The translations under genes were made by a program, and so were the position numbers. Below the pieces are notes generated by a model. The model was not told where the DNA came from and made no database searches. It saw only the letters and a list, made by a program, of their open reading frames with translations. Below, piece by piece: positions 1-64,000 of a stretch of 64,000 nt of DNA (positions within the stretch are counted from its first letter, which is position 1; the number at the start of each line of letters is the position of its first letter). Origin of the DNA: Flavobacterium johnsoniae. Lineage in GTDB: Bacteria > Bacteroidota > Bacteroidia > Flavobacteriales > Flavobacteriaceae. The stretch lies in NCBI RefSeq assembly GCF_001879205.1, contig NZ_MLFK01000006.1:186001-250000 (forward strand), read 5' to 3'.

Positions 1-162
1 CACTTTTTTTATTAAGAAAATATTAGCAGAAATTATTCAAGAGAAGAAAAAATGATTTTGTTAGTAAACGATAAAGTGCTTGTTAGTCAGTTAATTGATT
101 TTGATTTTTTAAAAAGTACCAGGAGATTTGTTCTTAATTATCTTTTCTTTGAAAAATGCTTC

Positions 163-993
163 TTAAGGATAACGAGTTATTGTAGTTTTTGTTTTTATAA
201 ATATGATTGTGTCTGTATTTACAAGACCATCCGAACTTAGGCTTTTGTTAGAATATTCCCTAAGAATGATTTTGATAGTGTCATTTAGTTTTTTTAAATA
301 TAATTGTTTGTATTTTATTTGACTGCTTGATCCTCCAAATTCATTTGTAGAATCAAGAGCTTTAAAAGCAAAAGGAATATTTTCTTTATGATGAGAATTG
401 AAATAAATGGTAAAGTCTAAATCTTTTTCAATTGCTTCTTTGTCACTGTAGTAATTAATAATAGAAATTGCTGAATCTATTTTTAATGTTGAACTGTCTA
501 ATAATATTTTAGAGTAGTTAACAGGTTGATAATTGTAAGTTTTAGAATGTGTTAAAAATTTATCGTAGGCATTGTCAGGAAAATAATTAATCAATATATA
601 AACTAATGAAAGAGAATAAAAGGATAGAATTAATACTTTATATATTTTAAAAAAGGTGTTTTTCGTGTTTTTATAAAAATATTCTAAAAAGAAAAAAGCT
701 TGAATTCGCAATAAGATGATAAAAAATAATAAGTAAGTGATTTTTTCAATCAAATCATTTTTCCTGCTAAAATTTAGAATATAGATATTTAAAAGAAAAC
801 TTATTATATAAATAAAAACAAGCGTAGCATATAAAGTTAAATTTGATTTTAGAACTTTTGAGAAGCTAATGACATTCCATTTTCTTGCAATAGTAATTAC
901 CGCAATTGAGAAAGTCATTACTGCAATAAAAAGAAAAATAATAATAATAAAAAGGCTTATCTTGGTATCTATGTGTGGTTGTCCGTACTGCAA
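163..993 (-). CDS. Hypothetical integral membrane protein
   Basis: A 276-residue protein not recognised as a named family. The N-terminal half holds four or five hydrophobic segments (about residues 12-35, 52-75, 85-103 and 118-137), rich in Ile/Phe/Leu. The C-terminal ~130 residues are hydrophilic and Ser/Asn/Lys-rich, with a final Thr-rich strand-like stretch. This suggests a membrane anchor with a soluble tail on one face. It ends about 20 bp before the methyltransferase gene on the same strand, whose stop is at 1012, so the two may be cotranscribed. A coding gene is supported by length and consistent amino-acid composition; function is unknown. Confidence 0.7.
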   Translation of the reverse strand: MQYGQPHIDTKISLFIIIIFLFIAVMTFSIAVITIARKWNVISFSKVLKSNLTLYATLVFIYIISFLLNIYILNFSRKNDLIEKITYLLFFIILLRIQAFFFLEYFYKNTKNTFFKIYKVLILSFYSLSLVYILINYFPDNAYDKFLTHSKTYNYQPVNYSKILLDSSTLKIDSAISIINYYSDKEAIEKDLDFTIYFNSHHKENIPFAFKALDSTNEFGGSSSQIKYKQLYLKKLNDTIKIILREYSNKSLSSDGLVNTDTIIFIKTKTTITRYP

Positions 994-1011
994 TTTGAAA
1001 TGTTATAAAAA

Positions 1012-1884
1012 TTATTGTTTTGTCGCAAAAACAGTTCTGTAAAATTCATATCCTTTTTCAGATCTATTAGGAAGGAATTTTTGACGGTATTCATCGGCAC
1101 CTAAGTCTTCTAAAAGCTGTAAGTTAAACAGATTTAAATACTGAGGTAACTCTTCAGGCTTAAAGCCAAAGGTCCAATGTTCTTCTAACCTCTCAAGGTC
1201 TTCTAAAAGCTTTTTACCACCCAAAAATGATTCAGGATTGTCAAGTATATCTTTATGTACGTAAGTAAATATGACAGAGCTGTTTTGGGCAAATTTAGAA
1301 ATGAAAGCAAAGGTACTTTTTACAGCCTCTTCGGTTAGATAATTGGTTACGCCTTCCCATATTACAACAGTTGGTTTAGAAAAATCTAAATGGTGTTCTA
1401 TTGCCAATTGATCCAGACTTTGTTTATTAAAATCAATTTGAAGAAAAGTGACATTTTTGGGAATTTGACCAATACGTTTCTTGTAGATTTCGGCTTTATA
1501 ATTTGACGTATTCGGATGATCGATTTCTATTACCGGAATTGTTTTTAGAAAATCAAGACGCACCGCTCTGGTGTCAAAACCGGCTCCCAAAATTATAACT
1601 TGTTGTGCTCCGTTAGAAATCGCTTTTTGAAGCAATTCATCGATGTATTTTGTTCTGGCAATTCCCGAAGATAAGGCGCCCGGAATTTTTTTGTTGATAG
1701 TATTGCTTATGTATTTTGAAACAATCGAATATTTTGATAAACGCGCGGCCCATCTTAATTTAGAATCCAGAAAATGAACCGCGTATGGATCCAAGAATAA
1801 TCTGTCGTTTATATTACGCTGTGTTTCTAAAGCTCTAAAAAAAGCCATGTATTGAGCCGTTCTGCTGGTTCTTTCTGCTTTCAT
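1012..1884 (-). CDS. Class I SAM-dependent methyltransferase (LCM / TIGR00027 type)
   Basis: Predicted S-adenosylmethionine-dependent methyltransferase of the leucine carboxyl methyltransferase superfamily; the substrate cannot be read from sequence. The glycine-rich SAM loop VIILGAGFDTRA lies near residues 96-107, followed by the acidic VIEIDHP strand near 117-123 and a WEGVTNYL motif near 173-180, all typical of this family. A longer reading from 1926 would overlap the upstream gene, whose stop codon is at 1893. The ATG at 1884 (MKAERTSRT) gives a 290-residue protein of normal family length and an 8-bp gap, so it is preferred. Probably in an operon with the Mpo1-like gene. Confidence 0.82.
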   Translation of the reverse strand: MKAERTSRTAQYMAFFRALETQRNINDRLFLDPYAVHFLDSKLRWAARLSKYSIVSKYISNTINKKIPGALSSGIARTKYIDELLQKAISNGAQQVIILGAGFDTRAVRLDFLKTIPVIEIDHPNTSNYKAEIYKKRIGQIPKNVTFLQIDFNKQSLDQLAIEHHLDFSKPTVVIWEGVTNYLTEEAVKSTFAFISKFAQNSSVIFTYVHKDILDNPESFLGGKKLLEDLERLEEHWTFGFKPEELPQYLNLFNLQLLEDLGADEYRQKFLPNRSEKGYEFYRTVFATKQ

Positions 1885-1892
1885 GGCAACGC

Positions 1893-2357
1893 TTATTTTC
1901 TGGAAAATAAGTTGTCGACAACCCAAGCCGGACCAATTAGCAGAAACTGAAGATCTTTTAAGAAAGAAGGTTTTTTTCCTTCGATATTATGGCCATAAAA
2001 CTGCCCGATCCAGGCAATTACAAAAACACCAATCGAGAATATCCACAACGGAAAAATCTGGCTGATATAATAATTTACAATAAGACAAATTGCTGAAAAA
2101 AGAGCAATTTTAACTGCCATTGAAATCGATAGCCGGATATAGAAAATAAGGACAAAAAGCAAAACGATAAAAGCCCAGTTTTCGATAATAGGTGCATTTA
2201 ATTTTAAAGTATTGGCAATAACACCACTGGGAATACTCATTAATAAGCCTACGATAGAAAAGTAAATCGCCGGAACACAAATATAATGTATCGCTTTGTT
2301 TTTTGGATTTTGATGACTTACGGCATATTCTGCAAACCATTGATCTAATGTTCTCAT
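1893..2357 (-). CDS. Mpo1-like / DUF962 membrane protein
   Basis: A 154-residue protein of the DUF962 (Mpo1-like) family, whose yeast member is an iron-dependent dioxygenase in 2-hydroxy fatty acid alpha-oxidation. The N-terminal WFAEYAVSHQNPKNKAIHY region contains the paired histidines His15 and His24, and the C-terminal QFYGHNIEGKKP motif supplies another conserved His; these are the family's presumed metal ligands. Between them lie three or four hydrophobic segments. Family assignment is strong. Whether this bacterial copy performs the yeast reaction is inference. It lies 8 bp upstream of the methyltransferase gene. Confidence 0.82.
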   Translation of the reverse strand: MRTLDQWFAEYAVSHQNPKNKAIHYICVPAIYFSIVGLLMSIPSGVIANTLKLNAPIIENWAFIVLLFVLIFYIRLSISMAVKIALFSAICLIVNYYISQIFPLWIFSIGVFVIAWIGQFYGHNIEGKKPSFLKDLQFLLIGPAWVVDNLFSRK

Positions 2358-2403
2358 TGTTTTGGTTTTAAGGTTAGTTGTCGTAAATCTAATAAAATTT
2401 CCT

Positions 2404-2952
2404 TTAGCTTTTACCGTGCTGTATTTTCATTATTTCATTGACAATAGCGACGGCTTTTTCAAAGTTTATTCCGTTTTCCTGATCAATTGTTAAAGGATGA
2501 TTTTCTTCGATCATTTTTATTTCGGGAATCAATCCTAACTCTTGTTCGATGGCAACGGTTTTAAGAGAAATTGTTTTGCCATAAGTGGGAACATCGGTCT
2601 GCATCCATCCAAAATAGGGTTCCTGATTTACTCGTTCGGGATCTTCCCACAAATCCATTCTCAGGCAAAAATTATCCTCGCTTATAGTTGTCCAGACATT
2701 AAAAACCAGATCTTCGTGATAATCAATTATTGGAATGGTCAATCTGCCCCGATGAAAAAAATGTTCTTCATCGACATAACACCAGCTGCCGCCATATTCA
2801 ATTCGCTGTTCTCTTTCTTCGGCAGGAATCGCAAAATAATAAGCCGGATATTCATTGCCAAAACACAAAGGCATTTCGTCGAAAGTTTCATCGCAGCAGG
2901 AACATTTATAGCTTGATTTTTTCTCTCCTTCGGAATTATCAGATACTTTCAT
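2404..2952 (-). CDS. DUF2199 domain-containing protein
   Basis: A 182-residue cytoplasmic protein matching DUF2199. It has an N-terminal CSCC...F motif after residue 17 that may bind zinc, then the segment with YFAIPAEERE and a Cys/Tyr/Asp-rich GGSWCYVDEEHFFHRG region characteristic of this family. The FNVWTTISEDNF strand and a FGWMQTDVPTYG motif follow. The biochemical role of DUF2199 is unknown. No membrane segment or signal peptide is visible. It sits 36 bp before the DUF3754 gene on the same strand, and could share transcription with the genes around it. Confidence 0.78.
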   Translation of the reverse strand: MKVSDNSEGEKKSSYKCSCCDETFDEMPLCFGNEYPAYYFAIPAEEREQRIEYGGSWCYVDEEHFFHRGRLTIPIIDYHEDLVFNVWTTISEDNFCLRMDLWEDPERVNQEPYFGWMQTDVPTYGKTISLKTVAIEQELGLIPEIKMIEENHPLTIDQENGINFEKAVAIVNEIMKIQHGKS

Positions 2953-2987
2953 TTTTTTAAAGTTAAGTTCAATCGTATGCTCTAGAT

Positions 2988-4217
2988 TTATTTCTGATTG
3001 TAATCGAAAACATTATCCCACAATTCATCCATTTTAATTAGTGATTCTCCTAGCGAGATAACACTCCATTTGCCGTTGTTTTCTATTCCGAGGCCAATGC
3101 TTTTTAGTTTTAGCAAAGCATCGTTTACATCAAAATCTAAGTCGGTTTTTAATTTTGAAGCAAACCAGGATTCAATTTGGAAGTCCAATTCTTCGGCGGT
3201 AATCGGGTTTTGGCTTCGGTTTAAAAAAGCATACGCCAGAATCGTTTCTTTTAGGGCCTCTTCTTCAGATGAATTTAAAAGCGAATAAAATGCACCACTG
3301 TTGTTTCCGAGATTTTTGAAATACAAACTGTCTGCAAGCATTTTTGAATATCTAATTTTCTTGTTTACAAAATTGTTGTACTGACGGAAACAGTAAGCAG
3401 ATAAGATTCCCAGTGCAATTAAGCCCTGATTTAAAGATGTTTTACTATTTAGTAAATCTATCGTTTCGCCGGTTTGATAGGCTTCGTACATATTTAATAA
3501 GGCCGGAATTACTTTGGCACTCAATAACGAAATACCTCCAAAAATTCCCGGAACCCAAAGTAACATTTTATCTTTTATAGACATTTTTGGAACCGCATTA
3601 GGGAAAATCGTTTCCAAATCGTTTTTAGGAACACGCTTAAATATTTTTAAAGCGATAGAGCCCGGATCGATTGGCATTTTTCCTAATTTGACTTTCTTTT
3701 TAGTCAAATAATCGGCGTCGCTGTAATTAAGGTAAATCAAAACGCGATCGTAATATTCAATCTCTACCTCTTTTTTCCAGAAATAATATTTTTTGACCTT
3801 TTCTTTTGCTTTGTGGTGTCCTCGAACATACAATTCATAATCCTTAAAAGCATTAAAATCAATAGCCAGATTTAAACCTATTAAATCTGATTCTTCAAAA
3901 GCTTCTCTTAAAGTTTCCTGATCTATTCTGTAATAATTTCCTCGGTCTAAAACGGTAAGAAGAGTTTCTTTAAAAACCGAAAAGTCACTTTTACCAATGT
4001 AGCCTTCACGTTCTTTTTCGCTTAAATCCGGATCGTATAAAGCGTAGTTTTGCTTTAGGTTTCGATTAAGATTGAAAGATTCGTAATGATAATAATGTTC
4101 GATAATCTCGAATAATTTTTTAAATTCATCAGCCTTTTGTTTGTCTTCGGCGAAAGCTGCAATTTGTTGTTCGAGTAAGAATTCCTTGTTGAAGGGAATA
4201 TAATGTTCTCGTTTCAT
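2988..4217 (-). CDS. DUF3754 (TMEM143-like) membrane protein
   Basis: Predicted membrane protein of the DUF3754/TMEM143 family, function unknown. The motifs YDRVLIYLNY, ALKIFKRVPKNDLETIFPN and MSIKDKMLLWVPGIFGG are family hallmarks, in the usual order. Two hydrophobic segments follow (about residues 225-245 and 262-280 from the chosen start). A longer ATG reading starts at 4280, but its extra 21 codons run into the heptamer repeat at 4274-4297 and have no family resemblance, so the start at 4217 (MKREHYIPF, 409 residues) is preferred. The soluble C-terminal part is rich in Leu/Lys/Glu. Confidence in the family is good; function is not known. Confidence 0.78.
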   Translation of the reverse strand: MKREHYIPFNKEFLLEQQIAAFAEDKQKADEFKKLFEIIEHYYHYESFNLNRNLKQNYALYDPDLSEKEREGYIGKSDFSVFKETLLTVLDRGNYYRIDQETLREAFEESDLIGLNLAIDFNAFKDYELYVRGHHKAKEKVKKYYFWKKEVEIEYYDRVLIYLNYSDADYLTKKKVKLGKMPIDPGSIALKIFKRVPKNDLETIFPNAVPKMSIKDKMLLWVPGIFGGISLLSAKVIPALLNMYEAYQTGETIDLLNSKTSLNQGLIALGILSAYCFRQYNNFVNKKIRYSKMLADSLYFKNLGNNSGAFYSLLNSSEEEALKETILAYAFLNRSQNPITAEELDFQIESWFASKLKTDLDFDVNDALLKLKSIGLGIENNGKWSVISLGESLIKMDELWDNVFDYNQK

Positions 4218-4273
4218 ATCGATTTCGGGCTTTAATTTGTTTTTTGGCGTGGAGGATGCAAAGATATGGTTTT

Positions 4274-4297
4274 GTTTCAAGTTTCAGGTTTCAGGTT
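4274..4297. repeat. GTTTCAA/GTTTCAGG heptamer repeat (short copy)
   Basis: Three and a half tandem units of about 7 bp built on GTTTCA(A/G)G. The same unit forms arrays at 24245-24292 and 54195-54272. This copy has only one arm, without the opposing complementary arm seen at the other two sites. Confidence 0.75.
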
Positions 4298-4414
4298 GGG
4301 GTAATAAAAAAAGATGCTAAATCTGATGAATCTGTGTGAAATAATAATAATTTTATAGATAATAGATTAATAATCAATTTTATAAAATAGAGCCTTTGCA
4401 GCCACATCATTTTT

Positions 4415-5368
4415 ATGGAAAAAATTCTGGCCTATATCGACTTACTCGGATTCACGAAGATGATTGAAAAAGAGCATCAGAAAGCGGAAGAATTGCTTTT
4501 GCAGTTTTATGATATTGCGTTTGGGATTATCAACGATGATAACCGGCTGAAAGGGAATATATCTTCTGACTGCCTGCTGGTTTATTCCGATAATTATTCG
4601 GTTCTTATCAACTGTCTTGCTGAGATTTACAGGGTTTGTTTTCTTTATAATGATACTATTAGTGATGCTGATTTTTATTTGCTGCCACGCGGTGCTGTGA
4701 GCGTTGGAAAAATGACGATTGGCGAAAGAGATACTTCTGTAACTATTACAAAAGATTTTATGATTGGTAAAGCGCTTGTGCATTCGTCAAAACTGGAGCC
4801 TCAGATAAAAGGAAGCCGGCTTTTGATAGCGGTTAATGCCCAAGATGAAAAACAAATGACGGCATTACTTCAAAACAAAGAAATTAACAGCGTGCTGTAT
4901 CAAAACTGTACATTTAAATTCTGGCCGGGTTATCAGTATGTAGATGCGTTATGGTTTCTCGATCTTGATAAAACCCCCGAAGAACAAAAGAAAGAAGTTT
5001 TGAAACTCCTGAATATAGCGATACAGCTCACTAAAATGAATAGTAAAAACAGTAAAATAGCCGAACATTATATTAATACTTTGAGAATAGGCCTGCTTAG
5101 TTATTCTAAATTTGTTGAGAGTGGAAACGATATGGTTTTACAAGCTGTTATTAAAGAATTTAAAAACGGAAAATATTGGTTTTTGTGGCTTACGGTAATC
5201 GAAATTGCAATTAACTGCAAAAACGAAAATAAAAATGGAGATTGGTCCTATATACAAGATTTTTATAAAAAAGTAAGCTTGGAAAAAAGCTGGATTTATG
5301 TAATTGAAGAAATTAATAAACCCGAAAAGTTATATCTTAAAAAGGCGTTGAAGACCTTTTTAGCCTAA
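4415..5368 (+). CDS. Nucleotidyl-cyclase-fold-like protein (orphan)
   Basis: A 317-residue soluble protein whose first ~140 residues resemble a class III nucleotidyl cyclase domain. AYIDLLGFT (Asp9) matches the metal-binding DI.GFT strand. SSDCLLVYSD (Asp52) fits the position of the second metal Asp. RGAVSVGKM (92-100) fits the HTG-type strand, and IGKALVHSSKLE (117-128) the VN.AARL helix. The C-terminal ~170 residues are helical and unassigned. It stands alone, followed by a strong terminator and then phage-type regulators. It could be an active cyclase, a degenerate nucleotide sensor, or a fold look-alike; no effector partner is visible beside it. Confidence 0.55.
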   Translation: MEKILAYIDLLGFTKMIEKEHQKAEELLLQFYDIAFGIINDDNRLKGNISSDCLLVYSDNYSVLINCLAEIYRVCFLYNDTISDADFYLLPRGAVSVGKMTIGERDTSVTITKDFMIGKALVHSSKLEPQIKGSRLLIAVNAQDEKQMTALLQNKEINSVLYQNCTFKFWPGYQYVDALWFLDLDKTPEEQKKEVLKLLNIAIQLTKMNSKNSKIAEHYINTLRIGLLSYSKFVESGNDMVLQAVIKEFKNGKYWFLWLTVIEIAINCKNENKNGDWSYIQDFYKKVSLEKSWIYVIEEINKPEKLYLKKALKTFLA

Positions 5369-5375
5369 AAAAACA

Positions 5376-5402
5376 AAAGCCGTAAGATGATTTTACGGCT
5401 TT
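5376..5402 (+). terminator. Rho-independent terminator after the cyclase-like gene
   Basis: Perfect 10-bp stem AAAGCCGTAA / TTACGGCTTT (5376-5385 with 5393-5402) and a 7-base loop, starting 7 bp after the stop codon. A related stem occurs at 58933-58960. Confidence 0.85.
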
Positions 5403-5579
5403 GCCTTCTCAGGGAAATACATTAGACAGGCTAGGATCAGATGCTTATCTAATTATTTGCATACTGCACAAATAGATTTATTAGGGTCCCTCTCATAATT
5501 GTTTATTATAGGAAGTTAGGATTCTTCTATATAAAATTTTATGAATTCTTATGGCGAAAAGAGCGGGACCCATTTTATA

Positions 5580-5807
5580 TTATTGTTTTCTTATCTCCTC
5601 TCTTAATCTCTTGGCTTGACTTTCTCTTACAATTCTATATTCATTATCAAGCCTCTTGTATTCGGCTTTAATAATATCGCAAATTATGCCTACACGGTCA
5701 CCTCGAATGGATTTGCGAATATAGTCGTAAGAATAACCGTGCTTTTCTTTAATAATCTTTAAGACATCTTGGTTGTAACTTGGCTGAGATTTTATATTTT
5801 TGTCCAT
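5580..5807 (-). CDS. Small phage-type regulator, divergent from S24 repressor
   Basis: A 75-residue basic protein from the ATG at 5807 (MDKNIKSQP). An upstream in-frame ATG at 5867 would add 20 hydrophobic codons lying over the shared control region, so it is rejected. The sequence contains a helical block (KIIKEKHGYSYDYIRKSIRGDRVG) compatible with a winged-helix or Cro-like DNA-binding unit and a very basic tail. It is divergent from the S24 repressor with an 89-bp shared gap, the arrangement of a cro/cI-type switch. The call rests on context and charge; no named family is recognised. Confidence 0.55.
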   Translation of the reverse strand: MDKNIKSQPSYNQDVLKIIKEKHGYSYDYIRKSIRGDRVGIICDIIKAEYKRLDNEYRIVRESQAKRLREEIRKQ

Positions 5808-5813
5808 TGCATT

Positions 5814-5837
5814 ATTTGTATTAAAAATAAGACAAAT
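5814..5837. promoter_or_regulatory. Candidate operator, inverted repeat in the divergent control region
   Basis: ATTTGT (5814-5819) and ACAAAT (5832-5837) form an inverted repeat around a 12-bp centre. It overlaps the candidate -7 element of the leftward gene, so a bound repressor could block that promoter. A second palindrome ACAATTGT lies at 5864-5871, nearer the S24 gene. Protein binding is inferred. Confidence 0.4.
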
Positions 5838-5864
5838 ATAAGTAGGATATTTCTTAATCGCAAA
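5833..5864 (-). promoter_or_regulatory. Candidate Bacteroidota promoter for the small regulator
   Basis: Read on the minus strand, TATATTTG (complement of 5833-5840) matches the -7 consensus TAnnTTTG, and TTTG (complement of 5861-5864) lies 20 bp upstream in the -33 position. The leader to the ATG at 5807 is about 20 nt. Confidence 0.5.
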
Positions 5865-5896
5865 CAATTGTAAGATATTTTGTAAAAAAGAAGATT

Positions 5897-6589
5897 ATGG
5901 CGGAAAATACAATAAACAGGATCAAACAGTATTTAGATTACAAAGGTATTCGGGTTAGGACTTTTGAAAGGGAAGTTGGAATGTCAAACGGTTCTTTTGC
6001 AAGCCAGCTCAAGAACAATAAAACAATTGGGGTGGATAAGTTAGAAAATATCTTAAAACAGTACCCGGATATTAATCTGGAATGGCTTTTAAAAGGGAAT
6101 GGAGATATGTTGTCTTACGAAAGTTTAAATGAAAGAAGCACGCTTTACAAAAAAACAGAAAAATCACAAAGTCATAATATTCCAATTTATGATGTACAAA
6201 GTACTGCCGGAATCGTAGATTTGTTTGGAGAAAATAACAATCAAAAGGCCGTTAGTTTTTTAAATGTTCCCAGAATTTCTGAGTTCGACGGTGCTTTGTA
6301 TGTTGTAGGCGACAGTATGTATCCTTTGCTTAGAAGCGGTGATATTGTAATATATAAGAAGATCAATAATCCCGAAGAAAATATTATTTGGGGCGAGATG
6401 TATTTGATTTATGTAAAAAACGATGATAATGAATACTTTTTGACCCGATATTTAAAACCGTCAGATCGTGAATCGTATGTGCAGTTTGTGTCTCAAAACC
6501 CGGATCATCAAACGGTAGAATTTCCCGTAAGCAGTATAAAAGTCCTTGCCTTAATTAAGGCTTCGGTTAGGGTTAATTCTCAGTTTTAA
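5897..6589 (+). CDS. S24/LexA-like repressor with N-terminal helix-turn-helix
   Basis: A 230-residue CI/LexA-type transcription repressor. Residues 1-70 form an XRE-like helix-turn-helix domain ending in NLEWLLKGNGDML. Residues 95-225 form the S24 peptidase domain. The nucleophile is Ser140 in VGDSMYPLLRSGD, and an Ala104-Gly105 pair in STAGIV lies 35 residues before it, the spacing seen between LexA's cleavage site and serine. The general-base lysine is not at its usual place: the aligned segment reads FLTRYLK, with Thr183 there and Lys187 nearby. It likely represses itself and the divergent small gene. No other prophage genes are visible, so it may be a domesticated remnant. Confidence 0.85.
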   Translation: MAENTINRIKQYLDYKGIRVRTFEREVGMSNGSFASQLKNNKTIGVDKLENILKQYPDINLEWLLKGNGDMLSYESLNERSTLYKKTEKSQSHNIPIYDVQSTAGIVDLFGENNNQKAVSFLNVPRISEFDGALYVVGDSMYPLLRSGDIVIYKKINNPEENIIWGEMYLIYVKNDDNEYFLTRYLKPSDRESYVQFVSQNPDHQTVEFPVSSIKVLALIKASVRVNSQF

Positions 6590-6639
6590 TTATTGATATT
6601 GAGTAAACTAAATTTAGTAAAAGTGCAGCCCTAAAAAAT

Positions 6640-6686
6640 AAAAGTGGGATTTCTAATCGTTACCAGCGATTTGAAATCCCACTTTT
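6640..6686. terminator. Strong bidirectional terminator hairpin
   Basis: A 14-bp stem AAAAGTGGGATTTC / GAAATCCCACTTTT (6640-6653 with 6673-6686) around a 19-base loop, flanked by A and T tracts on both sides. It sits between the converging S24 gene and the gene at 6862-7329 and can serve both. Confidence 0.85.
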
Positions 6687-6861
6687 TGTTCCAAAAAAAA
6701 GTGACAAAATTTACAAGCTTTCTTGTGAAAAAAAACTATATTCTAAAATAAAAATTATTGCATACAAGTATACAGCGAAATAAAATTCAGACAGCGCGTA
6801 TTTATACCTGTTTTTTATTTTTTTAAGGTGCAGAGCTGTAAAGTTTTTTTAACTAGAATAA

Positions 6862-7329
6862 TTATTCAGGGTTGGATTTACTTAATCTAATTACTTTTTC
6901 AATGTATTGTAACAGGTTTTCCCGTTCGAGAGAAAAAGAGGCGTTTGAATCTTCGTTTTTTAAGTATAAATCGGTAATGCTTTGGGCATCCATGTTTTTG
7001 TTAAGATGATGATGAAGGGTATATTTTATTAAATCATCAAAAAAAAGTTCTTTTAAGCGTCCTTTTTTGAGCGTTTTGGTATCGCCATTTTTTATTTTTT
7101 CTATTTCAGATTCGGGCAGATCAATAGTCAGGAATGCAGTATCTACGGGAACTTTTGAAAGCATTTCTTTAGTCGTTTTTCCTGAGGCATCACAGTAAGC
7201 GCAGGGGGCGGGGACCCATTTTAATTCTTTTTTTAAGCGTTGTATGTCTTCCCAATCTACAAATCCTTTTCCTAGACATCGCGGACATTCTAAATCTGAT
7301 TTTTTAAATAATAATTTAAAAATGGACAT
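6862..7329 (-). CDS. Hypothetical protein with DnaJ-like zinc motif
   Basis: A 155-residue cytoplasmic protein. Residues 14-52 contain two CxxC-type pairs, ECPRCLGKGF and APCAYCDASGK, resembling one half of the DnaJ cysteine-rich zinc centre (CxxCxGxG). The rest is helical, charged and not assigned to a family. The protein may bind zinc and another protein through the helical tail. It stands alone between the terminator at 6640-6686 and the DoxX-like gene. Zinc binding is inferred from cysteine spacing; function is unknown. Confidence 0.65.
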   Translation of the reverse strand: MSIFKLLFKKSDLECPRCLGKGFVDWEDIQRLKKELKWVPAPCAYCDASGKTTKEMLSKVPVDTAFLTIDLPESEIEKIKNGDTKTLKKGRLKELFFDDLIKYTLHHHLNKNMDAQSITDLYLKNEDSNASFSLERENLLQYIEKVIRLSKSNPE

Positions 7330-7546
7330 TGTTTTAAAAATTTTGGTTAGCGTTTTATAGCAGTGCGAAGGTAATTATTTATGTAAGAAAATTATTTTAA
7401 TGGAAGTTATTTTTGATTGAGTAAGGTTTTTTTGCCTTTTGGTTAAAAATATAATTAGGTTTTCAGCCGCGGGTATGTTTAATAAACATGGATATTTCAC
7501 AACTTTTCGATGCTGACGATGCAAAGAACTATATTGCATTATGTTA

Positions 7547-7554
7547 TAAATTTG
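7547..7554 (+). promoter_or_regulatory. -7 promoter element (TAAATTTG) for the DoxX-like gene
   Basis: An exact TAnnTTTG match 38 bp before the ATG at 7593. It lies inside the extra N-terminal codons of the longer reading from 7488, which supports the later start. Confidence 0.45.
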
Positions 7555-7592
7555 ATTTGAGGTTTTTGAATCAAACTAACAAACACTTAAAG

Positions 7593-8009
7593 ATGAGAAA
7601 TATACCAACTACTAAAACACAGGATTTTTTTAGAATTCTATTAGGGCTATTTATGATCACAGCGGCTATTGGCCATTTTACTTTTCAAAGAGCCGATTTT
7701 CAGGCGCAGGTTCCCAATTGGATACCCATGGATAAAGATCTGGTTGTAATTCTTTCCGGAGTGGTTGAAATTGCTTTAGGTCTTAGTATGTTATTCCTAA
7801 CCCGATATAAAATAGTAGTCGGAATCGCGCTGGCAATTTTTTACGTGTTGGTTTTTCCAGGTAATATCGCCCAATACTTAAACGGAACTCCCGCCTTCGG
7901 ACTCGACACAGATCAAGCCCGTTTAATAAGATTGTTTTTTCAGCCTGTTTTGATTTTTCTGGCTTTGTGGTCGACTGGGGCAATTGGCTATTTTAGGAGG
8001 AAGGTTTAG
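7593..8009 (+). CDS. DoxX-like membrane protein
   Basis: A 138-residue protein with four hydrophobic segments, resembling the DoxX / DoxX-like family of small inner-membrane proteins. The first segment contains ILLGLFMITAAIGHF, a typical DoxX opening, and PNWIP and VEIALGL lie in the expected loop and second helix. The longest reading begins at 7488 but its 35 extra residues are polar, unlike the family, and contain a promoter-like element. The start at 7593 (MRNIPTTKTQ) is therefore chosen. Role: probably membrane-linked redox or quinone-related stress, as for other DoxX proteins, but not shown by sequence. Confidence 0.75.
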   Translation: MRNIPTTKTQDFFRILLGLFMITAAIGHFTFQRADFQAQVPNWIPMDKDLVVILSGVVEIALGLSMLFLTRYKIVVGIALAIFYVLVFPGNIAQYLNGTPAFGLDTDQARLIRLFFQPVLIFLALWSTGAIGYFRRKV

Positions 8010-8106
8010 CGTTTTGAACACTTATAATTACAATCTGTGTTATTATTGCTATGATATCCATATATATAAGTCAGAAAAAGTCAATCTTTACATAATTGTC
8101 TAATTA

Positions 8107-8817
8107 TCAAATCGAAAGATTGTCCAATAAAATCTGATACTTTCTGCCCACAGGAATGATTTCTCCATTCGACATAGTAAGATTTTTAAAAGTAACCGCT
8201 GATATTTTGTTTGTGTTTACTATAAAAGAACGATGCACCTGTACAAAACTTTTACAGTCGATTTCAGAAGAAATACTCGAAAGCGACCCATAAATAATAT
8301 GAGGTAAATTATGTTTTGTGCTGTAGAGTTTCATATAATTGCCCAGACTTTCGATATAAATAATATCAGAAAGAGGCATGTCGATTGTTTGTCCGTTTAA
8401 GCGGTAGGAGAGTGTTTTTGAGTTGGTATTGACTTCTTTTTTAAGGCTGTTTCCGGAGAAATACGTTTTGGCTTTCTCTATAGCTTTGGCAAATTTTTCG
8501 GGCGAAATGGGTTTAAGTAAATAATCGATCGCGTCGTTTTGGTATGCCGAAAGCGCAAAATCAGAATAAGCTGTGGTGACAATCGTCAGCGGTCGGTTGG
8601 GCTGTAGTTCCATTAATTCTACGCCCGAAATTACAGGCATATTAATATCCAGGAAAATAATATCGTATTGGTTGGCATTAAGCATTTTTACGGCTTCCAT
8701 ACCACTAAAAGCACTTCCGGAATGTTCCAGTTCGTCAAATTTAGAGATGTGCGAAATCAAGGCTTTGTGTGCCGGCGATTCGTCATCGATTATAAGACAG
8801 CGGTAGGTAAATGCCAT
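8107..8817 (-). CDS. LytTR response regulator
   Basis: A 236-residue two-component response regulator. Residues 4-120 are a receiver domain with the acidic pair Asp11-Asp12, phospho-acceptor Asp57 in IIFLDINMP and Lys in LLKPISPEKF. Residues 138-236 form a LytTR DNA-binding domain (DIIYIESLGNYMKLY, VQVHRSFIVNTNKI). It overlaps the end of the upstream histidine kinase gene by 28 bp, so the two are translated from one mRNA and form a LytS/LytR-type pair. A likely target is the divergent outer-membrane barrel gene, whose promoter carries a LytTR-style direct repeat at 9849-9885. Confidence 0.92.
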   Translation of the reverse strand: MAFTYRCLIIDDESPAHKALISHISKFDELEHSGSAFSGMEAVKMLNANQYDIIFLDINMPVISGVELMELQPNRPLTIVTTAYSDFALSAYQNDAIDYLLKPISPEKFAKAIEKAKTYFSGNSLKKEVNTNSKTLSYRLNGQTIDMPLSDIIYIESLGNYMKLYSTKHNLPHIIYGSLSSISSEIDCKSFVQVHRSFIVNTNKISAVTFKNLTMSNGEIIPVGRKYQILLDNLSI

Positions 8818-9788
8818 ATATTTAATTTTACTACAAACATATTTTTCTCTTTTCTACAGCTTAATTCGTGTTTTAGGCCGTAAACTTCCAAACGTCTTTT
8901 TAGGTTTTCAATTCCAATTCCGGTACTCGAAAGACGCGATCCTGAGTCCAGATAATTGTTTTTTATCGTAAAAGACAAATTACGGCATTTTACTTTTAAG
9001 TCTAATATAATAAACGGTTCGGCGGTTTCGGCCGAGAATTTAACCGCATTTTCAACCAAAGGTAAAAAGAATAAAGGCGGAATCTCGATTTCATCAAAAG
9101 CACCTTCAAATTTTTGAGTCACCTTCAAACGTTCGTTTCTAAAGGTGTAGTATTCAATGTATTTTTTTACGAAAGCAATTTCCTCTTCAACCAAAACATA
9201 ATCTTTTTTAGTGGCTTCGATTTGGTATCGCAGCATATCCGAAAGATTCAGGATTCGGTCTGGAACTTTATCCGGCTCTGAAAGAGATTCTCCGTAGAGA
9301 TTATTCATAGCATTCAATAAAAAATGCGGATTCAATTGTTGTTTTAAAAACGAAAGTTCTGATTTGAAATTCATAATATCCTTATCCGCATCTGTGATTT
9401 TTTTGGTAATAACAACATGCATAAAATAGAAAAACATTCCGTTGATAATCAGCGATAATATCTGAAGCGTTTTGAAATTTCCTAAACCAACCAGCGGAAA
9501 AAACCAGTTCATGAAAAAGTAAAACGAAGTCCAGTAAATTACAAAGAGGGCAAAAAATGTTTTAAGCTTTTTTTTAAATAAAAAAGGTCTGATGATAAAG
9601 ACATTAAAGATCGTTACCCAGACAATACAAGGAAAATAACCAATTGAGACTTTCTCGATCATATAAGGCCAGTCATGACCGTCTAATTTTATTTCGTCAT
9701 AGACACAAGCCAAAATAACCATAATTATAAAGGTGTGTACGATGAGGTTTCTAAGAAAAAAGTTTTGATAAATTTTGAGAATCTTCAT
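8790..9788 (-). CDS. Sensor histidine kinase (LytS/YehU type)
   Basis: A 332-residue inner-membrane sensor kinase. Four hydrophobic segments (about 15-30, 52-70, 78-98 and 107-128) are followed by a His_kinase domain with phospho-acceptor His155 in FLKQQLNPHFLLNAMNNL, the QxNPHFLxN signature of the LytS family. A C-terminal ATPase region has PLVENAVKFS (N box) and STGIGIENLKRRLE (G box). It presumably phosphorylates the response regulator encoded downstream with a 28-bp overlap. There is no large extracytoplasmic domain, so sensing is likely within the membrane. The signal is not evident. Confidence 0.92.
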   Translation of the reverse strand: MKILKIYQNFFLRNLIVHTFIIMVILACVYDEIKLDGHDWPYMIEKVSIGYFPCIVWVTIFNVFIIRPFLFKKKLKTFFALFVIYWTSFYFFMNWFFPLVGLGNFKTLQILSLIINGMFFYFMHVVITKKITDADKDIMNFKSELSFLKQQLNPHFLLNAMNNLYGESLSEPDKVPDRILNLSDMLRYQIEATKKDYVLVEEEIAFVKKYIEYYTFRNERLKVTQKFEGAFDEIEIPPLFFLPLVENAVKFSAETAEPFIILDLKVKCRNLSFTIKNNYLDSGSRLSSTGIGIENLKRRLEVYGLKHELSCRKEKNMFVVKLNIWHLPTAVL

Positions 9789-9848
9789 AACGGCAAAATT
9801 AGTTTAATATTATAGTTTGCAGCTATTTGTGTTGTAGAAATTATACAA

Positions 9849-9885
9849 ACGCCATTCGTATAAATGATACGCCACTGGTATAAAT
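9849..9885. promoter_or_regulatory. Direct-repeat operator, candidate LytTR binding site
   Basis: Two 17-bp copies, ACGCCATTCGTATAAAT (9849-9865) and ACGCCACTGGTATAAAT (9869-9885), spaced exactly 20 bp start to start, about two helical turns. LytTR regulators typically bind pairs of short direct repeats with about two-turn spacing. The pair lies between the divergent kinase and barrel genes, just upstream of the -33 position of the promoter at 9913-9920. Confidence 0.6.
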
Positions 9886-9912
9886 ATTCTATTATAATAG
9901 GTACTGCTCGAT

Positions 9913-9920
9913 TACTTTTG
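9913..9920 (+). promoter_or_regulatory. -7 promoter element (TACTTTTG) of the barrel gene
   Basis: Matches TAnnTTTG. No good -33 TTG sits about 19 bp upstream, which is what an activator-dependent promoter would look like. The leader to the ATG at 9969 is about 45 nt. Confidence 0.5.
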
Positions 9921-9968
9921 ACCCGAATTTCAAGTATCATCCAAAACAAATCTTATACATTCCAGTTT

Positions 9969-10958
9969 ATGAAATCAAGAATTATTTCGGTTTTAATTGT
10001 TTTTACCTCAATGCACATAATGGCGCAGGAAAAAGAGCCGGGCATCAAGACTTTTGGTAAAGCAATTGTAGATAAATTTCCAACAACGCGAACTTTTGAT
10101 GTACAATATGAACAATTAGGGCCTTCTAATTACAATTCTGATTTATTTGGAAATAATTTTGAAAGAGGCCGATTTGAAAGCCATAACCGTTTTAAAGCCG
10201 CTTTTAATATGCCTTTTTATGCCACAAAATCGAAAAGATTTGCTTTAACCACGTCAGTTCGATATAAATACGAAAGTTATGAGTTTGGCGATATTTATAA
10301 TTACAACAGTACTCAGAATTATTCAAGAGAACGTGAGGAGCTTCATTATTGGGCAGGAGCTTTGACTGCAACTTATATGTCATCGCTTTTTAAAAAGCCG
10401 ATTATTTATAACGCTACGATCAGCTTTGACGGAAATGAAGATGATTTTCAACGGGTAAAAGGATTTGCATCAGCAGTAATAGTGCTGAAACGTACGCCAA
10501 GCACAACTATTACTGTTGGAGCATTGGCATTGTTAGATCCGTCCTCGATCGTTCCTGTAACACCGCTTTTTTCTATGAACCATAAATTTAAAGATTCAAA
10601 ATGGGATATGGATTTTATTTTGCCGCAACGGCTTTTGTTTAGAAGGGAATTGTTGGAAAATGGAAGAATTTCGCTGGGAACAGAATTGAATTCTGAAAGT
10701 TTTTACTTAAATTTAAGCACCTCAAATTTAAATGGTGTTTACGAGCTCAATCAGCTGGAATTAAAATCCGGCATTACCTACGAATATTGCTTTACGCCAA
10801 AAATAATTTCATTTGTAAAAGCCGGTGTCAATAACGTTGTAAGTACGCGTATTACCGAAAAGGGAGAACGTACCAATCGATATGTTTACGATCAAAAAGA
10901 AGATGCGCAGGGATATTTTAGAGTTGGGATATCGTACAATCTTTTTCAGCAAAAATAA
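9969..10958 (+). CDS. Secreted outer-membrane beta-barrel-like protein
   Basis: A 329-residue protein with a signal peptide (MKSRIISVLIVFTSMHIMAQ), followed by many alternating hydrophobic/polar strands and a final aromatic strand (GYFRVGISYNLFQQK) typical of an outer-membrane barrel. It resembles the DUF6268-type barrels of Bacteroidota, though that assignment is from memory. An in-frame ATG at 9864 would add 35 residues, remove the N-terminal signal peptide and overlap the operator, so 9969 is chosen. It is divergent from the LytTR two-component operon and likely under its control. Ligand and role are unknown. Confidence 0.7.
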   Translation: MKSRIISVLIVFTSMHIMAQEKEPGIKTFGKAIVDKFPTTRTFDVQYEQLGPSNYNSDLFGNNFERGRFESHNRFKAAFNMPFYATKSKRFALTTSVRYKYESYEFGDIYNYNSTQNYSREREELHYWAGALTATYMSSLFKKPIIYNATISFDGNEDDFQRVKGFASAVIVLKRTPSTTITVGALALLDPSSIVPVTPLFSMNHKFKDSKWDMDFILPQRLLFRRELLENGRISLGTELNSESFYLNLSTSNLNGVYELNQLELKSGITYEYCFTPKIISFVKAGVNNVVSTRITEKGERTNRYVYDQKEDAQGYFRVGISYNLFQQK

Positions 10959-10988
10959 TTTAGATTTAAAAATTAAAATAATATAGTT

Positions 10989-11201
10989 ATGGTTGTTGAG
11001 GTTTTTAAGACAAACGTTTACAAAGAATCAGACAAAAATTATGTCATAGCCGTTATTCAGACACAGTTTCCAGATTATAAAATCAATTTTGATCTCGAAG
11101 ACTGCGATAAAATATTGCGTGTAGAAGGTGTTGAACCGCAATATAACGATATTATTGATTATGTAAATTGTCTAGGCTATACCTGCATTCGTCTGGATTA
11201 A
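10989..11201 (+). CDS. Small hypothetical protein, HMA-like fold without CxxC
   Basis: A 70-residue acidic protein 30 bp after the barrel gene, so probably in the same transcript. Its pattern (VFKTNV, then a helix, then the KINFDLEDCDKILRVEG strands, then a helix and the final CIRLD) looks like a beta-alpha-beta-beta-alpha-beta ferredoxin-like fold as in heavy-metal-associated domains. The metal-binding CxxC is absent and only single cysteines remain. The fold call is by eye and the function is unknown. Confidence 0.6.
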   Translation: MVVEVFKTNVYKESDKNYVIAVIQTQFPDYKINFDLEDCDKILRVEGVEPQYNDIIDYVNCLGYTCIRLD

Positions 11202-11437
11202 CATTTTATTATGCAAAACAGGTAAAAATACGCAGCTGTATATTTCGCTTTATAGATAGTTTTGTGCGATAATTTCATCTAAAAAATAAAAACTACTCAA
11301 ATGACAAGTTTCATTCTTTCATTGTTCATTTTACTTTTAAAACAATTCTGTTAACTATAACAATTGTTTTATACATAGCTTTTTATCATGACTTTTTCAT
11401 GCTGAAAAGCTTTGTTCCGTTTTCGGGCATTATTTTT

Positions 11438-11445
11438 TACATTTG
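11438..11445 (+). promoter_or_regulatory. -7 element (TACATTTG) directly before the SulP gene
   Basis: Exact TAnnTTTG match ending 6 bp before the ATG at 11452. If used, transcription would start at or next to the start codon, giving a leaderless or nearly leaderless mRNA. Confidence 0.45.
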
Positions 11446-11451
11446 TGCCCT

Positions 11452-12981
11452 ATGAAAAAAGCTTTCCAACTCTTCGATTTTACTCAAAAGGTTAATTACA
11501 AAAATGAAATTTTAGCCGGTTTAACGGTTGCGATGACAATGATCCCGGAATCTTTGTCGTTTGCTATTTTGGCTGGATTTCCCCCTTTGGTTGGTTTGTA
11601 CGCCGCTTTTATTGCTGGTTTAGTTACAGCTGTTTTTGGCGGAAGACCCGGAATGATTTCGGGTGGAGCAGGAGCAACGGTAATCGTTTTGATTGCTTTG
11701 ATGAAGTCGCACGGAATAGAATATGTTTTTGCTGCCGTTGCACTTGGAGGCGTAGTGCAAATTTTTATCGGACTTTTTAAACTCGGAAAATTTATTCGGT
11801 TAGTTCCTCAACCCGTTATGTTTGGTTTCGTAAACGGATTGGCGGTCGTGATTTTTATGTCGCAGCTGGAGCAGTTTAAAACCATTGTAAACGGTCAGGT
11901 TTCCTGGCTTCAGGGAACTCCGTTGTATATTATGCTTGGTCTGGTTGCGCTTACAGTTGCTATTGTTTTAATTTTTCCAAAAATCACAAAAGCAGTTCCG
12001 GCATCTTTAGTAGCAATTATGGTTGTTTTTGCTTTGGTCATTATTTTTAATATCGAAACCAAAACCGTTGAAGATATTGCATCAGTTCAAGGGGGATTTC
12101 CTCCTTTTCATATTCCTAATATTCCTATTTCTTTTGAAACTTTAAAAGTGATATTTCCGTATTCTGTAATTGTGGCCGCAGTTGGTTTGACTGAAGGTTT
12201 GCTTACGCTGAATTTAGTCGATGAAATTACCGGAACTAGGGGCAATAGTAATCGTGAGTGCATCGCACAAGGAAGCTCGAATATATTAAACGGCTTTTTC
12301 TACGGAATGGGCGGCTGTCCTATGATTGCGCAGACTTTAGTAAACCTGGGGGCTGGTTCAAGAGCAAGACTTTCTGGAATTATCGCTGCTTTGACGATTT
12401 TATTAATTATACTATTTGGTGCACCGGTAATTGGAAAATTGCCAATGGCTGCTTTGGTAGGCGTTATGATGATGGTTGCTATTACCACTTTTGAATGGGC
12501 AAGTTTCAGGATTATCAATAAAATGCCAAGACACGATATTTTTGTCGGGATTTTAGTTGCTTTAATTACTATTGTATTGCACAATTTGGCTTTAGCGGTT
12601 TTAATTGGTGTTATTATTTCGGCTTTGGTTTTTGCATGGGAAAGTGCCAAAAGAATCCGTGCCAGACATTATATTGATGAAAACGGTATAAAACATTATG
12701 AAATTTACGGACCGCTATTCTTCGGGTCAATTACTGCTTTTTTAGAAAAATTTGATGTTGTGAACGATCCGGATCATGTGATAATTGATTTTAAAGAGAG
12801 CCGTGTTTCTGATATGTCGGCAATTGAAGCTTTAAACAATCTGACTAAAAAGTACAATCAGGAAAATAAAACCATAGAATTGCAGCACCTAAGTGCAGAC
12901 TGCAGGCAATTGCTTAAAAATGCCGATGCGGTTATTAATGTAAATGTGATTGATGATCCTACTTATAAAGTGGTGTCTTAA
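11452..12981 (+). CDS. SulP-family anion transporter with STAS domain
   Basis: A 509-residue inner-membrane transporter of the SulP/SLC26 family, which moves sulfate, bicarbonate or related anions. Residues 1-400 hold about a dozen hydrophobic segments, including the family signature VAMTMIPESLSFAILAGFPP and GLYAAF near the N terminus and the RARLSGIIAALTIL segment. Residues 415-509 are a cytoplasmic STAS domain with DFKESRVSDMSAIEAL. The start is the ATG at 11452; the TTG three codons earlier belongs to the -7 element. The substrate cannot be decided. It stands alone, so context does not help. Confidence 0.92.
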   Translation: MKKAFQLFDFTQKVNYKNEILAGLTVAMTMIPESLSFAILAGFPPLVGLYAAFIAGLVTAVFGGRPGMISGGAGATVIVLIALMKSHGIEYVFAAVALGGVVQIFIGLFKLGKFIRLVPQPVMFGFVNGLAVVIFMSQLEQFKTIVNGQVSWLQGTPLYIMLGLVALTVAIVLIFPKITKAVPASLVAIMVVFALVIIFNIETKTVEDIASVQGGFPPFHIPNIPISFETLKVIFPYSVIVAAVGLTEGLLTLNLVDEITGTRGNSNRECIAQGSSNILNGFFYGMGGCPMIAQTLVNLGAGSRARLSGIIAALTILLIILFGAPVIGKLPMAALVGVMMMVAITTFEWASFRIINKMPRHDIFVGILVALITIVLHNLALAVLIGVIISALVFAWESAKRIRARHYIDENGIKHYEIYGPLFFGSITAFLEKFDVVNDPDHVIIDFKESRVSDMSAIEALNNLTKKYNQENKTIELQHLSADCRQLLKNADAVINVNVIDDPTYKVVS

Positions 12982-13097
12982 TAATTGTTTTAATTTAATT
13001 ATAGATCACAATTTTCCATAGAGATGTGTTGCGTTAATCATTATCTAAATTGTCAAATTATCTAATTAAGTAAGATTGATTTTTGTAACTTTACAAA

Positions 13098-14006
13098 ATG
13101 AAACTGACAGAAACTTTAGAAGATTTTTATACAATTAAAATAAAAGGGATGCCCGAGAATCTTAAAAAAGAAATCGGACATTTTAATGTTTTTAAATTGG
13201 ATGATTATGTTGGGAGTACCTGTAATCCTTTGCCTTATACTAGAAAAGACTTTTACAAAATAAGTTTGATTATAGGGAAAAACAAAGTGCATTATGCAGA
13301 TAAAATCGTTACAATAGACGATCAGGCATTATTTTTTGCAAATCCGCAGATTCCGTACAGCTGGGAACATATCGATGAAAATCAAACCGGATTTTTCTGC
13401 ATTTTTACGGATGCGTTTTTTAGTCAGTTTGGAAATTTAAAAGAATACCCATTGTTTCAGCCCGGAGGAAATCCGGTTGTTCCGGTTTCTGCAGAATTAG
13501 CCGAATCTTTGAAGATCATTTATTTAAGAATGTTTGACGAAATCAATTCAGATTATGCTTTTAAATATGATATGCTTCGAAATTTAGTTTTTGAAATTAT
13601 TCATCTCGCACTCAAAACCCAGACCGTAACTACTTCATTATACAGTAAATCGAACGCTACAATTCGAATTTCGTCTTTGTTTTTAGAATTATTAGAACGT
13701 CAGTTTCCGATTGAATCTATCACGCAGCAAATTAATTTTCGTTCGCCGTCTGAATTTGCAAATCAGTTAAATGTACACATCAATCATTTGAATAAATCTT
13801 TAAAAGAAACAACTGGAAAAACAACTTCTCAGATTATTTCAGAACGAATTGTTCAGGAAGCGATGATATTGCTGAAACAAACCAACTGGAATATTAATGA
13901 AATTGCCTGGTGTCTGGGATTCGACGAATCCTCTCATTTTATTAATTTCTTCAAGAAAAATGTTCAGGTTTCGCCTAAAAACTACCGTTTAGCTGAAATT
14001 GTTTGA
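13098..14006 (+). CDS. AraC-family transcriptional regulator
   Basis: A 302-residue activator-type regulator. The N-terminal ~180 residues form a cupin-like sensing domain (YKISLIIGKNKVHYADKIV, then FFANPQIPYSWEH). The C-terminal ~100 residues are the two-helix-turn-helix AraC domain, with NQLNVHINHLNKSLKETTG and then INEIAWCLGFDESSHFINFFKK...SPKNYR. The SDR gene starts 91 bp downstream on the same strand with its own promoter. AraC/SDR pairs of this kind are common in Flavobacteria, so the SDR gene is the likely target. A TAACTTTA element at 13086-13093 lies only 4 bp before the ATG. Confidence 0.92.
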   Translation: MKLTETLEDFYTIKIKGMPENLKKEIGHFNVFKLDDYVGSTCNPLPYTRKDFYKISLIIGKNKVHYADKIVTIDDQALFFANPQIPYSWEHIDENQTGFFCIFTDAFFSQFGNLKEYPLFQPGGNPVVPVSAELAESLKIIYLRMFDEINSDYAFKYDMLRNLVFEIIHLALKTQTVTTSLYSKSNATIRISSLFLELLERQFPIESITQQINFRSPSEFANQLNVHINHLNKSLKETTGKTTSQIISERIVQEAMILLKQTNWNINEIAWCLGFDESSHFINFFKKNVQVSPKNYRLAEIV

Positions 14007-14058
14007 TTTTTGTAACTTATGGTTTGATTCATTCAATATTTAAGAGACACTTCGCCCA

Positions 14059-14066
14059 TACCTTTG
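14059..14066 (+). promoter_or_regulatory. -7 promoter element (TACCTTTG) of the SDR gene
   Basis: Exact TAnnTTTG match 31 bp before the SDR start codon. No clear -33 element is visible, consistent with activation by the adjacent AraC protein. Confidence 0.55.
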
Positions 14067-14097
14067 TCCTGTAATTATAACGTAAAAAATTAAAATC

Positions 14098-14937
14098 ATG
14101 GGAAATAACAAAGTTTGGTTCATTACTGGAGCCTCAAAAGGATTAGGATTAGAATTAGCTAAAAAATTATTAGCAGAAGGATTTAAAGTGGCTGCAACTT
14201 CAAGAAGTGAGGCTTCTTTAATAAAAGAATTAGGAAACATATCAGAAAATTTTCTTCCTCTTGAAATGGATTTGGTAAATGAATCCAGCGTGAAAAACGC
14301 AATTGATAAAGCCATAAATCATTTTAAAACAATCGATGTTTTGGTAAACAATGCAGGTTACGGCTTACTAGGAGCTTTAGAAGAATTAACTGATGCAGAA
14401 TCAAGAAAGAACTACGAAGTAAATGTATTTGGATTGCTGAATGTAATCAGAAATACAATGCCTTATATGCGTGCTGCGAGATCTGGACATGTTTTTAATA
14501 TTTCTTCTGTTGGAGGTTATTATGGAGAATTTCCGGGATGGGGAATTTACTGTTCTACAAAATTTGCAGTTGCAGGACTAACAGAATCTTTAGCGGCTGA
14601 AGTAAAATCATTTGGAGTTCATGCAACCATTGTTTATCCGGGTTATTTTAGAACCGATTTCTTAAAAGACAGCTCTTTATTACTACCTCAAAATCCGATT
14701 GCAGATTATAAAGAAGTAAGAGAATCTGAAAGTGCCCATAAAGACAATATTAACGAGAATCAGCCTGGAGACCCTGTAAAATTAGCTGAAGCTTTAATTA
14801 AAGCTAGTCAGGATCAGAATCCGCCATTACATTTGTTTTTAGGGGAGGATGCTTATAATATGGCAAACCAAAAAATAGCAAGTGTTCAAAGTGAATTAGA
14901 GGGCTGGAAATCAGTTTCTGTTTCGACTAATTTTTAA
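14098..14937 (+). CDS. Short-chain dehydrogenase/reductase (classical SDR)
   Basis: A 279-residue cytoplasmic NAD(P)-dependent oxidoreductase. The nucleotide-binding TGASKGLG is at residues 10-17, NNAG at 84-87, the catalytic serine is in FNISSVGG (about 136-137) and the YxxxK pair is Tyr151-Lys155 in YCSTK. An Arg in ATSRSE after the second strand favours NADP(H). The substrate is unknown. It follows the AraC regulator, so it is probably induced by the compound that regulator senses. A hairpin at 15023-15050 ends the transcript. Confidence 0.93.
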   Translation: MGNNKVWFITGASKGLGLELAKKLLAEGFKVAATSRSEASLIKELGNISENFLPLEMDLVNESSVKNAIDKAINHFKTIDVLVNNAGYGLLGALEELTDAESRKNYEVNVFGLLNVIRNTMPYMRAARSGHVFNISSVGGYYGEFPGWGIYCSTKFAVAGLTESLAAEVKSFGVHATIVYPGYFRTDFLKDSSLLLPQNPIADYKEVRESESAHKDNINENQPGDPVKLAEALIKASQDQNPPLHLFLGEDAYNMANQKIASVQSELEGWKSVSVSTNF

Positions 14938-15022
14938 TTGGAGACTTTGGCAATTAGAGAATGTGACAATTTGATAATTAAAGAATTTGTCGATTAGAAA
15001 ATTCAGTTGAAGTCTAATTTGA

Positions 15023-15050
15023 ATTGCCTCCATATAAAGCTGGAGGCAAT
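15023..15050. terminator. Hairpin between convergent SDR and phosphodiesterase genes
   Basis: A 10-bp perfect stem ATTGCCTCCA / TGGAGGCAAT with an 8-base loop. T tracts are weak, but it is the only strong hairpin between two converging genes. Confidence 0.6.
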
Positions 15051-15095
15051 TAATATGTTTATAAGCAATTAAATTATCTAATTATCAAATTGCCG

Positions 15096-16298
15096 CTAAT
15101 TAACCAGCATCGAATCTACATCACTCATTTTTCCATCAATTTTACCAATCTGCAAACCTAAAATATGAGCTATTAAAGGATAAACCGAAACATTTTGAAA
15201 TGTTTTTACTGTTTTATCGACTTTAAAAGCAGGGCCTTTTGCATAAAAAATGGCATGCATGTCCTTCTCGTCATTGTCATAACCGTGCGTTCCGCCTTTT
15301 ATGTGTGTACTTTCTTTGCCAACTAAACTGTAACCTTTCTTGGCTTCGATAACAAAATCATGCACGCGCGGATTGGTTCCGTAATGAAGTCTCTCAGGAA
15401 CTTCGGTTGATTTCCAAAATTTAATATGAGGTACTTTTTTTAAAGCTTTAGCAATCGAATCCTGATAACCGGCTTTTGCCTGAATACTCATAATAGGATT
15501 AATTACATCTTTGTAACCAAGCCATTCCGGTTTTAGGTAATTCAGAACAGCCACCTTTTTATCATTGCTGATATCAGCCATTCCGTGATCTGAAACTATG
15601 ATTAAATTGATTTGTTTTCCAATTGGCAATTGATCTAATCTTTGAGATAAAGCTCCCATAATAGAATCCATTTTGATGACCATTTTTTTGTTTTCAGGAG
15701 AAAGCGGGCCAAAATTATGTCCGGTATGATCCGGTTGGTCGAAATACAAAGTCACTAAATGCGGGCGTTGTTTTTCCGGAAGCTGTAACCATTTTAAAAC
15801 GGTGTCGATTCTGGCACCATACGGAATTTTGTTATCGTAATTTTTGTAATAACTTGGATTTCTGTTGTCGATATCAGAACCCGGCCAAAAGAAAGAAGCT
15901 GCTTTTACGCCTTGTTGTTCGGCCAAATTCCAAATCGGATTGCCTCCATAAAATCTTGAATCGTTTTTTGTTTTACTTGATAATGAAAATGATTCGTTTA
16001 GTGATGCATCATAAAAAACATTATTGATAATGCCATGATGATCCGGATAAAGTCCCGTTACAATAGAATAGTGGTTGGGGAAAGTTTTACTTGGGTAAGA
16101 AGGTTTCATAGACTTGGCATGCGATCCTTCTTTTGCAATTTGTTTTAAGTTTGGAAGATTAAATTGTTTTTGATAATCCCAGCGAAATCCATCCATAGAA
16201 ACCAAAACTACGTAAGCATCTTTATTGGTTTGAGAATGTAAAAGAGTTGTGAGAAATAGAAAGGTAAAAGATAGAAGGTGAGTTGTGAATTTTCTCAT
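15096..16298 (-). CDS. Secreted nucleotide pyrophosphatase/phosphodiesterase-like enzyme
   Basis: A 400-residue exported enzyme of the ENPP type within the alkaline phosphatase superfamily, which cleaves phosphodiester or pyrophosphate bonds using two zinc ions. A signal peptide (to about residue 23, TTLLHSQ) is followed by metal-binding Asp36 in VSMDGFRWDY and the nucleophile Thr72 in PSKTFPNHYSIVTGLYPDHHG. Later come DQPDHTGHNFGP and IVSDHGMAD, which supply the remaining zinc ligands, and a late His in GTHGYDN. An ATG at 16394 would bury the signal peptide, so 16298 is chosen. Likely periplasmic or surface. Confidence 0.88.
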   Translation of the reverse strand: MRKFTTHLLSFTFLFLTTLLHSQTNKDAYVVLVSMDGFRWDYQKQFNLPNLKQIAKEGSHAKSMKPSYPSKTFPNHYSIVTGLYPDHHGIINNVFYDASLNESFSLSSKTKNDSRFYGGNPIWNLAEQQGVKAASFFWPGSDIDNRNPSYYKNYDNKIPYGARIDTVLKWLQLPEKQRPHLVTLYFDQPDHTGHNFGPLSPENKKMVIKMDSIMGALSQRLDQLPIGKQINLIIVSDHGMADISNDKKVAVLNYLKPEWLGYKDVINPIMSIQAKAGYQDSIAKALKKVPHIKFWKSTEVPERLHYGTNPRVHDFVIEAKKGYSLVGKESTHIKGGTHGYDNDEKDMHAIFYAKGPAFKVDKTVKTFQNVSVYPLIAHILGLQIGKIDGKMSDVDSMLVN

Positions 16299-16387
16299 TT
16301 TGTAATTTAAATAGAACCGCAAAGGTATTAATAACAGATTTTTTAATGAAAAACAGAATGTTAAACAATCATAAAATAAAAAAAGGC

Positions 16388-16631
16388 TTGCCACGAATTG
16401 CGAATTTTTGCGAATTATTTTTTGTCACAGATTAGAGAATTAAAAGGCTTAATTGTGAGGATATTTTAATCTGTGACTGGAAATTTGCCACGAATTACAC
16501 GAATTTTCACGAATTGTTTTTGCCACAGATTAGAGGATTAAAAGGATTAATCTATGAGAATCTTTTAATCGTTGGCTAAAAAAATATTCGACAAGATTTA
16601 GAAAAAATTATTCGTGAAAATTCATGGCAAA
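16388..16631. repeat. Tandem palindromic intergenic repeats (CACGAATT / CACAGATTA family)
   Basis: The 387-bp gap between the phosphodiesterase and groEL holds no gene. Two related units start with TTGCCACGAATT (about 16388 and 16485), each followed by a CACAGATTAGAG(A/G)ATTAAAAGG core. The first core is closed by an inverted copy: GTCACAGATT (16424-16433) pairs with AATCTGTGAC (16468-16477). The second forms GATTAAAAG...CTTTTAATC. A third, inverted CACGAATT arm ends near 16631. This looks like a REP/MITE-type repeat. Confidence 0.75.
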
Positions 16632-16637
16632 CAAAAA

Positions 16638-16665
16638 AAAACGCCAGATTTATATCTGGCGTTTT
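16638..16665 (-). terminator. groEL terminator
   Basis: A 12-bp stem AAAACGCCAGAT / ATCTGGCGTTTT with a 4-base loop; on the minus strand it is followed by a run of eight T. It lies 21 bp past the groEL stop codon. Confidence 0.9.
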
Positions 16666-16685
16666 AAGTTTTAAGAAAAGAACGA

Positions 16686-18329
<1,644 letters not shown>

Positions 18330-18360
18330 TTACGCAGTAGGCTTTAGGCTTTAAGCCTTT

Positions 18361-18717
18361 CTACTGCTGAATTAATTTTTGTTTTAATTTGTAAATTTTG
18401 CTTTTTATGCTATTGATTTTTTCTATTTGATCCTCTGCAATTTCATTATTAAGATATTGCAAATCTTTTGCTAAAATCAAAAGATATTCTGTTTCATTGG
18501 CAGAACCTAAAGCGATATTGAGAAATTGATTAAATTCTTTGTCGCTATTTCTTCCACATCCTTCACTAATATTTGTTGGAATTGATGAAGAAGCTCTTCT
18601 AATTTGACTTATTAATCCGTATAATTCTTCTTTTGGAAAAAGAGAAGTTAATTTATAGATTTCTAAAGTAAAAGAATGACTTAGCTGCCAAATATCATAT
18701 TTTTTAAAATCTCTCAT
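18361..18717 (-). CDS. Four-helix-bundle protein (S23 / 23S rRNA intervening-sequence type)
   Basis: A 118-residue protein of the S23/four-helix-bundle family, first known from intervening sequences in 23S rRNA genes. It has the family pattern: YDIWQLSHSFTLEIYKLT, FPKEELYGLISQIRRASSSIPTNISEG, then the FLNIALGSANETEYLL helix. It lies between groES and groEL in the same orientation. It is flanked by copies of GCTTTAGGC (18341-18349 and 18735-18743) and by TATAGCCTACAGC-like simple repeats on the groES side. That context suggests it arrived as a small mobile unit. Its function outside rRNA genes is unknown. Confidence 0.9.
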   Translation of the reverse strand: MRDFKKYDIWQLSHSFTLEIYKLTSLFPKEELYGLISQIRRASSSIPTNISEGCGRNSDKEFNQFLNIALGSANETEYLLILAKDLQYLNNEIAEDQIEKINSIKSKIYKLKQKLIQQ

Positions 18718-18734
18718 TTTTGTTTTTTGCTTAA

Positions 18735-18802
18735 GCTTTAGGCAGTACTCTTTGAGCTTTTTGAAAAGCCTATAGCCTACAGCTTATAGCTTACAGCGAT
18801 TT
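18735..18802. repeat. GCTTTAGGC / AGCCTATAGCCTACAGC repeat flanking the S23 gene
   Basis: GCTTTAGGC (18735-18743) repeats the sequence at 18341-18349 on the other side of the S23 gene, and GCAGTA occurs on both sides. The rest is a string of related units (AGCCTATAGCCTACAGCTTATAGCTTACAGC) ending next to the groES stop. Confidence 0.5.
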
Positions 18803-19078
18803 TTAGATAATCGCAAGAATATCATCTTCGCGCATGATCAAATAATCAGTCCCTTCCAGTTTTAATTCTGTTCCGGCATATTTACCATAAAGTACAGTAT
18901 CACCTACTTTTACGGTCATAGTGTGGTCTTTAGATCCGTTTCCTACTGCAACTACAGTTCCTTTTTGTGGTTTTTCTTTGGCAGTATCTGGAATAAAAAT
19001 CCCTGAGGCAGTTTTAGTTTCAGCTGCAACAGGCTCAATAAGTACTCTGTCTGAAAGCGGTTTAATGTTTAAGGCCAT
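18803..19078 (-). CDS. groS: Co-chaperonin GroES (Hsp10)
   Basis: The 10-kDa lid of the GroEL chaperonin. At 91 residues it has normal length, with the canonical [13 protein letters not shown] start, the mobile-loop region around [20 protein letters not shown] and the terminal [13 protein letters not shown]. It starts its own transcript after the secG terminator. In the 139 bp upstream no CIRCE element (the HrcA operator) is visible, so heat control must work otherwise. Unusually, it is separated from groEL by an S23 gene. Confidence 0.98.
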
Positions 19079-19170
19079 GATTTTATATTATTATAGTTAT
19101 ACGTTTTTTAATGTTCTATTAACTTTCAGAAATTATGCCATGCTCTATAAACTGACATTTTTTCTTAAAA

Positions 19171-19200
19171 AAAATGCCAGCTTTGACAGGCTGGCATTTT
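19171..19200 (-). terminator. secG operon terminator
   Basis: An 11-bp stem AAAATGCCAGC / GCTGGCATTTT with an 8-base loop, followed on the minus strand by a T tract. It separates the miaB-to-secG gene run from groES. Confidence 0.88.
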
Positions 19201-19217
19201 AATTTATATCAAAATTA

Positions 19218-19559
19218 TTATTTTGCTGCAGGTGCTGCCGGAGCAGGAGTTTGTTGCGCTGGTGCAGCTGGTGTAGTTGCAGCAGGCGTTTCTGATTTTT
19301 CAATAATTTTAGATCCGGTATCACCTAAAGCTCCAGTAAAGCTTAAGCTTGAAAGTAAGATTAAAGCAATCAAAATAGTAGCTAATGTCCAAGTACTTTT
19401 ATCTAAAAAGTCAGTTGTTTTTTGTACACCGCCTAACATTTGAGTTCCGCTGATAGTAGAAGATAATCCTCCTCCTTTAGGGTTTTGTACCATAATCACT
19501 ACGATCAATAGAAAGCAAACTATTGTGATTAAAACTAAGAAAATTGAAAATGTGCTCAT
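19218..19559 (-). CDS. secG: Preprotein translocase subunit SecG
   Basis: A small subunit of the SecYEG protein-export channel. The 113 residues show two transmembrane helices (about 3-23 and 52-74) joined by the conserved loop VQNPKGGGLSSTISG. The Ala/Pro-rich C-terminal tail (TPAAPAQQTPAPAAPAAK) is typical of Bacteroidota SecG. Its gene starts 4 bp after the TPR gene ends, so the two are cotranscribed, and a strong terminator follows. Confidence 0.96.
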   Translation of the reverse strand: MSTFSIFLVLITIVCFLLIVVIMVQNPKGGGLSSTISGTQMLGGVQKTTDFLDKSTWTLATILIALILLSSLSFTGALGDTGSKIIEKSETPAATTPAAPAQQTPAPAAPAAK

Positions 19560-19563
19560 TGTA

Positions 19564-21243
19564 TTAATTGTTATTGTTATTTTGTTGTAAAATCTTTATA
19601 TCCGAAATACGGTCTGCAAAGAAACTAATTTTTTCTGGATATTTCAAAATTAATATTTCATATGCTTGTATAGCCTTTGTATATTTTTTTTGTTCTAAAT
19701 ATACACGGGCTAAAGTCTCTGTCATTAGGTATGAATTCTCCTCTTCGTTAATGTTAAACTGCACAGGCGGATTTGCCATAGTGGGTTTAATTGGAGAAAT
19801 TTTTGGGTTTGCTTCTATAAATCTGTCAATTATTTCTGCTTTTTTCTTTTTCTCTTCTTCGGCATCAATTACTTCAATCGCTTCAATTGTTTTTTTTTCA
19901 ACGGATTGTGTTTCTTTTGGTGTTTCTGAAGAAGTGCGATCAATAGGTTCTGCCCTTGCAAGTTGAAGCCATTCCTGAAAAGAATGTTTTTCACTAACAG
20001 AAAAATCTATCGGCTTTCCTATTTCTAAATTTTCCTGAGCTTCTTTTACATTTTCCGGAACTTCAGCTTCTGGAATTTCAATTTCCAGAAGTTCTTCTGC
20101 AGCTGGATTTTCGTCTATGGTTTTTTCTTCTTTTTCAAAAGTAACAGTGGCCGCTTCTTTAATAGAAACTAAAATCGATTCTTCGATCGGGTCAACGTGA
20201 ACTTCCGTAATTTCGTCATCTACCACTTCATCAAAAAAAGTTGTTTTAGCAATAGGCTGTCCTATAATCGGATCAGCAGATTTTTCTTCAACTTCTTTCA
20301 CTTCCTTAAAGGTGTTTAATATTTCTTCTTCACTTGGAGTTACAATAGATTCGTTTATAACTGGTTCAATTGTTTCTTCGGCAGTTTCTGTTACTTCTAC
20401 TTCTTTAAAAGTATTTAGAATTTCTTCTTTAATGACAGATTTGGTTATTTCGACTTCTTCTACCTTTTTAAAAGTGTTTAATATTTCTTCCTCGCTTGGA
20501 GTTATAATGGTTTCTTCAATAATAGTTTCTTCTTCTTCTTCTTCTTCTTCTTCAGCTTTTGTTACTTCCTGAAAAGAATTGAATATTTCTTCTTCATTAA
20601 GAATCGCGATTGGCTGCTCGCCAACTGCATCTTCCGTTAGTTCCTCAACTTCGGTTACTTCTTTAAAAGTATTCAGGATTTCTTCTTCGCTAAGAATTAC
20701 AATTGGCTGCTCGATTACAGGTTCAATTGTTTCTTCTTCTTTAGCTTCTATAAAAGTATCTTGCTCTGTTGTAGTAATGGACGGATCAATAATTGAGTCT
20801 GCTGTTTTTTGTTCTTCCTGAACTGGAGCTTCAAAAACGACAGTTGTAGCTTCTTTAATTGATTTTAGAATAGATTGTTCAATTGGATCGATTCTAACTT
20901 CAGGAGTTTTGGTTACTTCTTCGAATGAGACTACTTCACTGTCAAAAACTTTGATTTCTAAAAGATCTTTTAGTTTTTGATCGTAATATTCACTCTGAAT
21001 AGAAGTAAAAGTTTCAGAGGTGATAAAGTCAAACAAAACCGAACGATCTGCAGTATGTGCTGCTGTAACTTTTAATGCATAATTATACTTAAAGCTGTTT
21101 TGATTGTAAAGTCCTTTTAATCGAAGCGCTCTGGCACTTTGAAAATAGGGGAATTCATTCAAAACACTTCCTAATGCTTCCGCCTGCTTTTCAGTGATAG
21201 CATCGGGTTTGTTCATTAAGTAGGTATAATCAGTAACGTTCAT
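19564..21243 (-). CDS. TPR protein with acidic EEILNTFKEV repeats
   Basis: A 559-residue protein conserved in this position in Flavobacteria to my recollection; its function is unknown. The N-terminal ~100 residues are a folded domain (LNEFPYFQSARALRLKGLYNQ). The middle, roughly 110-400, is an acidic low-complexity region with five copies of an SEEEILNTFKEV-type unit, flanked by two copies of a DPIE(Q/E)SIL.SIKEA unit and including a run of nine Glu. The C terminus carries a tetratricopeptide-like pair (TLARVYLEQKKYTKAIQAYEIL...). No signal peptide is seen. It lies between lptE and secG in one gene run, hinting at envelope biogenesis. Confidence 0.8.
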   Translation of the reverse strand: MNVTDYTYLMNKPDAITEKQAEALGSVLNEFPYFQSARALRLKGLYNQNSFKYNYALKVTAAHTADRSVLFDFITSETFTSIQSEYYDQKLKDLLEIKVFDSEVVSFEEVTKTPEVRIDPIEQSILKSIKEATTVVFEAPVQEEQKTADSIIDPSITTTEQDTFIEAKEEETIEPVIEQPIVILSEEEILNTFKEVTEVEELTEDAVGEQPIAILNEEEIFNSFQEVTKAEEEEEEEEETIIEETIITPSEEEILNTFKKVEEVEITKSVIKEEILNTFKEVEVTETAEETIEPVINESIVTPSEEEILNTFKEVKEVEEKSADPIIGQPIAKTTFFDEVVDDEITEVHVDPIEESILVSIKEAATVTFEKEEKTIDENPAAEELLEIEIPEAEVPENVKEAQENLEIGKPIDFSVSEKHSFQEWLQLARAEPIDRTSSETPKETQSVEKKTIEAIEVIDAEEEKKKKAEIIDRFIEANPKISPIKPTMANPPVQFNINEEENSYLMTETLARVYLEQKKYTKAIQAYEILILKYPEKISFFADRISDIKILQQNNNNN

Positions 21244-21350
21244 TTTTTGTTTGTTTAATCGTTTATTTGTTTAACTGTTAATCGATAGTTTGTACTTGTT
21301 AGATCATTTTATCGATTAAACGAATAAAAGATTTAACAGTTAACCAGAGA

Positions 21351-21860
21351 CTACCATTTAGCCAGTGATTCATTAAAAATATCTTGGGTGATTCTTTCGA
21401 AAATAGTTTTTACAGCTTCATTTAAAACAGATCCGGTTGGCAGGGCAGATCCCGGAAAATCATAATAAAACTCAAATGGTTTTTCAAAATCGTCACTTTC
21501 TTTCTTTTTGTTTGTAAACCTAACATTCACCCTAATCGTTAAACGGTTTTGAGCCGCAGGACGTTCTGGATCTGCAGTTGCGGTCATAGGAGTAGTTCTA
21601 AAGTCAACAATTTCTCCTTCATAAACTAATTCTCCTCCTGTACTTACTAGGTTTAAATTGGTTTGATTCATGATTATATCCTGCAAAGCCAATGTAAAAT
21701 CCCTGTCGATTCCTGGTTCGATTAGGTCAGCATTATTCTGAAAAAAGTTAACCTGAAAAGTTTTAGCGTCTACTGGTGCTGCACCTGTAAAGTTATAAGC
21801 TCCGCAACCGCTAAAAGTTGTTGCAACTAATACTATAAAAAGATATTTTAAGTGTTTCAT
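21351..21860 (-). CDS. lptE: LptE-family lipoprotein, LPS assembly
   Basis: A 169-residue outer-membrane lipoprotein expected to plug the LptD barrel and help place lipopolysaccharide. A lipoprotein signal ends in FSGCGAYNFTG, with the lipid-bearing Cys at residue 19. The downstream pattern (FQVNFFQNNADLIEPGIDRDFTLALQD..., then a strand-rich core and a terminal helix) matches Bacteroidota LptE. It is encoded between the sigma-54 activator and the TPR/secG pair, in a gene run devoted to the envelope. Confidence 0.88.
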   Translation of the reverse strand: MKHLKYLFIVLVATTFSGCGAYNFTGAAPVDAKTFQVNFFQNNADLIEPGIDRDFTLALQDIIMNQTNLNLVSTGGELVYEGEIVDFRTTPMTATADPERPAAQNRLTIRVNVRFTNKKKESDDFEKPFEFYYDFPGSALPTGSVLNEAVKTIFERITQDIFNESLAKW

Positions 21861-21959
21861 TTTGTTTTATAAAAATTGCTTCGTCATTTTGCTGACATCA
21901 GGGTCAAAGATATTCATTTCGGTTAAAACATTTTTGTGTCTTAACATCTTTGTAGCAAA

Positions 21960-23216
21960 TTACAAATCGAATTGTTTAATTTTTCGGTATAATGTTCTTT
22001 CAGAAATGCCTAATTCGTCTGCTGCCGCTTTTCGTTTTCCTTTATTTTTTTCTAATGATTTTTTGATCATTTCGATTTCTTTCTGTTCCAAGCGTAAAAC
22101 TTCTTCTTCCTCAATAGTTTCGGCAAATAAATAATTATCCTCCGGAATCTGATAGTTTTCTTCGCGTACTGCAGGCGTCATGACGGCTGTTCTTGGTTCT
22201 TCTTCAAAATCAATTTCGCTGTCATTTTCCTGTGAACCGTATATTTTCTGAATTAAATTGGGATTAATATCCTGCACTTTTGAGGTGCCGTTTTTCATTA
22301 ATTCTAAAGTCAGTTTTTTTAGGTCATTTAAGTCGCTTTTCATATCAAAAAGGACTTTGTATAAGATGTCTCTTTCAGTACTGAAATCGCTTTCTTTCTT
22401 TTTGTCGCTTATTACAGAAGGTAAATTGCTTCCTTCTGTTGGTAAATAAGAAGATAGTGTAGCAGCAGAAATATCACGATTGGTTTCTAAAACCGAGATT
22501 TGTTCTGCCACATTTCGAAGCTGTCGAATGTTTCCGTTCCATCTAAATTTTTGAAGCAGCTGTACAGCATCGTCATCTAATTTTAATGGGGGCATTTTGT
22601 ATTTGTGAGCAAAATCGGCTACAAATTTTCTAAACAATAAATGGATGTCTTCATTTCGCTCACGCAAAGGAGGTAATGTGATCTCAACCGTTGTTAAACG
22701 ATAGTATAAATCCTCACGGAATTTTCCTTTTTCGATCGCATTAAATAAATTGACATTTGTTGCGGCTACAATACGAACATTGGTTTTTTGAACCTGAGAC
22801 GAACCTACTTTTATAAATTCGCCGTTTTCAAGAACACGAAGTAAACGAACCTGGGTTGTTAGAGGCAGTTCTCCAACTTCATCCAGAAAAATCGTTCCGC
22901 CATCGGCTACTTCGAAATAACCTTCACGTGTGCTTGTTGCACCTGTAAAAGCACCTTTTTCGTGTCCAAAAAGTTCACTGTCAATAGTTCCTTCGGGAAT
23001 GGCTCCGCAGTTTACTGCAATATATTTACCGTGCTTTCTGTGTGAAAGCGAATGAATAATTCTCGGAATATTTTCTTTACCAACACCACTTTCCCCAGTT
23101 ACCATAACCGAAATATCAGTTGGAGCAACCTGAATGGCTTTTTCAATGGCGCGATTTAATTTTGGGTCATTCCCAATAATCTCAAATCGTTGTTTTATTG
23201 CTTGAACTGTTTCCAT
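21960..23216 (-). CDS. Sigma-54-dependent transcriptional activator without receiver domain
   Basis: A 418-residue enhancer-binding protein that drives RNA polymerase carrying sigma-54. The AAA+ domain starts almost at once, with Walker A GESGVGKE (41-48), the sigma-54-contacting GAFTGA loop (89-94), Walker B GGTIFLDEVGEL and an arginine-finger region FREDLYYRL. A Fis-type helix-turn-helix is at the C terminus (RKAAADELGISERTLYRKIKQFDL). There is no N-terminal sensing or receiver domain, so activity is likely set by expression, partner proteins or the ~110-residue acidic linker. It sits between miaB/lipoprotein and lptE. Confidence 0.95.
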   Translation of the reverse strand: METVQAIKQRFEIIGNDPKLNRAIEKAIQVAPTDISVMVTGESGVGKENIPRIIHSLSHRKHGKYIAVNCGAIPEGTIDSELFGHEKGAFTGATSTREGYFEVADGGTIFLDEVGELPLTTQVRLLRVLENGEFIKVGSSQVQKTNVRIVAATNVNLFNAIEKGKFREDLYYRLTTVEITLPPLRERNEDIHLLFRKFVADFAHKYKMPPLKLDDDAVQLLQKFRWNGNIRQLRNVAEQISVLETNRDISAATLSSYLPTEGSNLPSVISDKKKESDFSTERDILYKVLFDMKSDLNDLKKLTLELMKNGTSKVQDINPNLIQKIYGSQENDSEIDFEEEPRTAVMTPAVREENYQIPEDNYLFAETIEEEEVLRLEQKEIEMIKKSLEKNKGKRKAAADELGISERTLYRKIKQFDL

Positions 23217-23249
23217 AAACTAGCTATTTCTTGGATTTTTCAATTTTTT

Positions 23250-24209
23250 TTATTTGGCTGAATAATTAAAAATCAAACCGCTATCTTTTTTATTGTCAAC
23301 GGTTGAAATTCTTGCCATTTTACTAGGTAAGTTGTTTAATTGATAAGTATAAATGTTCTTATAAACATTGTCTACAGGTATGCCGCCAGATTCACTATTT
23401 GAATAAGTTGTTCTTATTAAATTATTTGTTCCGGTTCCTGTTACTCTGTCCTGAATGCTGCCTCTTTCTAAAACAAACGGATATTCATTGCTTAAAATAT
23501 AATTCATATAATGATTCATATAAACTTTATGAACAGGATTTGGTTTGTCGTCGTACTCGTAAGTAGCTGTATTTACATAAAGGCTTGCAGGACTGTCTGG
23601 CAGGTCATGAGTACCGTTTTGAGTCATTTTTAATAAAACAAGATTTTTATTATTGTCATATTTCAAAGTGATATACGAGTTGGTTCTTATTGGTCTGTTT
23701 TCTTTAGCCGGATAATCAACATAATCATGTTTAGAAATAAGTAATCCTTCATTATTAAAAGTATATTGAACTTTTATATGATTAAAGTTCGGATCTTGAT
23801 CAGAAACCAATTCGCCGGTTACAACATTATTATTGTAAGAGAACAACCAAACAAAAAGTTTTCCTTCTGTCCCCAACTTTCTGTTATCCTTTTCCATTTT
23901 AATAATTTGGCCATCATTATTATAAGTAAAAGTAGTTGTGGAAGGATTACTATCAGGGCTAACAGTTGTTTTTGTCATTTTATTATTAGAGTCATAAGCG
24001 AATTTTATAAGTATTTCTCCTGTCGAAAATACTATTTTTTCGTATCGACTGCCTTCATTTTCAAATAAATGTATATTTCCATTAGGACTGTCTTCTTTGT
24101 AACTTTTCAATATAGTTCCTTCTATATTCTCAGGTTCAGAAGATGAATTGTTATCGTTTGAACATGATACAATAAATAATGAGAACACTAGAATAATGAA
24201 TTTTTTCAT
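23250..24209 (-). CDS. Hypothetical lipoprotein with YD/RHS-like strands
   Basis: A 319-residue exported lipoprotein. The signal peptide MKKFIILVFSLFIVSC gives a lipid-modified Cys16, followed by a Ser/Asn-rich linker. The body has repeated strands such as KFAYDSNNKMTKT, FTYNNDGQIIKME and YTFNNEGLLISKHDY, which resemble the YD/RHS-type beta-strand repeats common in Bacteroidota surface lipoproteins. An ATG at 24266 would add 19 residues before the signal peptide and enter the heptamer repeat, so 24209 is preferred. Function unknown. Confidence 0.78.
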   Translation of the reverse strand: MKKFIILVFSLFIVSCSNDNNSSSEPENIEGTILKSYKEDSPNGNIHLFENEGSRYEKIVFSTGEILIKFAYDSNNKMTKTTVSPDSNPSTTTFTYNNDGQIIKMEKDNRKLGTEGKLFVWLFSYNNNVVTGELVSDQDPNFNHIKVQYTFNNEGLLISKHDYVDYPAKENRPIRTNSYITLKYDNNKNLVLLKMTQNGTHDLPDSPASLYVNTATYEYDDKPNPVHKVYMNHYMNYILSNEYPFVLERGSIQDRVTGTGTNNLIRTTYSNSESGGIPVDNVYKNIYTYQLNNLPSKMARISTVDNKKDSGLIFNYSAK

Positions 24210-24244
24210 AATAGATATAGGGATAAAACTTTTATATGTCTTTC

Positions 24245-24292
24245 TTTCAAGTTTCAAGTTACGCAAAGAACCTGAAACTTGAAACCTGAAAC
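24245..24292. repeat. Inverted heptamer repeat (TTTCAAG / CTGAAAC)
   Basis: Tandem TTTCAAG units on the left face CTGAAACTTGAAACCTGAAAC units on the right, so the transcript folds into a hairpin just downstream of miaB. It belongs to the family seen at 4274-4297 and 54195-54272. Confidence 0.75.
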
Positions 24293-24298
24293 TAATTT

Positions 24299-25744
24299 TT
24301 AATTCATTTCACTTAATCCAACAGCTTCACCTTTTAAAGTACCGCTGGTACAGCTTGTTATTTTTACGTTTACGAAATCTCCAATTTTATAATTCTCTTT
24401 CGGGAAAACTACAGTAATGCTTTGAGAGTTTCTTCCAGAGAATTCTTCTGTTGATTTTTTTGAAACTTTTTCAACCAAAACTTCAACCGTTTTTCCGACA
24501 AACTCTTCGCTTCTAAACCAAGCGTGTTTTTGTTGTAAGTCTACAATTTCCTGCAGTCTTCTGGCTTTGGTTTCTTCTTCAACATCATCTTTCATTTTTC
24601 TTCCGGCCAAAGTTCCAGGGCGTTCAGAATACGAATACATATAACCGAAATTGTATTTTACATATTCCATTAAACTCATTGTATCCTCGTGATCTTGTTC
24701 AGTTTCGGTTGGGAAACCGGCAATCATATCTTGTGAAATTGAAGCATCTGGAACAATTGCTCTAATTTTATCAATCAATGCCATGTATTCCTCGCGAGTG
24801 TGCAGGCGATTCATTTCTTTTAAAATTCGGTTACTTCCAGACTGAACAGGCAAGTGAATATGTTTGCAGATATTTGGATATTTAGCAATAACATGTAAAA
24901 TGCTTTCGTGCATATCCTGAGGATTAGAAGTTGAGAATCTAATACGCATTTTAGGAAAACCAACAGCAACCATTTCCAGCAATTGATCAAAATCTACTGC
25001 AGTTGCCTTTTGCATTTCAGAAGCGTTTACAAAATCTTTTTTCAAGCCTCCTCCGTACCAAAGGTAACTGTCAACGTTTTGTCCTAAAAGCGTAATTTCT
25101 TTAAAGCCTTTGTTCCATAAATCCTGAATTTCGGCCATAATACTTTGTGGCTCACGACTGCGTTCTCGTCCGCGTGTAAAAGGCACAACACAAAATGTAC
25201 ACATATTATCGCATCCACGAGTGATAGAAACTAACGCTGTAATTCCGTTACTCATTAAACGAACTGGTGAAATATCTCCGTAAGTTTCTTCTTTTGATAA
25301 GATTACATTAATGGCGTCGCGTCCTTCTTCAACTTCTGCCAATAAATTTGGTAAATCTTTGTAAGCATCAGGTCCAACAACAAGATCGACTATTTTTTCT
25401 TCCTCCAAAAACTGACTTTTTAAACGCTCGGCCATACAGCCTAAAACGCCTACTTTCATTTTTGGGTTAGTGCGTTTCACGGCATTGTATTTCTCCAGAC
25501 GTTTGCGAATAGTTTGCTCAGCTTTATCACGAATTGAGCAAGTGTTTACTAATACCAAATCCGCTTCTTCTAAAACTGAAGTTGTATTATAACCTCCGTT
25601 AGACAAAATAGACGCTACGACTTCACTATCCGAAAAATTCATCGCACAACCATAACTTTCTATAAAAAGCTTCTTAGTATTTTCGGGTTTATTTTCTAAA
25701 ACAAGACTTTCACCTTGTTTACTTTCTTCAATAATCTTTTCCAT
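24299..25744 (-). CDS. miaB: tRNA-2-methylthio-N6-dimethylallyladenosine synthase MiaB
   Basis: A radical-SAM methylthiotransferase that adds a methylthio group to i6A37 of tRNAs. The 481 residues contain the N-terminal three-cysteine cluster domain (YGCAMNFSDSE, NTCSIRDKAEQT, GCMAER), the radical-SAM CxxxCxxC in RGCDNMCTFCVVPFTRGRE, and a C-terminal TRAM domain (VLVEKVSKKS...SGRNSQSITVVFP). All cluster cysteines are present. It is the first gene of a minus-strand run leading to lptE and secG. Confidence 0.98.
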   Translation of the reverse strand: MEKIIEESKQGESLVLENKPENTKKLFIESYGCAMNFSDSEVVASILSNGGYNTTSVLEEADLVLVNTCSIRDKAEQTIRKRLEKYNAVKRTNPKMKVGVLGCMAERLKSQFLEEEKIVDLVVGPDAYKDLPNLLAEVEEGRDAINVILSKEETYGDISPVRLMSNGITALVSITRGCDNMCTFCVVPFTRGRERSREPQSIMAEIQDLWNKGFKEITLLGQNVDSYLWYGGGLKKDFVNASEMQKATAVDFDQLLEMVAVGFPKMRIRFSTSNPQDMHESILHVIAKYPNICKHIHLPVQSGSNRILKEMNRLHTREEYMALIDKIRAIVPDASISQDMIAGFPTETEQDHEDTMSLMEYVKYNFGYMYSYSERPGTLAGRKMKDDVEEETKARRLQEIVDLQQKHAWFRSEEFVGKTVEVLVEKVSKKSTEEFSGRNSQSITVVFPKENYKIGDFVNVKITSCTSGTLKGEAVGLSEMN

Positions 25745-25802
25745 TGTAAAATTTCAAAGTGCAAAGATAGCGTAAATACGGTCAATATGACAAGATGGCA
25801 GA

Positions 25803-25955
25803 GGAGAAATTTTAGATTTTAGTTCCAAAGCCTCGGGACAGATAGCAGATTGAAAGAAATCTCAAAAAAGCGTTAGCTTTTTTTACGCAAAACCTAAAAT
25901 TTAAAATCAATCCTGAGGCTTTGGGACTAAAATCTAAAATTAAAAGAATTTCTCG
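25803..25955. repeat. Large imperfect inverted repeat (MITE-like) upstream of topA
   Basis: The 368-bp gap between miaB and topA contains no gene. AGATTTTAGTTCCAAAGCCT (from 25814) is matched on the opposite strand by the sequence ending at 25935 (AGGCTTTGGGACTAAAATCT). The arms are about 25 bp with few mismatches and extend outward through GAGAAAT. Inside is a small hairpin with a T tract (AAAAAAGCGTTAGCTTTTTTT, near 25864-25884). This looks like a miniature inverted-repeat element or a fossil of one. Confidence 0.7.
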
Positions 25956-26086
25956 GTCATAATCGACTAAAAGTTGTACCTATATATATATTAAAGAATA
26001 TTACAGATAAATCTGCAATTTTAAGTTTCATAATATCAAAATACCTCAAAAATTCATTCGTAAGGTTAATATTTAAAAAAAATAAA

Positions 26087-26094
26087 TACTTTTG
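26087..26094 (+). promoter_or_regulatory. -7 promoter element (TACTTTTG) of topA
   Basis: Exact TAnnTTTG match 18 bp before the ATG at 26113. It overlaps the in-frame TTG codons of the longer reading, which supports the ATG. Confidence 0.55.
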
Positions 26095-26112
26095 TTGCAG
26101 AAAATAAGAGCA

Positions 26113-28629
26113 ATGGCAAAGAATTTAGTAATAGTGGAGTCACCTGCAAAGGCGAAAACGATCGAGAAATTTCTTGGAAACGATTTTCAGGTGGAGTCAA
26201 GTTATGGTCACATAGCCGACTTACCATCAAAGGAAATAGGAGTAGATGTAGAGAATGGTTTTAGACCTAAATATGAAGTTTCTCCGGATAAAAAAGCTTT
26301 GGTAAGTAAACTTAAAACACTGTCTAAAAATGCCGAAACGGTTTGGTTAGCAAGTGATGAGGACCGCGAAGGGGAAGCTATTTCATGGCACCTGGCGGAA
26401 GAACTGAAACTGGATACAAAAAAAACAAAACGAATTGTTTTTCATGAAATTACCAAAACGGCGATTCTTAAAGCAATTGAGAACCCACGAGAAATAGATT
26501 ATAATTTAGTAAATGCTCAGCAGGCACGTCGTGTTCTGGATCGTTTAGTAGGTTATGAATTGTCTCCGGTTTTATGGAGAAAGATTAAAGGCGGACTTTC
26601 TGCCGGTCGTGTACAATCTGTTTCTGTTCGTTTAATTGTTGAGAGAGAACGCGAAATCCAGAATTTTAATGCAGTTGCAAGTTATTCAATTGTTGCCGAA
26701 TTTGTAAACGAAGCAGGAAAAGCCTTTAAAGCAAAACTTCCAAAAAACTTTAATACTAAAAAAGAAGCCGAAGATTTTTTAAATCAAAACATCGGTTCTA
26801 AATATAAGGTAGCTGATTTAGAAACTAAACCTACCAAAAAATCTCCAACAGCACCTTTTACAACTTCTACTCTTCAGCAGGAAGCAGCGAGAAAATTGTA
26901 TTTGCCGGTTGGAATTACAATGCAGTTAGCACAACGTTTATACGAGGCGGGACTTATTACTTATATGAGAACTGACAGCGTTAATCTTTCAAAAGAGGCG
27001 ATGAGCGCTGCTGAAGCTGAAATCATAAAATCTTACGGAAAAGAATTTTCAAAACCGAGAACTTTTGCTACCAAAAGTAAAGGAGCACAAGAAGCGCACG
27101 AAGCAATTCGTCCAACCGATATGTCGCGCCATACTGTAAATATTGACCGTGATCAGGCTCGTTTGTATGATTTGATCTGGAAAAGAACCTTGGCATCTCA
27201 AATGAGCGATGCGCAGCTTGAAAGAACAAACGTGAAAATTGAAGCGGATAATCACAACGAAATTTTTACAGCTTCTGGAGAAGTTTTGCTTTTTGAAGGT
27301 TTCTTAAAAGTTTATTTAGAAGGTCACGATGATGATGAAGAAGAGCAAGAAGGAATGCTTCCTGCTTTAAAAGTAAACGAAAAACTGGCTAATAACTATA
27401 TTACAGCCACAGAACGATATTCAAGACCTCCGGCACGTTATACAGAAGCCTCTTTGGTTAAAAAATTAGAAGAATTGGGAATTGGGCGTCCGTCTACTTA
27501 TGCACCAACTATTTCCACTATCATCAACAGAAATTATGTTGAAAAAGGAACACTGGAAGGACAGGAACGTAATTATACGCAGCTTACTTTGCAAAATAGT
27601 AAAGTAGGCGAGAAGCTTCTTAAGGAAAATACAGGTTCTGATAAAGGAAAACTGGTTCCAACTGACATTGGAACAATTGTTACTGATTTCCTGGTAAAGA
27701 ACTTCGGAAATATTTTAGATTATAATTTTACTGCAAAAGTAGAACAGGATTTTGACGAAATTGCCGAAGGAAATATCGACTGGGCAATTATGATGCAGGA
27801 TTTCTACAATAAATTTCATCCAAATGTAAAAGAAGTTGAGGCAAATGCTGAACGTGAAAGCGGTGAAAGAATTTTAGGAAAAGATGCAGACGGAAGACAG
27901 GTTTCGGTTCGTTTAGGAAAATTTGGACCAATGGCTCAAATTGGAGAGGCAGACGACGAAGATAAAAAGTTTGCCAGCTTAATGTCAGATCAAAATATTG
28001 GAAATATTACGCTTGAAGAAGCTTTGAATTTATTCTTGCTTCCTAAAAATTTAGGAGATTATAAAGGAGAAGAAGTAGAGGTAAGTAACGGTCGTTATGG
28101 TCCTTATGTACGTCACGGAAGTGTATTTATTTCATTGCCAAGAGGTGAAGACCCGCTTGGAGTTACAAAAGAAAGAGCTCAGGAATTAATCGATGACAAA
28201 GCACTTGCAGATGCGCCAATTGCGGTTTATAAAGGAGAGCCTGTTCAAAAAGGTGTGGGGCGTTTTGGTCCGTTCATCAAATGGAATGGTCTTTTTGTAA
28301 ATGTGAGTAAAAAGTACAATTTTGATAATTTATCTCAGGCAGAAGTTGAAGAATTAATTGAAGATAAATTACAAAAGAATATTGATAAAGTTCTTCACAA
28401 CTGGGAAGAAGAAGGAATTTTGGTTGAAAAAGCACGTTGGGGACGTTCAGTTATTACAAAAGGCAAAATCAAAATTGAATTAAGTAAAGATGTTGATGCA
28501 ACAAAATTAACATTGGCCGAAGTTCAGGAAATGATTGCTAAGAAAACACCAGCTAAAAAAGCGCCGGCAAAAAAAGCCGCAACAACCAAGAAAGCAACGG
28601 CTAAAAAACCAGCTGCAAAAAAGAAATAA
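26113..28629 (+). CDS. topA: DNA topoisomerase I
   Basis: The type IA topoisomerase that relaxes negative supercoils. At 838 residues, it opens with the TOPRIM segment (KNLVIVESPAKAKTIEKFLG and WLASDEDREGEAISWHL). The active-site tyrosine is in GLITYMRTDSVNLS. C-terminal repeats of the GRYGPYVRHG / GRFGPFIKWNG kind replace zinc fingers, and a Lys/Ala/Pro-rich tail (KKTPAKKAPAKKAATTKK) resembles histone-like DNA-binding tails and is usual in Bacteroidota. The next gene begins 4 bp after the stop, so the two are cotranscribed. Confidence 0.98.
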   Translation: MAKNLVIVESPAKAKTIEKFLGNDFQVESSYGHIADLPSKEIGVDVENGFRPKYEVSPDKKALVSKLKTLSKNAETVWLASDEDREGEAISWHLAEELKLDTKKTKRIVFHEITKTAILKAIENPREIDYNLVNAQQARRVLDRLVGYELSPVLWRKIKGGLSAGRVQSVSVRLIVEREREIQNFNAVASYSIVAEFVNEAGKAFKAKLPKNFNTKKEAEDFLNQNIGSKYKVADLETKPTKKSPTAPFTTSTLQQEAARKLYLPVGITMQLAQRLYEAGLITYMRTDSVNLSKEAMSAAEAEIIKSYGKEFSKPRTFATKSKGAQEAHEAIRPTDMSRHTVNIDRDQARLYDLIWKRTLASQMSDAQLERTNVKIEADNHNEIFTASGEVLLFEGFLKVYLEGHDDDEEEQEGMLPALKVNEKLANNYITATERYSRPPARYTEASLVKKLEELGIGRPSTYAPTISTIINRNYVEKGTLEGQERNYTQLTLQNSKVGEKLLKENTGSDKGKLVPTDIGTIVTDFLVKNFGNILDYNFTAKVEQDFDEIAEGNIDWAIMMQDFYNKFHPNVKEVEANAERESGERILGKDADGRQVSVRLGKFGPMAQIGEADDEDKKFASLMSDQNIGNITLEEALNLFLLPKNLGDYKGEEVEVSNGRYGPYVRHGSVFISLPRGEDPLGVTKERAQELIDDKALADAPIAVYKGEPVQKGVGRFGPFIKWNGLFVNVSKKYNFDNLSQAEVEELIEDKLQKNIDKVLHNWEEEGILVEKARWGRSVITKGKIKIELSKDVDATKLTLAEVQEMIAKKTPAKKAPAKKAATTKKATAKKPAAKKK

Positions 28630-28633
28630 AAAA

Positions 28634-29785
28634 ATGGAATTTGATTTTCTAGAGCCTTTAAATGACGGAATTTTAAAATTCATCAGTTCATTGTCTTCAC
28701 AAGAACTGGGGAGTAAAATTGTTTTGCATACCCAGGATCAGTTTCCGGATATCAGCAAAATTAATATTGCGATTGTCGGTGTTTTAGAAGATCGTCGTAA
28801 TGTTAATGCGGTCCATGAAGTCAATCTTACTTCTATTCGTAAAAAGCTTTACGGTATGTTTCCGGGCAACTGGGATGCATCAATTGCAGACTTAGGAGAT
28901 ATTCTTGCAGGAGATTCTGTAGAGGATACTTACTTCGCAGTTAAAAAAGTTACATCGACCTTAATTAAGAATAAAGTGATTCCTATAGTCCTGGGAGGTT
29001 CTCAGGATTTAACATATGCTTTATATCGCGCTTATGATGATTTAGAGCAAATGGTGAATATGGTTTCTGTAGATAATAAGTTTGATTTTGGTAAAGAAAA
29101 TGAAACAGTTTCGGCTAATTCTTACCTGACTCAAATTATTATTAATGAGCCAAATAATCTTTTTAATTATTGTAATATTGGTTATCAAACCTATTATAAC
29201 TCTCAAGAGGAGATAGATTTAATCGAGAAGTTGTTTTTTGATGCTTACCGTTTAGGAGAGATTTCAAACAACATTGCCTTGGCTGAGCCTGTTTTTAGAG
29301 ATGCCGATTTAGTTAGTATCGATTTAAATTCAGTAAAATCTTCAGCTTCAGGTAATATGGTTTCTTTTGAGCCAAATGGCTTTAACGGAAAAGAGATTTG
29401 TTCTCTGGCAAGATATGCCGGAATTAGTGATAAAGTTTCTTCTTTTGGAGTGTTTAATCACAATAGCACATTGCCCGAAGCTCCTATTGTTGCTCAGATT
29501 ATATGGTATTTTATTGAAGGGTATCATTATCGTTCTAAGGAATATCCGTTTGGAAGCAGAACCAATTATTTAAAATACATTGTACCTCTTGAAGAAGAAG
29601 AACTTGTTTTTTATAAAAGTGACAAAACAGAGCGCTGGTGGATCGAAATTCCATTTGAAACAAATGGGCACAATAAACTAAAAAGAAATACGTTATTACC
29701 GTGTTCTTATGACGAATATTTAAGCGCATGTAACCAAGAATTGCCAGAAAGATGGTGGAAAGCACAGCGAAAAAACGCTTTGTAA
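28634..29785 (+). CDS. Ureohydrolase (arginase/formimidoylglutamase)-fold protein with lost metal ligands
   Basis: A 383-residue protein of the arginase/agmatinase/formimidoylglutamase superfamily. The overall order of motifs is kept but the manganese ligands are changed. The GGDHS loop reads GGSQD (121-125), DAHxD reads DNKFD (147-151) and SxDxDxxDP reads SIDLNSVKS (228-236). The protein is thus probably not a hydrolase. Longer readings from 28535 overlap topA out of frame, so the ATG at 28634 is used. It sits between topA and gldK; similar genes near gldK in other Bacteroidota would suggest a link with gliding or secretion, but that is inference. Confidence 0.8.
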   Translation: MEFDFLEPLNDGILKFISSLSSQELGSKIVLHTQDQFPDISKINIAIVGVLEDRRNVNAVHEVNLTSIRKKLYGMFPGNWDASIADLGDILAGDSVEDTYFAVKKVTSTLIKNKVIPIVLGGSQDLTYALYRAYDDLEQMVNMVSVDNKFDFGKENETVSANSYLTQIIINEPNNLFNYCNIGYQTYYNSQEEIDLIEKLFFDAYRLGEISNNIALAEPVFRDADLVSIDLNSVKSSASGNMVSFEPNGFNGKEICSLARYAGISDKVSSFGVFNHNSTLPEAPIVAQIIWYFIEGYHYRSKEYPFGSRTNYLKYIVPLEEEELVFYKSDKTERWWIEIPFETNGHNKLKRNTLLPCSYDEYLSACNQELPERWWKAQRKNAL

Positions 29786-30048
29786 ATTAAAAATTTAAAA
29801 GAAATCTTAAAATTTTTCAATTTCAAAAAAATAAGTTAAAAAATTTAGTAAGATAATGTTTATATATTATAAAATTTAACGTTTTACATCGATTTTTTTA
29901 ATCAGTTTATCGATGAAATATTTTTTTTTTATTTTTTTTAACATTATTTTTGAACGGTAAAATAAATTTCGCAAGTAGTATTGTTTTTTAGATAAATAAT
30001 AAATACGTTTACGGACTTTTAATAATGAATAGATAATCCCAAATTTAT

Positions 30049-31443
30049 ATGAAGAAGTTTATTGCATTTGCAGCAATGTTAACACTAGTAATCGGCTGTG
30101 GTAAGTCAGGTGACAAAGGTGAATTAGTTGGTGTTACAGGAGGGAAATGGCATCCCGAGAAGCCTTATGGAATGACATTAGTTCCGGGTGGATCTTTTAT
30201 TATGGGTAAATCAGATGCTGATTTAGCTAATGTGGAAGATGCTCCAACTAAATCAGTAACGGTTCGTGCGTTTTATATGGACGAAACTGAGATCACTAAT
30301 AGTGAGTACCGTCAATTTGTAGAATGGGTAAAAGATTCTACAATGAGAGTTCGTCTTGCTATCTTGGCTGATGAAACTGGTCAAAAAAGTACTGGTGACA
30401 AAGGAAAAAAAGGAGGCAGTATTGCTGATTATGCATTTAATGATTCTGAGCCGGATAAAATGACGGCTTATGATAAATACATGTATGATAATTATTATAG
30501 TGTAGGGACAAAAGATGATCCGTATGCTGGTAGAAAATTAAACAAAAAAGTTAAGTTAATTAAAGATACTAAAGCTTACCCAGATGAATACTATGCTGAG
30601 GTAATGGATTCTATGTATTTGCCAATTGAAGAATCATATAATGGTTTAAGAACAATTGATGTAAATAAATTGAAATTCCGTTATTCATGGATGGATATTC
30701 AGGCTGCTGCAAAAGCTAAAGTTGGAAAAAGAAAAGATTTCGTTAAGACTGAGCAGGTTAGTGTTTATCCTGACACAACAGTTTGGATTAAAGATTTTGC
30801 TTATTCATATAATGAGCCAATGCATAATGATTACTTCTGGCATAAAGCTTATGGAGATTATCCGGTAGTAGGAGTAACTTGGAAACAAGCTAAGGCTTTC
30901 TGTGCTTGGAGAACTTTAAATAAAAACAGCTATATCAAATCTAAGAAAAAGGGACGTGATTTAGTAAACTCTTTCAGACTTCCAACAGAAGCAGAATGGG
31001 AGTATGCTGCAAGAGGTGGTCTTGAATCTGCAACTTATCCTTGGGGAGGTCCTTACACTAAGAGTGACAGAGGTTGTTTCTTAGCTAACTTCAAACCAAA
31101 CAGAGGAGATTATGCAGCTGATGAGGCTTTATATACTGTTGAAGCTAAATCATACGATCCAAACGGATACGGATTATACAACATGGCAGGAAACGTTTCA
31201 GAGTGGACAGATTCAGCTTATAATCCAAATGCATACGAATATGTTTCTACAATGAACCCTAACGTAATTGATGGAAACAACCAAAGAAAAGTTGTTCGTG
31301 GAGGATCTTGGAAAGATGTTGCTTACTTCCTACAAGTAAGTACTCGTGATCACGAATATGCTGATTCTGCAAGAAGTTACATTGGTTTCAGAACTGTACA
31401 AGATTACATGGGAACTCAAGTAACAGGAAGCGGAAAAAAATAA
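30049..31443 (+). CDS. gldK: Gliding motility / T9SS lipoprotein GldK
   Basis: Outer-membrane-associated lipoprotein of the type IX secretion system; with GldN it forms the periplasmic ring. The 464 residues start with a lipoprotein signal (lipobox LVIGC, Cys17), then a formylglycine-generating-enzyme/sulfatase-modifying fold (MTLVPGGSFIMGKSD, FYMDETEITNSEYRQFV, RLPTEAEWEYAARGG, GNVSEWTDSAY, VRGGSWKD). The enzyme family's catalytic role is not expected here. It begins the gldKLMN cluster, with 72 bp to gldL. The 263 bp upstream are very AT-rich and should hold the promoter. Confidence 0.97.
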   Translation: MKKFIAFAAMLTLVIGCGKSGDKGELVGVTGGKWHPEKPYGMTLVPGGSFIMGKSDADLANVEDAPTKSVTVRAFYMDETEITNSEYRQFVEWVKDSTMRVRLAILADETGQKSTGDKGKKGGSIADYAFNDSEPDKMTAYDKYMYDNYYSVGTKDDPYAGRKLNKKVKLIKDTKAYPDEYYAEVMDSMYLPIEESYNGLRTIDVNKLKFRYSWMDIQAAAKAKVGKRKDFVKTEQVSVYPDTTVWIKDFAYSYNEPMHNDYFWHKAYGDYPVVGVTWKQAKAFCAWRTLNKNSYIKSKKKGRDLVNSFRLPTEAEWEYAARGGLESATYPWGGPYTKSDRGCFLANFKPNRGDYAADEALYTVEAKSYDPNGYGLYNMAGNVSEWTDSAYNPNAYEYVSTMNPNVIDGNNQRKVVRGGSWKDVAYFLQVSTRDHEYADSARSYIGFRTVQDYMGTQVTGSGKK

Positions 31444-31515
31444 TAGAGTATAATTGAATCAATATACAAAAACCAAATCGAATCTATTTAAAATTAAAAC
31501 CTAAAAAAAAGTATT

Positions 31516-32163
31516 ATGGCATTATTAAGTAAAAAAGTGATGAATTTCGCTTATGGTATGGGAGCGGCAGTAGTAATTATTGGAGCTTTATTCAAAATTA
31601 CTCACTTTGAAATTGGACCATTAACAGGAACTGTTATGTTATCAATCGGATTGGTAACTGAAGCATTAATCTTCGCTCTTTCTGCTTTCGAACCAGTTGA
31701 AGACGAATTAGACTGGACTCTTGTTTACCCAGAATTAGCTAACGGACAAGCTAGAAAAAAAGCTGACAAAGTTGAAACTCCATCTGATGCTCAAGGATTA
31801 TTGTCTCAAAAATTAGACGCAATGTTAAAAGAAGCTAAAGTTGATGGTGAATTAATGTCAAGCTTAGGAAACAGCATCAAAAATTTCGAAGGAGCTGCAA
31901 AAGCAATTTCTCCAACAGTAGATTCTATTGCAGGTCAAAAGAAATATGCTGAAGAAATGTCTCTTGCTGCTGCGCAAATGGAATCATTAAACAGCTTATA
32001 TAAAGTACAATTAGAAAGTGCTTCAAGAAATGCACAAGCAAACAGTGAAATCGCTGAAAATGCTTCTAAATTAAAAGAACAAATGGCATCTATGACTGCA
32101 AACATTGCTTCATTAAACAGTGTTTATGGTGGTATGCTTTCTGCAATGAGTAACAAAGGATAA
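31516..32163 (+). CDS. gldL: Gliding motor protein GldL
   Basis: Inner-membrane stator of the proton-driven T9SS/gliding motor, working with GldM. The 215 residues contain two transmembrane helices (about 10-28 and 36-58) and a long cytoplasmic coiled-coil-like tail. Glu49 lies inside the second helix (LVTEALIFAL), the position reported as essential for proton coupling in F. johnsoniae GldL. Its gene is 49 bp before gldM. Assignment is firm by sequence and context. Confidence 0.97.
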   Translation: MALLSKKVMNFAYGMGAAVVIIGALFKITHFEIGPLTGTVMLSIGLVTEALIFALSAFEPVEDELDWTLVYPELANGQARKKADKVETPSDAQGLLSQKLDAMLKEAKVDGELMSSLGNSIKNFEGAAKAISPTVDSIAGQKKYAEEMSLAAAQMESLNSLYKVQLESASRNAQANSEIAENASKLKEQMASMTANIASLNSVYGGMLSAMSNKG

Positions 32164-32212
32164 TTAGTTTTTGACTATATATTAAATATTAATAAGAACT
32201 AATTAGAAAAAA

Positions 32213-33754
32213 ATGGCAGGAGGAAAATTAACCCCTAGACAGAAGATGATTAACCTGATGTATCTGGTTTTCATCGCAATGTTAGCAATGAACGTATCAA
32301 AAGAAGTTATTTCTGCTTTTGGTTTGATGAACGAAAAATTTGAAGGTGCAAATACTAGTTCAACTGAAACAAATGCAAGTTTATTAACATCTTTAGATCA
32401 AAAAGCTGCTGAAGCAAAAGGAGAATTTGCTATCGCTGCAGTTACTGCTCACAAAGTTGAAACAATCTCTAAAGAATTTTATGATTATATAGGATCTTTA
32501 AAAGCTCAGGCTGTTAAAGGATTTGAAGTTGATAAAGAAACTGGAAAAATGCCATACGAAGCTATGGATAGAGGTGATAACATCGACGACTGGTTTACAG
32601 GTGACGGTTACACTAAAAAAGGAAATGAAATTATTTCAAAAATAGAAAAATACAAATCAGATATTAAAGCTGCTTTAGGTACAGATAAAAAATATGCTGG
32701 TATTATTTCTGAGGTTGAGAAAAAATTTGATGTTTCTGACGTAAAAAACAAAGAAGGTATTAAAGAAAAATACTTAGCATACCACTTCAAAGGATTTCCT
32801 GCAATTGCATCAGCTGCTAAACTTTCAGCTTGGCAGAATGACGTGAAAAAAGTTGAAGCTGACGTTTACAACAGTGCTTTAGGAAAAGCTGCAGTTGCTG
32901 CTGCTTCCTATAGTAACTATCAGGCAATTGTTGTTTTAGACAAAAATGCTTACTTCCAAGGAGAAAAAGTTACTGGTAAAGTAGTTTTAGGTCGTTATGA
33001 CGAAAACACAAAACCAACTTCTTTCCAAGGTCCAGGACAAATTGTTAACGGACAAGCTGTTATCTCATTAACTGCTGGAGGTGTTGGAGAACAAGATATC
33101 AACGGACAATTTACTTTCTTAGAAGATGGTAAAAACATTCCATTGAAATTTGCCGGGAAATATGTTGTAGTTCCAAGACCAAATTCAGCTACAATTTCTG
33201 CTGATAAAATGAATGTTGTGTATAGAGGTGTTGTTAACCCAATCTCTGTATCATTCGCTGGTGTTGATGCTAACAAAATTGTTGCAAGTGCTCCGGGATT
33301 ATCTTCTGCAGGTAAACCAGGAAAATATAACATGAGCCCAGGTCAAGGCACTGAGGCTACAATCTCTGTGACTGGTACATTACCAAACGGAGATAAAGTT
33401 ACAGATAAGAAAACATTCAGAATTAAAGGTATTCCTGGTCCAACAGGTACAATTAGAGGTGAAATGGGAGTTGTTAAAGGTCCTAAATCTAACTTAGAAA
33501 TTGCTACTATTGGTGCTAAATTACTTGATTTTGATTTTGAAGTTGGTTTAGATGTTGTAGGATTTAATATGAAAATTGCTGGACAACCTACAGTTGTTGT
33601 TAGTGGTAATAGATTAAATGCTCAATGTAAATCAGTTCTTTCCAGAGCTGGTAAAGGAGACCAGGTTACTATTTCTGAAATTAAAACTAAACTTGTTGGA
33701 GCTGGTAGTTATTTATTACCAAGAACTGCTCCGGTAATTTACGAAATACAATAA
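32213..33754 (+). CDS. gldM: Gliding motor protein GldM
   Basis: The rotor-like partner of GldL, which spans the periplasm to drive T9SS export and gliding. The 513 residues have a single N-terminal transmembrane helix (about 12-32, KMINLMYLVFIAMLAMNVSK) preceded by Arg9, reported to pair with the GldL glutamate. The periplasmic part begins with helical bundles (to ~220) and continues into Ig-like beta domains, e.g. YVVVPRPNSATISADKMNVV. The gene is 44 bp before gldN. Confidence 0.97.
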   Translation: MAGGKLTPRQKMINLMYLVFIAMLAMNVSKEVISAFGLMNEKFEGANTSSTETNASLLTSLDQKAAEAKGEFAIAAVTAHKVETISKEFYDYIGSLKAQAVKGFEVDKETGKMPYEAMDRGDNIDDWFTGDGYTKKGNEIISKIEKYKSDIKAALGTDKKYAGIISEVEKKFDVSDVKNKEGIKEKYLAYHFKGFPAIASAAKLSAWQNDVKKVEADVYNSALGKAAVAAASYSNYQAIVVLDKNAYFQGEKVTGKVVLGRYDENTKPTSFQGPGQIVNGQAVISLTAGGVGEQDINGQFTFLEDGKNIPLKFAGKYVVVPRPNSATISADKMNVVYRGVVNPISVSFAGVDANKIVASAPGLSSAGKPGKYNMSPGQGTEATISVTGTLPNGDKVTDKKTFRIKGIPGPTGTIRGEMGVVKGPKSNLEIATIGAKLLDFDFEVGLDVVGFNMKIAGQPTVVVSGNRLNAQCKSVLSRAGKGDQVTISEIKTKLVGAGSYLLPRTAPVIYEIQ

Positions 33755-33798
33755 TAAAGTAGTTTAAACTACGTTCAATATCTTATAATGATACCACG

Positions 33799-34788
33799 AT
33801 GAAAGTAAGAAATTTTTTAATAGCTATTGTTTGTATCGCTGGAGGTTTTGCTTCTAATGCGCAATCTAATTTGCTTAATGCGAAAACCCCTGCTCAAATT
33901 GGACTTAAAACTCCTGCGCAACTTATCTCAGATAATGATAAGCCTTTAGCTTACGGTTATGTTGATGATAGAGATATCTTGATGGGAAAAACTACTTGGG
34001 AGATCATTGATTTGAATGAAAAGATCAACTTTCCAATGTATTTTCCTGTAGATACAGCTAATATTGGTTCTGATAGACGTTCACTTTACGATGTTTTGAC
34101 GAAAGCCATTAAAAAAGGCAAAATAACTGAAGTTTACTCTGATAGTTATTTCAATACTAAAAAATCTATGAAAGACATCGAAGGTGCATTATCTCGTATT
34201 GATACTACAGATGCTGGTAGAGAGCTTATCAACCAATATCCTGATGACTACAAATCACGTGTTGTGAAGAAAAAAGTGGTTACGGGTACTGGTAAAAAGA
34301 AAGTTGTTACTTACGTTGACGAGACAGTTGGGCCAACAAGAACGGTTCCTGCTGAGTATATCTTGAAACAAGATCTTACTTCTGCTGATGTTACACAATA
34401 CAAAATCAAAGGATACTGGTATTTTGACAAACGTCAAAGTGAGTTGAAATATCGTTTACTTGGAATTTGTCCTGTAACTCCAGACGTTTATACAATGAAT
34501 AGTGACGAAAAGGATTATATTGAGTTATTCTGGGTATTTTTCCCAAATGCACGTGAAGCACTGCATGAAGCAAAAGCTTTTAATGATAACAACTCGGCAC
34601 TTCCAATTTCATTTGACCAGATATTAAACTCTAGACGTTTTAACGCAGTAGTTTACAAAGAGGAAAACCTTTATGGAGACAGAGCGATCAGCGATTATAT
34701 GAAAGATAATGCGCAAAATCAATTGTTAGAATCTGAAAGAGTAAAAGAGAAGATTCGTAACTTCGAACAAGATATGTGGAATTACTAA
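33799..34788 (+). CDS. gldN: Gliding motility / T9SS protein GldN
   Basis: Periplasmic T9SS component that pairs with GldK in the ring complex. The 329 residues have a Sec signal peptide (MKVRNFLIAIVCIAGGFASNAQ) and the DNDKPLAYGYVDDRDILMGK and YWYFDKRQSELKYRLLGICP segments of the family. It ends the gldKLMN run and is followed by a strong terminator at 34812-34843. It is nearly identical through the core to the next gene, gldO. Confidence 0.97.
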   Translation: MKVRNFLIAIVCIAGGFASNAQSNLLNAKTPAQIGLKTPAQLISDNDKPLAYGYVDDRDILMGKTTWEIIDLNEKINFPMYFPVDTANIGSDRRSLYDVLTKAIKKGKITEVYSDSYFNTKKSMKDIEGALSRIDTTDAGRELINQYPDDYKSRVVKKKVVTGTGKKKVVTYVDETVGPTRTVPAEYILKQDLTSADVTQYKIKGYWYFDKRQSELKYRLLGICPVTPDVYTMNSDEKDYIELFWVFFPNAREALHEAKAFNDNNSALPISFDQILNSRRFNAVVYKEENLYGDRAISDYMKDNAQNQLLESERVKEKIRNFEQDMWNY

Positions 34789-34811
34789 GTATCTGAAAAT
34801 AAAATATTTAA

Positions 34812-34847
34812 AAAACTCTTACTACCTTTGTAGTAAGAGTTTTTTTG
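34812..34847 (+). terminator. gldN terminator (copy 1 of a duplicated hairpin)
   Basis: AAAACTCTTACTA (34812-34824) pairs with TAGTAAGAGTTTT (34831-34843), loop CCTTTG, followed by T residues. The same hairpin, with one base change, follows gldO. Confidence 0.92.
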
Positions 34848-34986
34848 TTTTACGGCATAATATTCATTTGTTAAAACTTGTAAACAGCCCTTGATTTTAC
34901 TTACTTTTTATTAATTTTGATTTATGTAAGAAAAATAACAATATATAATTTAAAATCACGTTTAATTTCTTATAATATTTATCACA

Positions 34987-35976
34987 ATGAAAATAAGGAA
35001 TTTTTTAATAATTGTATTTGCTGTCTTTGGTGCATTAGGTGCTAAAGCACAATCTAATTTACTGAATGCTAAAACTGCTGACCAGATTGGGTTAAAGCCT
35101 GCTGCAAGGCTTATTTCTGATAATGATAAGCCATTAGCTTATGGTTATGTAGATGATAGAGATATCTTGATGGGAAAAACTACTTGGGAGATCATTGATT
35201 TGAATGAAAAGATCAATTTTCCTCTATATTTCCCTGTAGATACTGCAAATATAGGACCGGATAGGCGGTCGCTCTACGATGTATTGACTAAGGCTATAAA
35301 AAATGGCAGAATAACAGAAGTTTATACAGATAGTTATTTTAATACCAAAAAGTCAATGAAAGATATTACCGGAGCTTTGTCTCGTGTAGATACTACAGAT
35401 GCCGGTAGAGAACTGATAAACCAATATCCGGATGATTACAGAACACGAGTTGTTAAGAAAAAAGTCGTTACAGGCACTGGTAAGAAAAAAGTTGTTACTT
35501 ATGTAGATGAAACAGTAGGGCCTACAAGAACAGTTCCTGCGGAGTATATATTGAAGCAAGATCTTACAGCTGCTGATGTTTCACAATACAAAATAAAAGG
35601 ATACTGGTACTTTGATAAACGTCAGAGCGAATTGAAATATCGTTTGCTTGGAATTTGTCCTGTAACTCCAGATGTTTATACAATGAATAGTGACGAAAAA
35701 GATTATATTGAATTATTTTGGGTTTTCTTTCCCGATGCGCGGGAAGTTTTGCATGAAGCAAAAGCTTTCAACGACAAAAATTCAGCAGTTCCAATCTCAT
35801 TTGATCAGGTTCTAAATTCAAGACGTTTCAATGCTGTTATCTACAAAGAAGAAAACATGTATGGTGATCGTGAGATTAAAGATTATATTAAGGATGATGC
35901 GCTGAATCAATTATTAGAGTCTGAAAGAGTAAAAGAAAAGATCCGTAATTTTGAGGAAGATATGTGGAATTACTAA
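34987..35976 (+). CDS. gldO: GldN paralog GldO
   Basis: A 329-residue paralog of GldN with the same length and mostly the same residues. Differences cluster in the signal peptide (MKIRNFLIIVFAVFGALGAKAQ) and the C-terminal tail (EIKDYIKDDALNQLL). In F. johnsoniae, gldO is the partly redundant copy of gldN and lies in the same place. It has its own 198-bp upstream region after the gldN terminator, so it is probably transcribed separately. The following terminator copies that of gldN, showing that the duplicated segment included the terminator. Confidence 0.95.
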   Translation: MKIRNFLIIVFAVFGALGAKAQSNLLNAKTADQIGLKPAARLISDNDKPLAYGYVDDRDILMGKTTWEIIDLNEKINFPLYFPVDTANIGPDRRSLYDVLTKAIKNGRITEVYTDSYFNTKKSMKDITGALSRVDTTDAGRELINQYPDDYRTRVVKKKVVTGTGKKKVVTYVDETVGPTRTVPAEYILKQDLTAADVSQYKIKGYWYFDKRQSELKYRLLGICPVTPDVYTMNSDEKDYIELFWVFFPDAREVLHEAKAFNDKNSAVPISFDQVLNSRRFNAVIYKEENMYGDREIKDYIKDDALNQLLESERVKEKIRNFEEDMWNY

Positions 35977-36000
35977 GTACTTAAATCTAAAATTATACGA

Positions 36001-36036
36001 AAAACTCTTACTACCTTTGCAGTAAGAGTTTTTTAT
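36001..36036 (+). terminator. gldO terminator (copy 2 of the duplicated hairpin)
   Basis: AAAACTCTTACT (36001-36012) pairs with AGTAAGAGTTTT (36021-36032) around ACCTTTGC, then a T tract. Confidence 0.92.
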
Positions 36037-36052
36037 TTTATTATACTACACA

Positions 36053-37126
36053 ATGCTTGACTATTTAATCGTCGGATCTGGATTGGCTGGAATTTCGTTT
36101 GCTGAAATTGCATTAAAAAACAATAAATCTATTTTAGTGGTAGATAATATGTCTCAAGTTTCTTCGAGGGTAGCTGGAGGATTTTATAATCCTGTTATTT
36201 TAAAAAGATTTAGCGAAGTTTGGAATGCACAGGAACAATTGATCATTATGAATGATTTTTATGATGAGATTGAGGAAAAACTACAGACGAAGTTTAATCA
36301 TAAACTTCCAATACTGAGAAAATTTTTTTCTATCGAAGAGCAAAACAATTGGTTTGCAGCTTCTGATAAAAGAAACTTAGCGCCTTTTTTGTCTACAAAA
36401 CTGGTTTCAAAAAAATATAAAAGCATAGATTCTCCTTATAATTATGGAGAAGTCCTGCATACCGGTTATGTGGATACTATGCTGCTATTGGATACTTATA
36501 GAGAGTATTTAAAAAACAATGATTTACTTTTAGACCAGTCGTTTGACTGGGGATATATTGAATTTTTTGATTTTGGAGTTCAATATAAAAATATTCAGGC
36601 ACGTCATATTATTTTTGCGGAAGGGTTCGGGCTTCATAAAAACCCATTTTTTAATTACCTGCCATTAGACGGTACTAAAGGGGAAATGTTTGTAATAAAA
36701 GCTCCAGATTTAGATTTGGACGTTATTATAAATACAAGTGTTTTCATATTGCCTATGGGAAATGATTTGTTTAAAGTTGGTGCTACTTATAACTGGCAGG
36801 ATAAAACAGATCTGCCTACCTCAGAAGGAAAACAGGAATTAATAGATAGGATAAAGGAAATTATTAACTGCGATTTTGAAATCATAGAACATTATGGCGG
36901 AGTTCGTCCTACTGTAAAAGACAGAAGACCTTTGATAGGAACTCACGAACAGTTTCAGTCACTTCATATTCTGAACGGGTTAGGAACGCGAGGCGTTATG
37001 CTTGGGCCGGCAATGGCCAAAGTTTTGTATGATTATATTGAAAATGATGTTCCTTTAGAGCGTGAAATTGATATTAAACGTTTTCATAAAAGATACTTAA
37101 AGAGCCTTAATTCTGACCGGCCTTAG
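36053..37126 (+). CDS. FAD-dependent oxidoreductase (DAO family)
   Basis: A 357-residue flavoprotein of the D-amino-acid oxidase-like family. The dinucleotide-binding motif YLIVGSGLAGISFAEIAL is at residues 4-21, with an acidic end VVDN for the FAD ribose. The C-terminal FAD-contacting segment reads GGVRPTVKDRRPLIG...LNGLGTRGVMLGPAMA. The substrate is not evident; such proteins oxidise amino acids or related amines. It follows the gldO terminator by about 20 bp and overlaps the convergent DUF983 gene by 20 bp at its 3' end. Confidence 0.9.
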   Translation: MLDYLIVGSGLAGISFAEIALKNNKSILVVDNMSQVSSRVAGGFYNPVILKRFSEVWNAQEQLIIMNDFYDEIEEKLQTKFNHKLPILRKFFSIEEQNNWFAASDKRNLAPFLSTKLVSKKYKSIDSPYNYGEVLHTGYVDTMLLLDTYREYLKNNDLLLDQSFDWGYIEFFDFGVQYKNIQARHIIFAEGFGLHKNPFFNYLPLDGTKGEMFVIKAPDLDLDVIINTSVFILPMGNDLFKVGATYNWQDKTDLPTSEGKQELIDRIKEIINCDFEIIEHYGGVRPTVKDRRPLIGTHEQFQSLHILNGLGTRGVMLGPAMAKVLYDYIENDVPLEREIDIKRFHKRYLKSLNSDRP

Positions 37127-37490
37127 CATCGTAAGAAATAAACATATTAATATATAAATTTCTTGAAAGACGAAGAACAAATGGAAATAGTAGGATTAAT
37201 GTAATAACAATCGCTATAAATGACTGTTCTATACTTGCTCCAAAAAAGACAAAAGAAACAATGAACGCTGCAATTCCAACAGCAACATTCAAACCATAAC
37301 TTACATACATTGCGCCATAAAAAAAGGATGGTTCAATTTGATATTTTAAGCCGCAATGACTGCAATGGTCGTTCATTTTTAGAACTTTAGTCAAATGAAG
37401 CGGATTTCTGTCTGAATACATGCTCTCTTTTTGGCATCTTGGACAACTTCCTGTTAAAATGCTATTTAGTTTAGATCCTTTTTTCAACAT
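37107..37490 (-). CDS. DUF983 membrane protein
   Basis: A 127-residue protein of the DUF983 family. An N-terminal zinc-ribbon-like pair (SCPRCQKESM and CSHCGLKYQIEP) is followed by two transmembrane helices (about 58-80 and 84-108). The family's function is unknown; some members sit near cytochrome oxidase genes, but not here. The 3' end overlaps the FAD oxidoreductase gene tail to tail by 20 bp. Confidence 0.88.
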   Translation of the reverse strand: MLKKGSKLNSILTGSCPRCQKESMYSDRNPLHLTKVLKMNDHCSHCGLKYQIEPSFFYGAMYVSYGLNVAVGIAAFIVSFVFFGASIEQSFIAIVITLILLFPFVLRLSRNLYINMFISYDAKAGQN

Positions 37491-37792
37491 TAGTATAAGT
37501 ATTATTAGGTAAGTCCTGCCGCTTTTATTTCTTTTTAAGGGAGTAAATTCTTTTTATCAGTATAGGAAAAATTACTTGTAAATTTTTTAAAGCAGAATAA
37601 TGCAAATATACCTATTTTGTTGGAACTATTAAGAGGAATAGAATGTTTGATTTTTGCGAGTTACAGTAATTTTTTTTCCCCAAATTGCTAATTTGTTAAT
37701 AAATATTTCTGCTTTTACGGAATCCCACATTTTTACTTACTTTGCTTTTTGTATCATTGTATAATTTAAAATCTAATTAAAGAATTATAATA
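37491..37792. other. Intergenic region at the head of the Ter cluster
   Basis: About 300 bp without a gene, dividing the divergent DUF983 gene and the first terD. It is AT-rich and has a TTACTTTGC element (from 37737) resembling a Flavobacterium -7 site about 50 bp before the terD start. No clear operator repeat or hairpin was recognised. Confidence 0.4.
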
Positions 37793-38368
37793 ATGGCAAT
37801 AAATTTACAAAAAGGACAAAAAATTGACATTGGACTGTCTAGAATTTCTGTAGGATTAGGCTGGGACCCAAATGAGGGCACAGGTCATGAATTTGACTTA
37901 GATGCTTCTGCAATAATGATCAACTCTGATCGTAAACTTCTGGATGAAAATTACTTTGTTTTTTATAATAATTTAAATTCTCCTGATGGAGCGCTGGAGC
38001 ATACGGGAGATGACCCAACAGGCGGTAACAGCGATGGAGATGATGACGAGGCAATAAAAGTAGATTTAAGTAAAATTGACCCAAATGTTCAGGAGATCCT
38101 TTTTGTAGTTACTATCGAAGATTTTGAAAGAAGAAAACAAAATTTTGGACAGGTCCGAAATTCTTATATTAGAATTGTGGATGATGCAAATGGAGAAGAA
38201 ATTGCTAAATACGAATTAGACGAGGATTTTTCGGTTGAAACTGGAGTTGAATTCGGAAGACTTTACAAACGCAATAACCAGTGGAGATTTGAAGCTTCGG
38301 GTATTGGATATAAGGCAGATTTAGGCTTTTTCCTTGAAAAATACTTTTCGGGAGAAATAATAAAATAA
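37793..38368 (+). CDS. terD: TerD-domain protein 1
   Basis: A 191-residue TerD-family calcium-binding stress protein, first gene of the Ter cluster. It shows the family pattern: MAINLQKGQKI start, FDLDASA, VFYNNL.SPDGALEHTGDDPTGG, a DGDDDEAI acidic loop for calcium, RKQNFGQVRNSYIRI, and GRLYKRNNQWRFEASGIGY near the end. TerD proteins are soluble and thought to form membrane-associated scaffolds in metal and other stress responses. Unlike the other canonical copies, its C terminus ends in FLEKYFSGEIIK instead of a GGL.DYLNKYN tail. Confidence 0.95.
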   Translation: MAINLQKGQKIDIGLSRISVGLGWDPNEGTGHEFDLDASAIMINSDRKLLDENYFVFYNNLNSPDGALEHTGDDPTGGNSDGDDDEAIKVDLSKIDPNVQEILFVVTIEDFERRKQNFGQVRNSYIRIVDDANGEEIAKYELDEDFSVETGVEFGRLYKRNNQWRFEASGIGYKADLGFFLEKYFSGEIIK

Positions 38369-38424
38369 TATTAACTGTGCGCATTCAAAATCAGAATGTT
38401 TCCATCTTTTTTTTAAAATAAATT

Positions 38425-39090
38425 TTGAAAATAAATTACAAAAATCACAACCATTTTTCTTTTGATTTATGGCTAACATTGATACGGTCTAATCCTGAAT
38501 TTAAACGAAAGAGAAATCTATTGTTTAAAGATTTTTTTGAAATAAATGCATCTATCGAAAAAGTATCTGAGGTAGTGCGTTATTATGATGTTTTGTGCAA
38601 TAACATTAACGAAAAAACAGGATTAAATTTAAGTACTTACGAGATTTATTACCTAATTTTAGGCGCCCTCGAGGTAAATTTAGAATCAAATGGTTTAGAC
38701 AGATTAGCCGCGTTTTATGATGAGACAGAAGCTTTATTTTTTAATAATAAACCAGAATTGATTTTTCCAGATATTAAAATTCAGTTTGAAGAGATAGTTT
38801 CAGAAGGAAAATCAATTAACATATTGAGCAATACCGGATTTATAAAGGGAAAAAGTTTAAGAAAACTGATATCGCATTATGAATTGGCAGATTTTATTTC
38901 CTTTCAGATTTATTCTGATGAAGTAGGGTTTTCAAAACCAAACAAAGAAATTTTTCAGCTGGTTTTTGATCGGGTAAAAGAATCAAAAGAAATACAAAAA
39001 AACAAAATACTGCATATTGGAGATAATAGTATTGCAGATTATAATGGCGCAGTCAATTTTGGATTTGAAGCGCATCTATTAAAAAATTAA
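38425..39090 (+). CDS. HAD-family hydrolase of the Ter cluster
   Basis: A 221-residue haloacid-dehalogenase-like hydrolase. The first motif reads FDLWLTLI, with nucleophile Asp14 and Trp16 in place of the second Asp (DxWxT). The second motif is LSNTGF, and the fourth is LHIGDNSIADYNGAVNFG. Translation appears to start at a TTG (38425); no upstream ATG is available. The PRTase gene begins 2 bp after it. Published analyses of Ter operons describe a HAD/PRTase/ATP-grasp module predicted to make a nucleoside-like metabolite; only HAD and PRTase are present here. Confidence 0.82.
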   Translation: MKINYKNHNHFSFDLWLTLIRSNPEFKRKRNLLFKDFFEINASIEKVSEVVRYYDVLCNNINEKTGLNLSTYEIYYLILGALEVNLESNGLDRLAAFYDETEALFFNNKPELIFPDIKIQFEEIVSEGKSINILSNTGFIKGKSLRKLISHYELADFISFQIYSDEVGFSKPNKEIFQLVFDRVKESKEIQKNKILHIGDNSIADYNGAVNFGFEAHLLKN

Positions 39091-39092
39091 AA

Positions 39093-39899
39093 GTGAACAA
39101 AAGTTACAGCTTACATAAAATTATCGACAAAGATAATTGTCCATTTAAAGAAAATGAATACAGCCGATTTAAGTTTGGTGACAAATTTTACGCAGAAAAA
39201 TTTGCCAAAGATTTATTTGCAGGATTTGTAGATCAGTTTAGAGAACTACTTCTTTCAGACGAAGAGATTGTCATTTTACCTAGTCCGTATTTGTCTATAC
39301 CTACGGCTTCCAACTTCCTATGTTACTATTTCAAAAAAGAATTAAACAGCTTTTTATTTAGAAATGGTAAAAAAGCCAGTATAGAGTCAAAAATCTATAG
39401 AAATCAAACCTATGTTACAGATTACGGAAATTTGGACTTTAATGAAAGAGTGAATTTAATATCCAATGATACGTATTACATTGACCGAAACTTTATTAAT
39501 GATAAACTCTGCATTTTTGTTGACGATATCAAAATAACCGGAAGTCACGAACATACAGTAAACAAGATACTAAATCAGTATAATGTAAACGGAGATTTCA
39601 TTTTTGTTTACTTCGCAGAACTGGCCAATAAGGAGATTCATCCTAAAATTGAAAACCATTATAATTATTTTGATATTAAAAATGTTGAAGATATTATCTC
39701 GGTTATTAACAGCGAACACTTTCAATACAATACCAGAATAGTAAAATTTATTTTGAGTTTAAATGAAGAGGAGTTTGGGTATTTAATCAATAGTATTTCT
39801 TCTCAAAAAAGCGATGAATTATTTCATTTGGCGATAAGCAATAATTATCACCAGATTTTAGAATATAAAACAAACATTAATGTAATAAAAATAGATTAA
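39093..39899 (+). CDS. Phosphoribosyltransferase-like protein of the Ter cluster
   Basis: A 268-residue PRTase-fold protein. The PRPP-binding loop is readable as CIFVDDIKITGSHE (residues 140-153), matching the DD..TTG.T pattern with Ile and Ser substitutions; a helix-rich C-terminal extension follows. The start is a GTG at 39093, two bases after the HAD stop, so the two are translationally coupled. It fits the metabolite module predicted for Ter systems. Substrate and product are unknown. Confidence 0.75.
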   Translation: MNKSYSLHKIIDKDNCPFKENEYSRFKFGDKFYAEKFAKDLFAGFVDQFRELLLSDEEIVILPSPYLSIPTASNFLCYYFKKELNSFLFRNGKKASIESKIYRNQTYVTDYGNLDFNERVNLISNDTYYIDRNFINDKLCIFVDDIKITGSHEHTVNKILNQYNVNGDFIFVYFAELANKEIHPKIENHYNYFDIKNVEDIISVINSEHFQYNTRIVKFILSLNEEEFGYLINSISSQKSDELFHLAISNNYHQILEYKTNINVIKID

Positions 39900-39903
39900 C
39901 ACT

Positions 39904-40458
39904 ATGGCTATCAACTTACAAAAAGGACAGCGCGAAAATATAAACGCTCCGAAATTTACAATTGGTTTAGGATGGGATACAAACAACAGCACCACAGGAT
40001 CAAGTTTTGACCTTGATGCTTCTGTTTTTATTTTAGGTGATAACAGAAAAATTTTATCTGATTCTCATTTTGTTTTTTACAATAACCTTAAATCTCCGGA
40101 TGAGGCAGTTATTCATACAGGTGATAACCTAACAGGAGACGGTGACGGAGATGACGAACAAGTAAAAATTGACCTTACTAAAATAAACCCGGCTGTAAAA
40201 GAAGTTTGTATTGTAGTAACGATTCATGACGCTGTAAACAGAAAACAAAATTTTGGACAGGTTAGAAATTCGTTTATCAGAATTGTAGATGACAGCAATA
40301 ATACAGAAATGGTGAAATATGAATTAGAAGAAGATTTCTCTATAGAAACTGCAGTTGAGTTTGGAAGAATTTACAATAAAGACGGGCAGTGGAAATTTGA
40401 AGCAATGGGTGTTGGAATGAAAGGCGGATTAGAAGATTATTTAAACAAATATAACTAG
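39904..40458 (+). CDS. terD: TerD-domain protein 2
   Basis: A 184-residue canonical TerD protein: GLGWDTN, FDLDASVFIL, HFVFYNNLKSPD.AVIHTGDNLTG, the acidic calcium loop GDGDGDDEQVKIDL, NRKQNFGQVRNSFIRI and the GGLEDYLNKYN tail. It starts 4 bp after the PRTase gene and is 4 bp before the next TerD gene, so it belongs to one long transcript. It is closest to TerD protein 4 (43168-43719), with which it forms one half of a repeated gene pair. Confidence 0.96.
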   Translation: MAINLQKGQRENINAPKFTIGLGWDTNNSTTGSSFDLDASVFILGDNRKILSDSHFVFYNNLKSPDEAVIHTGDNLTGDGDGDDEQVKIDLTKINPAVKEVCIVVTIHDAVNRKQNFGQVRNSFIRIVDDSNNTEMVKYELEEDFSIETAVEFGRIYNKDGQWKFEAMGVGMKGGLEDYLNKYN

Positions 40459-40462
40459 AAAC

Positions 40463-41071
40463 ATGGCAATTAACTTAGAAAAAGGACAACGTATAAATCT
40501 TGAAAAAAGTAATGGTACCAAATTGCAAAACATTTGTGTTGGTGTAAATTGGGGCGCAATTGAGAAAAAAGGTTTTTTTGGAACTAAAAAAGAAGCGGTA
40601 GATTTAGATGCCAGCTGTGCCGTTTATGATGATAAAAAAAATCATATTGATTCTGTAAATTTCAGAAAATTAATTTCAAACGACCGTGCTATTAAACACA
40701 GTGGAGATGATTTGACAGGAGATTTAAATGGAGATGACGGTTTAGATAATGAAGTGATCACTTTAGATTTTTCACAACTATCACCGGCAGCAAACCATGT
40801 TGCGTTTTTTATAAATAGTTTTAGAGGACAGGATTTTAAAGATATTCCTTTTGCTTCTATCCGTATCTACGAAGGAACACCTACAAAAGTAAGCCAGGAA
40901 TTTGCACGTTTTGATGTGGCAAACGATGTAACTTTTGCAGGAAATGTTTCTATGGTTTTAGGGGTGTTTTACAAAAGAAATGAGGAGTGGAAATTTAGTG
41001 CAGTTGGAGTTCCAACAAATGATAAAAAGCTGGAGCAGACTATCGTTACTATTCAACAAAATCATCTATAA
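40463..41071 (+). CDS. TerD-domain protein 3 (TerZ/TerA-like variant)
   Basis: A 202-residue TerD-family variant. It keeps MAINLEKGQRI and a DLDASCAVYD strand, but has the inserted GVNWGAIEKKGFFGTKKEA block and a different acidic loop, HSGDDLTGDLNGDDGLDNEVI. The second half has PFASIRIYEGTPTKVSQEFARFDV and VFYKRNEEWKFSAVG. This type matches the divergent partner of TerD in other clusters (TerZ/TerA-like). It pairs with the canonical TerD just upstream, and the same pair recurs at 43168-44400. Confidence 0.92.
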   Translation: MAINLEKGQRINLEKSNGTKLQNICVGVNWGAIEKKGFFGTKKEAVDLDASCAVYDDKKNHIDSVNFRKLISNDRAIKHSGDDLTGDLNGDDGLDNEVITLDFSQLSPAANHVAFFINSFRGQDFKDIPFASIRIYEGTPTKVSQEFARFDVANDVTFAGNVSMVLGVFYKRNEEWKFSAVGVPTNDKKLEQTIVTIQQNHL

Positions 41072-41077
41072 ACTAAA

Positions 41078-42166
41078 ATGGAAGAAAATCAATTAGTTAC
41101 TCAGGAAAATACCGCTTTGATTGACAAAGATGGTAATGTGAATTTAACTTCAATCTCAGAAGCTGAAGTAAATAATTTCAAATCAATTTCGAATCAGTTA
41201 AACGAAAATGATGCGAATTCGATTTTAAACTATGGAGCCGAAATTCAAAATTCGATAGCCAAGCAAAGTGATACTTTCTTAACTAATGTTAGAACATATA
41301 ATTCTGGCGAAGTAGGAACTCTAATCAATGATTTGTTGACAGAATTAAATTATGTTGATGTAGATCAGCTTGATCAGGGGCCTTTTAAAAGATTTCTTTC
41401 TAAAATTCCACTGCTGAATAAACTAGTAGTAGATGTAAAAAAGTTATTCCAGCAATACGATAAAATTACGGTTAATATTGATAAAATCAGTAATAAGGTA
41501 AAGGCCGGAATGATCAATTCTGTAAAAGATAACAGTGCGCTTCAAACTATGTTTGACGGTAATGTTGGTCTTATTAAAGAAATGGAAAAACATATTATTG
41601 CAGGGCAGATTCGATTTAAAGAATTAGGAGAAGAACTTGCTGTAATGGAAGGAAATCCGGCTCAGTACCAGGATTACCAGATTTCAGACAAAAGAAATTT
41701 CATTAATCGTCTCGACAAACGTCTTGCCGATATGAAAATTGTTCGTTTCATTATGCTGCAATCTTTAGCGCAAATACGTGTGGTTCAAAATAACAACACC
41801 TCAATTGCCGAGAAAGCACAGTCTATCCTGACTACCACAATGCCAGTCTGGAAAAACCAGCTTACACTTGCTGTGGCACTTCAAAGACAAAAACAAAATA
41901 TTGAAGTTCAGAGGAGAGTATCTGAAACCACTAATACCATTTTGCAGAAAAATGCAGAAATGCTGAAACAAAATAGTATTGAAGTGGCGAAAGAAAATGA
42001 AAACACAGTCGTTTCATTAGAGACATTAAAAATGACGACTAAATCATTAATAGACACTTTAACCGAAGTAAAACAAATTCACGACCAAGGTACAGAAACC
42101 CGCAGACAGCTTGATGCAGGATTACAAAGCCTTGAAGCAGAATTGAAAAAAGGGGTTGTAAGTTAA
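41078..42166 (+). CDS. telA: TelA-family toxic anion resistance protein
   Basis: A 362-residue cytoplasmic helical protein of the TelA (toxic anion resistance) family, found with Ter systems and linked to tellurite resistance. It shows GEVGTLINDLLTELNYVD, PFKRFLSKIPLLNKL near residues 100-120 and RIDKRLADMK-like and QSLAQIRVVQNNN segments that are typical, and a coiled-coil C terminus (NTILQKNAEMLKQNS...). It begins 6 bp after TerD protein 3. Confidence 0.93.
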   Translation: MEENQLVTQENTALIDKDGNVNLTSISEAEVNNFKSISNQLNENDANSILNYGAEIQNSIAKQSDTFLTNVRTYNSGEVGTLINDLLTELNYVDVDQLDQGPFKRFLSKIPLLNKLVVDVKKLFQQYDKITVNIDKISNKVKAGMINSVKDNSALQTMFDGNVGLIKEMEKHIIAGQIRFKELGEELAVMEGNPAQYQDYQISDKRNFINRLDKRLADMKIVRFIMLQSLAQIRVVQNNNTSIAEKAQSILTTTMPVWKNQLTLAVALQRQKQNIEVQRRVSETTNTILQKNAEMLKQNSIEVAKENENTVVSLETLKMTTKSLIDTLTEVKQIHDQGTETRRQLDAGLQSLEAELKKGVVS

Positions 42167-42186
42167 AAGAATAAGGAATTAACGGA

Positions 42187-43155
42187 ATGCAGCAAGAGGA
42201 AGAGGAAAGATACGTTCAAATAATAAAAGATAGTAACAGAAAGCTTGTGGTTTTAAAATTGTTGTCCAATTTTTTTAACCACAAGGATTTTGTTGGCGTT
42301 TTGGTAAGAACAAAAGTCATTCATTCTCTTTTTCAAAAGAATCAATCATTAGACATTAATAAACTCGAATTGTTTCACATTCAGTATACAAATAGTCTGA
42401 TTGATTTGTTTCAAAAAATAAAAAAATCTAAAGAACAGCAGTATACTCTCATTTCAGATGAAATATACATTAACGGCGATATAATCTCAAAACTGAGTTT
42501 TGAAATAGGAGAAGAAAAATTCTCTGATCAGACAAAAGAGCACGCCCAAAAAATGTCAAAAAAAATTGAGCAGCTCTATCAGATTTTTGCAACAGATAGT
42601 AATAGTTTTTTTGATTGGAGTGATGTAATGTCTTTTTCGGATGCCATTAAATCAGAATATTACAGGGAGATTAATATCGATCAATATGAAAAACTGACTA
42701 CTGCCAATAAGAAAAATTATGAAAACAAGTACGTTAAGTTCGAGAAAAAACTCTTAGGCCGACTTAACATACTCAATTTTAAGATTAAGTTTTTATGCGG
42801 TTTAGTTTGTAATAATGAGATTATTGAGGTGTATGAGTTTAGAGATTCTAATGACAAATTTATTTTTGTTGGAAATGAAAAATCTTTTTCTTTCATAGAA
42901 AACGATATGGAAAAAGTAGTAAATCTTTCAAAAAATAATTCGGCTAAAGAAGAAATTATTGCGCAATTGAAAGATAAAAACGCTTTGTTGGAATTAGAAT
43001 TAAGCACAATTAAAACCTCTCTTCCAGAGAGTGTTCAAGAAGTTTTAAAAGATTATTTAAATAAAATATCATCTGTTGACTTTTTAGAAGATTTGCAAAA
43101 TGTCGATGAACAGACTAATATTTTGAAAACAATGTTGAATATTAATATTAATTAA
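42187..43155 (+). CDS. Uncharacterised coiled-coil protein of the Ter cluster
   Basis: A 322-residue protein with no recognised domain. It is mostly helical, starting with a Glu-rich QQEEEERY, with a charged middle (KFEKKLLGRLNILNFKIKF) and a heptad-like region near the C terminus (AQLKDKNALLELELSTIKTSL). No membrane segment or catalytic motif stands out. It sits 20 bp after telA and 12 bp before the second canonical TerD pair, so it is plainly part of the operon. A structural or adaptor role is possible. Confidence 0.7.
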   Translation: MQQEEEERYVQIIKDSNRKLVVLKLLSNFFNHKDFVGVLVRTKVIHSLFQKNQSLDINKLELFHIQYTNSLIDLFQKIKKSKEQQYTLISDEIYINGDIISKLSFEIGEEKFSDQTKEHAQKMSKKIEQLYQIFATDSNSFFDWSDVMSFSDAIKSEYYREINIDQYEKLTTANKKNYENKYVKFEKKLLGRLNILNFKIKFLCGLVCNNEIIEVYEFRDSNDKFIFVGNEKSFSFIENDMEKVVNLSKNNSAKEEIIAQLKDKNALLELELSTIKTSLPESVQEVLKDYLNKISSVDFLEDLQNVDEQTNILKTMLNININ

Positions 43156-43167
43156 AGAATAAATAAA

Positions 43168-43719
43168 ATGGCAATTAACTTAGAAAAAGGTCAAAGACAA
43201 AGTATTGACGCACCAAAATTTATTGTGGGACTTGGATGGGACAGTAACTCAAGTAATACAGGTTCAGATTTTGATTTAGATGCTTCAGTTTTTTTGGTGG
43301 GTGCAAATGGCAAAATTCCAAATGACAACCATTTCGTTTATTACAACAACTTAAAATCGCCTGATGGAGCGGTAACTCATACCGGAGATAACTTAACAGG
43401 TGCAGGAGATGGAGATGATGAAAAAATACAAATTGATCTATCTACAATATCTCCGGATGTGCATGAAATTTCATTTGTTGTAACGATTCACCACGCCGAT
43501 ACAAAAAGACAAAACTTCGGACAAATTAGAAATTCATATATCAGAATCCTCGATCAAACTAACACAGAACTGGTTAAATACGAATTAGATGAAGATTTTT
43601 CTATTGAAACTGCAGTTGAGTTTGGAAGAATTTATAAAAGAAATAATGAGTGGAAATTTGAAGCAGTTGGTATTGGAATGAAAGGCGGCTTACAAGATTA
43701 TTTAAATAAATATAATTAA
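43168..43719 (+). CDS. terD: TerD-domain protein 4
   Basis: A 183-residue canonical TerD protein with all signature elements: GLGWDSNSSNTGSDFDLDASVFL, YYNNLKSPDGAVTHTGDNLTGAG, the DGDDEKIQIDL calcium loop, KRQNFGQIRNSYIRI and the GGLQDYLNKYN tail. It is followed 21 bp later by a TerZ/TerA-like variant, repeating the arrangement at 39904-41071. Confidence 0.96.
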   Translation: MAINLEKGQRQSIDAPKFIVGLGWDSNSSNTGSDFDLDASVFLVGANGKIPNDNHFVYYNNLKSPDGAVTHTGDNLTGAGDGDDEKIQIDLSTISPDVHEISFVVTIHHADTKRQNFGQIRNSYIRILDQTNTELVKYELDEDFSIETAVEFGRIYKRNNEWKFEAVGIGMKGGLQDYLNKYN

Positions 43720-43740
43720 CTTAAACCCTATTAAAAAACT

Positions 43741-44400
43741 ATGGCAATTAACTTAACCAAAGGACAAAAAATTGATTTAAGAAAAACAAGCGGAGAAACA
43801 TTAACCAATTTCTGCGTTGGTGTAAACTGGGGAGCAATAGAAACCAAAGGATTCTTAGGATTATCAAAAAACGTAGTAGAAATCGACTTAGATTTGAGCT
43901 GTGTATTAATTGACGATCAAAATAAACTTTGCGATCATTTATATTCTCCTTTGTACAGAGTCGAAGTATTACAGCAATTTGGTCTTCCAAAAGGTAAATT
44001 GTTAAGTGTTGACGGAGCTCTAAAACACACTGGTGATGACCTTGCAGGAGATACCGGAGGTGATGATGGTTTGGATAATGAAATTATTACGGTTGACCTT
44101 TCTAAAGTTGATGCCAAAGTTAGTCAGATATTTTTCTTCTTAAATAATGCCGGAAAAGAAGATTTCTCTCAAATTCCTTATGCAAAAATCAGAATGTATG
44201 AGGGTACTCCAACAAAAGTAGTTTCAGAATTTGCTTCGTATAATGTTTCTGCAGATTCACAATACGTAAACAAACGCTCAATTATCATGGGTAAATTGTA
44301 CAAACGTAATGGCGAATGGAAATTCAGCGCGATTGGAGATCCAACAGATGATACATTCTTAGGACAGACGATTCATAAAATCGTACAATCTTACCTGTAA
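43741..44400 (+). CDS. TerD-domain protein 5 (variant with insertion)
   Basis: A 219-residue TerZ/TerA-like TerD variant, sister to TerD protein 3: GVNWGAIETKGFLGLSKNVVEIDLDLSC, HTGDDLAGDTGGDDGLDNEIITVDL, PYAKIRMYEGTPTKVVSEF and LYKRNGEWKFSAIG. It has an added stretch (DHLYSPLYRVEVLQQFGLPK, about 60-79) not seen in its sister. Its stop codon overlaps the start of the next gene by one base (TAATG), so the two are coupled. Confidence 0.92.
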   Translation: MAINLTKGQKIDLRKTSGETLTNFCVGVNWGAIETKGFLGLSKNVVEIDLDLSCVLIDDQNKLCDHLYSPLYRVEVLQQFGLPKGKLLSVDGALKHTGDDLAGDTGGDDGLDNEIITVDLSKVDAKVSQIFFFLNNAGKEDFSQIPYAKIRMYEGTPTKVVSEFASYNVSADSQYVNKRSIIMGKLYKRNGEWKFSAIGDPTDDTFLGQTIHKIVQSYL

Positions 44401-44816
44401 TGGAAATCAAAAACATTGAAGGACTAAGAGTTTCTCAAATAAGAGACATGGTTCAGCAGGGAGGTAAATTTGTGGTTTTTCCGTACACAGTTTCATTTAT
44501 ATTAATGACCTTAAAAAGAAGTTCTGATATTTATTTTATCAGACCTGACGAAAATACTTTTAAGTATTCTTACGGATATGTATTTCTAAATTTAATCATT
44601 GGCTGGTGGGGAATTCCGTGGGGCCCCATTTATACAATTGGGTCAGCATACCATCATGTAGTTGGAGGCAAAGACCTGACTCAGGCAGTTATGAGCCATT
44701 TAGCACAGCATGATCCTGAGGCCAATACAAATACATATAATATTAATGGTATCGAAAGCTCTAATCAGGCAGGCGATATTAATAACGAGAGACCAACTTA
44801 TAATATTCCTGTATAA
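44400..44816 (+). CDS. Small hydrophobic protein of the Ter cluster
   Basis: A 138-residue protein coupled by a TAATG overlap to the upstream TerD gene. It has one or two membrane-spanning stretches (about 23-40 and 55-80), the second containing YVFLNLIIGWWGIPWGPIYTIGSAYH with an aromatic-rich GIPWGPIY motif. The tail is polar and Asn-rich. No family is recognised; a membrane anchor or partner for the TerD/vWA proteins is an inference from position. Confidence 0.68.
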   Translation: MEIKNIEGLRVSQIRDMVQQGGKFVVFPYTVSFILMTLKRSSDIYFIRPDENTFKYSYGYVFLNLIIGWWGIPWGPIYTIGSAYHHVVGGKDLTQAVMSHLAQHDPEANTNTYNINGIESSNQAGDINNERPTYNIPV

Positions 44817-44829
44817 ATAAATTTTAACC

Positions 44830-45468
44830 ATGAGAAGACTGCCTGTATATTTAGTATTAGACACATCGGGATCAATGACCGGTGAGCCTATTGAAGCTGT
44901 GAAAAATGGCGTTCAAATGATGATTAGTTCATTAAGACAAAATCCGCAAGCCATTGAAACTGCTTTTTTAAGTGTAATAACTTTCGATACTACAGCGCAG
45001 CAAATTATTCCTTTAACAGATTTGGCATCTTTTCAAATGGTTGATCTTAAGGCTTCAGGTGTAACCGCACTGGGCGAAGCGTTACGATTAGCTGCACAAA
45101 AAATAGAAACTGAAGTTGCCAAAACAACAACAGAACAGAAAGGAGACTGGAAACCATTAGTTTTTATTATGACCGATGGAATCCCCACTGATAATTGGGA
45201 AAATGGTCTGAATGAATTTAAGAAAGCAAAAGTTGCCTTTACAGTTGCGTGCGGTGCAGGAGGCGGAGCAGATACTGCAATTTTAAAACAAATTACAGAT
45301 AATGTAGTAAGTCTCGATACTGCAGACAGCGCTAGTATTGGCAAGTTTTTTCAATGGGTAACCGCTTCAATTGGAGTAACTTCAACAAAAGTTGAAGATT
45401 TTGGTAAAGATTTTACAAATTTTAAAGAATTACCTCCGCCGCCATCTGAATTAAACATTGTGGTTTAA
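44830..45468 (+). CDS. vWA-domain protein 1 (TerY-like)
   Basis: A 212-residue single-domain von Willebrand factor A protein. The metal-ion-dependent adhesion site is intact: DTSGSM at residues 11-16 (Asp11, Ser13, Ser15), with a later Thr in GVTALGEAL and an Asp in FIMTDGIPTDNW. TerY-like vWA proteins act with a kinase and phosphatase in Ter systems. The protein ends with the short tail ELPPPPSELNIVV, shared with the next vWA protein. A 162-bp gap without a gene follows. Confidence 0.93.
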   Translation: MRRLPVYLVLDTSGSMTGEPIEAVKNGVQMMISSLRQNPQAIETAFLSVITFDTTAQQIIPLTDLASFQMVDLKASGVTALGEALRLAAQKIETEVAKTTTEQKGDWKPLVFIMTDGIPTDNWENGLNEFKKAKVAFTVACGAGGGADTAILKQITDNVVSLDTADSASIGKFFQWVTASIGVTSTKVEDFGKDFTNFKELPPPPSELNIVV

Positions 45469-45630
45469 CTTCCGGAAAGGCGGAGTTTTTATAGTACTGT
45501 TTTTAATTAAGTTTTTTAGTATTACATCTTTTTGATAGAAGTTATACGCATTACGTATGCCTATAATTTTTGCCATCTGGTTGTGAGCGTTAGGTAATTT
45601 CATTTATTAAATCATTTTCTTTAAAGTTAT

Positions 45631-46266
45631 ATGAGAAGACTACCAGTTTATTTTTTACTAGATACATCAGGATCGATGTATGGAGAGCCAATTCAAGCTT
45701 TAAATAATGCTTTAAGTGGTATGATCAATACGTTGCGTTCAGATGCTCAGGCGTTAGATTCACTTTGGATCAGCATAATTACGTATGACCGAGAAGTAAA
45801 AGAAATCGTGCCGCTGACAGAGCTGGTTCACTTTCAGCTTCCAGAAATCACTTGTCCGCAGAGTGGTCCCACAAATACAGGAGCCGGACTTGATTTTGTT
45901 ATTCAAAAAGTAAATAAAGAAGTTATAAAAGGTTCTGCAGATCAAAAAGGAGATTGGAAGCCGCTACTTTTTGTTTTTACCGACGGAAAACCATCCGATA
46001 TTCAGTTTTACAGAGAGAAGACTGCCGAAATACGAAATATGAGTTTTGGAGCAGTTGTAGGATGTGCAGCCGGACACATGGCCAATGATGATATTCTAAA
46101 AGAACTGACAGACAACGTAGTACATTTAGCATCAGCTGATAGCTCTACGCTGAAACAATTTTTCAAATGGGTTTCAGAAACAATTGAACAAGGTAACAAA
46201 AGCCAGGGAACGGGAGAGAGTGTAATGCTTCCTCCGCCGCCAAGTGAAATAACTGTTGTGATCTAA
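45631..46266 (+). CDS. vWA-domain protein 2 (TerY-like)
   Basis: A 211-residue vWA protein paralogous to its upstream neighbour. MIDAS residues are kept: DTSGSM at 11-16 and FVFTDGKPSDIQ, with a Thr in GPTNTGAGL. It also ends in a Pro-rich tail, MLPPPPSEITVVI. It begins 162 bp after vWA protein 1, an unusually large gap for this cluster, so it may have its own promoter. The next gene starts 2 bp after its stop. Confidence 0.93.
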   Translation: MRRLPVYFLLDTSGSMYGEPIQALNNALSGMINTLRSDAQALDSLWISIITYDREVKEIVPLTELVHFQLPEITCPQSGPTNTGAGLDFVIQKVNKEVIKGSADQKGDWKPLLFVFTDGKPSDIQFYREKTAEIRNMSFGAVVGCAAGHMANDDILKELTDNVVHLASADSSTLKQFFKWVSETIEQGNKSQGTGESVMLPPPPSEITVVI

Positions 46267-46268
46267 TT

Positions 46269-46754
46269 ATGGAAGTGCTGGGAACAATAATTTCAGTTAT
46301 TGGTTTAATTGTACATATAATACAAAAAGTAAATCAATCCTCTCATGGAGATACTAACACGACTTATTACACTGACACGACCTACGCTGTTGTACACAAG
46401 TTTACACCGCAGGAAAAATTAGATAACATGAATATTGACAGTCTCAATATTTGTTATAAAACTGCCGGGATTAGTGGTTTTTCTATCGAAAAAGCCAGAC
46501 GAACTTTGCTTAACAGTTATGTGCAGCATGATTTTTATATAGACGATGTTATTATACGTCAAAATTGTATGTACATAAAAGTAATGCATGCTATCCCTTT
46601 TAATGGAGGAAATAAATGTTATGGAGCTTCTTTTTCCATGAATTTTATGACCGTAAATGATGGAGTTGCCGTTTATGGATCAAAGAAAATCAATGCCGAT
46701 GAAGAACTGGTTTTTAAAGAAATCGCAAACGAATTAATAAAAGCAGTTTCATAA
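46269..46754 (+). CDS. Membrane-anchored hypothetical protein of the Ter cluster
   Basis: A 161-residue protein with an N-terminal hydrophobic helix (EVLGTIISVIGLIVHIIQKV) that could be a membrane anchor, then a soluble domain of mixed strands and helices (YAVVHKFTPQEKLDNMN, IEKARRTLLNSY, FNGGNKCYGASFSMNF). No known family. It overlaps the next gene by one base (TAATG). Its position between vWA proteins 2 and 3 suggests that it works with them at the membrane. Confidence 0.65.
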   Translation: MEVLGTIISVIGLIVHIIQKVNQSSHGDTNTTYYTDTTYAVVHKFTPQEKLDNMNIDSLNICYKTAGISGFSIEKARRTLLNSYVQHDFYIDDVIIRQNCMYIKVMHAIPFNGGNKCYGASFSMNFMTVNDGVAVYGSKKINADEELVFKEIANELIKAVS

Positions 46755-47005
46755 TGTATTTCTTAAAACTATTTATCCAAATTCTAATTGTCGGGTTGTT
46801 TTTGTACTCCAAATTACTGCCGTATAAAGACAAATTGAATCCGCAGTACAAAGGCATATTTGAATTTTTCAATAGTATTTTTTCGCCCATATTCAATTCT
46901 CTAAAAACAATGATCAAACCTTTTCAGGTTGGAGTAGGTTTAGCGGTAGATATGACTCAGATCCTGCTTTTAGTTATTTTTTTAATGTTATTAAATTTCC
47001 TTTAA
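46754..47005 (+). CDS. Small two-helix membrane protein of the Ter cluster
   Basis: An 83-residue protein with a hydrophobic N-terminal helix (LKLFIQILIVGLFLYSKLL) and a hydrophobic C-terminal helix (VDMTQILLLVIFLMLLNFL), joined by a Phe- and Lys-containing loop. The start overlaps the upstream stop (TAATG) and the third vWA gene begins 1 bp after its stop. Tight coupling supports a real gene; function unknown. Confidence 0.62.
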   Translation: MYFLKLFIQILIVGLFLYSKLLPYKDKLNPQYKGIFEFFNSIFSPIFNSLKTMIKPFQVGVGLAVDMTQILLLVIFLMLLNFL

Positions 47006-47006
47006 G

Positions 47007-48059
47007 ATGAGAAGATTACCCATATATTTTTTAATTGATATTTCGGAATCAATGGTTGGAGAGCCCATTCAGCAGGTTGAGGAAGGATTGGCGACCATAA
47101 TTCAGGCTTTAAAAACAGATCCGCATGCTCTAGAAACTGTTTTTGTGTCGATTATAGTATTTGCCGGCCAGCCTAAAACACTCGTTCCTCTGCAGGAAAT
47201 TGTGAGCTTTTATCCGCCAAAATTTCCTATTGGCAGCGGTACATCGCTTAGCAAAGGTTTAGGACATTTAATGTATGAATTAAGAACTAATATCGTTAAA
47301 ACAACTTATGAGGTAAAAGGCGATTGGAAACCCATTGTATTCCTTTTTACAGATGGAGTTCCTACAGATGACAGTCAGGCAGCCATAAACGAATGGAAAC
47401 AAAACTGGCAGCGAACAGCCAACTTAATTGCGATCTCTTTTGGCAGCGAAACAGATACAAAATTATTAGGCGAACTTACAGAAAATGTACTTCATTTTAA
47501 AAATACCAATGTACAGTCGTACAAAGAGTTTTTTAAATGGGTCACAGATTCTATTAAAACAAGCAGTATAAGTGTAGAAAACAACTCGAGCGGTTTTGAA
47601 TTGGCTAAATTAGACGGAGAAACACTTTCGAAAATAGATTTAACCAAAGAAATTCCGAATCGTCAATATGTCGATGATAATTTTGTGGTTTTAAACGGAA
47701 AATGTCAAAATACCAAAAGACCGTATTTGATGAAATACCGCAAAACTATTGCCGAATCTATTTATGCCGGAATCGAATTATCGTCTAAAAATTACAAATT
47801 AGTCGGAGCTTATCAAGTTGATAATTCTTATTTTGAATTAGCCGATTCTGGAAATTTCAACAATAAAGTCAATACCGATGAACTTATAGGCGGTCCAACC
47901 TGTCCGTGTTGTGGCAATCAGGTTGCTTTTGCCGTTTGTGTATGCGGTAAAATACATTGTATTGGCGATGAAAATATCAGTACGTGTCCATGGTGCGGTA
48001 ATCAGGGAAGTTATGGCTGCGGTGAAGGCGGTTTTGATGTAAACAGAACGCAGGGATAA
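47007..48059 (+). CDS. vWA protein 3 with C-terminal zinc domain (TerY)
   Basis: A 350-residue protein joining a vWA domain (residues 1-190) to a TerY-C zinc domain. MIDAS is retained: DISESM at 11-16 keeps DxSxS, with FLFTDGVPTDD further on. The tail holds eight cysteines in pairs, CPCCGNQVAFAVCVCGKIHC and then CPWCGNQGSYGC, likely binding zinc. Of the three vWA proteins, this one matches the TerY of the TerY-phosphatase-kinase triad, and PP2C (3 bp later) and kinase (2 bp after that) follow directly. Confidence 0.92.
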   Translation: MRRLPIYFLIDISESMVGEPIQQVEEGLATIIQALKTDPHALETVFVSIIVFAGQPKTLVPLQEIVSFYPPKFPIGSGTSLSKGLGHLMYELRTNIVKTTYEVKGDWKPIVFLFTDGVPTDDSQAAINEWKQNWQRTANLIAISFGSETDTKLLGELTENVLHFKNTNVQSYKEFFKWVTDSIKTSSISVENNSSGFELAKLDGETLSKIDLTKEIPNRQYVDDNFVVLNGKCQNTKRPYLMKYRKTIAESIYAGIELSSKNYKLVGAYQVDNSYFELADSGNFNNKVNTDELIGGPTCPCCGNQVAFAVCVCGKIHCIGDENISTCPWCGNQGSYGCGEGGFDVNRTQG

Positions 48060-48062
48060 TTT

Positions 48063-49469
48063 ATGGAAGAGACTAAAAGATATATTCAGTCTTTTTTATC
48101 ACAAAAGAAAATTGACATTTCTGCAGATAAAGCAGCTCTTTTTGCAGCATTTGCTTCTAATGAACAAAATGTGAACGCAGTAAAAATAATTCAGGAAAAC
48201 CAAAAAATGATTATGGAGAATTGGATGTTGAAAAATAAAATTCATGATATTTTGACCCAAACGGTTTCAATACCAAACGGAACCGTTAATAAAAAATATT
48301 ATGCAAAAATTGATTTCAATACTTTGGGCTGGAATGATTTTATTGCCTTAGAAATTGAAGGTTTGGAAAATACAGGTCTTGAATTTACTAAAAATGATGA
48401 GCTTATTGGAACTCCAGAAATAAGCGGCGATTTAAAAATCAAAATAAAATTTAGGATTGAAGGCGAACCCGAAGATTCTGCTTTAAATGAAAAAGTGCTG
48501 ACGCTTATTATAAATCCAGATCCTAAATCATTGTGGAAAAATATTGAAAGCGATAAAAACGATCCTTTCTGGAAACCGGATAATGAAGCAGTTGCTGCTA
48601 AATTTTTAGATAAAAATATTGTAGTAGCATCCAAAAGAGGAAGAAGTCATGCCAATACGGGCTCCTTTAGAGAAGATGATTTTGCATTTAAAAATTTAAA
48701 AGAAATAGGCTGGAGTGTTCTGGCGGTTTCTGATGGGGCAGGATCTGCAAAACTCTCAAGAAAAGGTTCTAAAATAGCGTGTGAAACTGTTATTCAGTAT
48801 TTTGAAGAAAATTTAAATCCAGAAAATCTAAAAGAATTTGATCAGGTTTTGGCTGAGCATCATAATAAAGCCAGCGACGAAACATCAAAAAAAATAAGCC
48901 ATTTTGTTTATCAAAATCTTTCAAAAGCCGCACATGCTGCACATCAAAAATTAGAAGAATTTGCAATAAAAAACGAAACAGAATTAAAGAATTTACATGC
49001 AACTTTAATTTTTGCATTGGTTAAAAAATACGATTTTGGATATGCCATTTTAACTTTCGGAATTGGCGACTGCCCAATCGGATTATTAAATAAAGATCTT
49101 ACCGAAATTAAATTAATGAACTGGCTGGATGTAGGTGATTTTGGAGGCGGAACACGCTTTGTTACCATGCCCGAAATTTTTCAGAATGATAAATTTTCAA
49201 CCAGATTCGGCTTTAAACTTGTAGATGATTTCTCTTATTTAATGCTGATGACAGACGGAATTTACGACCCTAAATTTGTCGTTGAAGCCAATTTGGAAAA
49301 AATCGAAAAATGGAAAGATTTTCTTGATGATTTAAATGGGGGAAATGAAGATGGAAGTACAGTTGATTTTTCGAAAGAAAATTCTGATATTGCGCAACAG
49401 CTTTCGAGCTGGATGGATTTTTGGAGTCCGGGAAATCACGATGACAGAACCCTTGCTATAATTTATTAA
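48063..49469 (+). CDS. PP2C-type phosphatase of the TerY-P triad
   Basis: A 468-residue protein phosphatase. Residues ~185-468 are a PP2C domain: EDDFAF, VSDGAGSAKLSRKGS (Asp224), GIGDCPIGLL, LMTDGIYDPKF and a final HDDRTLAIIY supplying the late metal Asp. An N-terminal helical region (1-65) and an Ig-like domain (about 70-150, with GLEFTKNDELIGTPEISGDLKIKI resembling the He-PIG type) precede it. It presumably reverses phosphorylation by the adjacent kinase, with the vWA proteins as targets or adaptors. Confidence 0.9.
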   Translation: MEETKRYIQSFLSQKKIDISADKAALFAAFASNEQNVNAVKIIQENQKMIMENWMLKNKIHDILTQTVSIPNGTVNKKYYAKIDFNTLGWNDFIALEIEGLENTGLEFTKNDELIGTPEISGDLKIKIKFRIEGEPEDSALNEKVLTLIINPDPKSLWKNIESDKNDPFWKPDNEAVAAKFLDKNIVVASKRGRSHANTGSFREDDFAFKNLKEIGWSVLAVSDGAGSAKLSRKGSKIACETVIQYFEENLNPENLKEFDQVLAEHHNKASDETSKKISHFVYQNLSKAAHAAHQKLEEFAIKNETELKNLHATLIFALVKKYDFGYAILTFGIGDCPIGLLNKDLTEIKLMNWLDVGDFGGGTRFVTMPEIFQNDKFSTRFGFKLVDDFSYLMLMTDGIYDPKFVVEANLEKIEKWKDFLDDLNGGNEDGSTVDFSKENSDIAQQLSSWMDFWSPGNHDDRTLAIIY

Positions 49470-49471
49470 GT

Positions 49472-50983
49472 ATGAGTACTATTACAGTAAAATCTATTAA
49501 TGACAACGCAAAATCATATCAATTTGTTGATAATGGCGAACCTATGCGTGGTGGTGTAAAGGATGTTTATTTTAGTCCCGATAAAAAATATGTAGTTGCG
49601 ATTTTTAGAGAAAAACTAGATTTTAATCAAAAAGAGAGACTCCAAAGAATTACAAATAAATATTTAGTTCAAATTCAAAACGGAGATGCAGGCGACTATT
49701 ATTTAAACGAAGTATACAGATGGCCAACTGATGTTATTGAACATAAAGGATTAACCGGAATCATTGTGCCTATTTACGATTCTAAATTTTTCTTTAAAAA
49801 AGGTTATGAAACCAGCGATTTAATTCAGGGAAAAGAAAAAAACGGAAAATGGTTTGCAGGTTCTAAATTTAGAAATCCAAATTTTCCGCTTAGAGTTGCA
49901 AAATCAGAATTAGGCGATTGGCTGAGTTATTTCCAGGTTTGTGTCAATTTGACCCGCGGCGTAAAAAAAATGCATGCCATGGGATTGGCACATTCTGATT
50001 TATCATACAATAATGTTCTAATAGATCCTGTCAATAAATCGGCATGTATGATTGATTTGGATGGACTTGTAGTTCCGGGATTATTTCCTGCAGAAGTTAT
50101 TGGTACAGCAGAATTTATAGCACCAGAAGTACTTTCTACCAAACATCTTAATAAAACTGATCCCAATAGAAAATTACCAAGCAGATTAACAGATCTGCAT
50201 GCATTGCCGGTTTTAATTTATATGTTTTTATTGCACAGACATCCGTTAAAAGGAGGAAAGGTCCATGATCTTGATACCGAAAAAGATGATTTGCTGTCTA
50301 TGGGAGAAAAAGCAATGTTTATAGAACATCCAACTGACGCAGCAAACAGACCAAAACTCAATCAGGTTTCAAAATGGGACTTGCCTTGGGCAGATATCAC
50401 CAAATTGCCTTATGCCATTACAGGTCCATATCTTAAAACCTTGTTTGACAAAGTTTTCATAGACGGATTGCACAACCCAATGCAGAGACCAAATGCAGAA
50501 GAATGGGAAATCGCACTGTTAAAAACAACTGATTTGATGCAAAAATGCCATAACGCTTCATGCGAACAAAAATGGTATGTTTTTGATAACACAAATACAC
50601 CTAGATGTCCGTTTTGTAATACTGCTCACAAAGGGACACTTCCGGTTTTAGACCTTTATTATCAGTTTCAGGAAACCGTCTGGAAACCCGAGAATCACAG
50701 ATTAATGGTTTATAACGATCAATATTTGTTTCAATGGCATGTTAATCGTAATATTGCCCGAAATGAAAAACTCACGGCAGAACAAAAAGTGCCGGTAGGT
50801 TATTTTACTTTCTATAATGATAAATGGGTATTTGTTAATCAAAAGCTGACATCATTAAAAGATGTTACGGAGGATAAAGAAATTCCTATTGGGACAATGC
50901 TGGAGCTTACAGATGGTAAAAAAATACTCCTTTCTAAAGAAGAAGGAGGCAGGGTTATAGTAGTTACAATGGCCAATAAATAA
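49472..50983 (+). CDS. Protein kinase of the TerY-P triad
   Basis: A 503-residue Ser/Thr kinase-like protein. The catalytic loop reads AHSDLSYNNVLID (Asp176, Asn181) and the metal site IDLDGLV (Asp195), a DLDG form of DFG. The usual beta-3 lysine is not evident: the strand reads KYVVAIFREKLD. A zinc ribbon follows the kinase fold (CHNASCEQKW...RCPFCNTAH), then a C-terminal strand-rich domain. It starts 2 bp after the phosphatase. The combination matches the TerY-P triad described for Ter systems. Confidence 0.88.
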   Translation: MSTITVKSINDNAKSYQFVDNGEPMRGGVKDVYFSPDKKYVVAIFREKLDFNQKERLQRITNKYLVQIQNGDAGDYYLNEVYRWPTDVIEHKGLTGIIVPIYDSKFFFKKGYETSDLIQGKEKNGKWFAGSKFRNPNFPLRVAKSELGDWLSYFQVCVNLTRGVKKMHAMGLAHSDLSYNNVLIDPVNKSACMIDLDGLVVPGLFPAEVIGTAEFIAPEVLSTKHLNKTDPNRKLPSRLTDLHALPVLIYMFLLHRHPLKGGKVHDLDTEKDDLLSMGEKAMFIEHPTDAANRPKLNQVSKWDLPWADITKLPYAITGPYLKTLFDKVFIDGLHNPMQRPNAEEWEIALLKTTDLMQKCHNASCEQKWYVFDNTNTPRCPFCNTAHKGTLPVLDLYYQFQETVWKPENHRLMVYNDQYLFQWHVNRNIARNEKLTAEQKVPVGYFTFYNDKWVFVNQKLTSLKDVTEDKEIPIGTMLELTDGKKILLSKEEGGRVIVVTMANK

Positions 50984-51013
50984 TTTAAAATCTAACTTAA
51001 TTAATATTTAAAA

Positions 51014-52021
51014 ATGAATCAACACCCTATTTTTTCAGAACATCCCGGTTTAATAATAGTTTTTGCGGTTGCAGTAGTAATCATGCTGTTGTTAGATTTA
51101 GGAATCTTCAACAAGAAAAGCCATGTCGTAACTAATAAAGAAGCGATTACATGGTCATTAGTATGGATAAGTTTAGCAATGATTTTTAGTGGTTTGATCT
51201 ATCACTTTGCAGGAGCTGCCAAATTTTATGAGTTCCAGTCTGCATACTGGATAGAGAAAGCACTTTCTGTAGATAATCTTTTTGTATTTATATTGGTTTT
51301 TAAATTTTTTGATGTACAAAACGAAAACAAACATAAGGTTCTTTTCTGGGGTATTATAGGAGCCTTGGTTTTAAGGGCTATTTTTATATTCTCAGGAGCA
51401 TTCTTAATAGAACTTACTTACCTAAACAAACTATTAAGTCTTGTTGGAGTAGAAGGTTTCAAATATGACATCAATTTAATCATGACAGCCTTTGGATTAT
51501 TCCTTGTATATGCAGGAATCAAATCTTGGTCTGCCGGAGATGATGATGACGAAGAAGATTACAACAATACAAGAGGAGCAAGATTAATCAGAAAGTTTTT
51601 TAGTGTTTCTGATAAATACGATGGCGATAAATTCTTTACATACGAAAACGGAAAAAAATTAGCAACACCGCTTTTAGTAGTGGTAGCAGTAATCGAGTTT
51701 ACGGATTTATTATTTGCAGTTGACTCTATTCCGGCGATTTTTGCGATTTCAAATGATCCATTTATTCTTTACACTTCTAACATTTTTGCAATTTTAGGAT
51801 TAAGAGCACTGTTCTTCTTATTAGATAATTTCATTCACTTATTTAGTAAGCTGCAATACGGACTGGCCATTATCCTTTCTTTCATTGGTGTGAAAATGAT
51901 TATTGCTCCATTCTATCATATTGATTCGATTTATTCGTTAATTGTTATTGGAGGAATTTTAGTAATATCAGTATTATTATCAATTTTATTACCAGAGCCA
52001 AAAGAAGCAACAGAGGTATAA
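51014..52021 (+). CDS. terC: TerC-family membrane protein
   Basis: A 335-residue inner-membrane protein of the TerC/Alx family, involved in metal-ion (notably manganese) handling and tellurite resistance. It has about eight to nine helices and the family motifs WSLVWISLAMIFSGLIYHFAG, SAYWIEKALSVDNLFVFILVF (with the conserved Glu and Asp in the membrane), VVAVIEFTDLLFAVDSIPAIFAI and ALFFLLDNFIHLFSKLQYGL. An acidic loop (GDDDDEEDYN) lies in the middle. It ends the Ter cluster, followed by a terminator. Confidence 0.95.
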   Translation: MNQHPIFSEHPGLIIVFAVAVVIMLLLDLGIFNKKSHVVTNKEAITWSLVWISLAMIFSGLIYHFAGAAKFYEFQSAYWIEKALSVDNLFVFILVFKFFDVQNENKHKVLFWGIIGALVLRAIFIFSGAFLIELTYLNKLLSLVGVEGFKYDINLIMTAFGLFLVYAGIKSWSAGDDDDEEDYNNTRGARLIRKFFSVSDKYDGDKFFTYENGKKLATPLLVVVAVIEFTDLLFAVDSIPAIFAISNDPFILYTSNIFAILGLRALFFLLDNFIHLFSKLQYGLAIILSFIGVKMIIAPFYHIDSIYSLIVIGGILVISVLLSILLPEPKEATEV

Positions 52022-52048
52022 AAAAGAAGAGAAACGATTTATTAAAAC

Positions 52049-52080
52049 GGATAGAAGTCTAAAAGATTTCTATCCTTTTT
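52049..52080 (+). terminator. Ter-cluster terminator after terC
   Basis: GGATAGAA (52049-52056) pairs with TTCTATCC (52068-52075), followed by a T tract. Confidence 0.85.
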
Positions 52081-52198
52081 TTTTATAATTATTGTTATTG
52101 AAACAAAAGAACTTAAGCAGTAAAATGGAGTTTTTGCCATCAAAAAGTTCTGTAATATTTGTTTTTAAAACGACAGTCGAAACTTAAATTAATTGTCA

Positions 52199-52206
52199 TA
52201 CTTTTG
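52199..52206 (+). promoter_or_regulatory. -7 element (TACTTTTG) of the ABC-F gene, with a possible leader hairpin
   Basis: Exact TAnnTTTG match; the leader to the ATG at 52274 would be ~65 nt. In the leader, AAGTAAA...AGGT (52219-52234) can pair with ACCTTTACT (52242-52250). A structured leader is of interest for an ABC-F gene but might be coincidental. Confidence 0.4.
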
Positions 52207-52273
52207 CACTTTCAAAAAGTAAAGTAAATAAGGTGCTTAAAACCTTTACTGCTTGCCACAATAGTTACAAATT

Positions 52274-54187
52274 ATGCTTAATATACACAATCTTTCGGTT
52301 TCTTTTGGAGGAACATATTTATTTGAAGAAGTTACTTTTCGTTTAGGTGCCGGCGACCGCGTAGGTCTTGTTGGTAAAAACGGAGCGGGTAAATCGACAA
52401 TGCTAAAAATGCTCGCAGGAGATTTTAAACCAGATTCTGGGGTTATTTCTCAGGAAAAAGATATCAGAATGGGATTTTTACGCCAGGATATCGATTTTGA
52501 ACAAGGAAGAACCGTATTAGAAGAAGCGTATGAAGCTTTTACAGAAATCAAAATTGTAGAGAAAAAACTAGAAGAAATCAATCATCAATTGGTTACCAGA
52601 ACCGATTATGAAAGTGAAGAATACGGTCAGATCATCGAAGATTTATCTGATTACACACATCGTTTTGAACTTCTTGGAGGTTATAATTATGTAGGAGATA
52701 CAGAGAAAATTCTTTTAGGACTTGGTTTCAAGAGAGAAGTGTTTAACAACCAAACCGAAACATTTTCCGGAGGTTGGAGAATGCGTATCGAATTAGCTAA
52801 ATTATTATTACAGTCAAATGATGTTTTATTGCTGGATGAGCCAACCAACCACTTAGATATTGAAAGTATCATTTGGTTAGAAAGTTTCCTGCGTAATTAT
52901 CCTGGAGTTGTAGTAATCGTTTCGCACGATAAAATGTTTCTTGATAATGTTACAAACCGTACAATCGAAATCTCTTTAGGAAAAGCATACGATTTTAATA
53001 AACCTTATTCTCAATATTTAGAATTGCGTCATGAAATTCGTGAAAAGCAATTGGCGACTCAAAAGAACCAGGCTAAAAAGATTGAAGAAACAGAAAAATT
53101 AATTGAAAAGTTCCGTGCAAAGGCCTCAAAAGCTTCAATGGCACAATCGCTGATTAAAAAACTGGATAAAGTAGAACGAATTGAAGTTGATGAAGACGAT
53201 AATTCAGTAATGAATATTTCGTTTCCGGTTTCAAAAGAACCAGGAAAAGTAGTAATTGAAGCGGAACATGTTACAAAAGCTTACGGAGATAAAGTCATCT
53301 TAAAAGATATTGATTTACTTGTAGAACGCGGCAGTAAAATTGCCTTTGTGGGACAGAACGGACAAGGAAAATCGACTTTTATTAAAGCCATTGTAAACGA
53401 ATTTGAATATAATGGAAATATCAAATTAGGACATAATGTACAATTAGGTTATTTTGCCCAAAATCAGGCAGAATATCTTGATGGCGAAATCACTTTGCTG
53501 CAAACTATGGAAGACGCTGCAACAGACACAAACCGTTCTAAAGTTCGTGATATGCTGGGATCGTTTTTATTCCGTGGAGATGATGTTGAGAAAAAAGTAA
53601 AAGTACTTTCAGGAGGTGAGCGTAACCGTTTGGCTCTTTGTAAACTGCTATTACAGCCCATCAACGTATTGCTGATGGATGAGCCTACGAATCACCTGGA
53701 TATTAAATCAAAGAACGTTTTAAAGGCAGCGCTTCAAAAATTTGGCGGTACTTTATTATTGGTTTCGCACGATAGAGATTTCCTGCAGGGAATGTCGAAC
53801 ATTGTGTATGAATTCAAAGATCAAAAAATTAAAGAATATTTAGGCGATATAAACTTTTTCTTAGAGCAGCGTAATCTTGAAAACATGCGCGAAGTAGAGA
53901 AAAAAGATGTTGAAAAAGTGGCAGCCCCTAAAGAAAATAACAAAACTTCATACGAAGATCAGAAAAAAGGAAAAGCACTTCAAAACCGATTAAGTAAAAT
54001 AGAAAGTCAAATAAAACAATTAGAAAACGATATTCAGCACGATGACAAAATGCTGGCTTCTAATTATGACAAACATATTGAAGATGCATCATTTTTTACA
54101 GCATACAATAAAAAGAAACAAGATCTGGATCAATTACTTATCGATTGGGAAATCGTTCAGGAGGAGATTGATAACTTTAATGCTTAG
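52274..54187 (+). CDS. ABC-F family ATPase (ribosome-associated)
   Basis: A 637-residue protein with two fused ABC ATPase domains and no membrane segment, the layout of ABC-F translation factors. Walker A loops are GLVGKNGAGKST (near 34-45) and AFVGQNGQGKST; signatures are TFSGGWRMR and VLSGGERNR; Walker B sites are LLLDEPTNHLDI and LLMDEPTNHLDI. The linker between the domains is rich in Lys/Gln and helical (P-site tRNA interaction motif), and the C-terminal ~90 residues form a coiled coil. It could be a Uup/YbiT-like factor; which subfamily cannot be settled. Confidence 0.95.
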   Translation: MLNIHNLSVSFGGTYLFEEVTFRLGAGDRVGLVGKNGAGKSTMLKMLAGDFKPDSGVISQEKDIRMGFLRQDIDFEQGRTVLEEAYEAFTEIKIVEKKLEEINHQLVTRTDYESEEYGQIIEDLSDYTHRFELLGGYNYVGDTEKILLGLGFKREVFNNQTETFSGGWRMRIELAKLLLQSNDVLLLDEPTNHLDIESIIWLESFLRNYPGVVVIVSHDKMFLDNVTNRTIEISLGKAYDFNKPYSQYLELRHEIREKQLATQKNQAKKIEETEKLIEKFRAKASKASMAQSLIKKLDKVERIEVDEDDNSVMNISFPVSKEPGKVVIEAEHVTKAYGDKVILKDIDLLVERGSKIAFVGQNGQGKSTFIKAIVNEFEYNGNIKLGHNVQLGYFAQNQAEYLDGEITLLQTMEDAATDTNRSKVRDMLGSFLFRGDDVEKKVKVLSGGERNRLALCKLLLQPINVLLMDEPTNHLDIKSKNVLKAALQKFGGTLLLVSHDRDFLQGMSNIVYEFKDQKIKEYLGDINFFLEQRNLENMREVEKKDVEKVAAPKENNKTSYEDQKKGKALQNRLSKIESQIKQLENDIQHDDKMLASNYDKHIEDASFFTAYNKKKQDLDQLLIDWEIVQEEIDNFNA

Positions 54188-54194
54188 ATTTTTT

Positions 54195-54272
54195 GTTTCA
54201 AGTTTCAGGTTTCACGTTTCAACAAGAACCTGAAACCTGAAACCTGAAACCTGAAACTTGAAACTTGAAACC
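54195..54272. repeat. Heptamer array with opposing arms (GTTTCA(A/G)G family)
   Basis: Tandem GTTTCAAGTTTCAGG units (54195-54219) face a long array of CTGAAAC/CTTGAAA units (54230-54272). The transcript would form a hairpin between the convergent ABC-F and App1-type genes, possibly serving as a terminator. It is the longest of three arrays of this unit in the window. Confidence 0.8.
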
Positions 54273-55234
54273 TACTTAATAACCCCAATAGATTTTGAGT
54301 GCATTATCGCTTCGCTGCTTTCTTTAAAATAACATACAGAAACATCAAGCGATTCTAAATTTTTCATGATTTTTTTTACTTCCGTTTTTTGAGTTTTGCC
54401 AGTCTGCCTGATATAAACTGCAATAACAGTAACGGGAAATATTTTGCAGATGCGCTCGTATAAAACAGGATCATGCTGTGAGTCATCTCCTAAAAGAACA
54501 TATTTTAGATTGGGATAAAACTCTAAAACATGTTTTATTTTATCAAATTTATGATCATGGTTTCCTCTTCCGCTCATGAAGAAATCCGTAATTCCCCTTT
54601 TAATATCTTTTAATAAAATAACAGCTCTCGGAAGTTTGTGGATTTTAGTGAATTTTACAATAAACCTATATAAATTCCATTCACTGCTCGAAACATAAAA
54701 AAAAGCATTTTCTTCCCCTTTATTATTTCTTCCAGCTGAACTTAAAGCCTGATAATGCGTCACAACATCTTTAAAGATTTTCCTGTCATTGACATTTTTG
54801 AAAAGTAAAATGTATATTTTTCTGAAAATATTGCGTGTGTGCGAGATAAGGAAAGTATCATCAATATCTGATATGATACCTAAATTTCCTTTATGAGGAC
54901 GAATAAAACTTCCTTTTGAAGTGATGATGCTTTCACCATATTTAATGCTCACTTCATATTCCATCCATCCAAAACTCATTTCTTTTTCAACGGGAATACA
55001 AAATTTAAAATACCCATCATCAAGCGTTTTGGTGTGAATCTCTAAACCGCCGCATTTAAGATAAACATCAAAATTTTGAATTGTTTTTATCCTAAACTGG
55101 TTAATAATTGAACGTGCGTTTTTTAGGTTTTTCTTCTGAAAATCATAGTCATACGTTCTTTTAAAAACATGCCCCATCACAATTAATTCTTCTTCATTGG
55201 CATAACCTCGATATAATTGTAGAATTGGTTTCAT
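54272..55234 (-). CDS. App1-type phosphatidate phosphatase (DUF2183)
   Basis: A 320-residue protein with the App1 catalytic domain of the HAD superfamily, which in yeast dephosphorylates phosphatidic acid. The catalytic motif DIDDT is at residues 123-127 (ISDIDDTFLISHTRN), followed by FYVSSSEWNLY and a late GDDSQHDPVLY motif, all characteristic. The N-terminal ~110 residues form a separate strand-rich domain (LYRGYANEEELIVMGHVFKR). No signal peptide is seen. The diacylglycerol kinase-like gene starts 63 bp away in the opposite direction, so the pair may counteract each other. Confidence 0.88.
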   Translation of the reverse strand: MKPILQLYRGYANEEELIVMGHVFKRTYDYDFQKKNLKNARSIINQFRIKTIQNFDVYLKCGGLEIHTKTLDDGYFKFCIPVEKEMSFGWMEYEVSIKYGESIITSKGSFIRPHKGNLGIISDIDDTFLISHTRNIFRKIYILLFKNVNDRKIFKDVVTHYQALSSAGRNNKGEENAFFYVSSSEWNLYRFIVKFTKIHKLPRAVILLKDIKRGITDFFMSGRGNHDHKFDKIKHVLEFYPNLKYVLLGDDSQHDPVLYERICKIFPVTVIAVYIRQTGKTQKTEVKKIMKNLESLDVSVCYFKESSEAIMHSKSIGVIK

Positions 55235-55297
55235 TAATTACGTATATTTATAGTAGACTGTAAATTAATTATTTTAATTGGTTTTAAAAATAAAAAA

Positions 55298-56167
55298 TTG
55301 AAAAAGAATATCATATTTGTTGTAAATCCTATTTCGGGAGACCTTGATAAATCAGATTTAATAGAGGCTGTACAGGAGTTTGCAGCTACAAATCATTTTG
55401 ATCTGGAAGTTTACGAAACGACCGGAAAAAGTGATATTAAAGAAATAAAAGCACTTTATAATCACTATTTGCCAGAACGCATTGTTGTTGCCGGTGGAGA
55501 CGGAACCATTAAAATGGTTGCTGAAGCTATGGAAGAACACGATGTAATTATTGGTATTTTGCCGGCAGGCTCTGCAAACGGGCTTTCGGTAGATTTGAAT
55601 TTACCTGCAGGAATCGAAGAAAATCTTAAAATTGCTTTTCTGCATCATTATATCGAAATGGATATGATTTGTATCAACGGCAAAAAGAGTATCCATTTGA
55701 GTGATATTGGCCTTAACGCCGATTTAGTAAAGAATTACGAACAAAGCGATGTCAGGGGAATTTGGGGATATGCTTTGCAGGCATTTACAACTTTAACAGA
55801 ATCTAACGAACCTTTTGTAGCTGCAATTACAGCAAATAATAAAACTGTTGAACATGTTGCACGAATGATTGTAATTGCCAATTCTCAAAAGTACGGAACA
55901 GGGGTAATAATAAATCCCAATGGTGCCATGAATGACGGGAAATTTGAACTGGTTATTTTAAAAAGCCTTGATTTACTATTAATTGGGAAAATTATTACCG
56001 GCAATATGCCAATTGACTCTGATGATATTGTAATTATTTCGACTGATAAAGCAGAAATAAAAACAGATTATCCGGTTAGTTTTCAAATAGACGGTGAATA
56101 TTGCGGAGCGCAAAATTCTTTGGAAATTCATATTTTGCATAAGCAGATGAAAATTGCTATTCCGTAA
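55298..56167 (+). CDS. Diacylglycerol kinase-family lipid kinase (YegS/LcbK type)
   Basis: A 289-residue lipid kinase-like protein. It shows IFVVNPISG at the N terminus, the ATP-site AGGDGTIKMV (residues 65-74), GILPAGSANGLS and, later, SDIGLNADLVKNYE, and a C-terminal QIDGEY motif. The start is a TTG (MKKNIIFVV); no suitable ATG lies upstream. The family phosphorylates diacylglycerol or related lipids to phosphatidate. Divergence from an App1-type phosphatase suggests control of the phosphatidate pool. Confidence 0.92.
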   Translation: MKKNIIFVVNPISGDLDKSDLIEAVQEFAATNHFDLEVYETTGKSDIKEIKALYNHYLPERIVVAGGDGTIKMVAEAMEEHDVIIGILPAGSANGLSVDLNLPAGIEENLKIAFLHHYIEMDMICINGKKSIHLSDIGLNADLVKNYEQSDVRGIWGYALQAFTTLTESNEPFVAAITANNKTVEHVARMIVIANSQKYGTGVIINPNGAMNDGKFELVILKSLDLLLIGKIITGNMPIDSDDIVIISTDKAEIKTDYPVSFQIDGEYCGAQNSLEIHILHKQMKIAIP

Positions 56168-56183
56168 ATTAAAATTGAATTTT

Positions 56184-56213
56184 GACAAAGTTTCGAAACT
56201 TTGTCAAAGTTTT
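56184..56213 (+). terminator. Terminator after the lipid kinase gene
   Basis: A perfect palindrome GACAAAGTTTC / GAAACTTTGTC (56184-56205), followed by T residues. It lies 17 bp past the stop, and also close to the end of the convergent gene. Confidence 0.8.
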
Positions 56214-56219
56214 TCATAA

Positions 56220-57365
56220 CTATTTAAACGGATTACGTTCCTGCCATTCCGTTTTTGGCTCGAGGTAATTAAAAAATCTGGCAATATTATGATTGATCAG
56301 AGCATTACTGTGCGTAATTAAGCCGTACATTTTTACCGGTTTTGCTCCCACAGAACTTTTAATTTCTAATGCTGTTCTGGCAAAAACAATTTCTTCGAAA
56401 CCTTTTTTGATAGAATACGAAATCATGTCGTACAGCATGTTTAAATACAGCATTTTTTCGCGTTGAATGCTTTCGTCATATCCTAAAAAGTAGGTGTCCA
56501 TAACATTCCCGTTTCTTATCAATGTATTAAAACCAATAAGTTTTTCATCTAAAAAATAACCGTACAACAAAAAGTCCTCTTTCATGATTTCTTTAAAAAA
56601 ACTAAAATGATTTCGTGCCAGAAAAAAAGTATTGAAAGGTGCATTTTTGGCTACATGAAAGTACAAATCATAAATAACGTCTTCATATTTTCGAATGTCA
56701 GACAAAGACAGCTGCTGTTTTTGGATTCCCTCGGATTTTTTACGAGCCCGTTTATATTGATCCCGATATTTTTTGGACAATGCATCAATATAATCTTTTT
56801 CTGATTTCCAATTTTCATTGATGGTAAAAATCATATTGGGTTGTGTCGAAAAAGTGTAATTGTTCTTGAATTCAGCTTGTAATGGTTCGATTTCTTCTGC
56901 AGTAAAATCTTTTATGCTGGTTATATGAACTTTCTTTCCGCTTGCTTTTAAATCTTTTTTAAGTTGATTTATGGCTTTATGAAGTGTTTTTATCGCCTTA
57001 GATTCTTTTGCATTTTTATCAAAAACGAAAGCATTTTGTCCTGTAAGCATATTATTTCCAACAAATAGTACATGCGAAGCGAAATTTTTGAGAGCAAAAT
57101 TACGAACCGAAGTTTTTAAACATTGATCACGCTCTCCAAAAGATTCCAGTTTTTCGGCAAATAAAAATTGGGTCAAAACAATTCCTATTAGTTTGTCTTC
57201 TTCAAAAATTCCGATAAAATGACAAATCATATTTACCGGACAAGAGTTTTCCAGAACTTCCAGGTATTCGCGCGTTAAAAAAATGTTGTCTATGGCCAGC
57301 AAATTCCATTCTGAAGGCAGTAATGATGTGCTGTTGTAGAGTTTAAAAGAATAAGTTGTATTCAA
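56220..57365 (-). CDS. GNAT/FemAB-like acyltransferase (peptidogalycan biosynthesis type)
   Basis: A 381-residue protein resembling the DUF482 / FemAB-like branch of the acyl-CoA N-acyltransferase superfamily. It has an N-terminal GNAT half (FIGIFEEDKLIGIVLTQF), a basic block (SKKYRDQYKRARKKSEG, typical of the family's middle) and a second GNAT half (LYGYFLDEKLIGFNTLIRNGNVMDTYFLGYDES and GFEEIVFARTALEIKSSVGAKP). The acceptor is unknown. It lies alone, convergent with the lipid kinase gene. Confidence 0.78.
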   Translation of the reverse strand: MNTTYSFKLYNSTSLLPSEWNLLAIDNIFLTREYLEVLENSCPVNMICHFIGIFEEDKLIGIVLTQFLFAEKLESFGERDQCLKTSVRNFALKNFASHVLFVGNNMLTGQNAFVFDKNAKESKAIKTLHKAINQLKKDLKASGKKVHITSIKDFTAEEIEPLQAEFKNNYTFSTQPNMIFTINENWKSEKDYIDALSKKYRDQYKRARKKSEGIQKQQLSLSDIRKYEDVIYDLYFHVAKNAPFNTFFLARNHFSFFKEIMKEDFLLYGYFLDEKLIGFNTLIRNGNVMDTYFLGYDESIQREKMLYLNMLYDMISYSIKKGFEEIVFARTALEIKSSVGAKPVKMYGLITHSNALINHNIARFFNYLEPKTEWQERNPFK

Positions 57366-57437
57366 AAGTGTGAGCTAATTTCTTCAAAATTAGATAATAT
57401 TTACAATAACTCAGGCTCTTTAAGTTATTATTAAGAA

Positions 57438-57468
57438 AAACCCGTCTGAGTTCATTTCAAACGGGTTT
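57438..57468 (-). terminator. Terminator of the DUF1761 gene
   Basis: AAACCCGT (57438-57445) and ACGGGTTT (57461-57468) form an 8-bp stem; minus-strand T tract follows. It lies 14 bp past the DUF1761 stop. Confidence 0.75.
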
Positions 57469-57481
57469 CTGTATTTATTAT

Positions 57482-57970
57482 TTATGCATAAGCGCAAATG
57501 ATACCGCCCATTAAAGTCAGCGTAACAATCCAATATCCTGCGTGTATGAAAATATATTTCCATGATTTTCTTTCGAATAAACCATTTATTCCTACTATTG
57601 GCAAAGCAAAAAATAACCCTGATATAAAACCATGAAGTGCGCCATGCTTAAACGTGCGGTAAGCCGTTCCGTAATCTGCCATAAAAGCGGCAAAGGACGG
57701 TTTTGCACTTGCTATCAATGGTGGTCCGCCAACCATTCCTACCGCGCCAGACTGATGAATGGTTAAGCCCATCAAGGTCATTGTAATCATTAAAGAAAAA
57801 ATGTACGTAAGCCCAAAAATTTTGAGCATACTTCCTTTTTTAAGATCGTCCTCGGTAAAATTATTTTCTCTCATCCATATTGTTCCAAAAACTTTTGGAT
57901 GATACCAGGCAAAGCCAACGAGTAAGGTTACAACGGCGGCCGCTAATAATGCGTAAAAGTTAAATTCCAT
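57482..57970 (-). CDS. DUF1761 membrane protein
   Basis: A 162-residue membrane protein of DUF1761. Four hydrophobic helices are visible, the first in the family-typical AAAVVTLLVGFAWYHPKVFGTIWM, then LTYIFSLMITMTLMGL, HGALHGFISGLFFALPIVGINGLFE and YWIVTLTLMGGIICAY. Function of the family is not known. It is a single-gene unit with its own terminator. Confidence 0.88.
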   Translation of the reverse strand: MEFNFYALLAAAVVTLLVGFAWYHPKVFGTIWMRENNFTEDDLKKGSMLKIFGLTYIFSLMITMTLMGLTIHQSGAVGMVGGPPLIASAKPSFAAFMADYGTAYRTFKHGALHGFISGLFFALPIVGINGLFERKSWKYIFIHAGYWIVTLTLMGGIICAYA

Positions 57971-58155
57971 GATATTAGGTTTTTATAATTAGTTGTTTCA
58001 AAATTAATCAAAAAAAGAAAGCAGATAGATAATTTAAAAAACAGGAAAATTATTACACTGTTTTTATTTATCAACACTTTATCGACATTTGATGCTTTAT
58101 GTCTAGTAATTATCTAATTTTGAAGCCAAGAAAAACATAACCCCCCAAGTCTGTT

Positions 58156-58869
58156 ATGAAAAGCTTAGCCACACTTTTTTTAGCATTTGTTTTTTCTCTA
58201 AATATGTTTGCAGATACTGTTTCAGATAAGGAGAAAGACGTGCTGATAAAATTATACCACGCAACCAATGGTTCGCAGTGGAAAATTAAATGGGATTTAT
58301 CGTTGTCAGTTTCAACATGGTATGGAGTTCATGCCGAAAATGGAAAAGTAACAGCCCTGAATTTAGCCGATAATAATCTAAAGGGTGAACTGCCTTTAGA
58401 ATTTTTTGACCTGATAAATTTAGTTGCTGTAGATTTCCATAAAAATAATCTGAAAGGAGCGCTGCCGGCTGAAATTGGAAAGTTAAATCAATTGCAGATT
58501 CTGTGTTTATCTGACAATGAGATTGAAGGCACATTGCCCAATTCGCTTTATCAAATAGCAACTTTAAAAGTACTTCTTTTAAACAGCAATAAATTTTCAG
58601 GAAGTTTTAGTCCTGAAATTATGAATTTAAAATATTTGCAAAACCTGAGTTTGTTCAATAACAGCTTTGAAGGAGAAATCCCTAAAGAGCTGGAAAAATT
58701 AAATAATTTGTCTGAATTGAATCTTTCCTATAATAAATTTAAAGGTTCAGTATCGAGAAATCTGACCATACTGGATTCTTTAAATATGACAATGTTTGAT
58801 GATAATGGAAATCCGTTTTTGTTAGACATAAATGACGAAAGAAAAAATGAAAATATTACCGTAAATTAA
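58156..58869 (+). CDS. Secreted leucine-rich-repeat protein (plant-type LRR)
   Basis: A 237-residue exported protein: signal peptide MKSLATLFLAFVFSLNMFAD, then a cap region (YHATNGSQWKIKW...WYGVHAENGKV) and about five to six ~24-residue LRR units of the plant-specific type (LNLADNNLKGELP, LQILCLSDNEIEGTLP, LKVLLLNSNKFSGSF, LQNLSLFNNSFEGEIP, LSELNLSYNKFKGSV). The cap with W.GV and G.V..LNL is typical of such proteins. Surface or periplasmic binding is likely; target unknown. There is no visible T9SS C-terminal domain. Confidence 0.9.
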   Translation: MKSLATLFLAFVFSLNMFADTVSDKEKDVLIKLYHATNGSQWKIKWDLSLSVSTWYGVHAENGKVTALNLADNNLKGELPLEFFDLINLVAVDFHKNNLKGALPAEIGKLNQLQILCLSDNEIEGTLPNSLYQIATLKVLLLNSNKFSGSFSPEIMNLKYLQNLSLFNNSFEGEIPKELEKLNNLSELNLSYNKFKGSVSRNLTILDSLNMTMFDDNGNPFLLDINDERKNENITVN

Positions 58870-58932
58870 TCGTGCTTATGAATGAATTTTACTCGTTGAA
58901 ACAAGTTGATTAAATATATTTAGTTAATTGTG

Positions 58933-58962
58933 AAAAAGCCGTAATTTGTTACGGCTTTTTTT
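58933..58962 (+). terminator. Terminator after the LRR gene
   Basis: AAAAAGCCGTAA (58933-58944) pairs with TTACGGCTTTTT (58949-58960) around TTTG, T tract following. The core matches the hairpin at 5376-5402. Confidence 0.92.
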
Positions 58963-59098
58963 GTTTCTGATAGTATATAAACGTTGAAATAATATTTAAC
59001 TTTGTTTCAGTAAATTTAAAGCAAGTTTTAAAGCATTCGATTTTTTTTATAACTTTAAGATTTAGAAGAGAAAATATTAACCTTTTTACTATAAAATT

Positions 59099-59404
59099 AT
59101 GACACTACAATATCAAGGTGAACAATACGGAAAGTCAACCACATTTACCATTAGAATAATTGGAAATAATTTATCAAAAAGCAGTTCTAACTACCAAATT
59201 GATTTATTGGTTGGAGATAAAAAACTGCCGACTTTTACAACTGAAATTCATCAAAGTCTTTCAAATTGTTTAAAAGAGATTTACTTATTCAGAAAACATA
59301 ACGGAATTAAATTCGACGAATCGTCAGAGAAAATAGTTTCTCTTTATGTTCCTTATGATAAGGTTTTATACAACTACAATAAATATGCTTTGTTTAGAGC
59401 GTAG
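59099..59404 (+). CDS. Small hypothetical protein
   Basis: A 101-residue, mostly polar soluble protein with alternating strand and loop (TLQYQGEQYGKSTTFTIRII, YQIDLLVGDKKLPTF, then a helix SNCLKEIYLFRKHN). No family or signal peptide is recognised. A TAACTTTG element at 58997-59004 could be its promoter, leaving a ~90-nt leader. A strong terminator follows, so it is a single-gene unit. Confidence 0.65.
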   Translation: MTLQYQGEQYGKSTTFTIRIIGNNLSKSSSNYQIDLLVGDKKLPTFTTEIHQSLSNCLKEIYLFRKHNGIKFDESSEKIVSLYVPYDKVLYNYNKYALFRA

Positions 59405-59426
59405 GTTTTATTTAGAAGATATTTTT

Positions 59427-59457
59427 AAAAGGCTGTTCAATTTTGAGCAGCCTTTTT
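59427..59457 (+). terminator. Terminator with a duplicated downstream half
   Basis: AAAAGGCTGTTCAA (59427-59440) pairs with TTGAGCAGCCTTTT with one G-T mismatch, T tract following. The 3' half (TTGAGCAGCCTTTTT) recurs at about 59468-59482, apparently by local duplication. Confidence 0.85.
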
Positions 59458-59647
59458 AGTTATAAATTGAGCAGCCTTTTTGTGGTAAAAAAATAATTAT
59501 CATCAGTTTTTTCTTGCTTATTGTATCTGTCTTATCTTTAAAGGCTTATATCTTCATTTATTTATTTTTATTACGTAAATAATTCCCACAAATTTATTTA
59601 AAAATATTATTTTTGTTTTTTTTAACATGGAAATAATTACATCTTAA

Positions 59648-61714
59648 ATGTCCCCAAATAAGCTCCTTTTTTTCTTTTTACTGTTTATAACAATTTCATA
59701 CTCACAAAATAAACGTGCTGCTGTTATGGTGAATGCCAGAGCACAAAAAGATAAAATCTTAGTTCGCTGGGCTGTTAATACTCCGGCCGAATGGCAGAAA
59801 GCAAATAAAAAAGGATTTGTAATTACCAGAACTACAGTAGTACGAGATGGCAATGTTCTGCCTAAACCCGAAAAAACGCTTCTCACTCCAAAACCGTTGA
59901 TTGCTGAACCGCTGGATTCCTGGATGGATTTGGTGCAAAAGGATAATAACGCAGCTATTATTGCACAATCTATTTATGGCGAAAGTTTTGAAATAAGTTC
60001 TGCCAAGGAAGGGGATTTGGCAAAAATAGTAAACATGGCGGACGAATTGGATCAACGATACACTTTTGCTCTATATGCAGCTGATATGAGTTTTACAGGC
60101 GCAGTAAAAGCAGGCTGGGGATTTGTCGACACAAACGTAAAGAAAAATGAGGTATATGCTTATCAGGTGAGCGTTTTTGAAAGCCCGCAGGTTAAAGAAT
60201 CATCTTATATGATCGGTTTAAAGGATTATAGTGAATTGCCTGCTCCAACTGATTTTATTGCGATTCCTGATGATAAAAAAGTACTGCTTTCGTGGGATTA
60301 TGAAACTTTTAAAAGAATTTATACTTCGTTTATGGTGGAGAAATCTTCTGATGGTATAAATTTTAGTCCTATAACCACAACTCCTTTAGTCAACCTTAAC
60401 GATAAAGATGAGCATCCGTCTAAAAATATGTATTATGTTGATACTCTTAGTGTAAACGATAAAGTATTTCATTATAGATTGTATGGAATAACCTCATTTG
60501 GAGAAAAAGGAGAATTTACAAAACCAATTACTGTAACAGGTGTTGCGGCAATCGTTACTCCGGCCAGACTGGTAGACTATAACATTATAAATTCAAATGA
60601 AGTTAATTTAGAATGGGATTATCCAAAAGAATCAGAGGGTTTTATTCAGGGGTATGAAATTAATTTAGCCAATAATGATAAAGGACCATACAAGGTTGTT
60701 TCTAAAATTATTCCTCCATCAGAAAGAAAACTAAACTTTAAAGATAATTTATACCCATCAAATTATTTTACAATTTCTGTTGTTGGAAAAAATAATCAGA
60801 GATTGACATCACAGAGTATGCTAGTACAGCCAGTTGATTCTATCCCGCCTGCAAAACCAATTGGTTTAGAGGGCGTAATTGATAGTCTGGGAACGGTTCG
60901 GTTAAAATGGAAACCGAATCAGGAAAAAGATTTGCGAGGATATCGATTATTGAAAGCAAATAATGAAGGAGAGGAATTTGTAGATATTTATCATCAATCG
61001 TATGTAGGAACCGAGTACAAAGACAGCGTGAGTTTAAAAATGACCAACAGTAAAGTTTACTATAGAATTGCTGCCGAAGACATGCGCTTTAATATCTCAG
61101 ACCCATCTGATATCCTTATTCTGGACAAGCCGGATAAAATTCCGCCGGCGGCTCCAATTTTTAAAGATTATGAGAATAAAGATGGGAAGGTACATCTAAA
61201 ATGGATACGAAGTTATAGTGAAGATGTGATAAGTTACAGCCTGAGGAGGAGAGAAAAAGGTCAGGAAAAATGGCAGGAAATAAAACAGATAAACGATACG
61301 ATTCAGGAATTTACAGATGATAGGGTAGAAAATAGAAAAACATACCAATATGCTATTTTGGCTAAGGATAAAAGTAATCTTTGGTCTTCTTTAGATCATT
61401 CTACTGTAACGGTGAGTGTCTTAAATTTTACACCAGTAAAAATAATTACATTCTTACAGGGAACAGCCGACAGAGAAAATAAAAAAATAGTGCTTTCCTG
61501 GGATTATGCAAAAAATAAAAGTAAGGTTATAGGGCTGAGTATTTATAAAAATGCAAAAGGAACGCCGCCTACTTTATGGAAAGAATTGAACGGGAATATT
61601 TTTACTTTAGAAGATAAAAATTTAAAAATTAATCAGGAATACGAATATCATTTAATTCCAAATTTGGAAAGTGATAGTCCGGCAAAAGCAGAGACTTTAA
61701 CAGTTATATATTAA
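59648..61714 (+). CDS. Secreted fibronectin type III multidomain protein (possibly SprC-like)
   Basis: A 688-residue exported protein. Signal peptide (LLFFFLLFITISYSQ) is followed by a ~175-residue N-terminal domain (VRWAVNTPAEWQKANKKGF...) and about five FN3-like domains starting near residues 197, 302, 400, 498 and 595, each with an L.W...G(Y/F) pattern such as KVLLSWDY, VRLKWKPNQEKDLRGYRLLKA and KVHLKWIRSYSEDVISYSLRR. The next gene begins 4 bp after its stop. An FN3 protein directly before a large SprB-repeat protein resembles the sprC-sprD arrangement of F. johnsoniae, but that is an inference from architecture. Confidence 0.8.
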   Translation: MSPNKLLFFFLLFITISYSQNKRAAVMVNARAQKDKILVRWAVNTPAEWQKANKKGFVITRTTVVRDGNVLPKPEKTLLTPKPLIAEPLDSWMDLVQKDNNAAIIAQSIYGESFEISSAKEGDLAKIVNMADELDQRYTFALYAADMSFTGAVKAGWGFVDTNVKKNEVYAYQVSVFESPQVKESSYMIGLKDYSELPAPTDFIAIPDDKKVLLSWDYETFKRIYTSFMVEKSSDGINFSPITTTPLVNLNDKDEHPSKNMYYVDTLSVNDKVFHYRLYGITSFGEKGEFTKPITVTGVAAIVTPARLVDYNIINSNEVNLEWDYPKESEGFIQGYEINLANNDKGPYKVVSKIIPPSERKLNFKDNLYPSNYFTISVVGKNNQRLTSQSMLVQPVDSIPPAKPIGLEGVIDSLGTVRLKWKPNQEKDLRGYRLLKANNEGEEFVDIYHQSYVGTEYKDSVSLKMTNSKVYYRIAAEDMRFNISDPSDILILDKPDKIPPAAPIFKDYENKDGKVHLKWIRSYSEDVISYSLRRREKGQEKWQEIKQINDTIQEFTDDRVENRKTYQYAILAKDKSNLWSSLDHSTVTVSVLNFTPVKIITFLQGTADRENKKIVLSWDYAKNKSKVIGLSIYKNAKGTPPTLWKELNGNIFTLEDKNLKINQEYEYHLIPNLESDSPAKAETLTVIY

Positions 61715-61718
61715 GCCT

Positions 61719-64000
61719 ATGAAGAAATTTTACCTATTAGTCATTTTATTGATCTGCGGATTCGGATTTGCTCAAGGAACACAGTATGTAATAAAAATTT
61801 CTAACCTTAGTTATTCAATTAATAGAGGGGTTAAAAATAATACAAGTTCTAATATTAGAATATCAGTCCGTTTTAAAGATGGGACAAAATCTGATCTTTA
61901 TTATCGAGATATTCGTAATAATGGAGACAAAGAAGTTAATTTAGATGTTGCGTCTATTGTCAGAAGTTCTAAGCCGGTCGCTATAGATTGTTATGCCTTT
62001 GTAAATTTTAGATCAGGATCAGATGCAAACGGTACAATATCAAGAAATGTCGACATGTTTTGCCCTAGCGGGAGTTTTAGCGGCAATTATTCTCCAAGAA
62101 TGTCCAATATAACTTTTAATTATAAAATTGAGCCTAAATTTTATATTACCAGAACTGGCGACGACATTCTGCCTACGCATGCCAAAAAAACGATGACCGC
62201 CACTCCTGGTTATGATTTACATTATTATAGATGGCAGTATACTTTAATACCAAATGCAACTGCAACGCAATGGATAGATTTGCCGCTATATAATAATTCG
62301 CCAAGTCTTAATGTCGATGCAGTTGATATTCTTGGGGCTAATACCGGTTTAAATATTGGTAAGAATATATATTTTAGAATAAAACCTTGTATAGAAACAC
62401 CGGGAATCAGCACATTAATACAATATTCAATACGTGCATCTGCTCCAAAAGTTTTATCATTTGAACCCTCTCAGCCTAAATGTACAGATGAAAATAATGG
62501 TGCTGTAAAACTTGTTTTTAATAGAGGCTTATTTGATGGTGAAAAATTAAACTATACTTTGATTGACGCTGATACTGGTACTCCGGCAAATTATAATGGC
62601 GAATTAGCAATTGGCTCAGATATGACTGTTACATTAAATAATTTGCGTGGAGGAAAATATACCTTACAGTTAATAGGATTTAAGGATGGATTAAATACTG
62701 CCATTAATGAAGATGTTTTTGATTTGACAACTTTTAGTATTATACCACCTCCACCGGTAAATTTTACATTAGACAAAACAGATGTTGTGTGTAATGGAGC
62801 TGAAGATGGTACAATAACGATCAGCCCTACAGGAGGTACCCGCGATGTTACAGGCAATGATTCTTACTCAATAAATAACGGACCTTGGATGCCGTTTCCA
62901 AACAACAAGCCTTATGTTCTTACGGGAGTAAAACCTGGAATTTATAAAATAAGAGTCAGGGACATGAATAAATGTGTTGCCAGAGAACAATCATTATTGA
63001 ATGGAAAGATCGTATTAGGAGAAGAAATTGTTCAAGAGAAAGAAATTGAACAGCCAGATCCATTAACAGTAGATTTTGAAGACCCGGTACACCCAACTTT
63101 TTTTAATGCAAAAAACGGAAAGTTAACAGCCATTGTAAAAGGCGGTACAATAGATGGAAATAAATATTGGTATGAATGGAAGCATAGTGATGGGACACAA
63201 TATCCTACTACAACTCAGTATGACGCCGTTAATAAAACCTACACCATAACATTAACTGGTGCTCCTGCCGGAGAATATAAATTAACAGTAAGAGATAAAA
63301 ATTATAACGCAGCAACGGTAAAAACAGGTTGTACAATCATTGAAGCAAAACAAGTTTTAACAGAGCCTGAGAAAATTGAAATAGAGTTGAAAATCGAGCA
63401 GCCTATTTCCTGTAATTCAGAAAGTTTAAATCCGGTTGGAGGTGAAAATAAGGCAAAGGACGGAATTTTAAAAGCAACAGTAAAAGGCGGGATAACATTT
63501 AAGGGAACAGAAAACGGCGGACTGCCATATAAATTTTTCTGGTCAAAATATAATACCGTAACTGGAGAATGGGATTTATTAGCAGATTATAAAACAGATA
63601 CTGCCGACGGTCTTTCAGAAGGTAAATACTCTTTAAATGTTGAAGATGCCAACAAAATAGTACAAGGAATTTATAATGCAATAGAGTTAGAAACCGCGAC
63701 TCCTGAAATTCAAGACATTTCTGAGCCAAAAAAAATAGAAATTTCGTTTAGTTCAGGAAATGTTTCTTGTCATGACGGAAATAACGGATGGGTAAATGCA
63801 GCTGTAATTGGAGGAACTGGTTCTTATACCTATAAATGGTATAATACTGGCGACGGAGTTGTTGATAAAAACAAAATATCTAGTTTAATTGCCGGGACTT
63901 ATACTGTTGAAGTTACCGATAAAAATGGTTGTTTTGCTACAGCAGATATAGAGATAACTGAACCTGGAGCACCAGTAGCAATTGAGTACGCAGAAATTTT
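61719..64000 (+). CDS. Giant secreted SprB-repeat adhesin-like protein (partial, 3' end outside window)
   Basis: An open reading frame of at least 760 codons from the ATG at 61719 with no stop before the window end, so it is truncated here. A signal peptide (MKKFYLLVILLICGFGFAQG) begins it. From about residue 345 on, ~70-100-residue modules recur. The best is a canonical SprB repeat near residues 677-750: VSCHDGNNGWVNAAVIGG, SYTYKW, IAGTYTVEVTDKNGCF. Others are more diverged (VVCNGAEDGTITISPTGG...GIYKIRVRDMNKC). SprB-type proteins are mobile adhesins exported by the T9SS for gliding. Cysteines pair at module ends. Confidence 0.88.
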   Translation, partial: MKKFYLLVILLICGFGFAQGTQYVIKISNLSYSINRGVKNNTSSNIRISVRFKDGTKSDLYYRDIRNNGDKEVNLDVASIVRSSKPVAIDCYAFVNFRSGSDANGTISRNVDMFCPSGSFSGNYSPRMSNITFNYKIEPKFYITRTGDDILPTHAKKTMTATPGYDLHYYRWQYTLIPNATATQWIDLPLYNNSPSLNVDAVDILGANTGLNIGKNIYFRIKPCIETPGISTLIQYSIRASAPKVLSFEPSQPKCTDENNGAVKLVFNRGLFDGEKLNYTLIDADTGTPANYNGELAIGSDMTVTLNNLRGGKYTLQLIGFKDGLNTAINEDVFDLTTFSIIPPPPVNFTLDKTDVVCNGAEDGTITISPTGGTRDVTGNDSYSINNGPWMPFPNNKPYVLTGVKPGIYKIRVRDMNKCVAREQSLLNGKIVLGEEIVQEKEIEQPDPLTVDFEDPVHPTFFNAKNGKLTAIVKGGTIDGNKYWYEWKHSDGTQYPTTTQYDAVNKTYTITLTGAPAGEYKLTVRDKNYNAATVKTGCTIIEAKQVLTEPEKIEIELKIEQPISCNSESLNPVGGENKAKDGILKATVKGGITFKGTENGGLPYKFFWSKYNTVTGEWDLLADYKTDTADGLSEGKYSLNVEDANKIVQGIYNAIELETATPEIQDISEPKKIEISFSSGNVSCHDGNNGWVNAAVIGGTGSYTYKWYNTGDGVVDKNKISSLIAGTYTVEVTDKNGCFATADIEITEPGAPVAIEYAEI

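Follow-up and report, generated by a model that had tools for sequence, protein, structure and literature searches.

A chromosomal Ter stress operon of Flavobacterium johnsoniae carrying a constant HAD–PRTase_3 gene pair

The window, a stretch of 64,000 nucleotides from Flavobacterium johnsoniae (assembly GCF_001879205.1, contig NZ_MLFK01000006.1, positions 186,001 to 250,000), contains a 14-kb cluster of 18 genes located between positions 37793 and 52021, all on the plus strand and followed by a terminator-like hairpin (Table 1). The cluster had been described in a sequence-only reading as a Ter stress system with genes mostly spaced by 0–30 bp, and this description holds: the genes named there are open reading frames on the plus strand, 15 of the 17 gaps are 30 bp or shorter (−1 to 30 bp), and the two wider ones are 56 bp (TerD1–HAD) and 162 bp (VWA1–VWA2). 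A conserved regulatory element in the latter was rejected, the gap being poorly conserved among relatives and 2 bp or shorter in four loci. Since the gene order recurs in relatives, the cluster lies far beyond what chance would produce. The assigned names were likewise confirmed with Pfam for the five TerD proteins, HAD, TelA, three vWA proteins, PP2C_2, the protein kinase and TerC. The operon possesses the features by which Ter systems are recognised, namely TerD-family proteins, TerC in the same operon and a block of PRTase and HAD genes; it is a Bacteroidota-type Ter stress operon located on the chromosome, and Ter systems as such are of a published kind. A role in tellurite, metal or oxidative stress is predicted from these Ter parts.

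Table 1 Genes and terminator-like hairpin of the Ter operon (positions in the window)
Feature	Coordinates	Strand	Remarks
TerD1, canonical TerD, 191 aa	37793..38368	+	PF02342 3.1e-68
HAD-family enzyme	38425..39090	+	PF00702 1.4e-7; listed with TTG start
PRTase_3, ComF-like phosphoribosyltransferase	39093..39899	+	PF15610 1.4e-90, full length; listed with GTG start
TerD2, canonical TerD	39904..40458	+	PF02342 2.5e-72; in 80/80 loci (best 80 of 152)
TerDx3, divergent TerD with insertions	40463..41071	+	PF02342 1.6e-31; 33-37% identity to the canonical three
TelA	41078..42166	+	PF05816 5.1e-92
U322, family not recognised, TelA neighbour	42187..43155	+	no Pfam/NCBIfam above cut-off
TerD4, canonical TerD	43168..43719	+	PF02342 2.5e-73; 72% identity to TerD2
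TerDx5, divergent TerD	43741..44400	+	PF02342 2e-30; 55% identity to TerDx3
U138, small, hydrophobic middle	44400..44816	+	no Pfam, NCBIfam or PADLOC match
VWA1, metal site DTSGS	44830..45468	+	PF00092 4.4e-15; 327 bits to IncHI2 ter vWA at 5885-6604
VWA2, metal site DTSGS	45631..46266	+	PF00092 3.7e-14; 244 bits to IncHI2 ter vWA at 4583-5224
U161, fast-evolving	46269..46754	+	no family; 45-89% identity to Flavobacterium orthologues
U83, small hydrophobic	46754..47005	+	sub-threshold YGGT match only
TerY, vWA and TerY_C metal-binding domain	47007..48059	+	PF15616 3.4e-50
PP2C-type phosphatase	48063..49469	+	PF13672 (PP2C_2) 6e-30
Protein kinase	49472..50983	+	PF00069 8.6e-9; IncHI2 kinase matched at 638 bits
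TerC, membrane protein	51014..52021	+	PF03741 3.2e-48
Terminator-like hairpin	52049..52075	+	12-bp stem, then T run; closes operon

The operon is flanked by a DUF983 gene and an ABC-F gene, one on each side, neither of which is a defence or mobile-element gene according to Pfam. DUF983 lies upstream in 17 of the 23 Flavobacterium loci, which by that criterion occupy the same chromosomal site, and in 25 of the 30 loci compared (the closest by ABC-F score among 99 matching genomes) the two flanking genes are directly adjacent. Such an empty site indicates that the operon has been gained or lost as a block and leaves the direction undecided. The distribution within the genus is patchy, with four genomes, including that of the window, carrying the operon among the same-genus members of 120 genomes. 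A recent foreign island is unsupported by composition (G+C content 33.3% in the operon, 33.7% in the rest of the window).

The gene-content survey across Bacteroidota that had been suggested was run on the best 80 of 152 relatives, a sample biased to Flavobacterium (23 loci) and Chryseobacterium (53 loci), and kinship was ignored here as in the other locus and genome counts. It revealed a constant HAD–PRTase_3 pair with a variable TelA–U322 block and a variable TerY–phosphatase–kinase triad, and the composition and block structure of the operon are near certain. Four combinable blocks are distinguished: HAD and PRTase_3, TelA and U322, the vWA/PP2C/kinase genes, and TerC at the operon end.

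The HAD gene is located directly upstream of the PRTase_3 gene in all 80 loci (best 80 of 152), as well as in 30 of 30 phage or plasmid loci, where gaps reach 208 bp; at least one phage is counted twice among these 30, and two further records are possibly one virus. The pair is thus constant in all the loci read. The protein encoded at 39093 had been listed, in part, among five of unknown family, which is ruled out by its match to PF15610 from end to end (residues 1–265 on positions 1–264 of a 264-position profile). For the other four, starting at 42187, 44400, 46269 and 46754, the earlier statement stands: neither Pfam nor NCBIfam gave a family above the cut-off, and PADLOC returned no match at E 0.1. 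The PRPP loop of PRTase_3, DDIKITGS, is kept in 80/80 loci of the same best 80. HAD phosphatases usually carry a second acid in motif I (D-x-D). The HAD enzyme of the window has F-D-L-W-L-T-L in this place, and with no acid at the second position past the nucleophile, the label "phosphatase" is unsafe. The D-x-W form was found in 80/80 orthologues (best 80 of 152), in 26 of 27 phage or plasmid loci, with a tyrosine in the remaining one, and in PDB 2om6.

ShosT-type PRTases have been proposed to act as PRPP-consuming effectors, and the pair could by analogy drain PRPP or purines rather than make a signal. The HAD enzyme without its usual acid and a weak PADLOC match of PRTase_3 to ShosT (E 0.012) would agree with this, as would the predicted structure (pLDDT 91.8), which resembles H. 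pylori ComF as the nearest fold (Z 11.1, rmsd 2.9 over 153 residues) and PRPP-bound ShosT (Z 7.6). The latter score, however, is equalled by dozens of purine PRTases and no toxin–antitoxin arrangement was noticed in the operon, so we consider a draining function very unlikely.

The five TerD domains recognised by Pfam fall into three canonical (229–246 bits) and two divergent ones (106–110 bits). Among 395 evenly drawn Bacteroidota genomes, taken as one set from three separate draws, PRTase_3 exceeded the cut-off in 15, all of which also possess TerD, with TerD being present in 21 (hypergeometric 1e-22, kinship between genomes ignored). Six TerD genomes have no PRTase_3, indicating that the dependence is one-way. 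TerD was also found in 20 of the 26 phage records carrying the pair, and in 15 of 16 when records of at least 100 kb are considered. The pair without TerD was found in the complete 171-kb phage RHph_I1_18, in five phage fragments, each below 80 kb, and, as judged from the plasmid records alone, in two rhizobial plasmids, which shows that the pair may occur where TerD is lacking.

Among the phages with Ter clusters, coliphage BME3 and Klebsiella phage KP13-16, both tailed and of the jumbo type, encode HAD and PRTase_3, TelA and TerD as the window does, and in BME3 the same cluster also includes TerC and a TerF-type vWA protein. In the stretches read from these two phages, no significant match to TerY, PP2C, the kinase or U322 was detected. 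In the main text of two papers on the coliphages, neither "tellur" nor "phosphoribosyl" occurs. A Macro-domain gene directly follows PRTase_3 in BME3 and in tuntematon, a phage growing on E. coli K-12 MG1655, and a link to ADP-ribose or NAD was considered and rejected, as Macro (2), PARP (1) and NADAR (1) are too few among the 96 neighbouring phage and plasmid proteins, comprising 94 of 144 frames, with short and probable antisense frames dropped by eye, and two added by hand.

In a published review, PRTase and HAD enzymes are proposed to make signals sensed by TerD and TerB, with the response at the membrane assigned to TerC and TelA (PMC7824862). On the grounds of this proposal, the constant HAD–PRTase_3 order and the presence of TerD in all PRTase_3 genomes, we give a probability of about one half to the pair as the source of a TerD ligand.

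TelA is accompanied by U322 in 76 of 76 loci with TelA and in none of the four without it (best 80 of 152), and the TelA–U322 block can therefore be missing from the locus. The AlphaFold model of U322 (pLDDT 83) is mainly helical with a small beta domain; Foldseek gave no match at E ≤ 0.001, and VIA-align returned generic helical entries (best Z 8.7, rmsd 11.9 over 187 residues). Nothing significant was found when the neighbours of phage TelA genes were searched for U322 relatives, neither in KP13-16 nor in BME3 (E 0.1).

For comparison with a classical system, the IncHI2 ter cluster (terZABCDEF and the TerY triad) was read in the Raoultella plasmid pHNTS53-1. The two share the TerD family, TerC, two small vWA proteins, a TerY_C protein, PP2C and the kinase, the window profiles for TerC, vWA, TerY, PP2C and kinase matching the IncHI2 cluster at 181–638 bits. 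The enzyme blocks differ: that of IncHI2 consists of ATPgrasp_Ter, PRTase_2-TRSP, StiP-PELOTA, C-C_Bond_Lyase and a protein that matches HAD phosphatases weakly, whereas the HAD, PRTase_3, TelA and U322 profiles of the window find nothing there at E 0.5, and the operon in turn has no TerA-, TerB-, TerF- or TerW-type genes. StiP and C-C_Bond_Lyase were absent from the operon in the Pfam scan. The absence of ATP-grasp reported earlier is confirmed for the operon and probably extends beyond it, as the best ATPgrasp_Ter match in the genome (24.7 bits, cut-off 29.1) lies in a 957-aa frame that is probably CarB. TerB is missing from the operon too, and the search elsewhere in the genome gave one partial match over the cut-off (30.0 bits, positions 79–116 of 118 only, in a 148-aa frame). 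In eight PRTase_3 genomes, including that of the window, PRTase_2 was found in none, and ATP-grasp matches, four over and four under the cut-off, were confined to 957–1072-aa frames, again probably CarB; because these eight genomes agree, the missing ATP-grasp looks like a property of the branch and not of a single genome. PRTase_2 exceeded the cut-off in one of the 395 Bacteroidota genomes.

The TerY-P triad of Gao 2020 consists of adjacent vWA, PP2C and kinase genes (PMC7699616, PMC11090510), as in the window, where the TerY_C domain occurs only once in the genome. In the stand-alone defence form the kinase is fused to an OB-fold (PMC11090510); the Pfam scan of the window kinase gave no OB-fold family, and a C-terminal CxxxxC...CxxC stretch stands in its place. 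This cysteine-rich end would agree with a zinc ribbon as in the Ter and CoCoNuT types, and no CoCoNuT parts (McrB-type GTPase, helicase, nuclease) are among the 18 operon genes. TelA and the pair are present without PP2C beside them in 56 of the best 80 of 152 loci. It would be wrong to conclude that Chryseobacterium lacks the triad altogether, since three of five genomes have triad genes at a second TerD locus (one contig ends after TerY); in the other two, that locus holds TerD1 alone, without the triad. The vWA/PP2C/kinase block can thus be missing from the pair locus, yet the 80 loci make it look more dispensable than it is. These observations bear on a possible defence function, in which the triad would sense infection and TerD, TelA and TerC would alter the membrane to stop the phage. 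A TerY-P triad is active against T7-like phages (Gao 2020, via PMC7699616), triads accompany CoCoNuT restriction systems (PMC11090510), phage-borne Ter parts have been proposed to act in superinfection exclusion (PMC7824862), and both the patchy distribution in the genus and the triad at the second Chryseobacterium locus would agree with defence, the latter raising its likelihood slightly. Nevertheless, we regard it as unlikely, given the 56 loci without PP2C beside the pair, the two Chryseobacterium genomes where PP2C is missing from the second locus too, the flanking genes, and the scan of ten proteins, which yielded no standout nuclease or PADLOC defence family.

TerC is encoded by a whole frame in 60 of the best 80 of 152 loci, that is, in all those whose sequence reaches past its place, the sequence of the other 20 ending at or before it. 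PRTase_3, present in the window, was found in none of 14 control genomes, B. subtilis among them. The B. subtilis yceCDEFGH operon encodes TerD paralogues, a TerC protein (MeeF, former YceF) and a TelA-like protein. TerC proteins of B. subtilis export Mn2+ to secreted enzymes and metalate them (PMC12096827), and in Klebsiella terC adds to tellurite and zinc resistance (PMC12054061). Together with the constancy of TerC and the shared chromosomal site in Flavobacterium, this is consistent with a metal-handling and envelope-stress operon, in which secreted proteins would receive Mn2+ (or Ca2+) through export by TerC, TerD would buffer or sense Ca2+, TelA–U322 would support the membrane and the pair would serve housekeeping, e.g., nucleotide salvage. 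Such an operon leaves unexplained why no PRTase_3 occurs without TerD in the 395 Bacteroidota genomes and why a lytic phage carries the pair, TerC, TelA and TerD together, and we regard it as unlikely.

The best overall explanation, to which we assign even chances, is a Ter operon with a pair-made ligand read by TerD and acting via TelA and TerC, on which the triad would impose a further level of control. PRTase_3 would move phosphoribose from PRPP to an unspecified acceptor, the HAD enzyme would complete the product, and TerD proteins would bind the resulting nucleoside-like molecule and in turn affect an assembly at the membrane that TelA–U322 would form with TerC, a metal transporter. Where the triad is present, its three proteins (TerY, PP2C, kinase) may add a metal-sensing phosphorylation switch. 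A more specific version is offered tentatively, at clearly less than even chances: the D-x-W HAD enzyme and PRTase_3 would by themselves synthesise a nucleoside-like messenger not yet described, with TerD as its receptor. This route would be common to large phages and the chromosomes of Bacteroidota and would differ from the ATP-grasp/PRTase_2 pathway of the classical ter operons, and TelA would respond to the messenger through U322 as its partner on the membrane side.

The system had been put forward as under-described, which is only partly so: its modules and their supposed roles are already in print (PMC7824862, PMC11090510), while the stable two-enzyme form and the TelA partner are not described in the sections of these papers that were consulted. 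What is added here is the constant pair, its tie to TerD, the U322–TelA partnership and the empty site. The products of Ter operons and the signals they sense have been a matter of prediction since 2012. In this operon a conserved pair, also found in many phages, stands where the best-known Ter operons have a larger set of enzymes. A Chryseobacterium locus of seven genes and phages growing on E. coli K-12 likewise carry the pair but not the other enterobacterial enzymes. The question is thereby narrowed to two proteins and one candidate receptor family, in hosts that allow gene removal, and the pair would offer a simple route to the small molecule that such Ter systems may make.

The cluster at 37793-52021 is a Ter system, as the sequence-only reading had held, in a variant belonging to Bacteroidota. 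Its 18 genes lie on one strand with intergenic gaps of -1 to 30 bp and two exceptions: 56 bp separate TerD1 from HAD, and 162 bp separate VWA1 from VWA2, the first two vWA genes. According to Pfam the order is TerD, HAD, PRTase_3, TerD, divergent TerD, TelA, U322, TerD, divergent TerD, U138, vWA, vWA, U161, U83, vWA+TerY_C, PP2C, kinase and TerC, where U322, U138, U161 and U83 encode proteins of no known family. This agrees with the gene list of that reading apart from the gene at 39093, which was taken as partly of unknown family and is a full-length PRTase_3. The genome search found no TerD genes besides the operon's five and no TerY_C gene besides its one. The TerD, TerC and TerY/PP2C/kinase blocks are common to the IncHI2 ter cluster, with strong matches, whereas the enzyme block of the latter (ATPgrasp_Ter, PRTase_2-TRSP, StiP and C-C_Bond_Lyase) is entirely absent from the operon.

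Features of the window and of the phage and plasmid loci (L-numbers)
Sequence	Positions	Feature
Window	33799-35976	two adjoining 329-aa genes, closely alike; presumably gldN and gldO, a tandem pair of gliding genes
Window	37793-52021	Ter operon, + strand
Window	45469-45630	gap between VWA1 and VWA2
Window	46269-46754	U161
Window	52049-52075	terminator-like 12-bp stem, 3' of the operon
L135, coliphage	6812-7285	Macro-domain gene 3' of PRTase_3
L137, rhizobial plasmid	9361-10831	pair, no TerD on record
L141, Klebsiella phage	7929-9209	WGR-PARP gene near PRTase_3
L192, rhizobial plasmid	7346-8819	pair, no TerD on record
L194, coliphage BME3	9283-18624	compact Ter cluster
L194, coliphage BME3	10782-11498	Macro-domain gene 3' of PRTase_3

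VWA1 and VWA2 almost touch in four other Bacteroidota loci, and the IncHI2 cluster has a TerD gene between its two vWA genes. Compared with its neighbours, U161 is evolving far more rapidly, with 45-89% identity across the Flavobacterium loci having it versus 90-99% for VWA2; exposure of the protein, or a role in conflict, might account for such divergence.

PRTase_3 was used as the query, and the best 80 of 152 relatives were taken as loci (23 Flavobacterium or Flavobacteriaceae, 53 Chryseobacterium, four others). All 80 contain HAD, PRTase_3 and TerD, with HAD directly 5' of PRTase_3 on the same strand. TelA occurs without PP2C in 56, with it in 20, and PP2C without TelA in four, leaving none with neither; the commonest form (50/80) is HAD-PRTase-TerD-TelA-U322-divergent TerD-TerC. 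A complete TerC frame is present in 60 loci, the available sequence stopping at or before its place in the other 20. HAD, PRTase_3, TelA and U322 also occur together, along with TerD, in five additional Bacteroidota genomes, of which four belong to different orders of the class.

Among these 80 loci U322 lies 6 to 144 bp 3' of TelA wherever TelA occurs (76/76) and is absent from the four loci lacking it (Fisher 6e-7, relatedness ignored), although in one locus, L076, it is split over two frames. Its model is long and helical with a small beta domain, for which structure comparison gave no clear relative, and a putative TelA partner is the simplest reading.

Across 395 Bacteroidota genomes, TerD was detected in 21 and PRTase_3 over the cut-off in 15, all within the 21, with sub-threshold PRTase_3 matches in three more genomes without TerD; PRTase_2 exceeded the cut-off in one. 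The HAD/PRTase_3 pair, not the ATP-grasp pathway, is therefore the usual Ter enzyme block in this sample. Of the six PRTase_3-negative TerD genomes, two have a vWA/PP2C/kinase block, three show, over the stretch read, TerD genes as the sole recognised part, and one contig is too short to classify. Whole-genome searches found PRTase_2 in none of eight PRTase_3 genomes. The ATP-grasp profile matched in these eight, four over and four under the cut-off, always in frames of 957-1072 aa taken to be carbamoyl-phosphate synthase, and it also matched 13 of 14 control genomes.

The PRPP loop DDIKITGS of PRTase_3 is kept in all 80 loci from the best 80 of 152 relatives. For the PRTase_3 model (pLDDT 91.8) the nearest structure is ComF of H. 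pylori, with Z 11.1 and an rmsd of 2.9 over 153 residues; many others, mostly purine PRTases but also ShosT, come next and are tied at about Z 7.5-8.8. Sequence searches gave no solved relative at E <0.05. Given the kept loop and the ComF-like model, PRPP is a likely substrate. HAD phosphatases usually carry a second acid in motif I; tryptophan occupies this position in the HAD of the same 80 loci and in 26 of 27 phage or plasmid loci (tyrosine in one), and the nearest solved HAD, 2om6, likewise has D-x-W.

A second TerD locus is present in five Chryseobacterium-like genomes. In three of these loci TerY, PP2C and the kinase accompany TerD1-like and TerD genes, one contig stopping after TerY; the other two consist of TerD1 alone. 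The window operon therefore unites what some relatives keep at two places and looks like a merger of a triad/TerD locus with a pair/TelA locus, and the 80 loci taken by themselves overstate how dispensable the TerY/PP2C/kinase triad is. TerD1-like, TerD, TerY, PP2C and kinase genes form the separate loci L207, L208 and L209.

Close relatives belong to Flavobacterium species, a genus in which the window flanks recur, and PRTase_3 is present in 8 of 120 genomes, the window's own counted. When the 30 closest loci of the downstream ABC-F gene (from 99 matching genomes) were compared, the upstream pair of DUF983 and a gene that we label oxidoreductase-like directly adjoined ABC-F in 25, versus TerC in five, the window's among them. 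In relative G004 the operon is at another place and the ABC-F site is empty, and among the best 80 of 152 relatives, 17 of the 23 Flavobacterium loci have DUF983 on the upstream side of the operon. These comparisons indicate that the operon is gained or lost as a unit, for the most part at a single site; its G+C content gave no sign of foreign origin.

Among 50,697 phage records PRTase_3 was found in 154, of which 102 bear the name of an Escherichia phage. Plasmids with PRTase_3 number 14 out of 72,556, confined to Rhizobium, Sinorhizobium and Hymenobacter, or 17 with a phage query instead; TerD was found in 2,608 plasmids and, by a method differing from the PRTase_3 count, in 233 of the 50,697 phages. 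In each of the 30 phage or plasmid loci examined HAD directly precedes PRTase_3, and TerD is present somewhere on 20 of 26 phage records with the pair, including 15 of the 16 of at least 100 kb, as well as on the Hymenobacter plasmid. The pair without TerD in phage RHph_I1_18, in five phage records shorter than 80 kb and on the two rhizobial plasmids counts against a pair-TerD link. On one of these plasmids, genes for a glycosyltransferase, a radical SAM protein and UbiA are found close to the pair.

In coliphage BME3, HAD, PRTase_3, Macro, TerC, an unknown gene, TelA, a TerF-type vWA and TerD follow each other over ~9 kb, and much of this cluster is also found in tuntematon and Klebsiella phage KP13-16 (L135, L193). 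The Macro and WGR-PARP neighbours hint at possible ADP-ribose chemistry near the pair. A word search of two papers on these phages, one on BME3, found no mention of the cluster. The narrowest literature search matched only the jumbo-phage review PMC7824862, a passage of which gives the current hypothesis for Ter parts. The pair is not claimed here as unpublished, and the PRTase_3 family is already known, since Pfam has an entry for it.

As to what the operon does, metal handling and phage defence are both live rival explanations; with about even confidence, we infer that the pair would make a nucleoside-like ligand read by TerD and acting through TelA and TerC.
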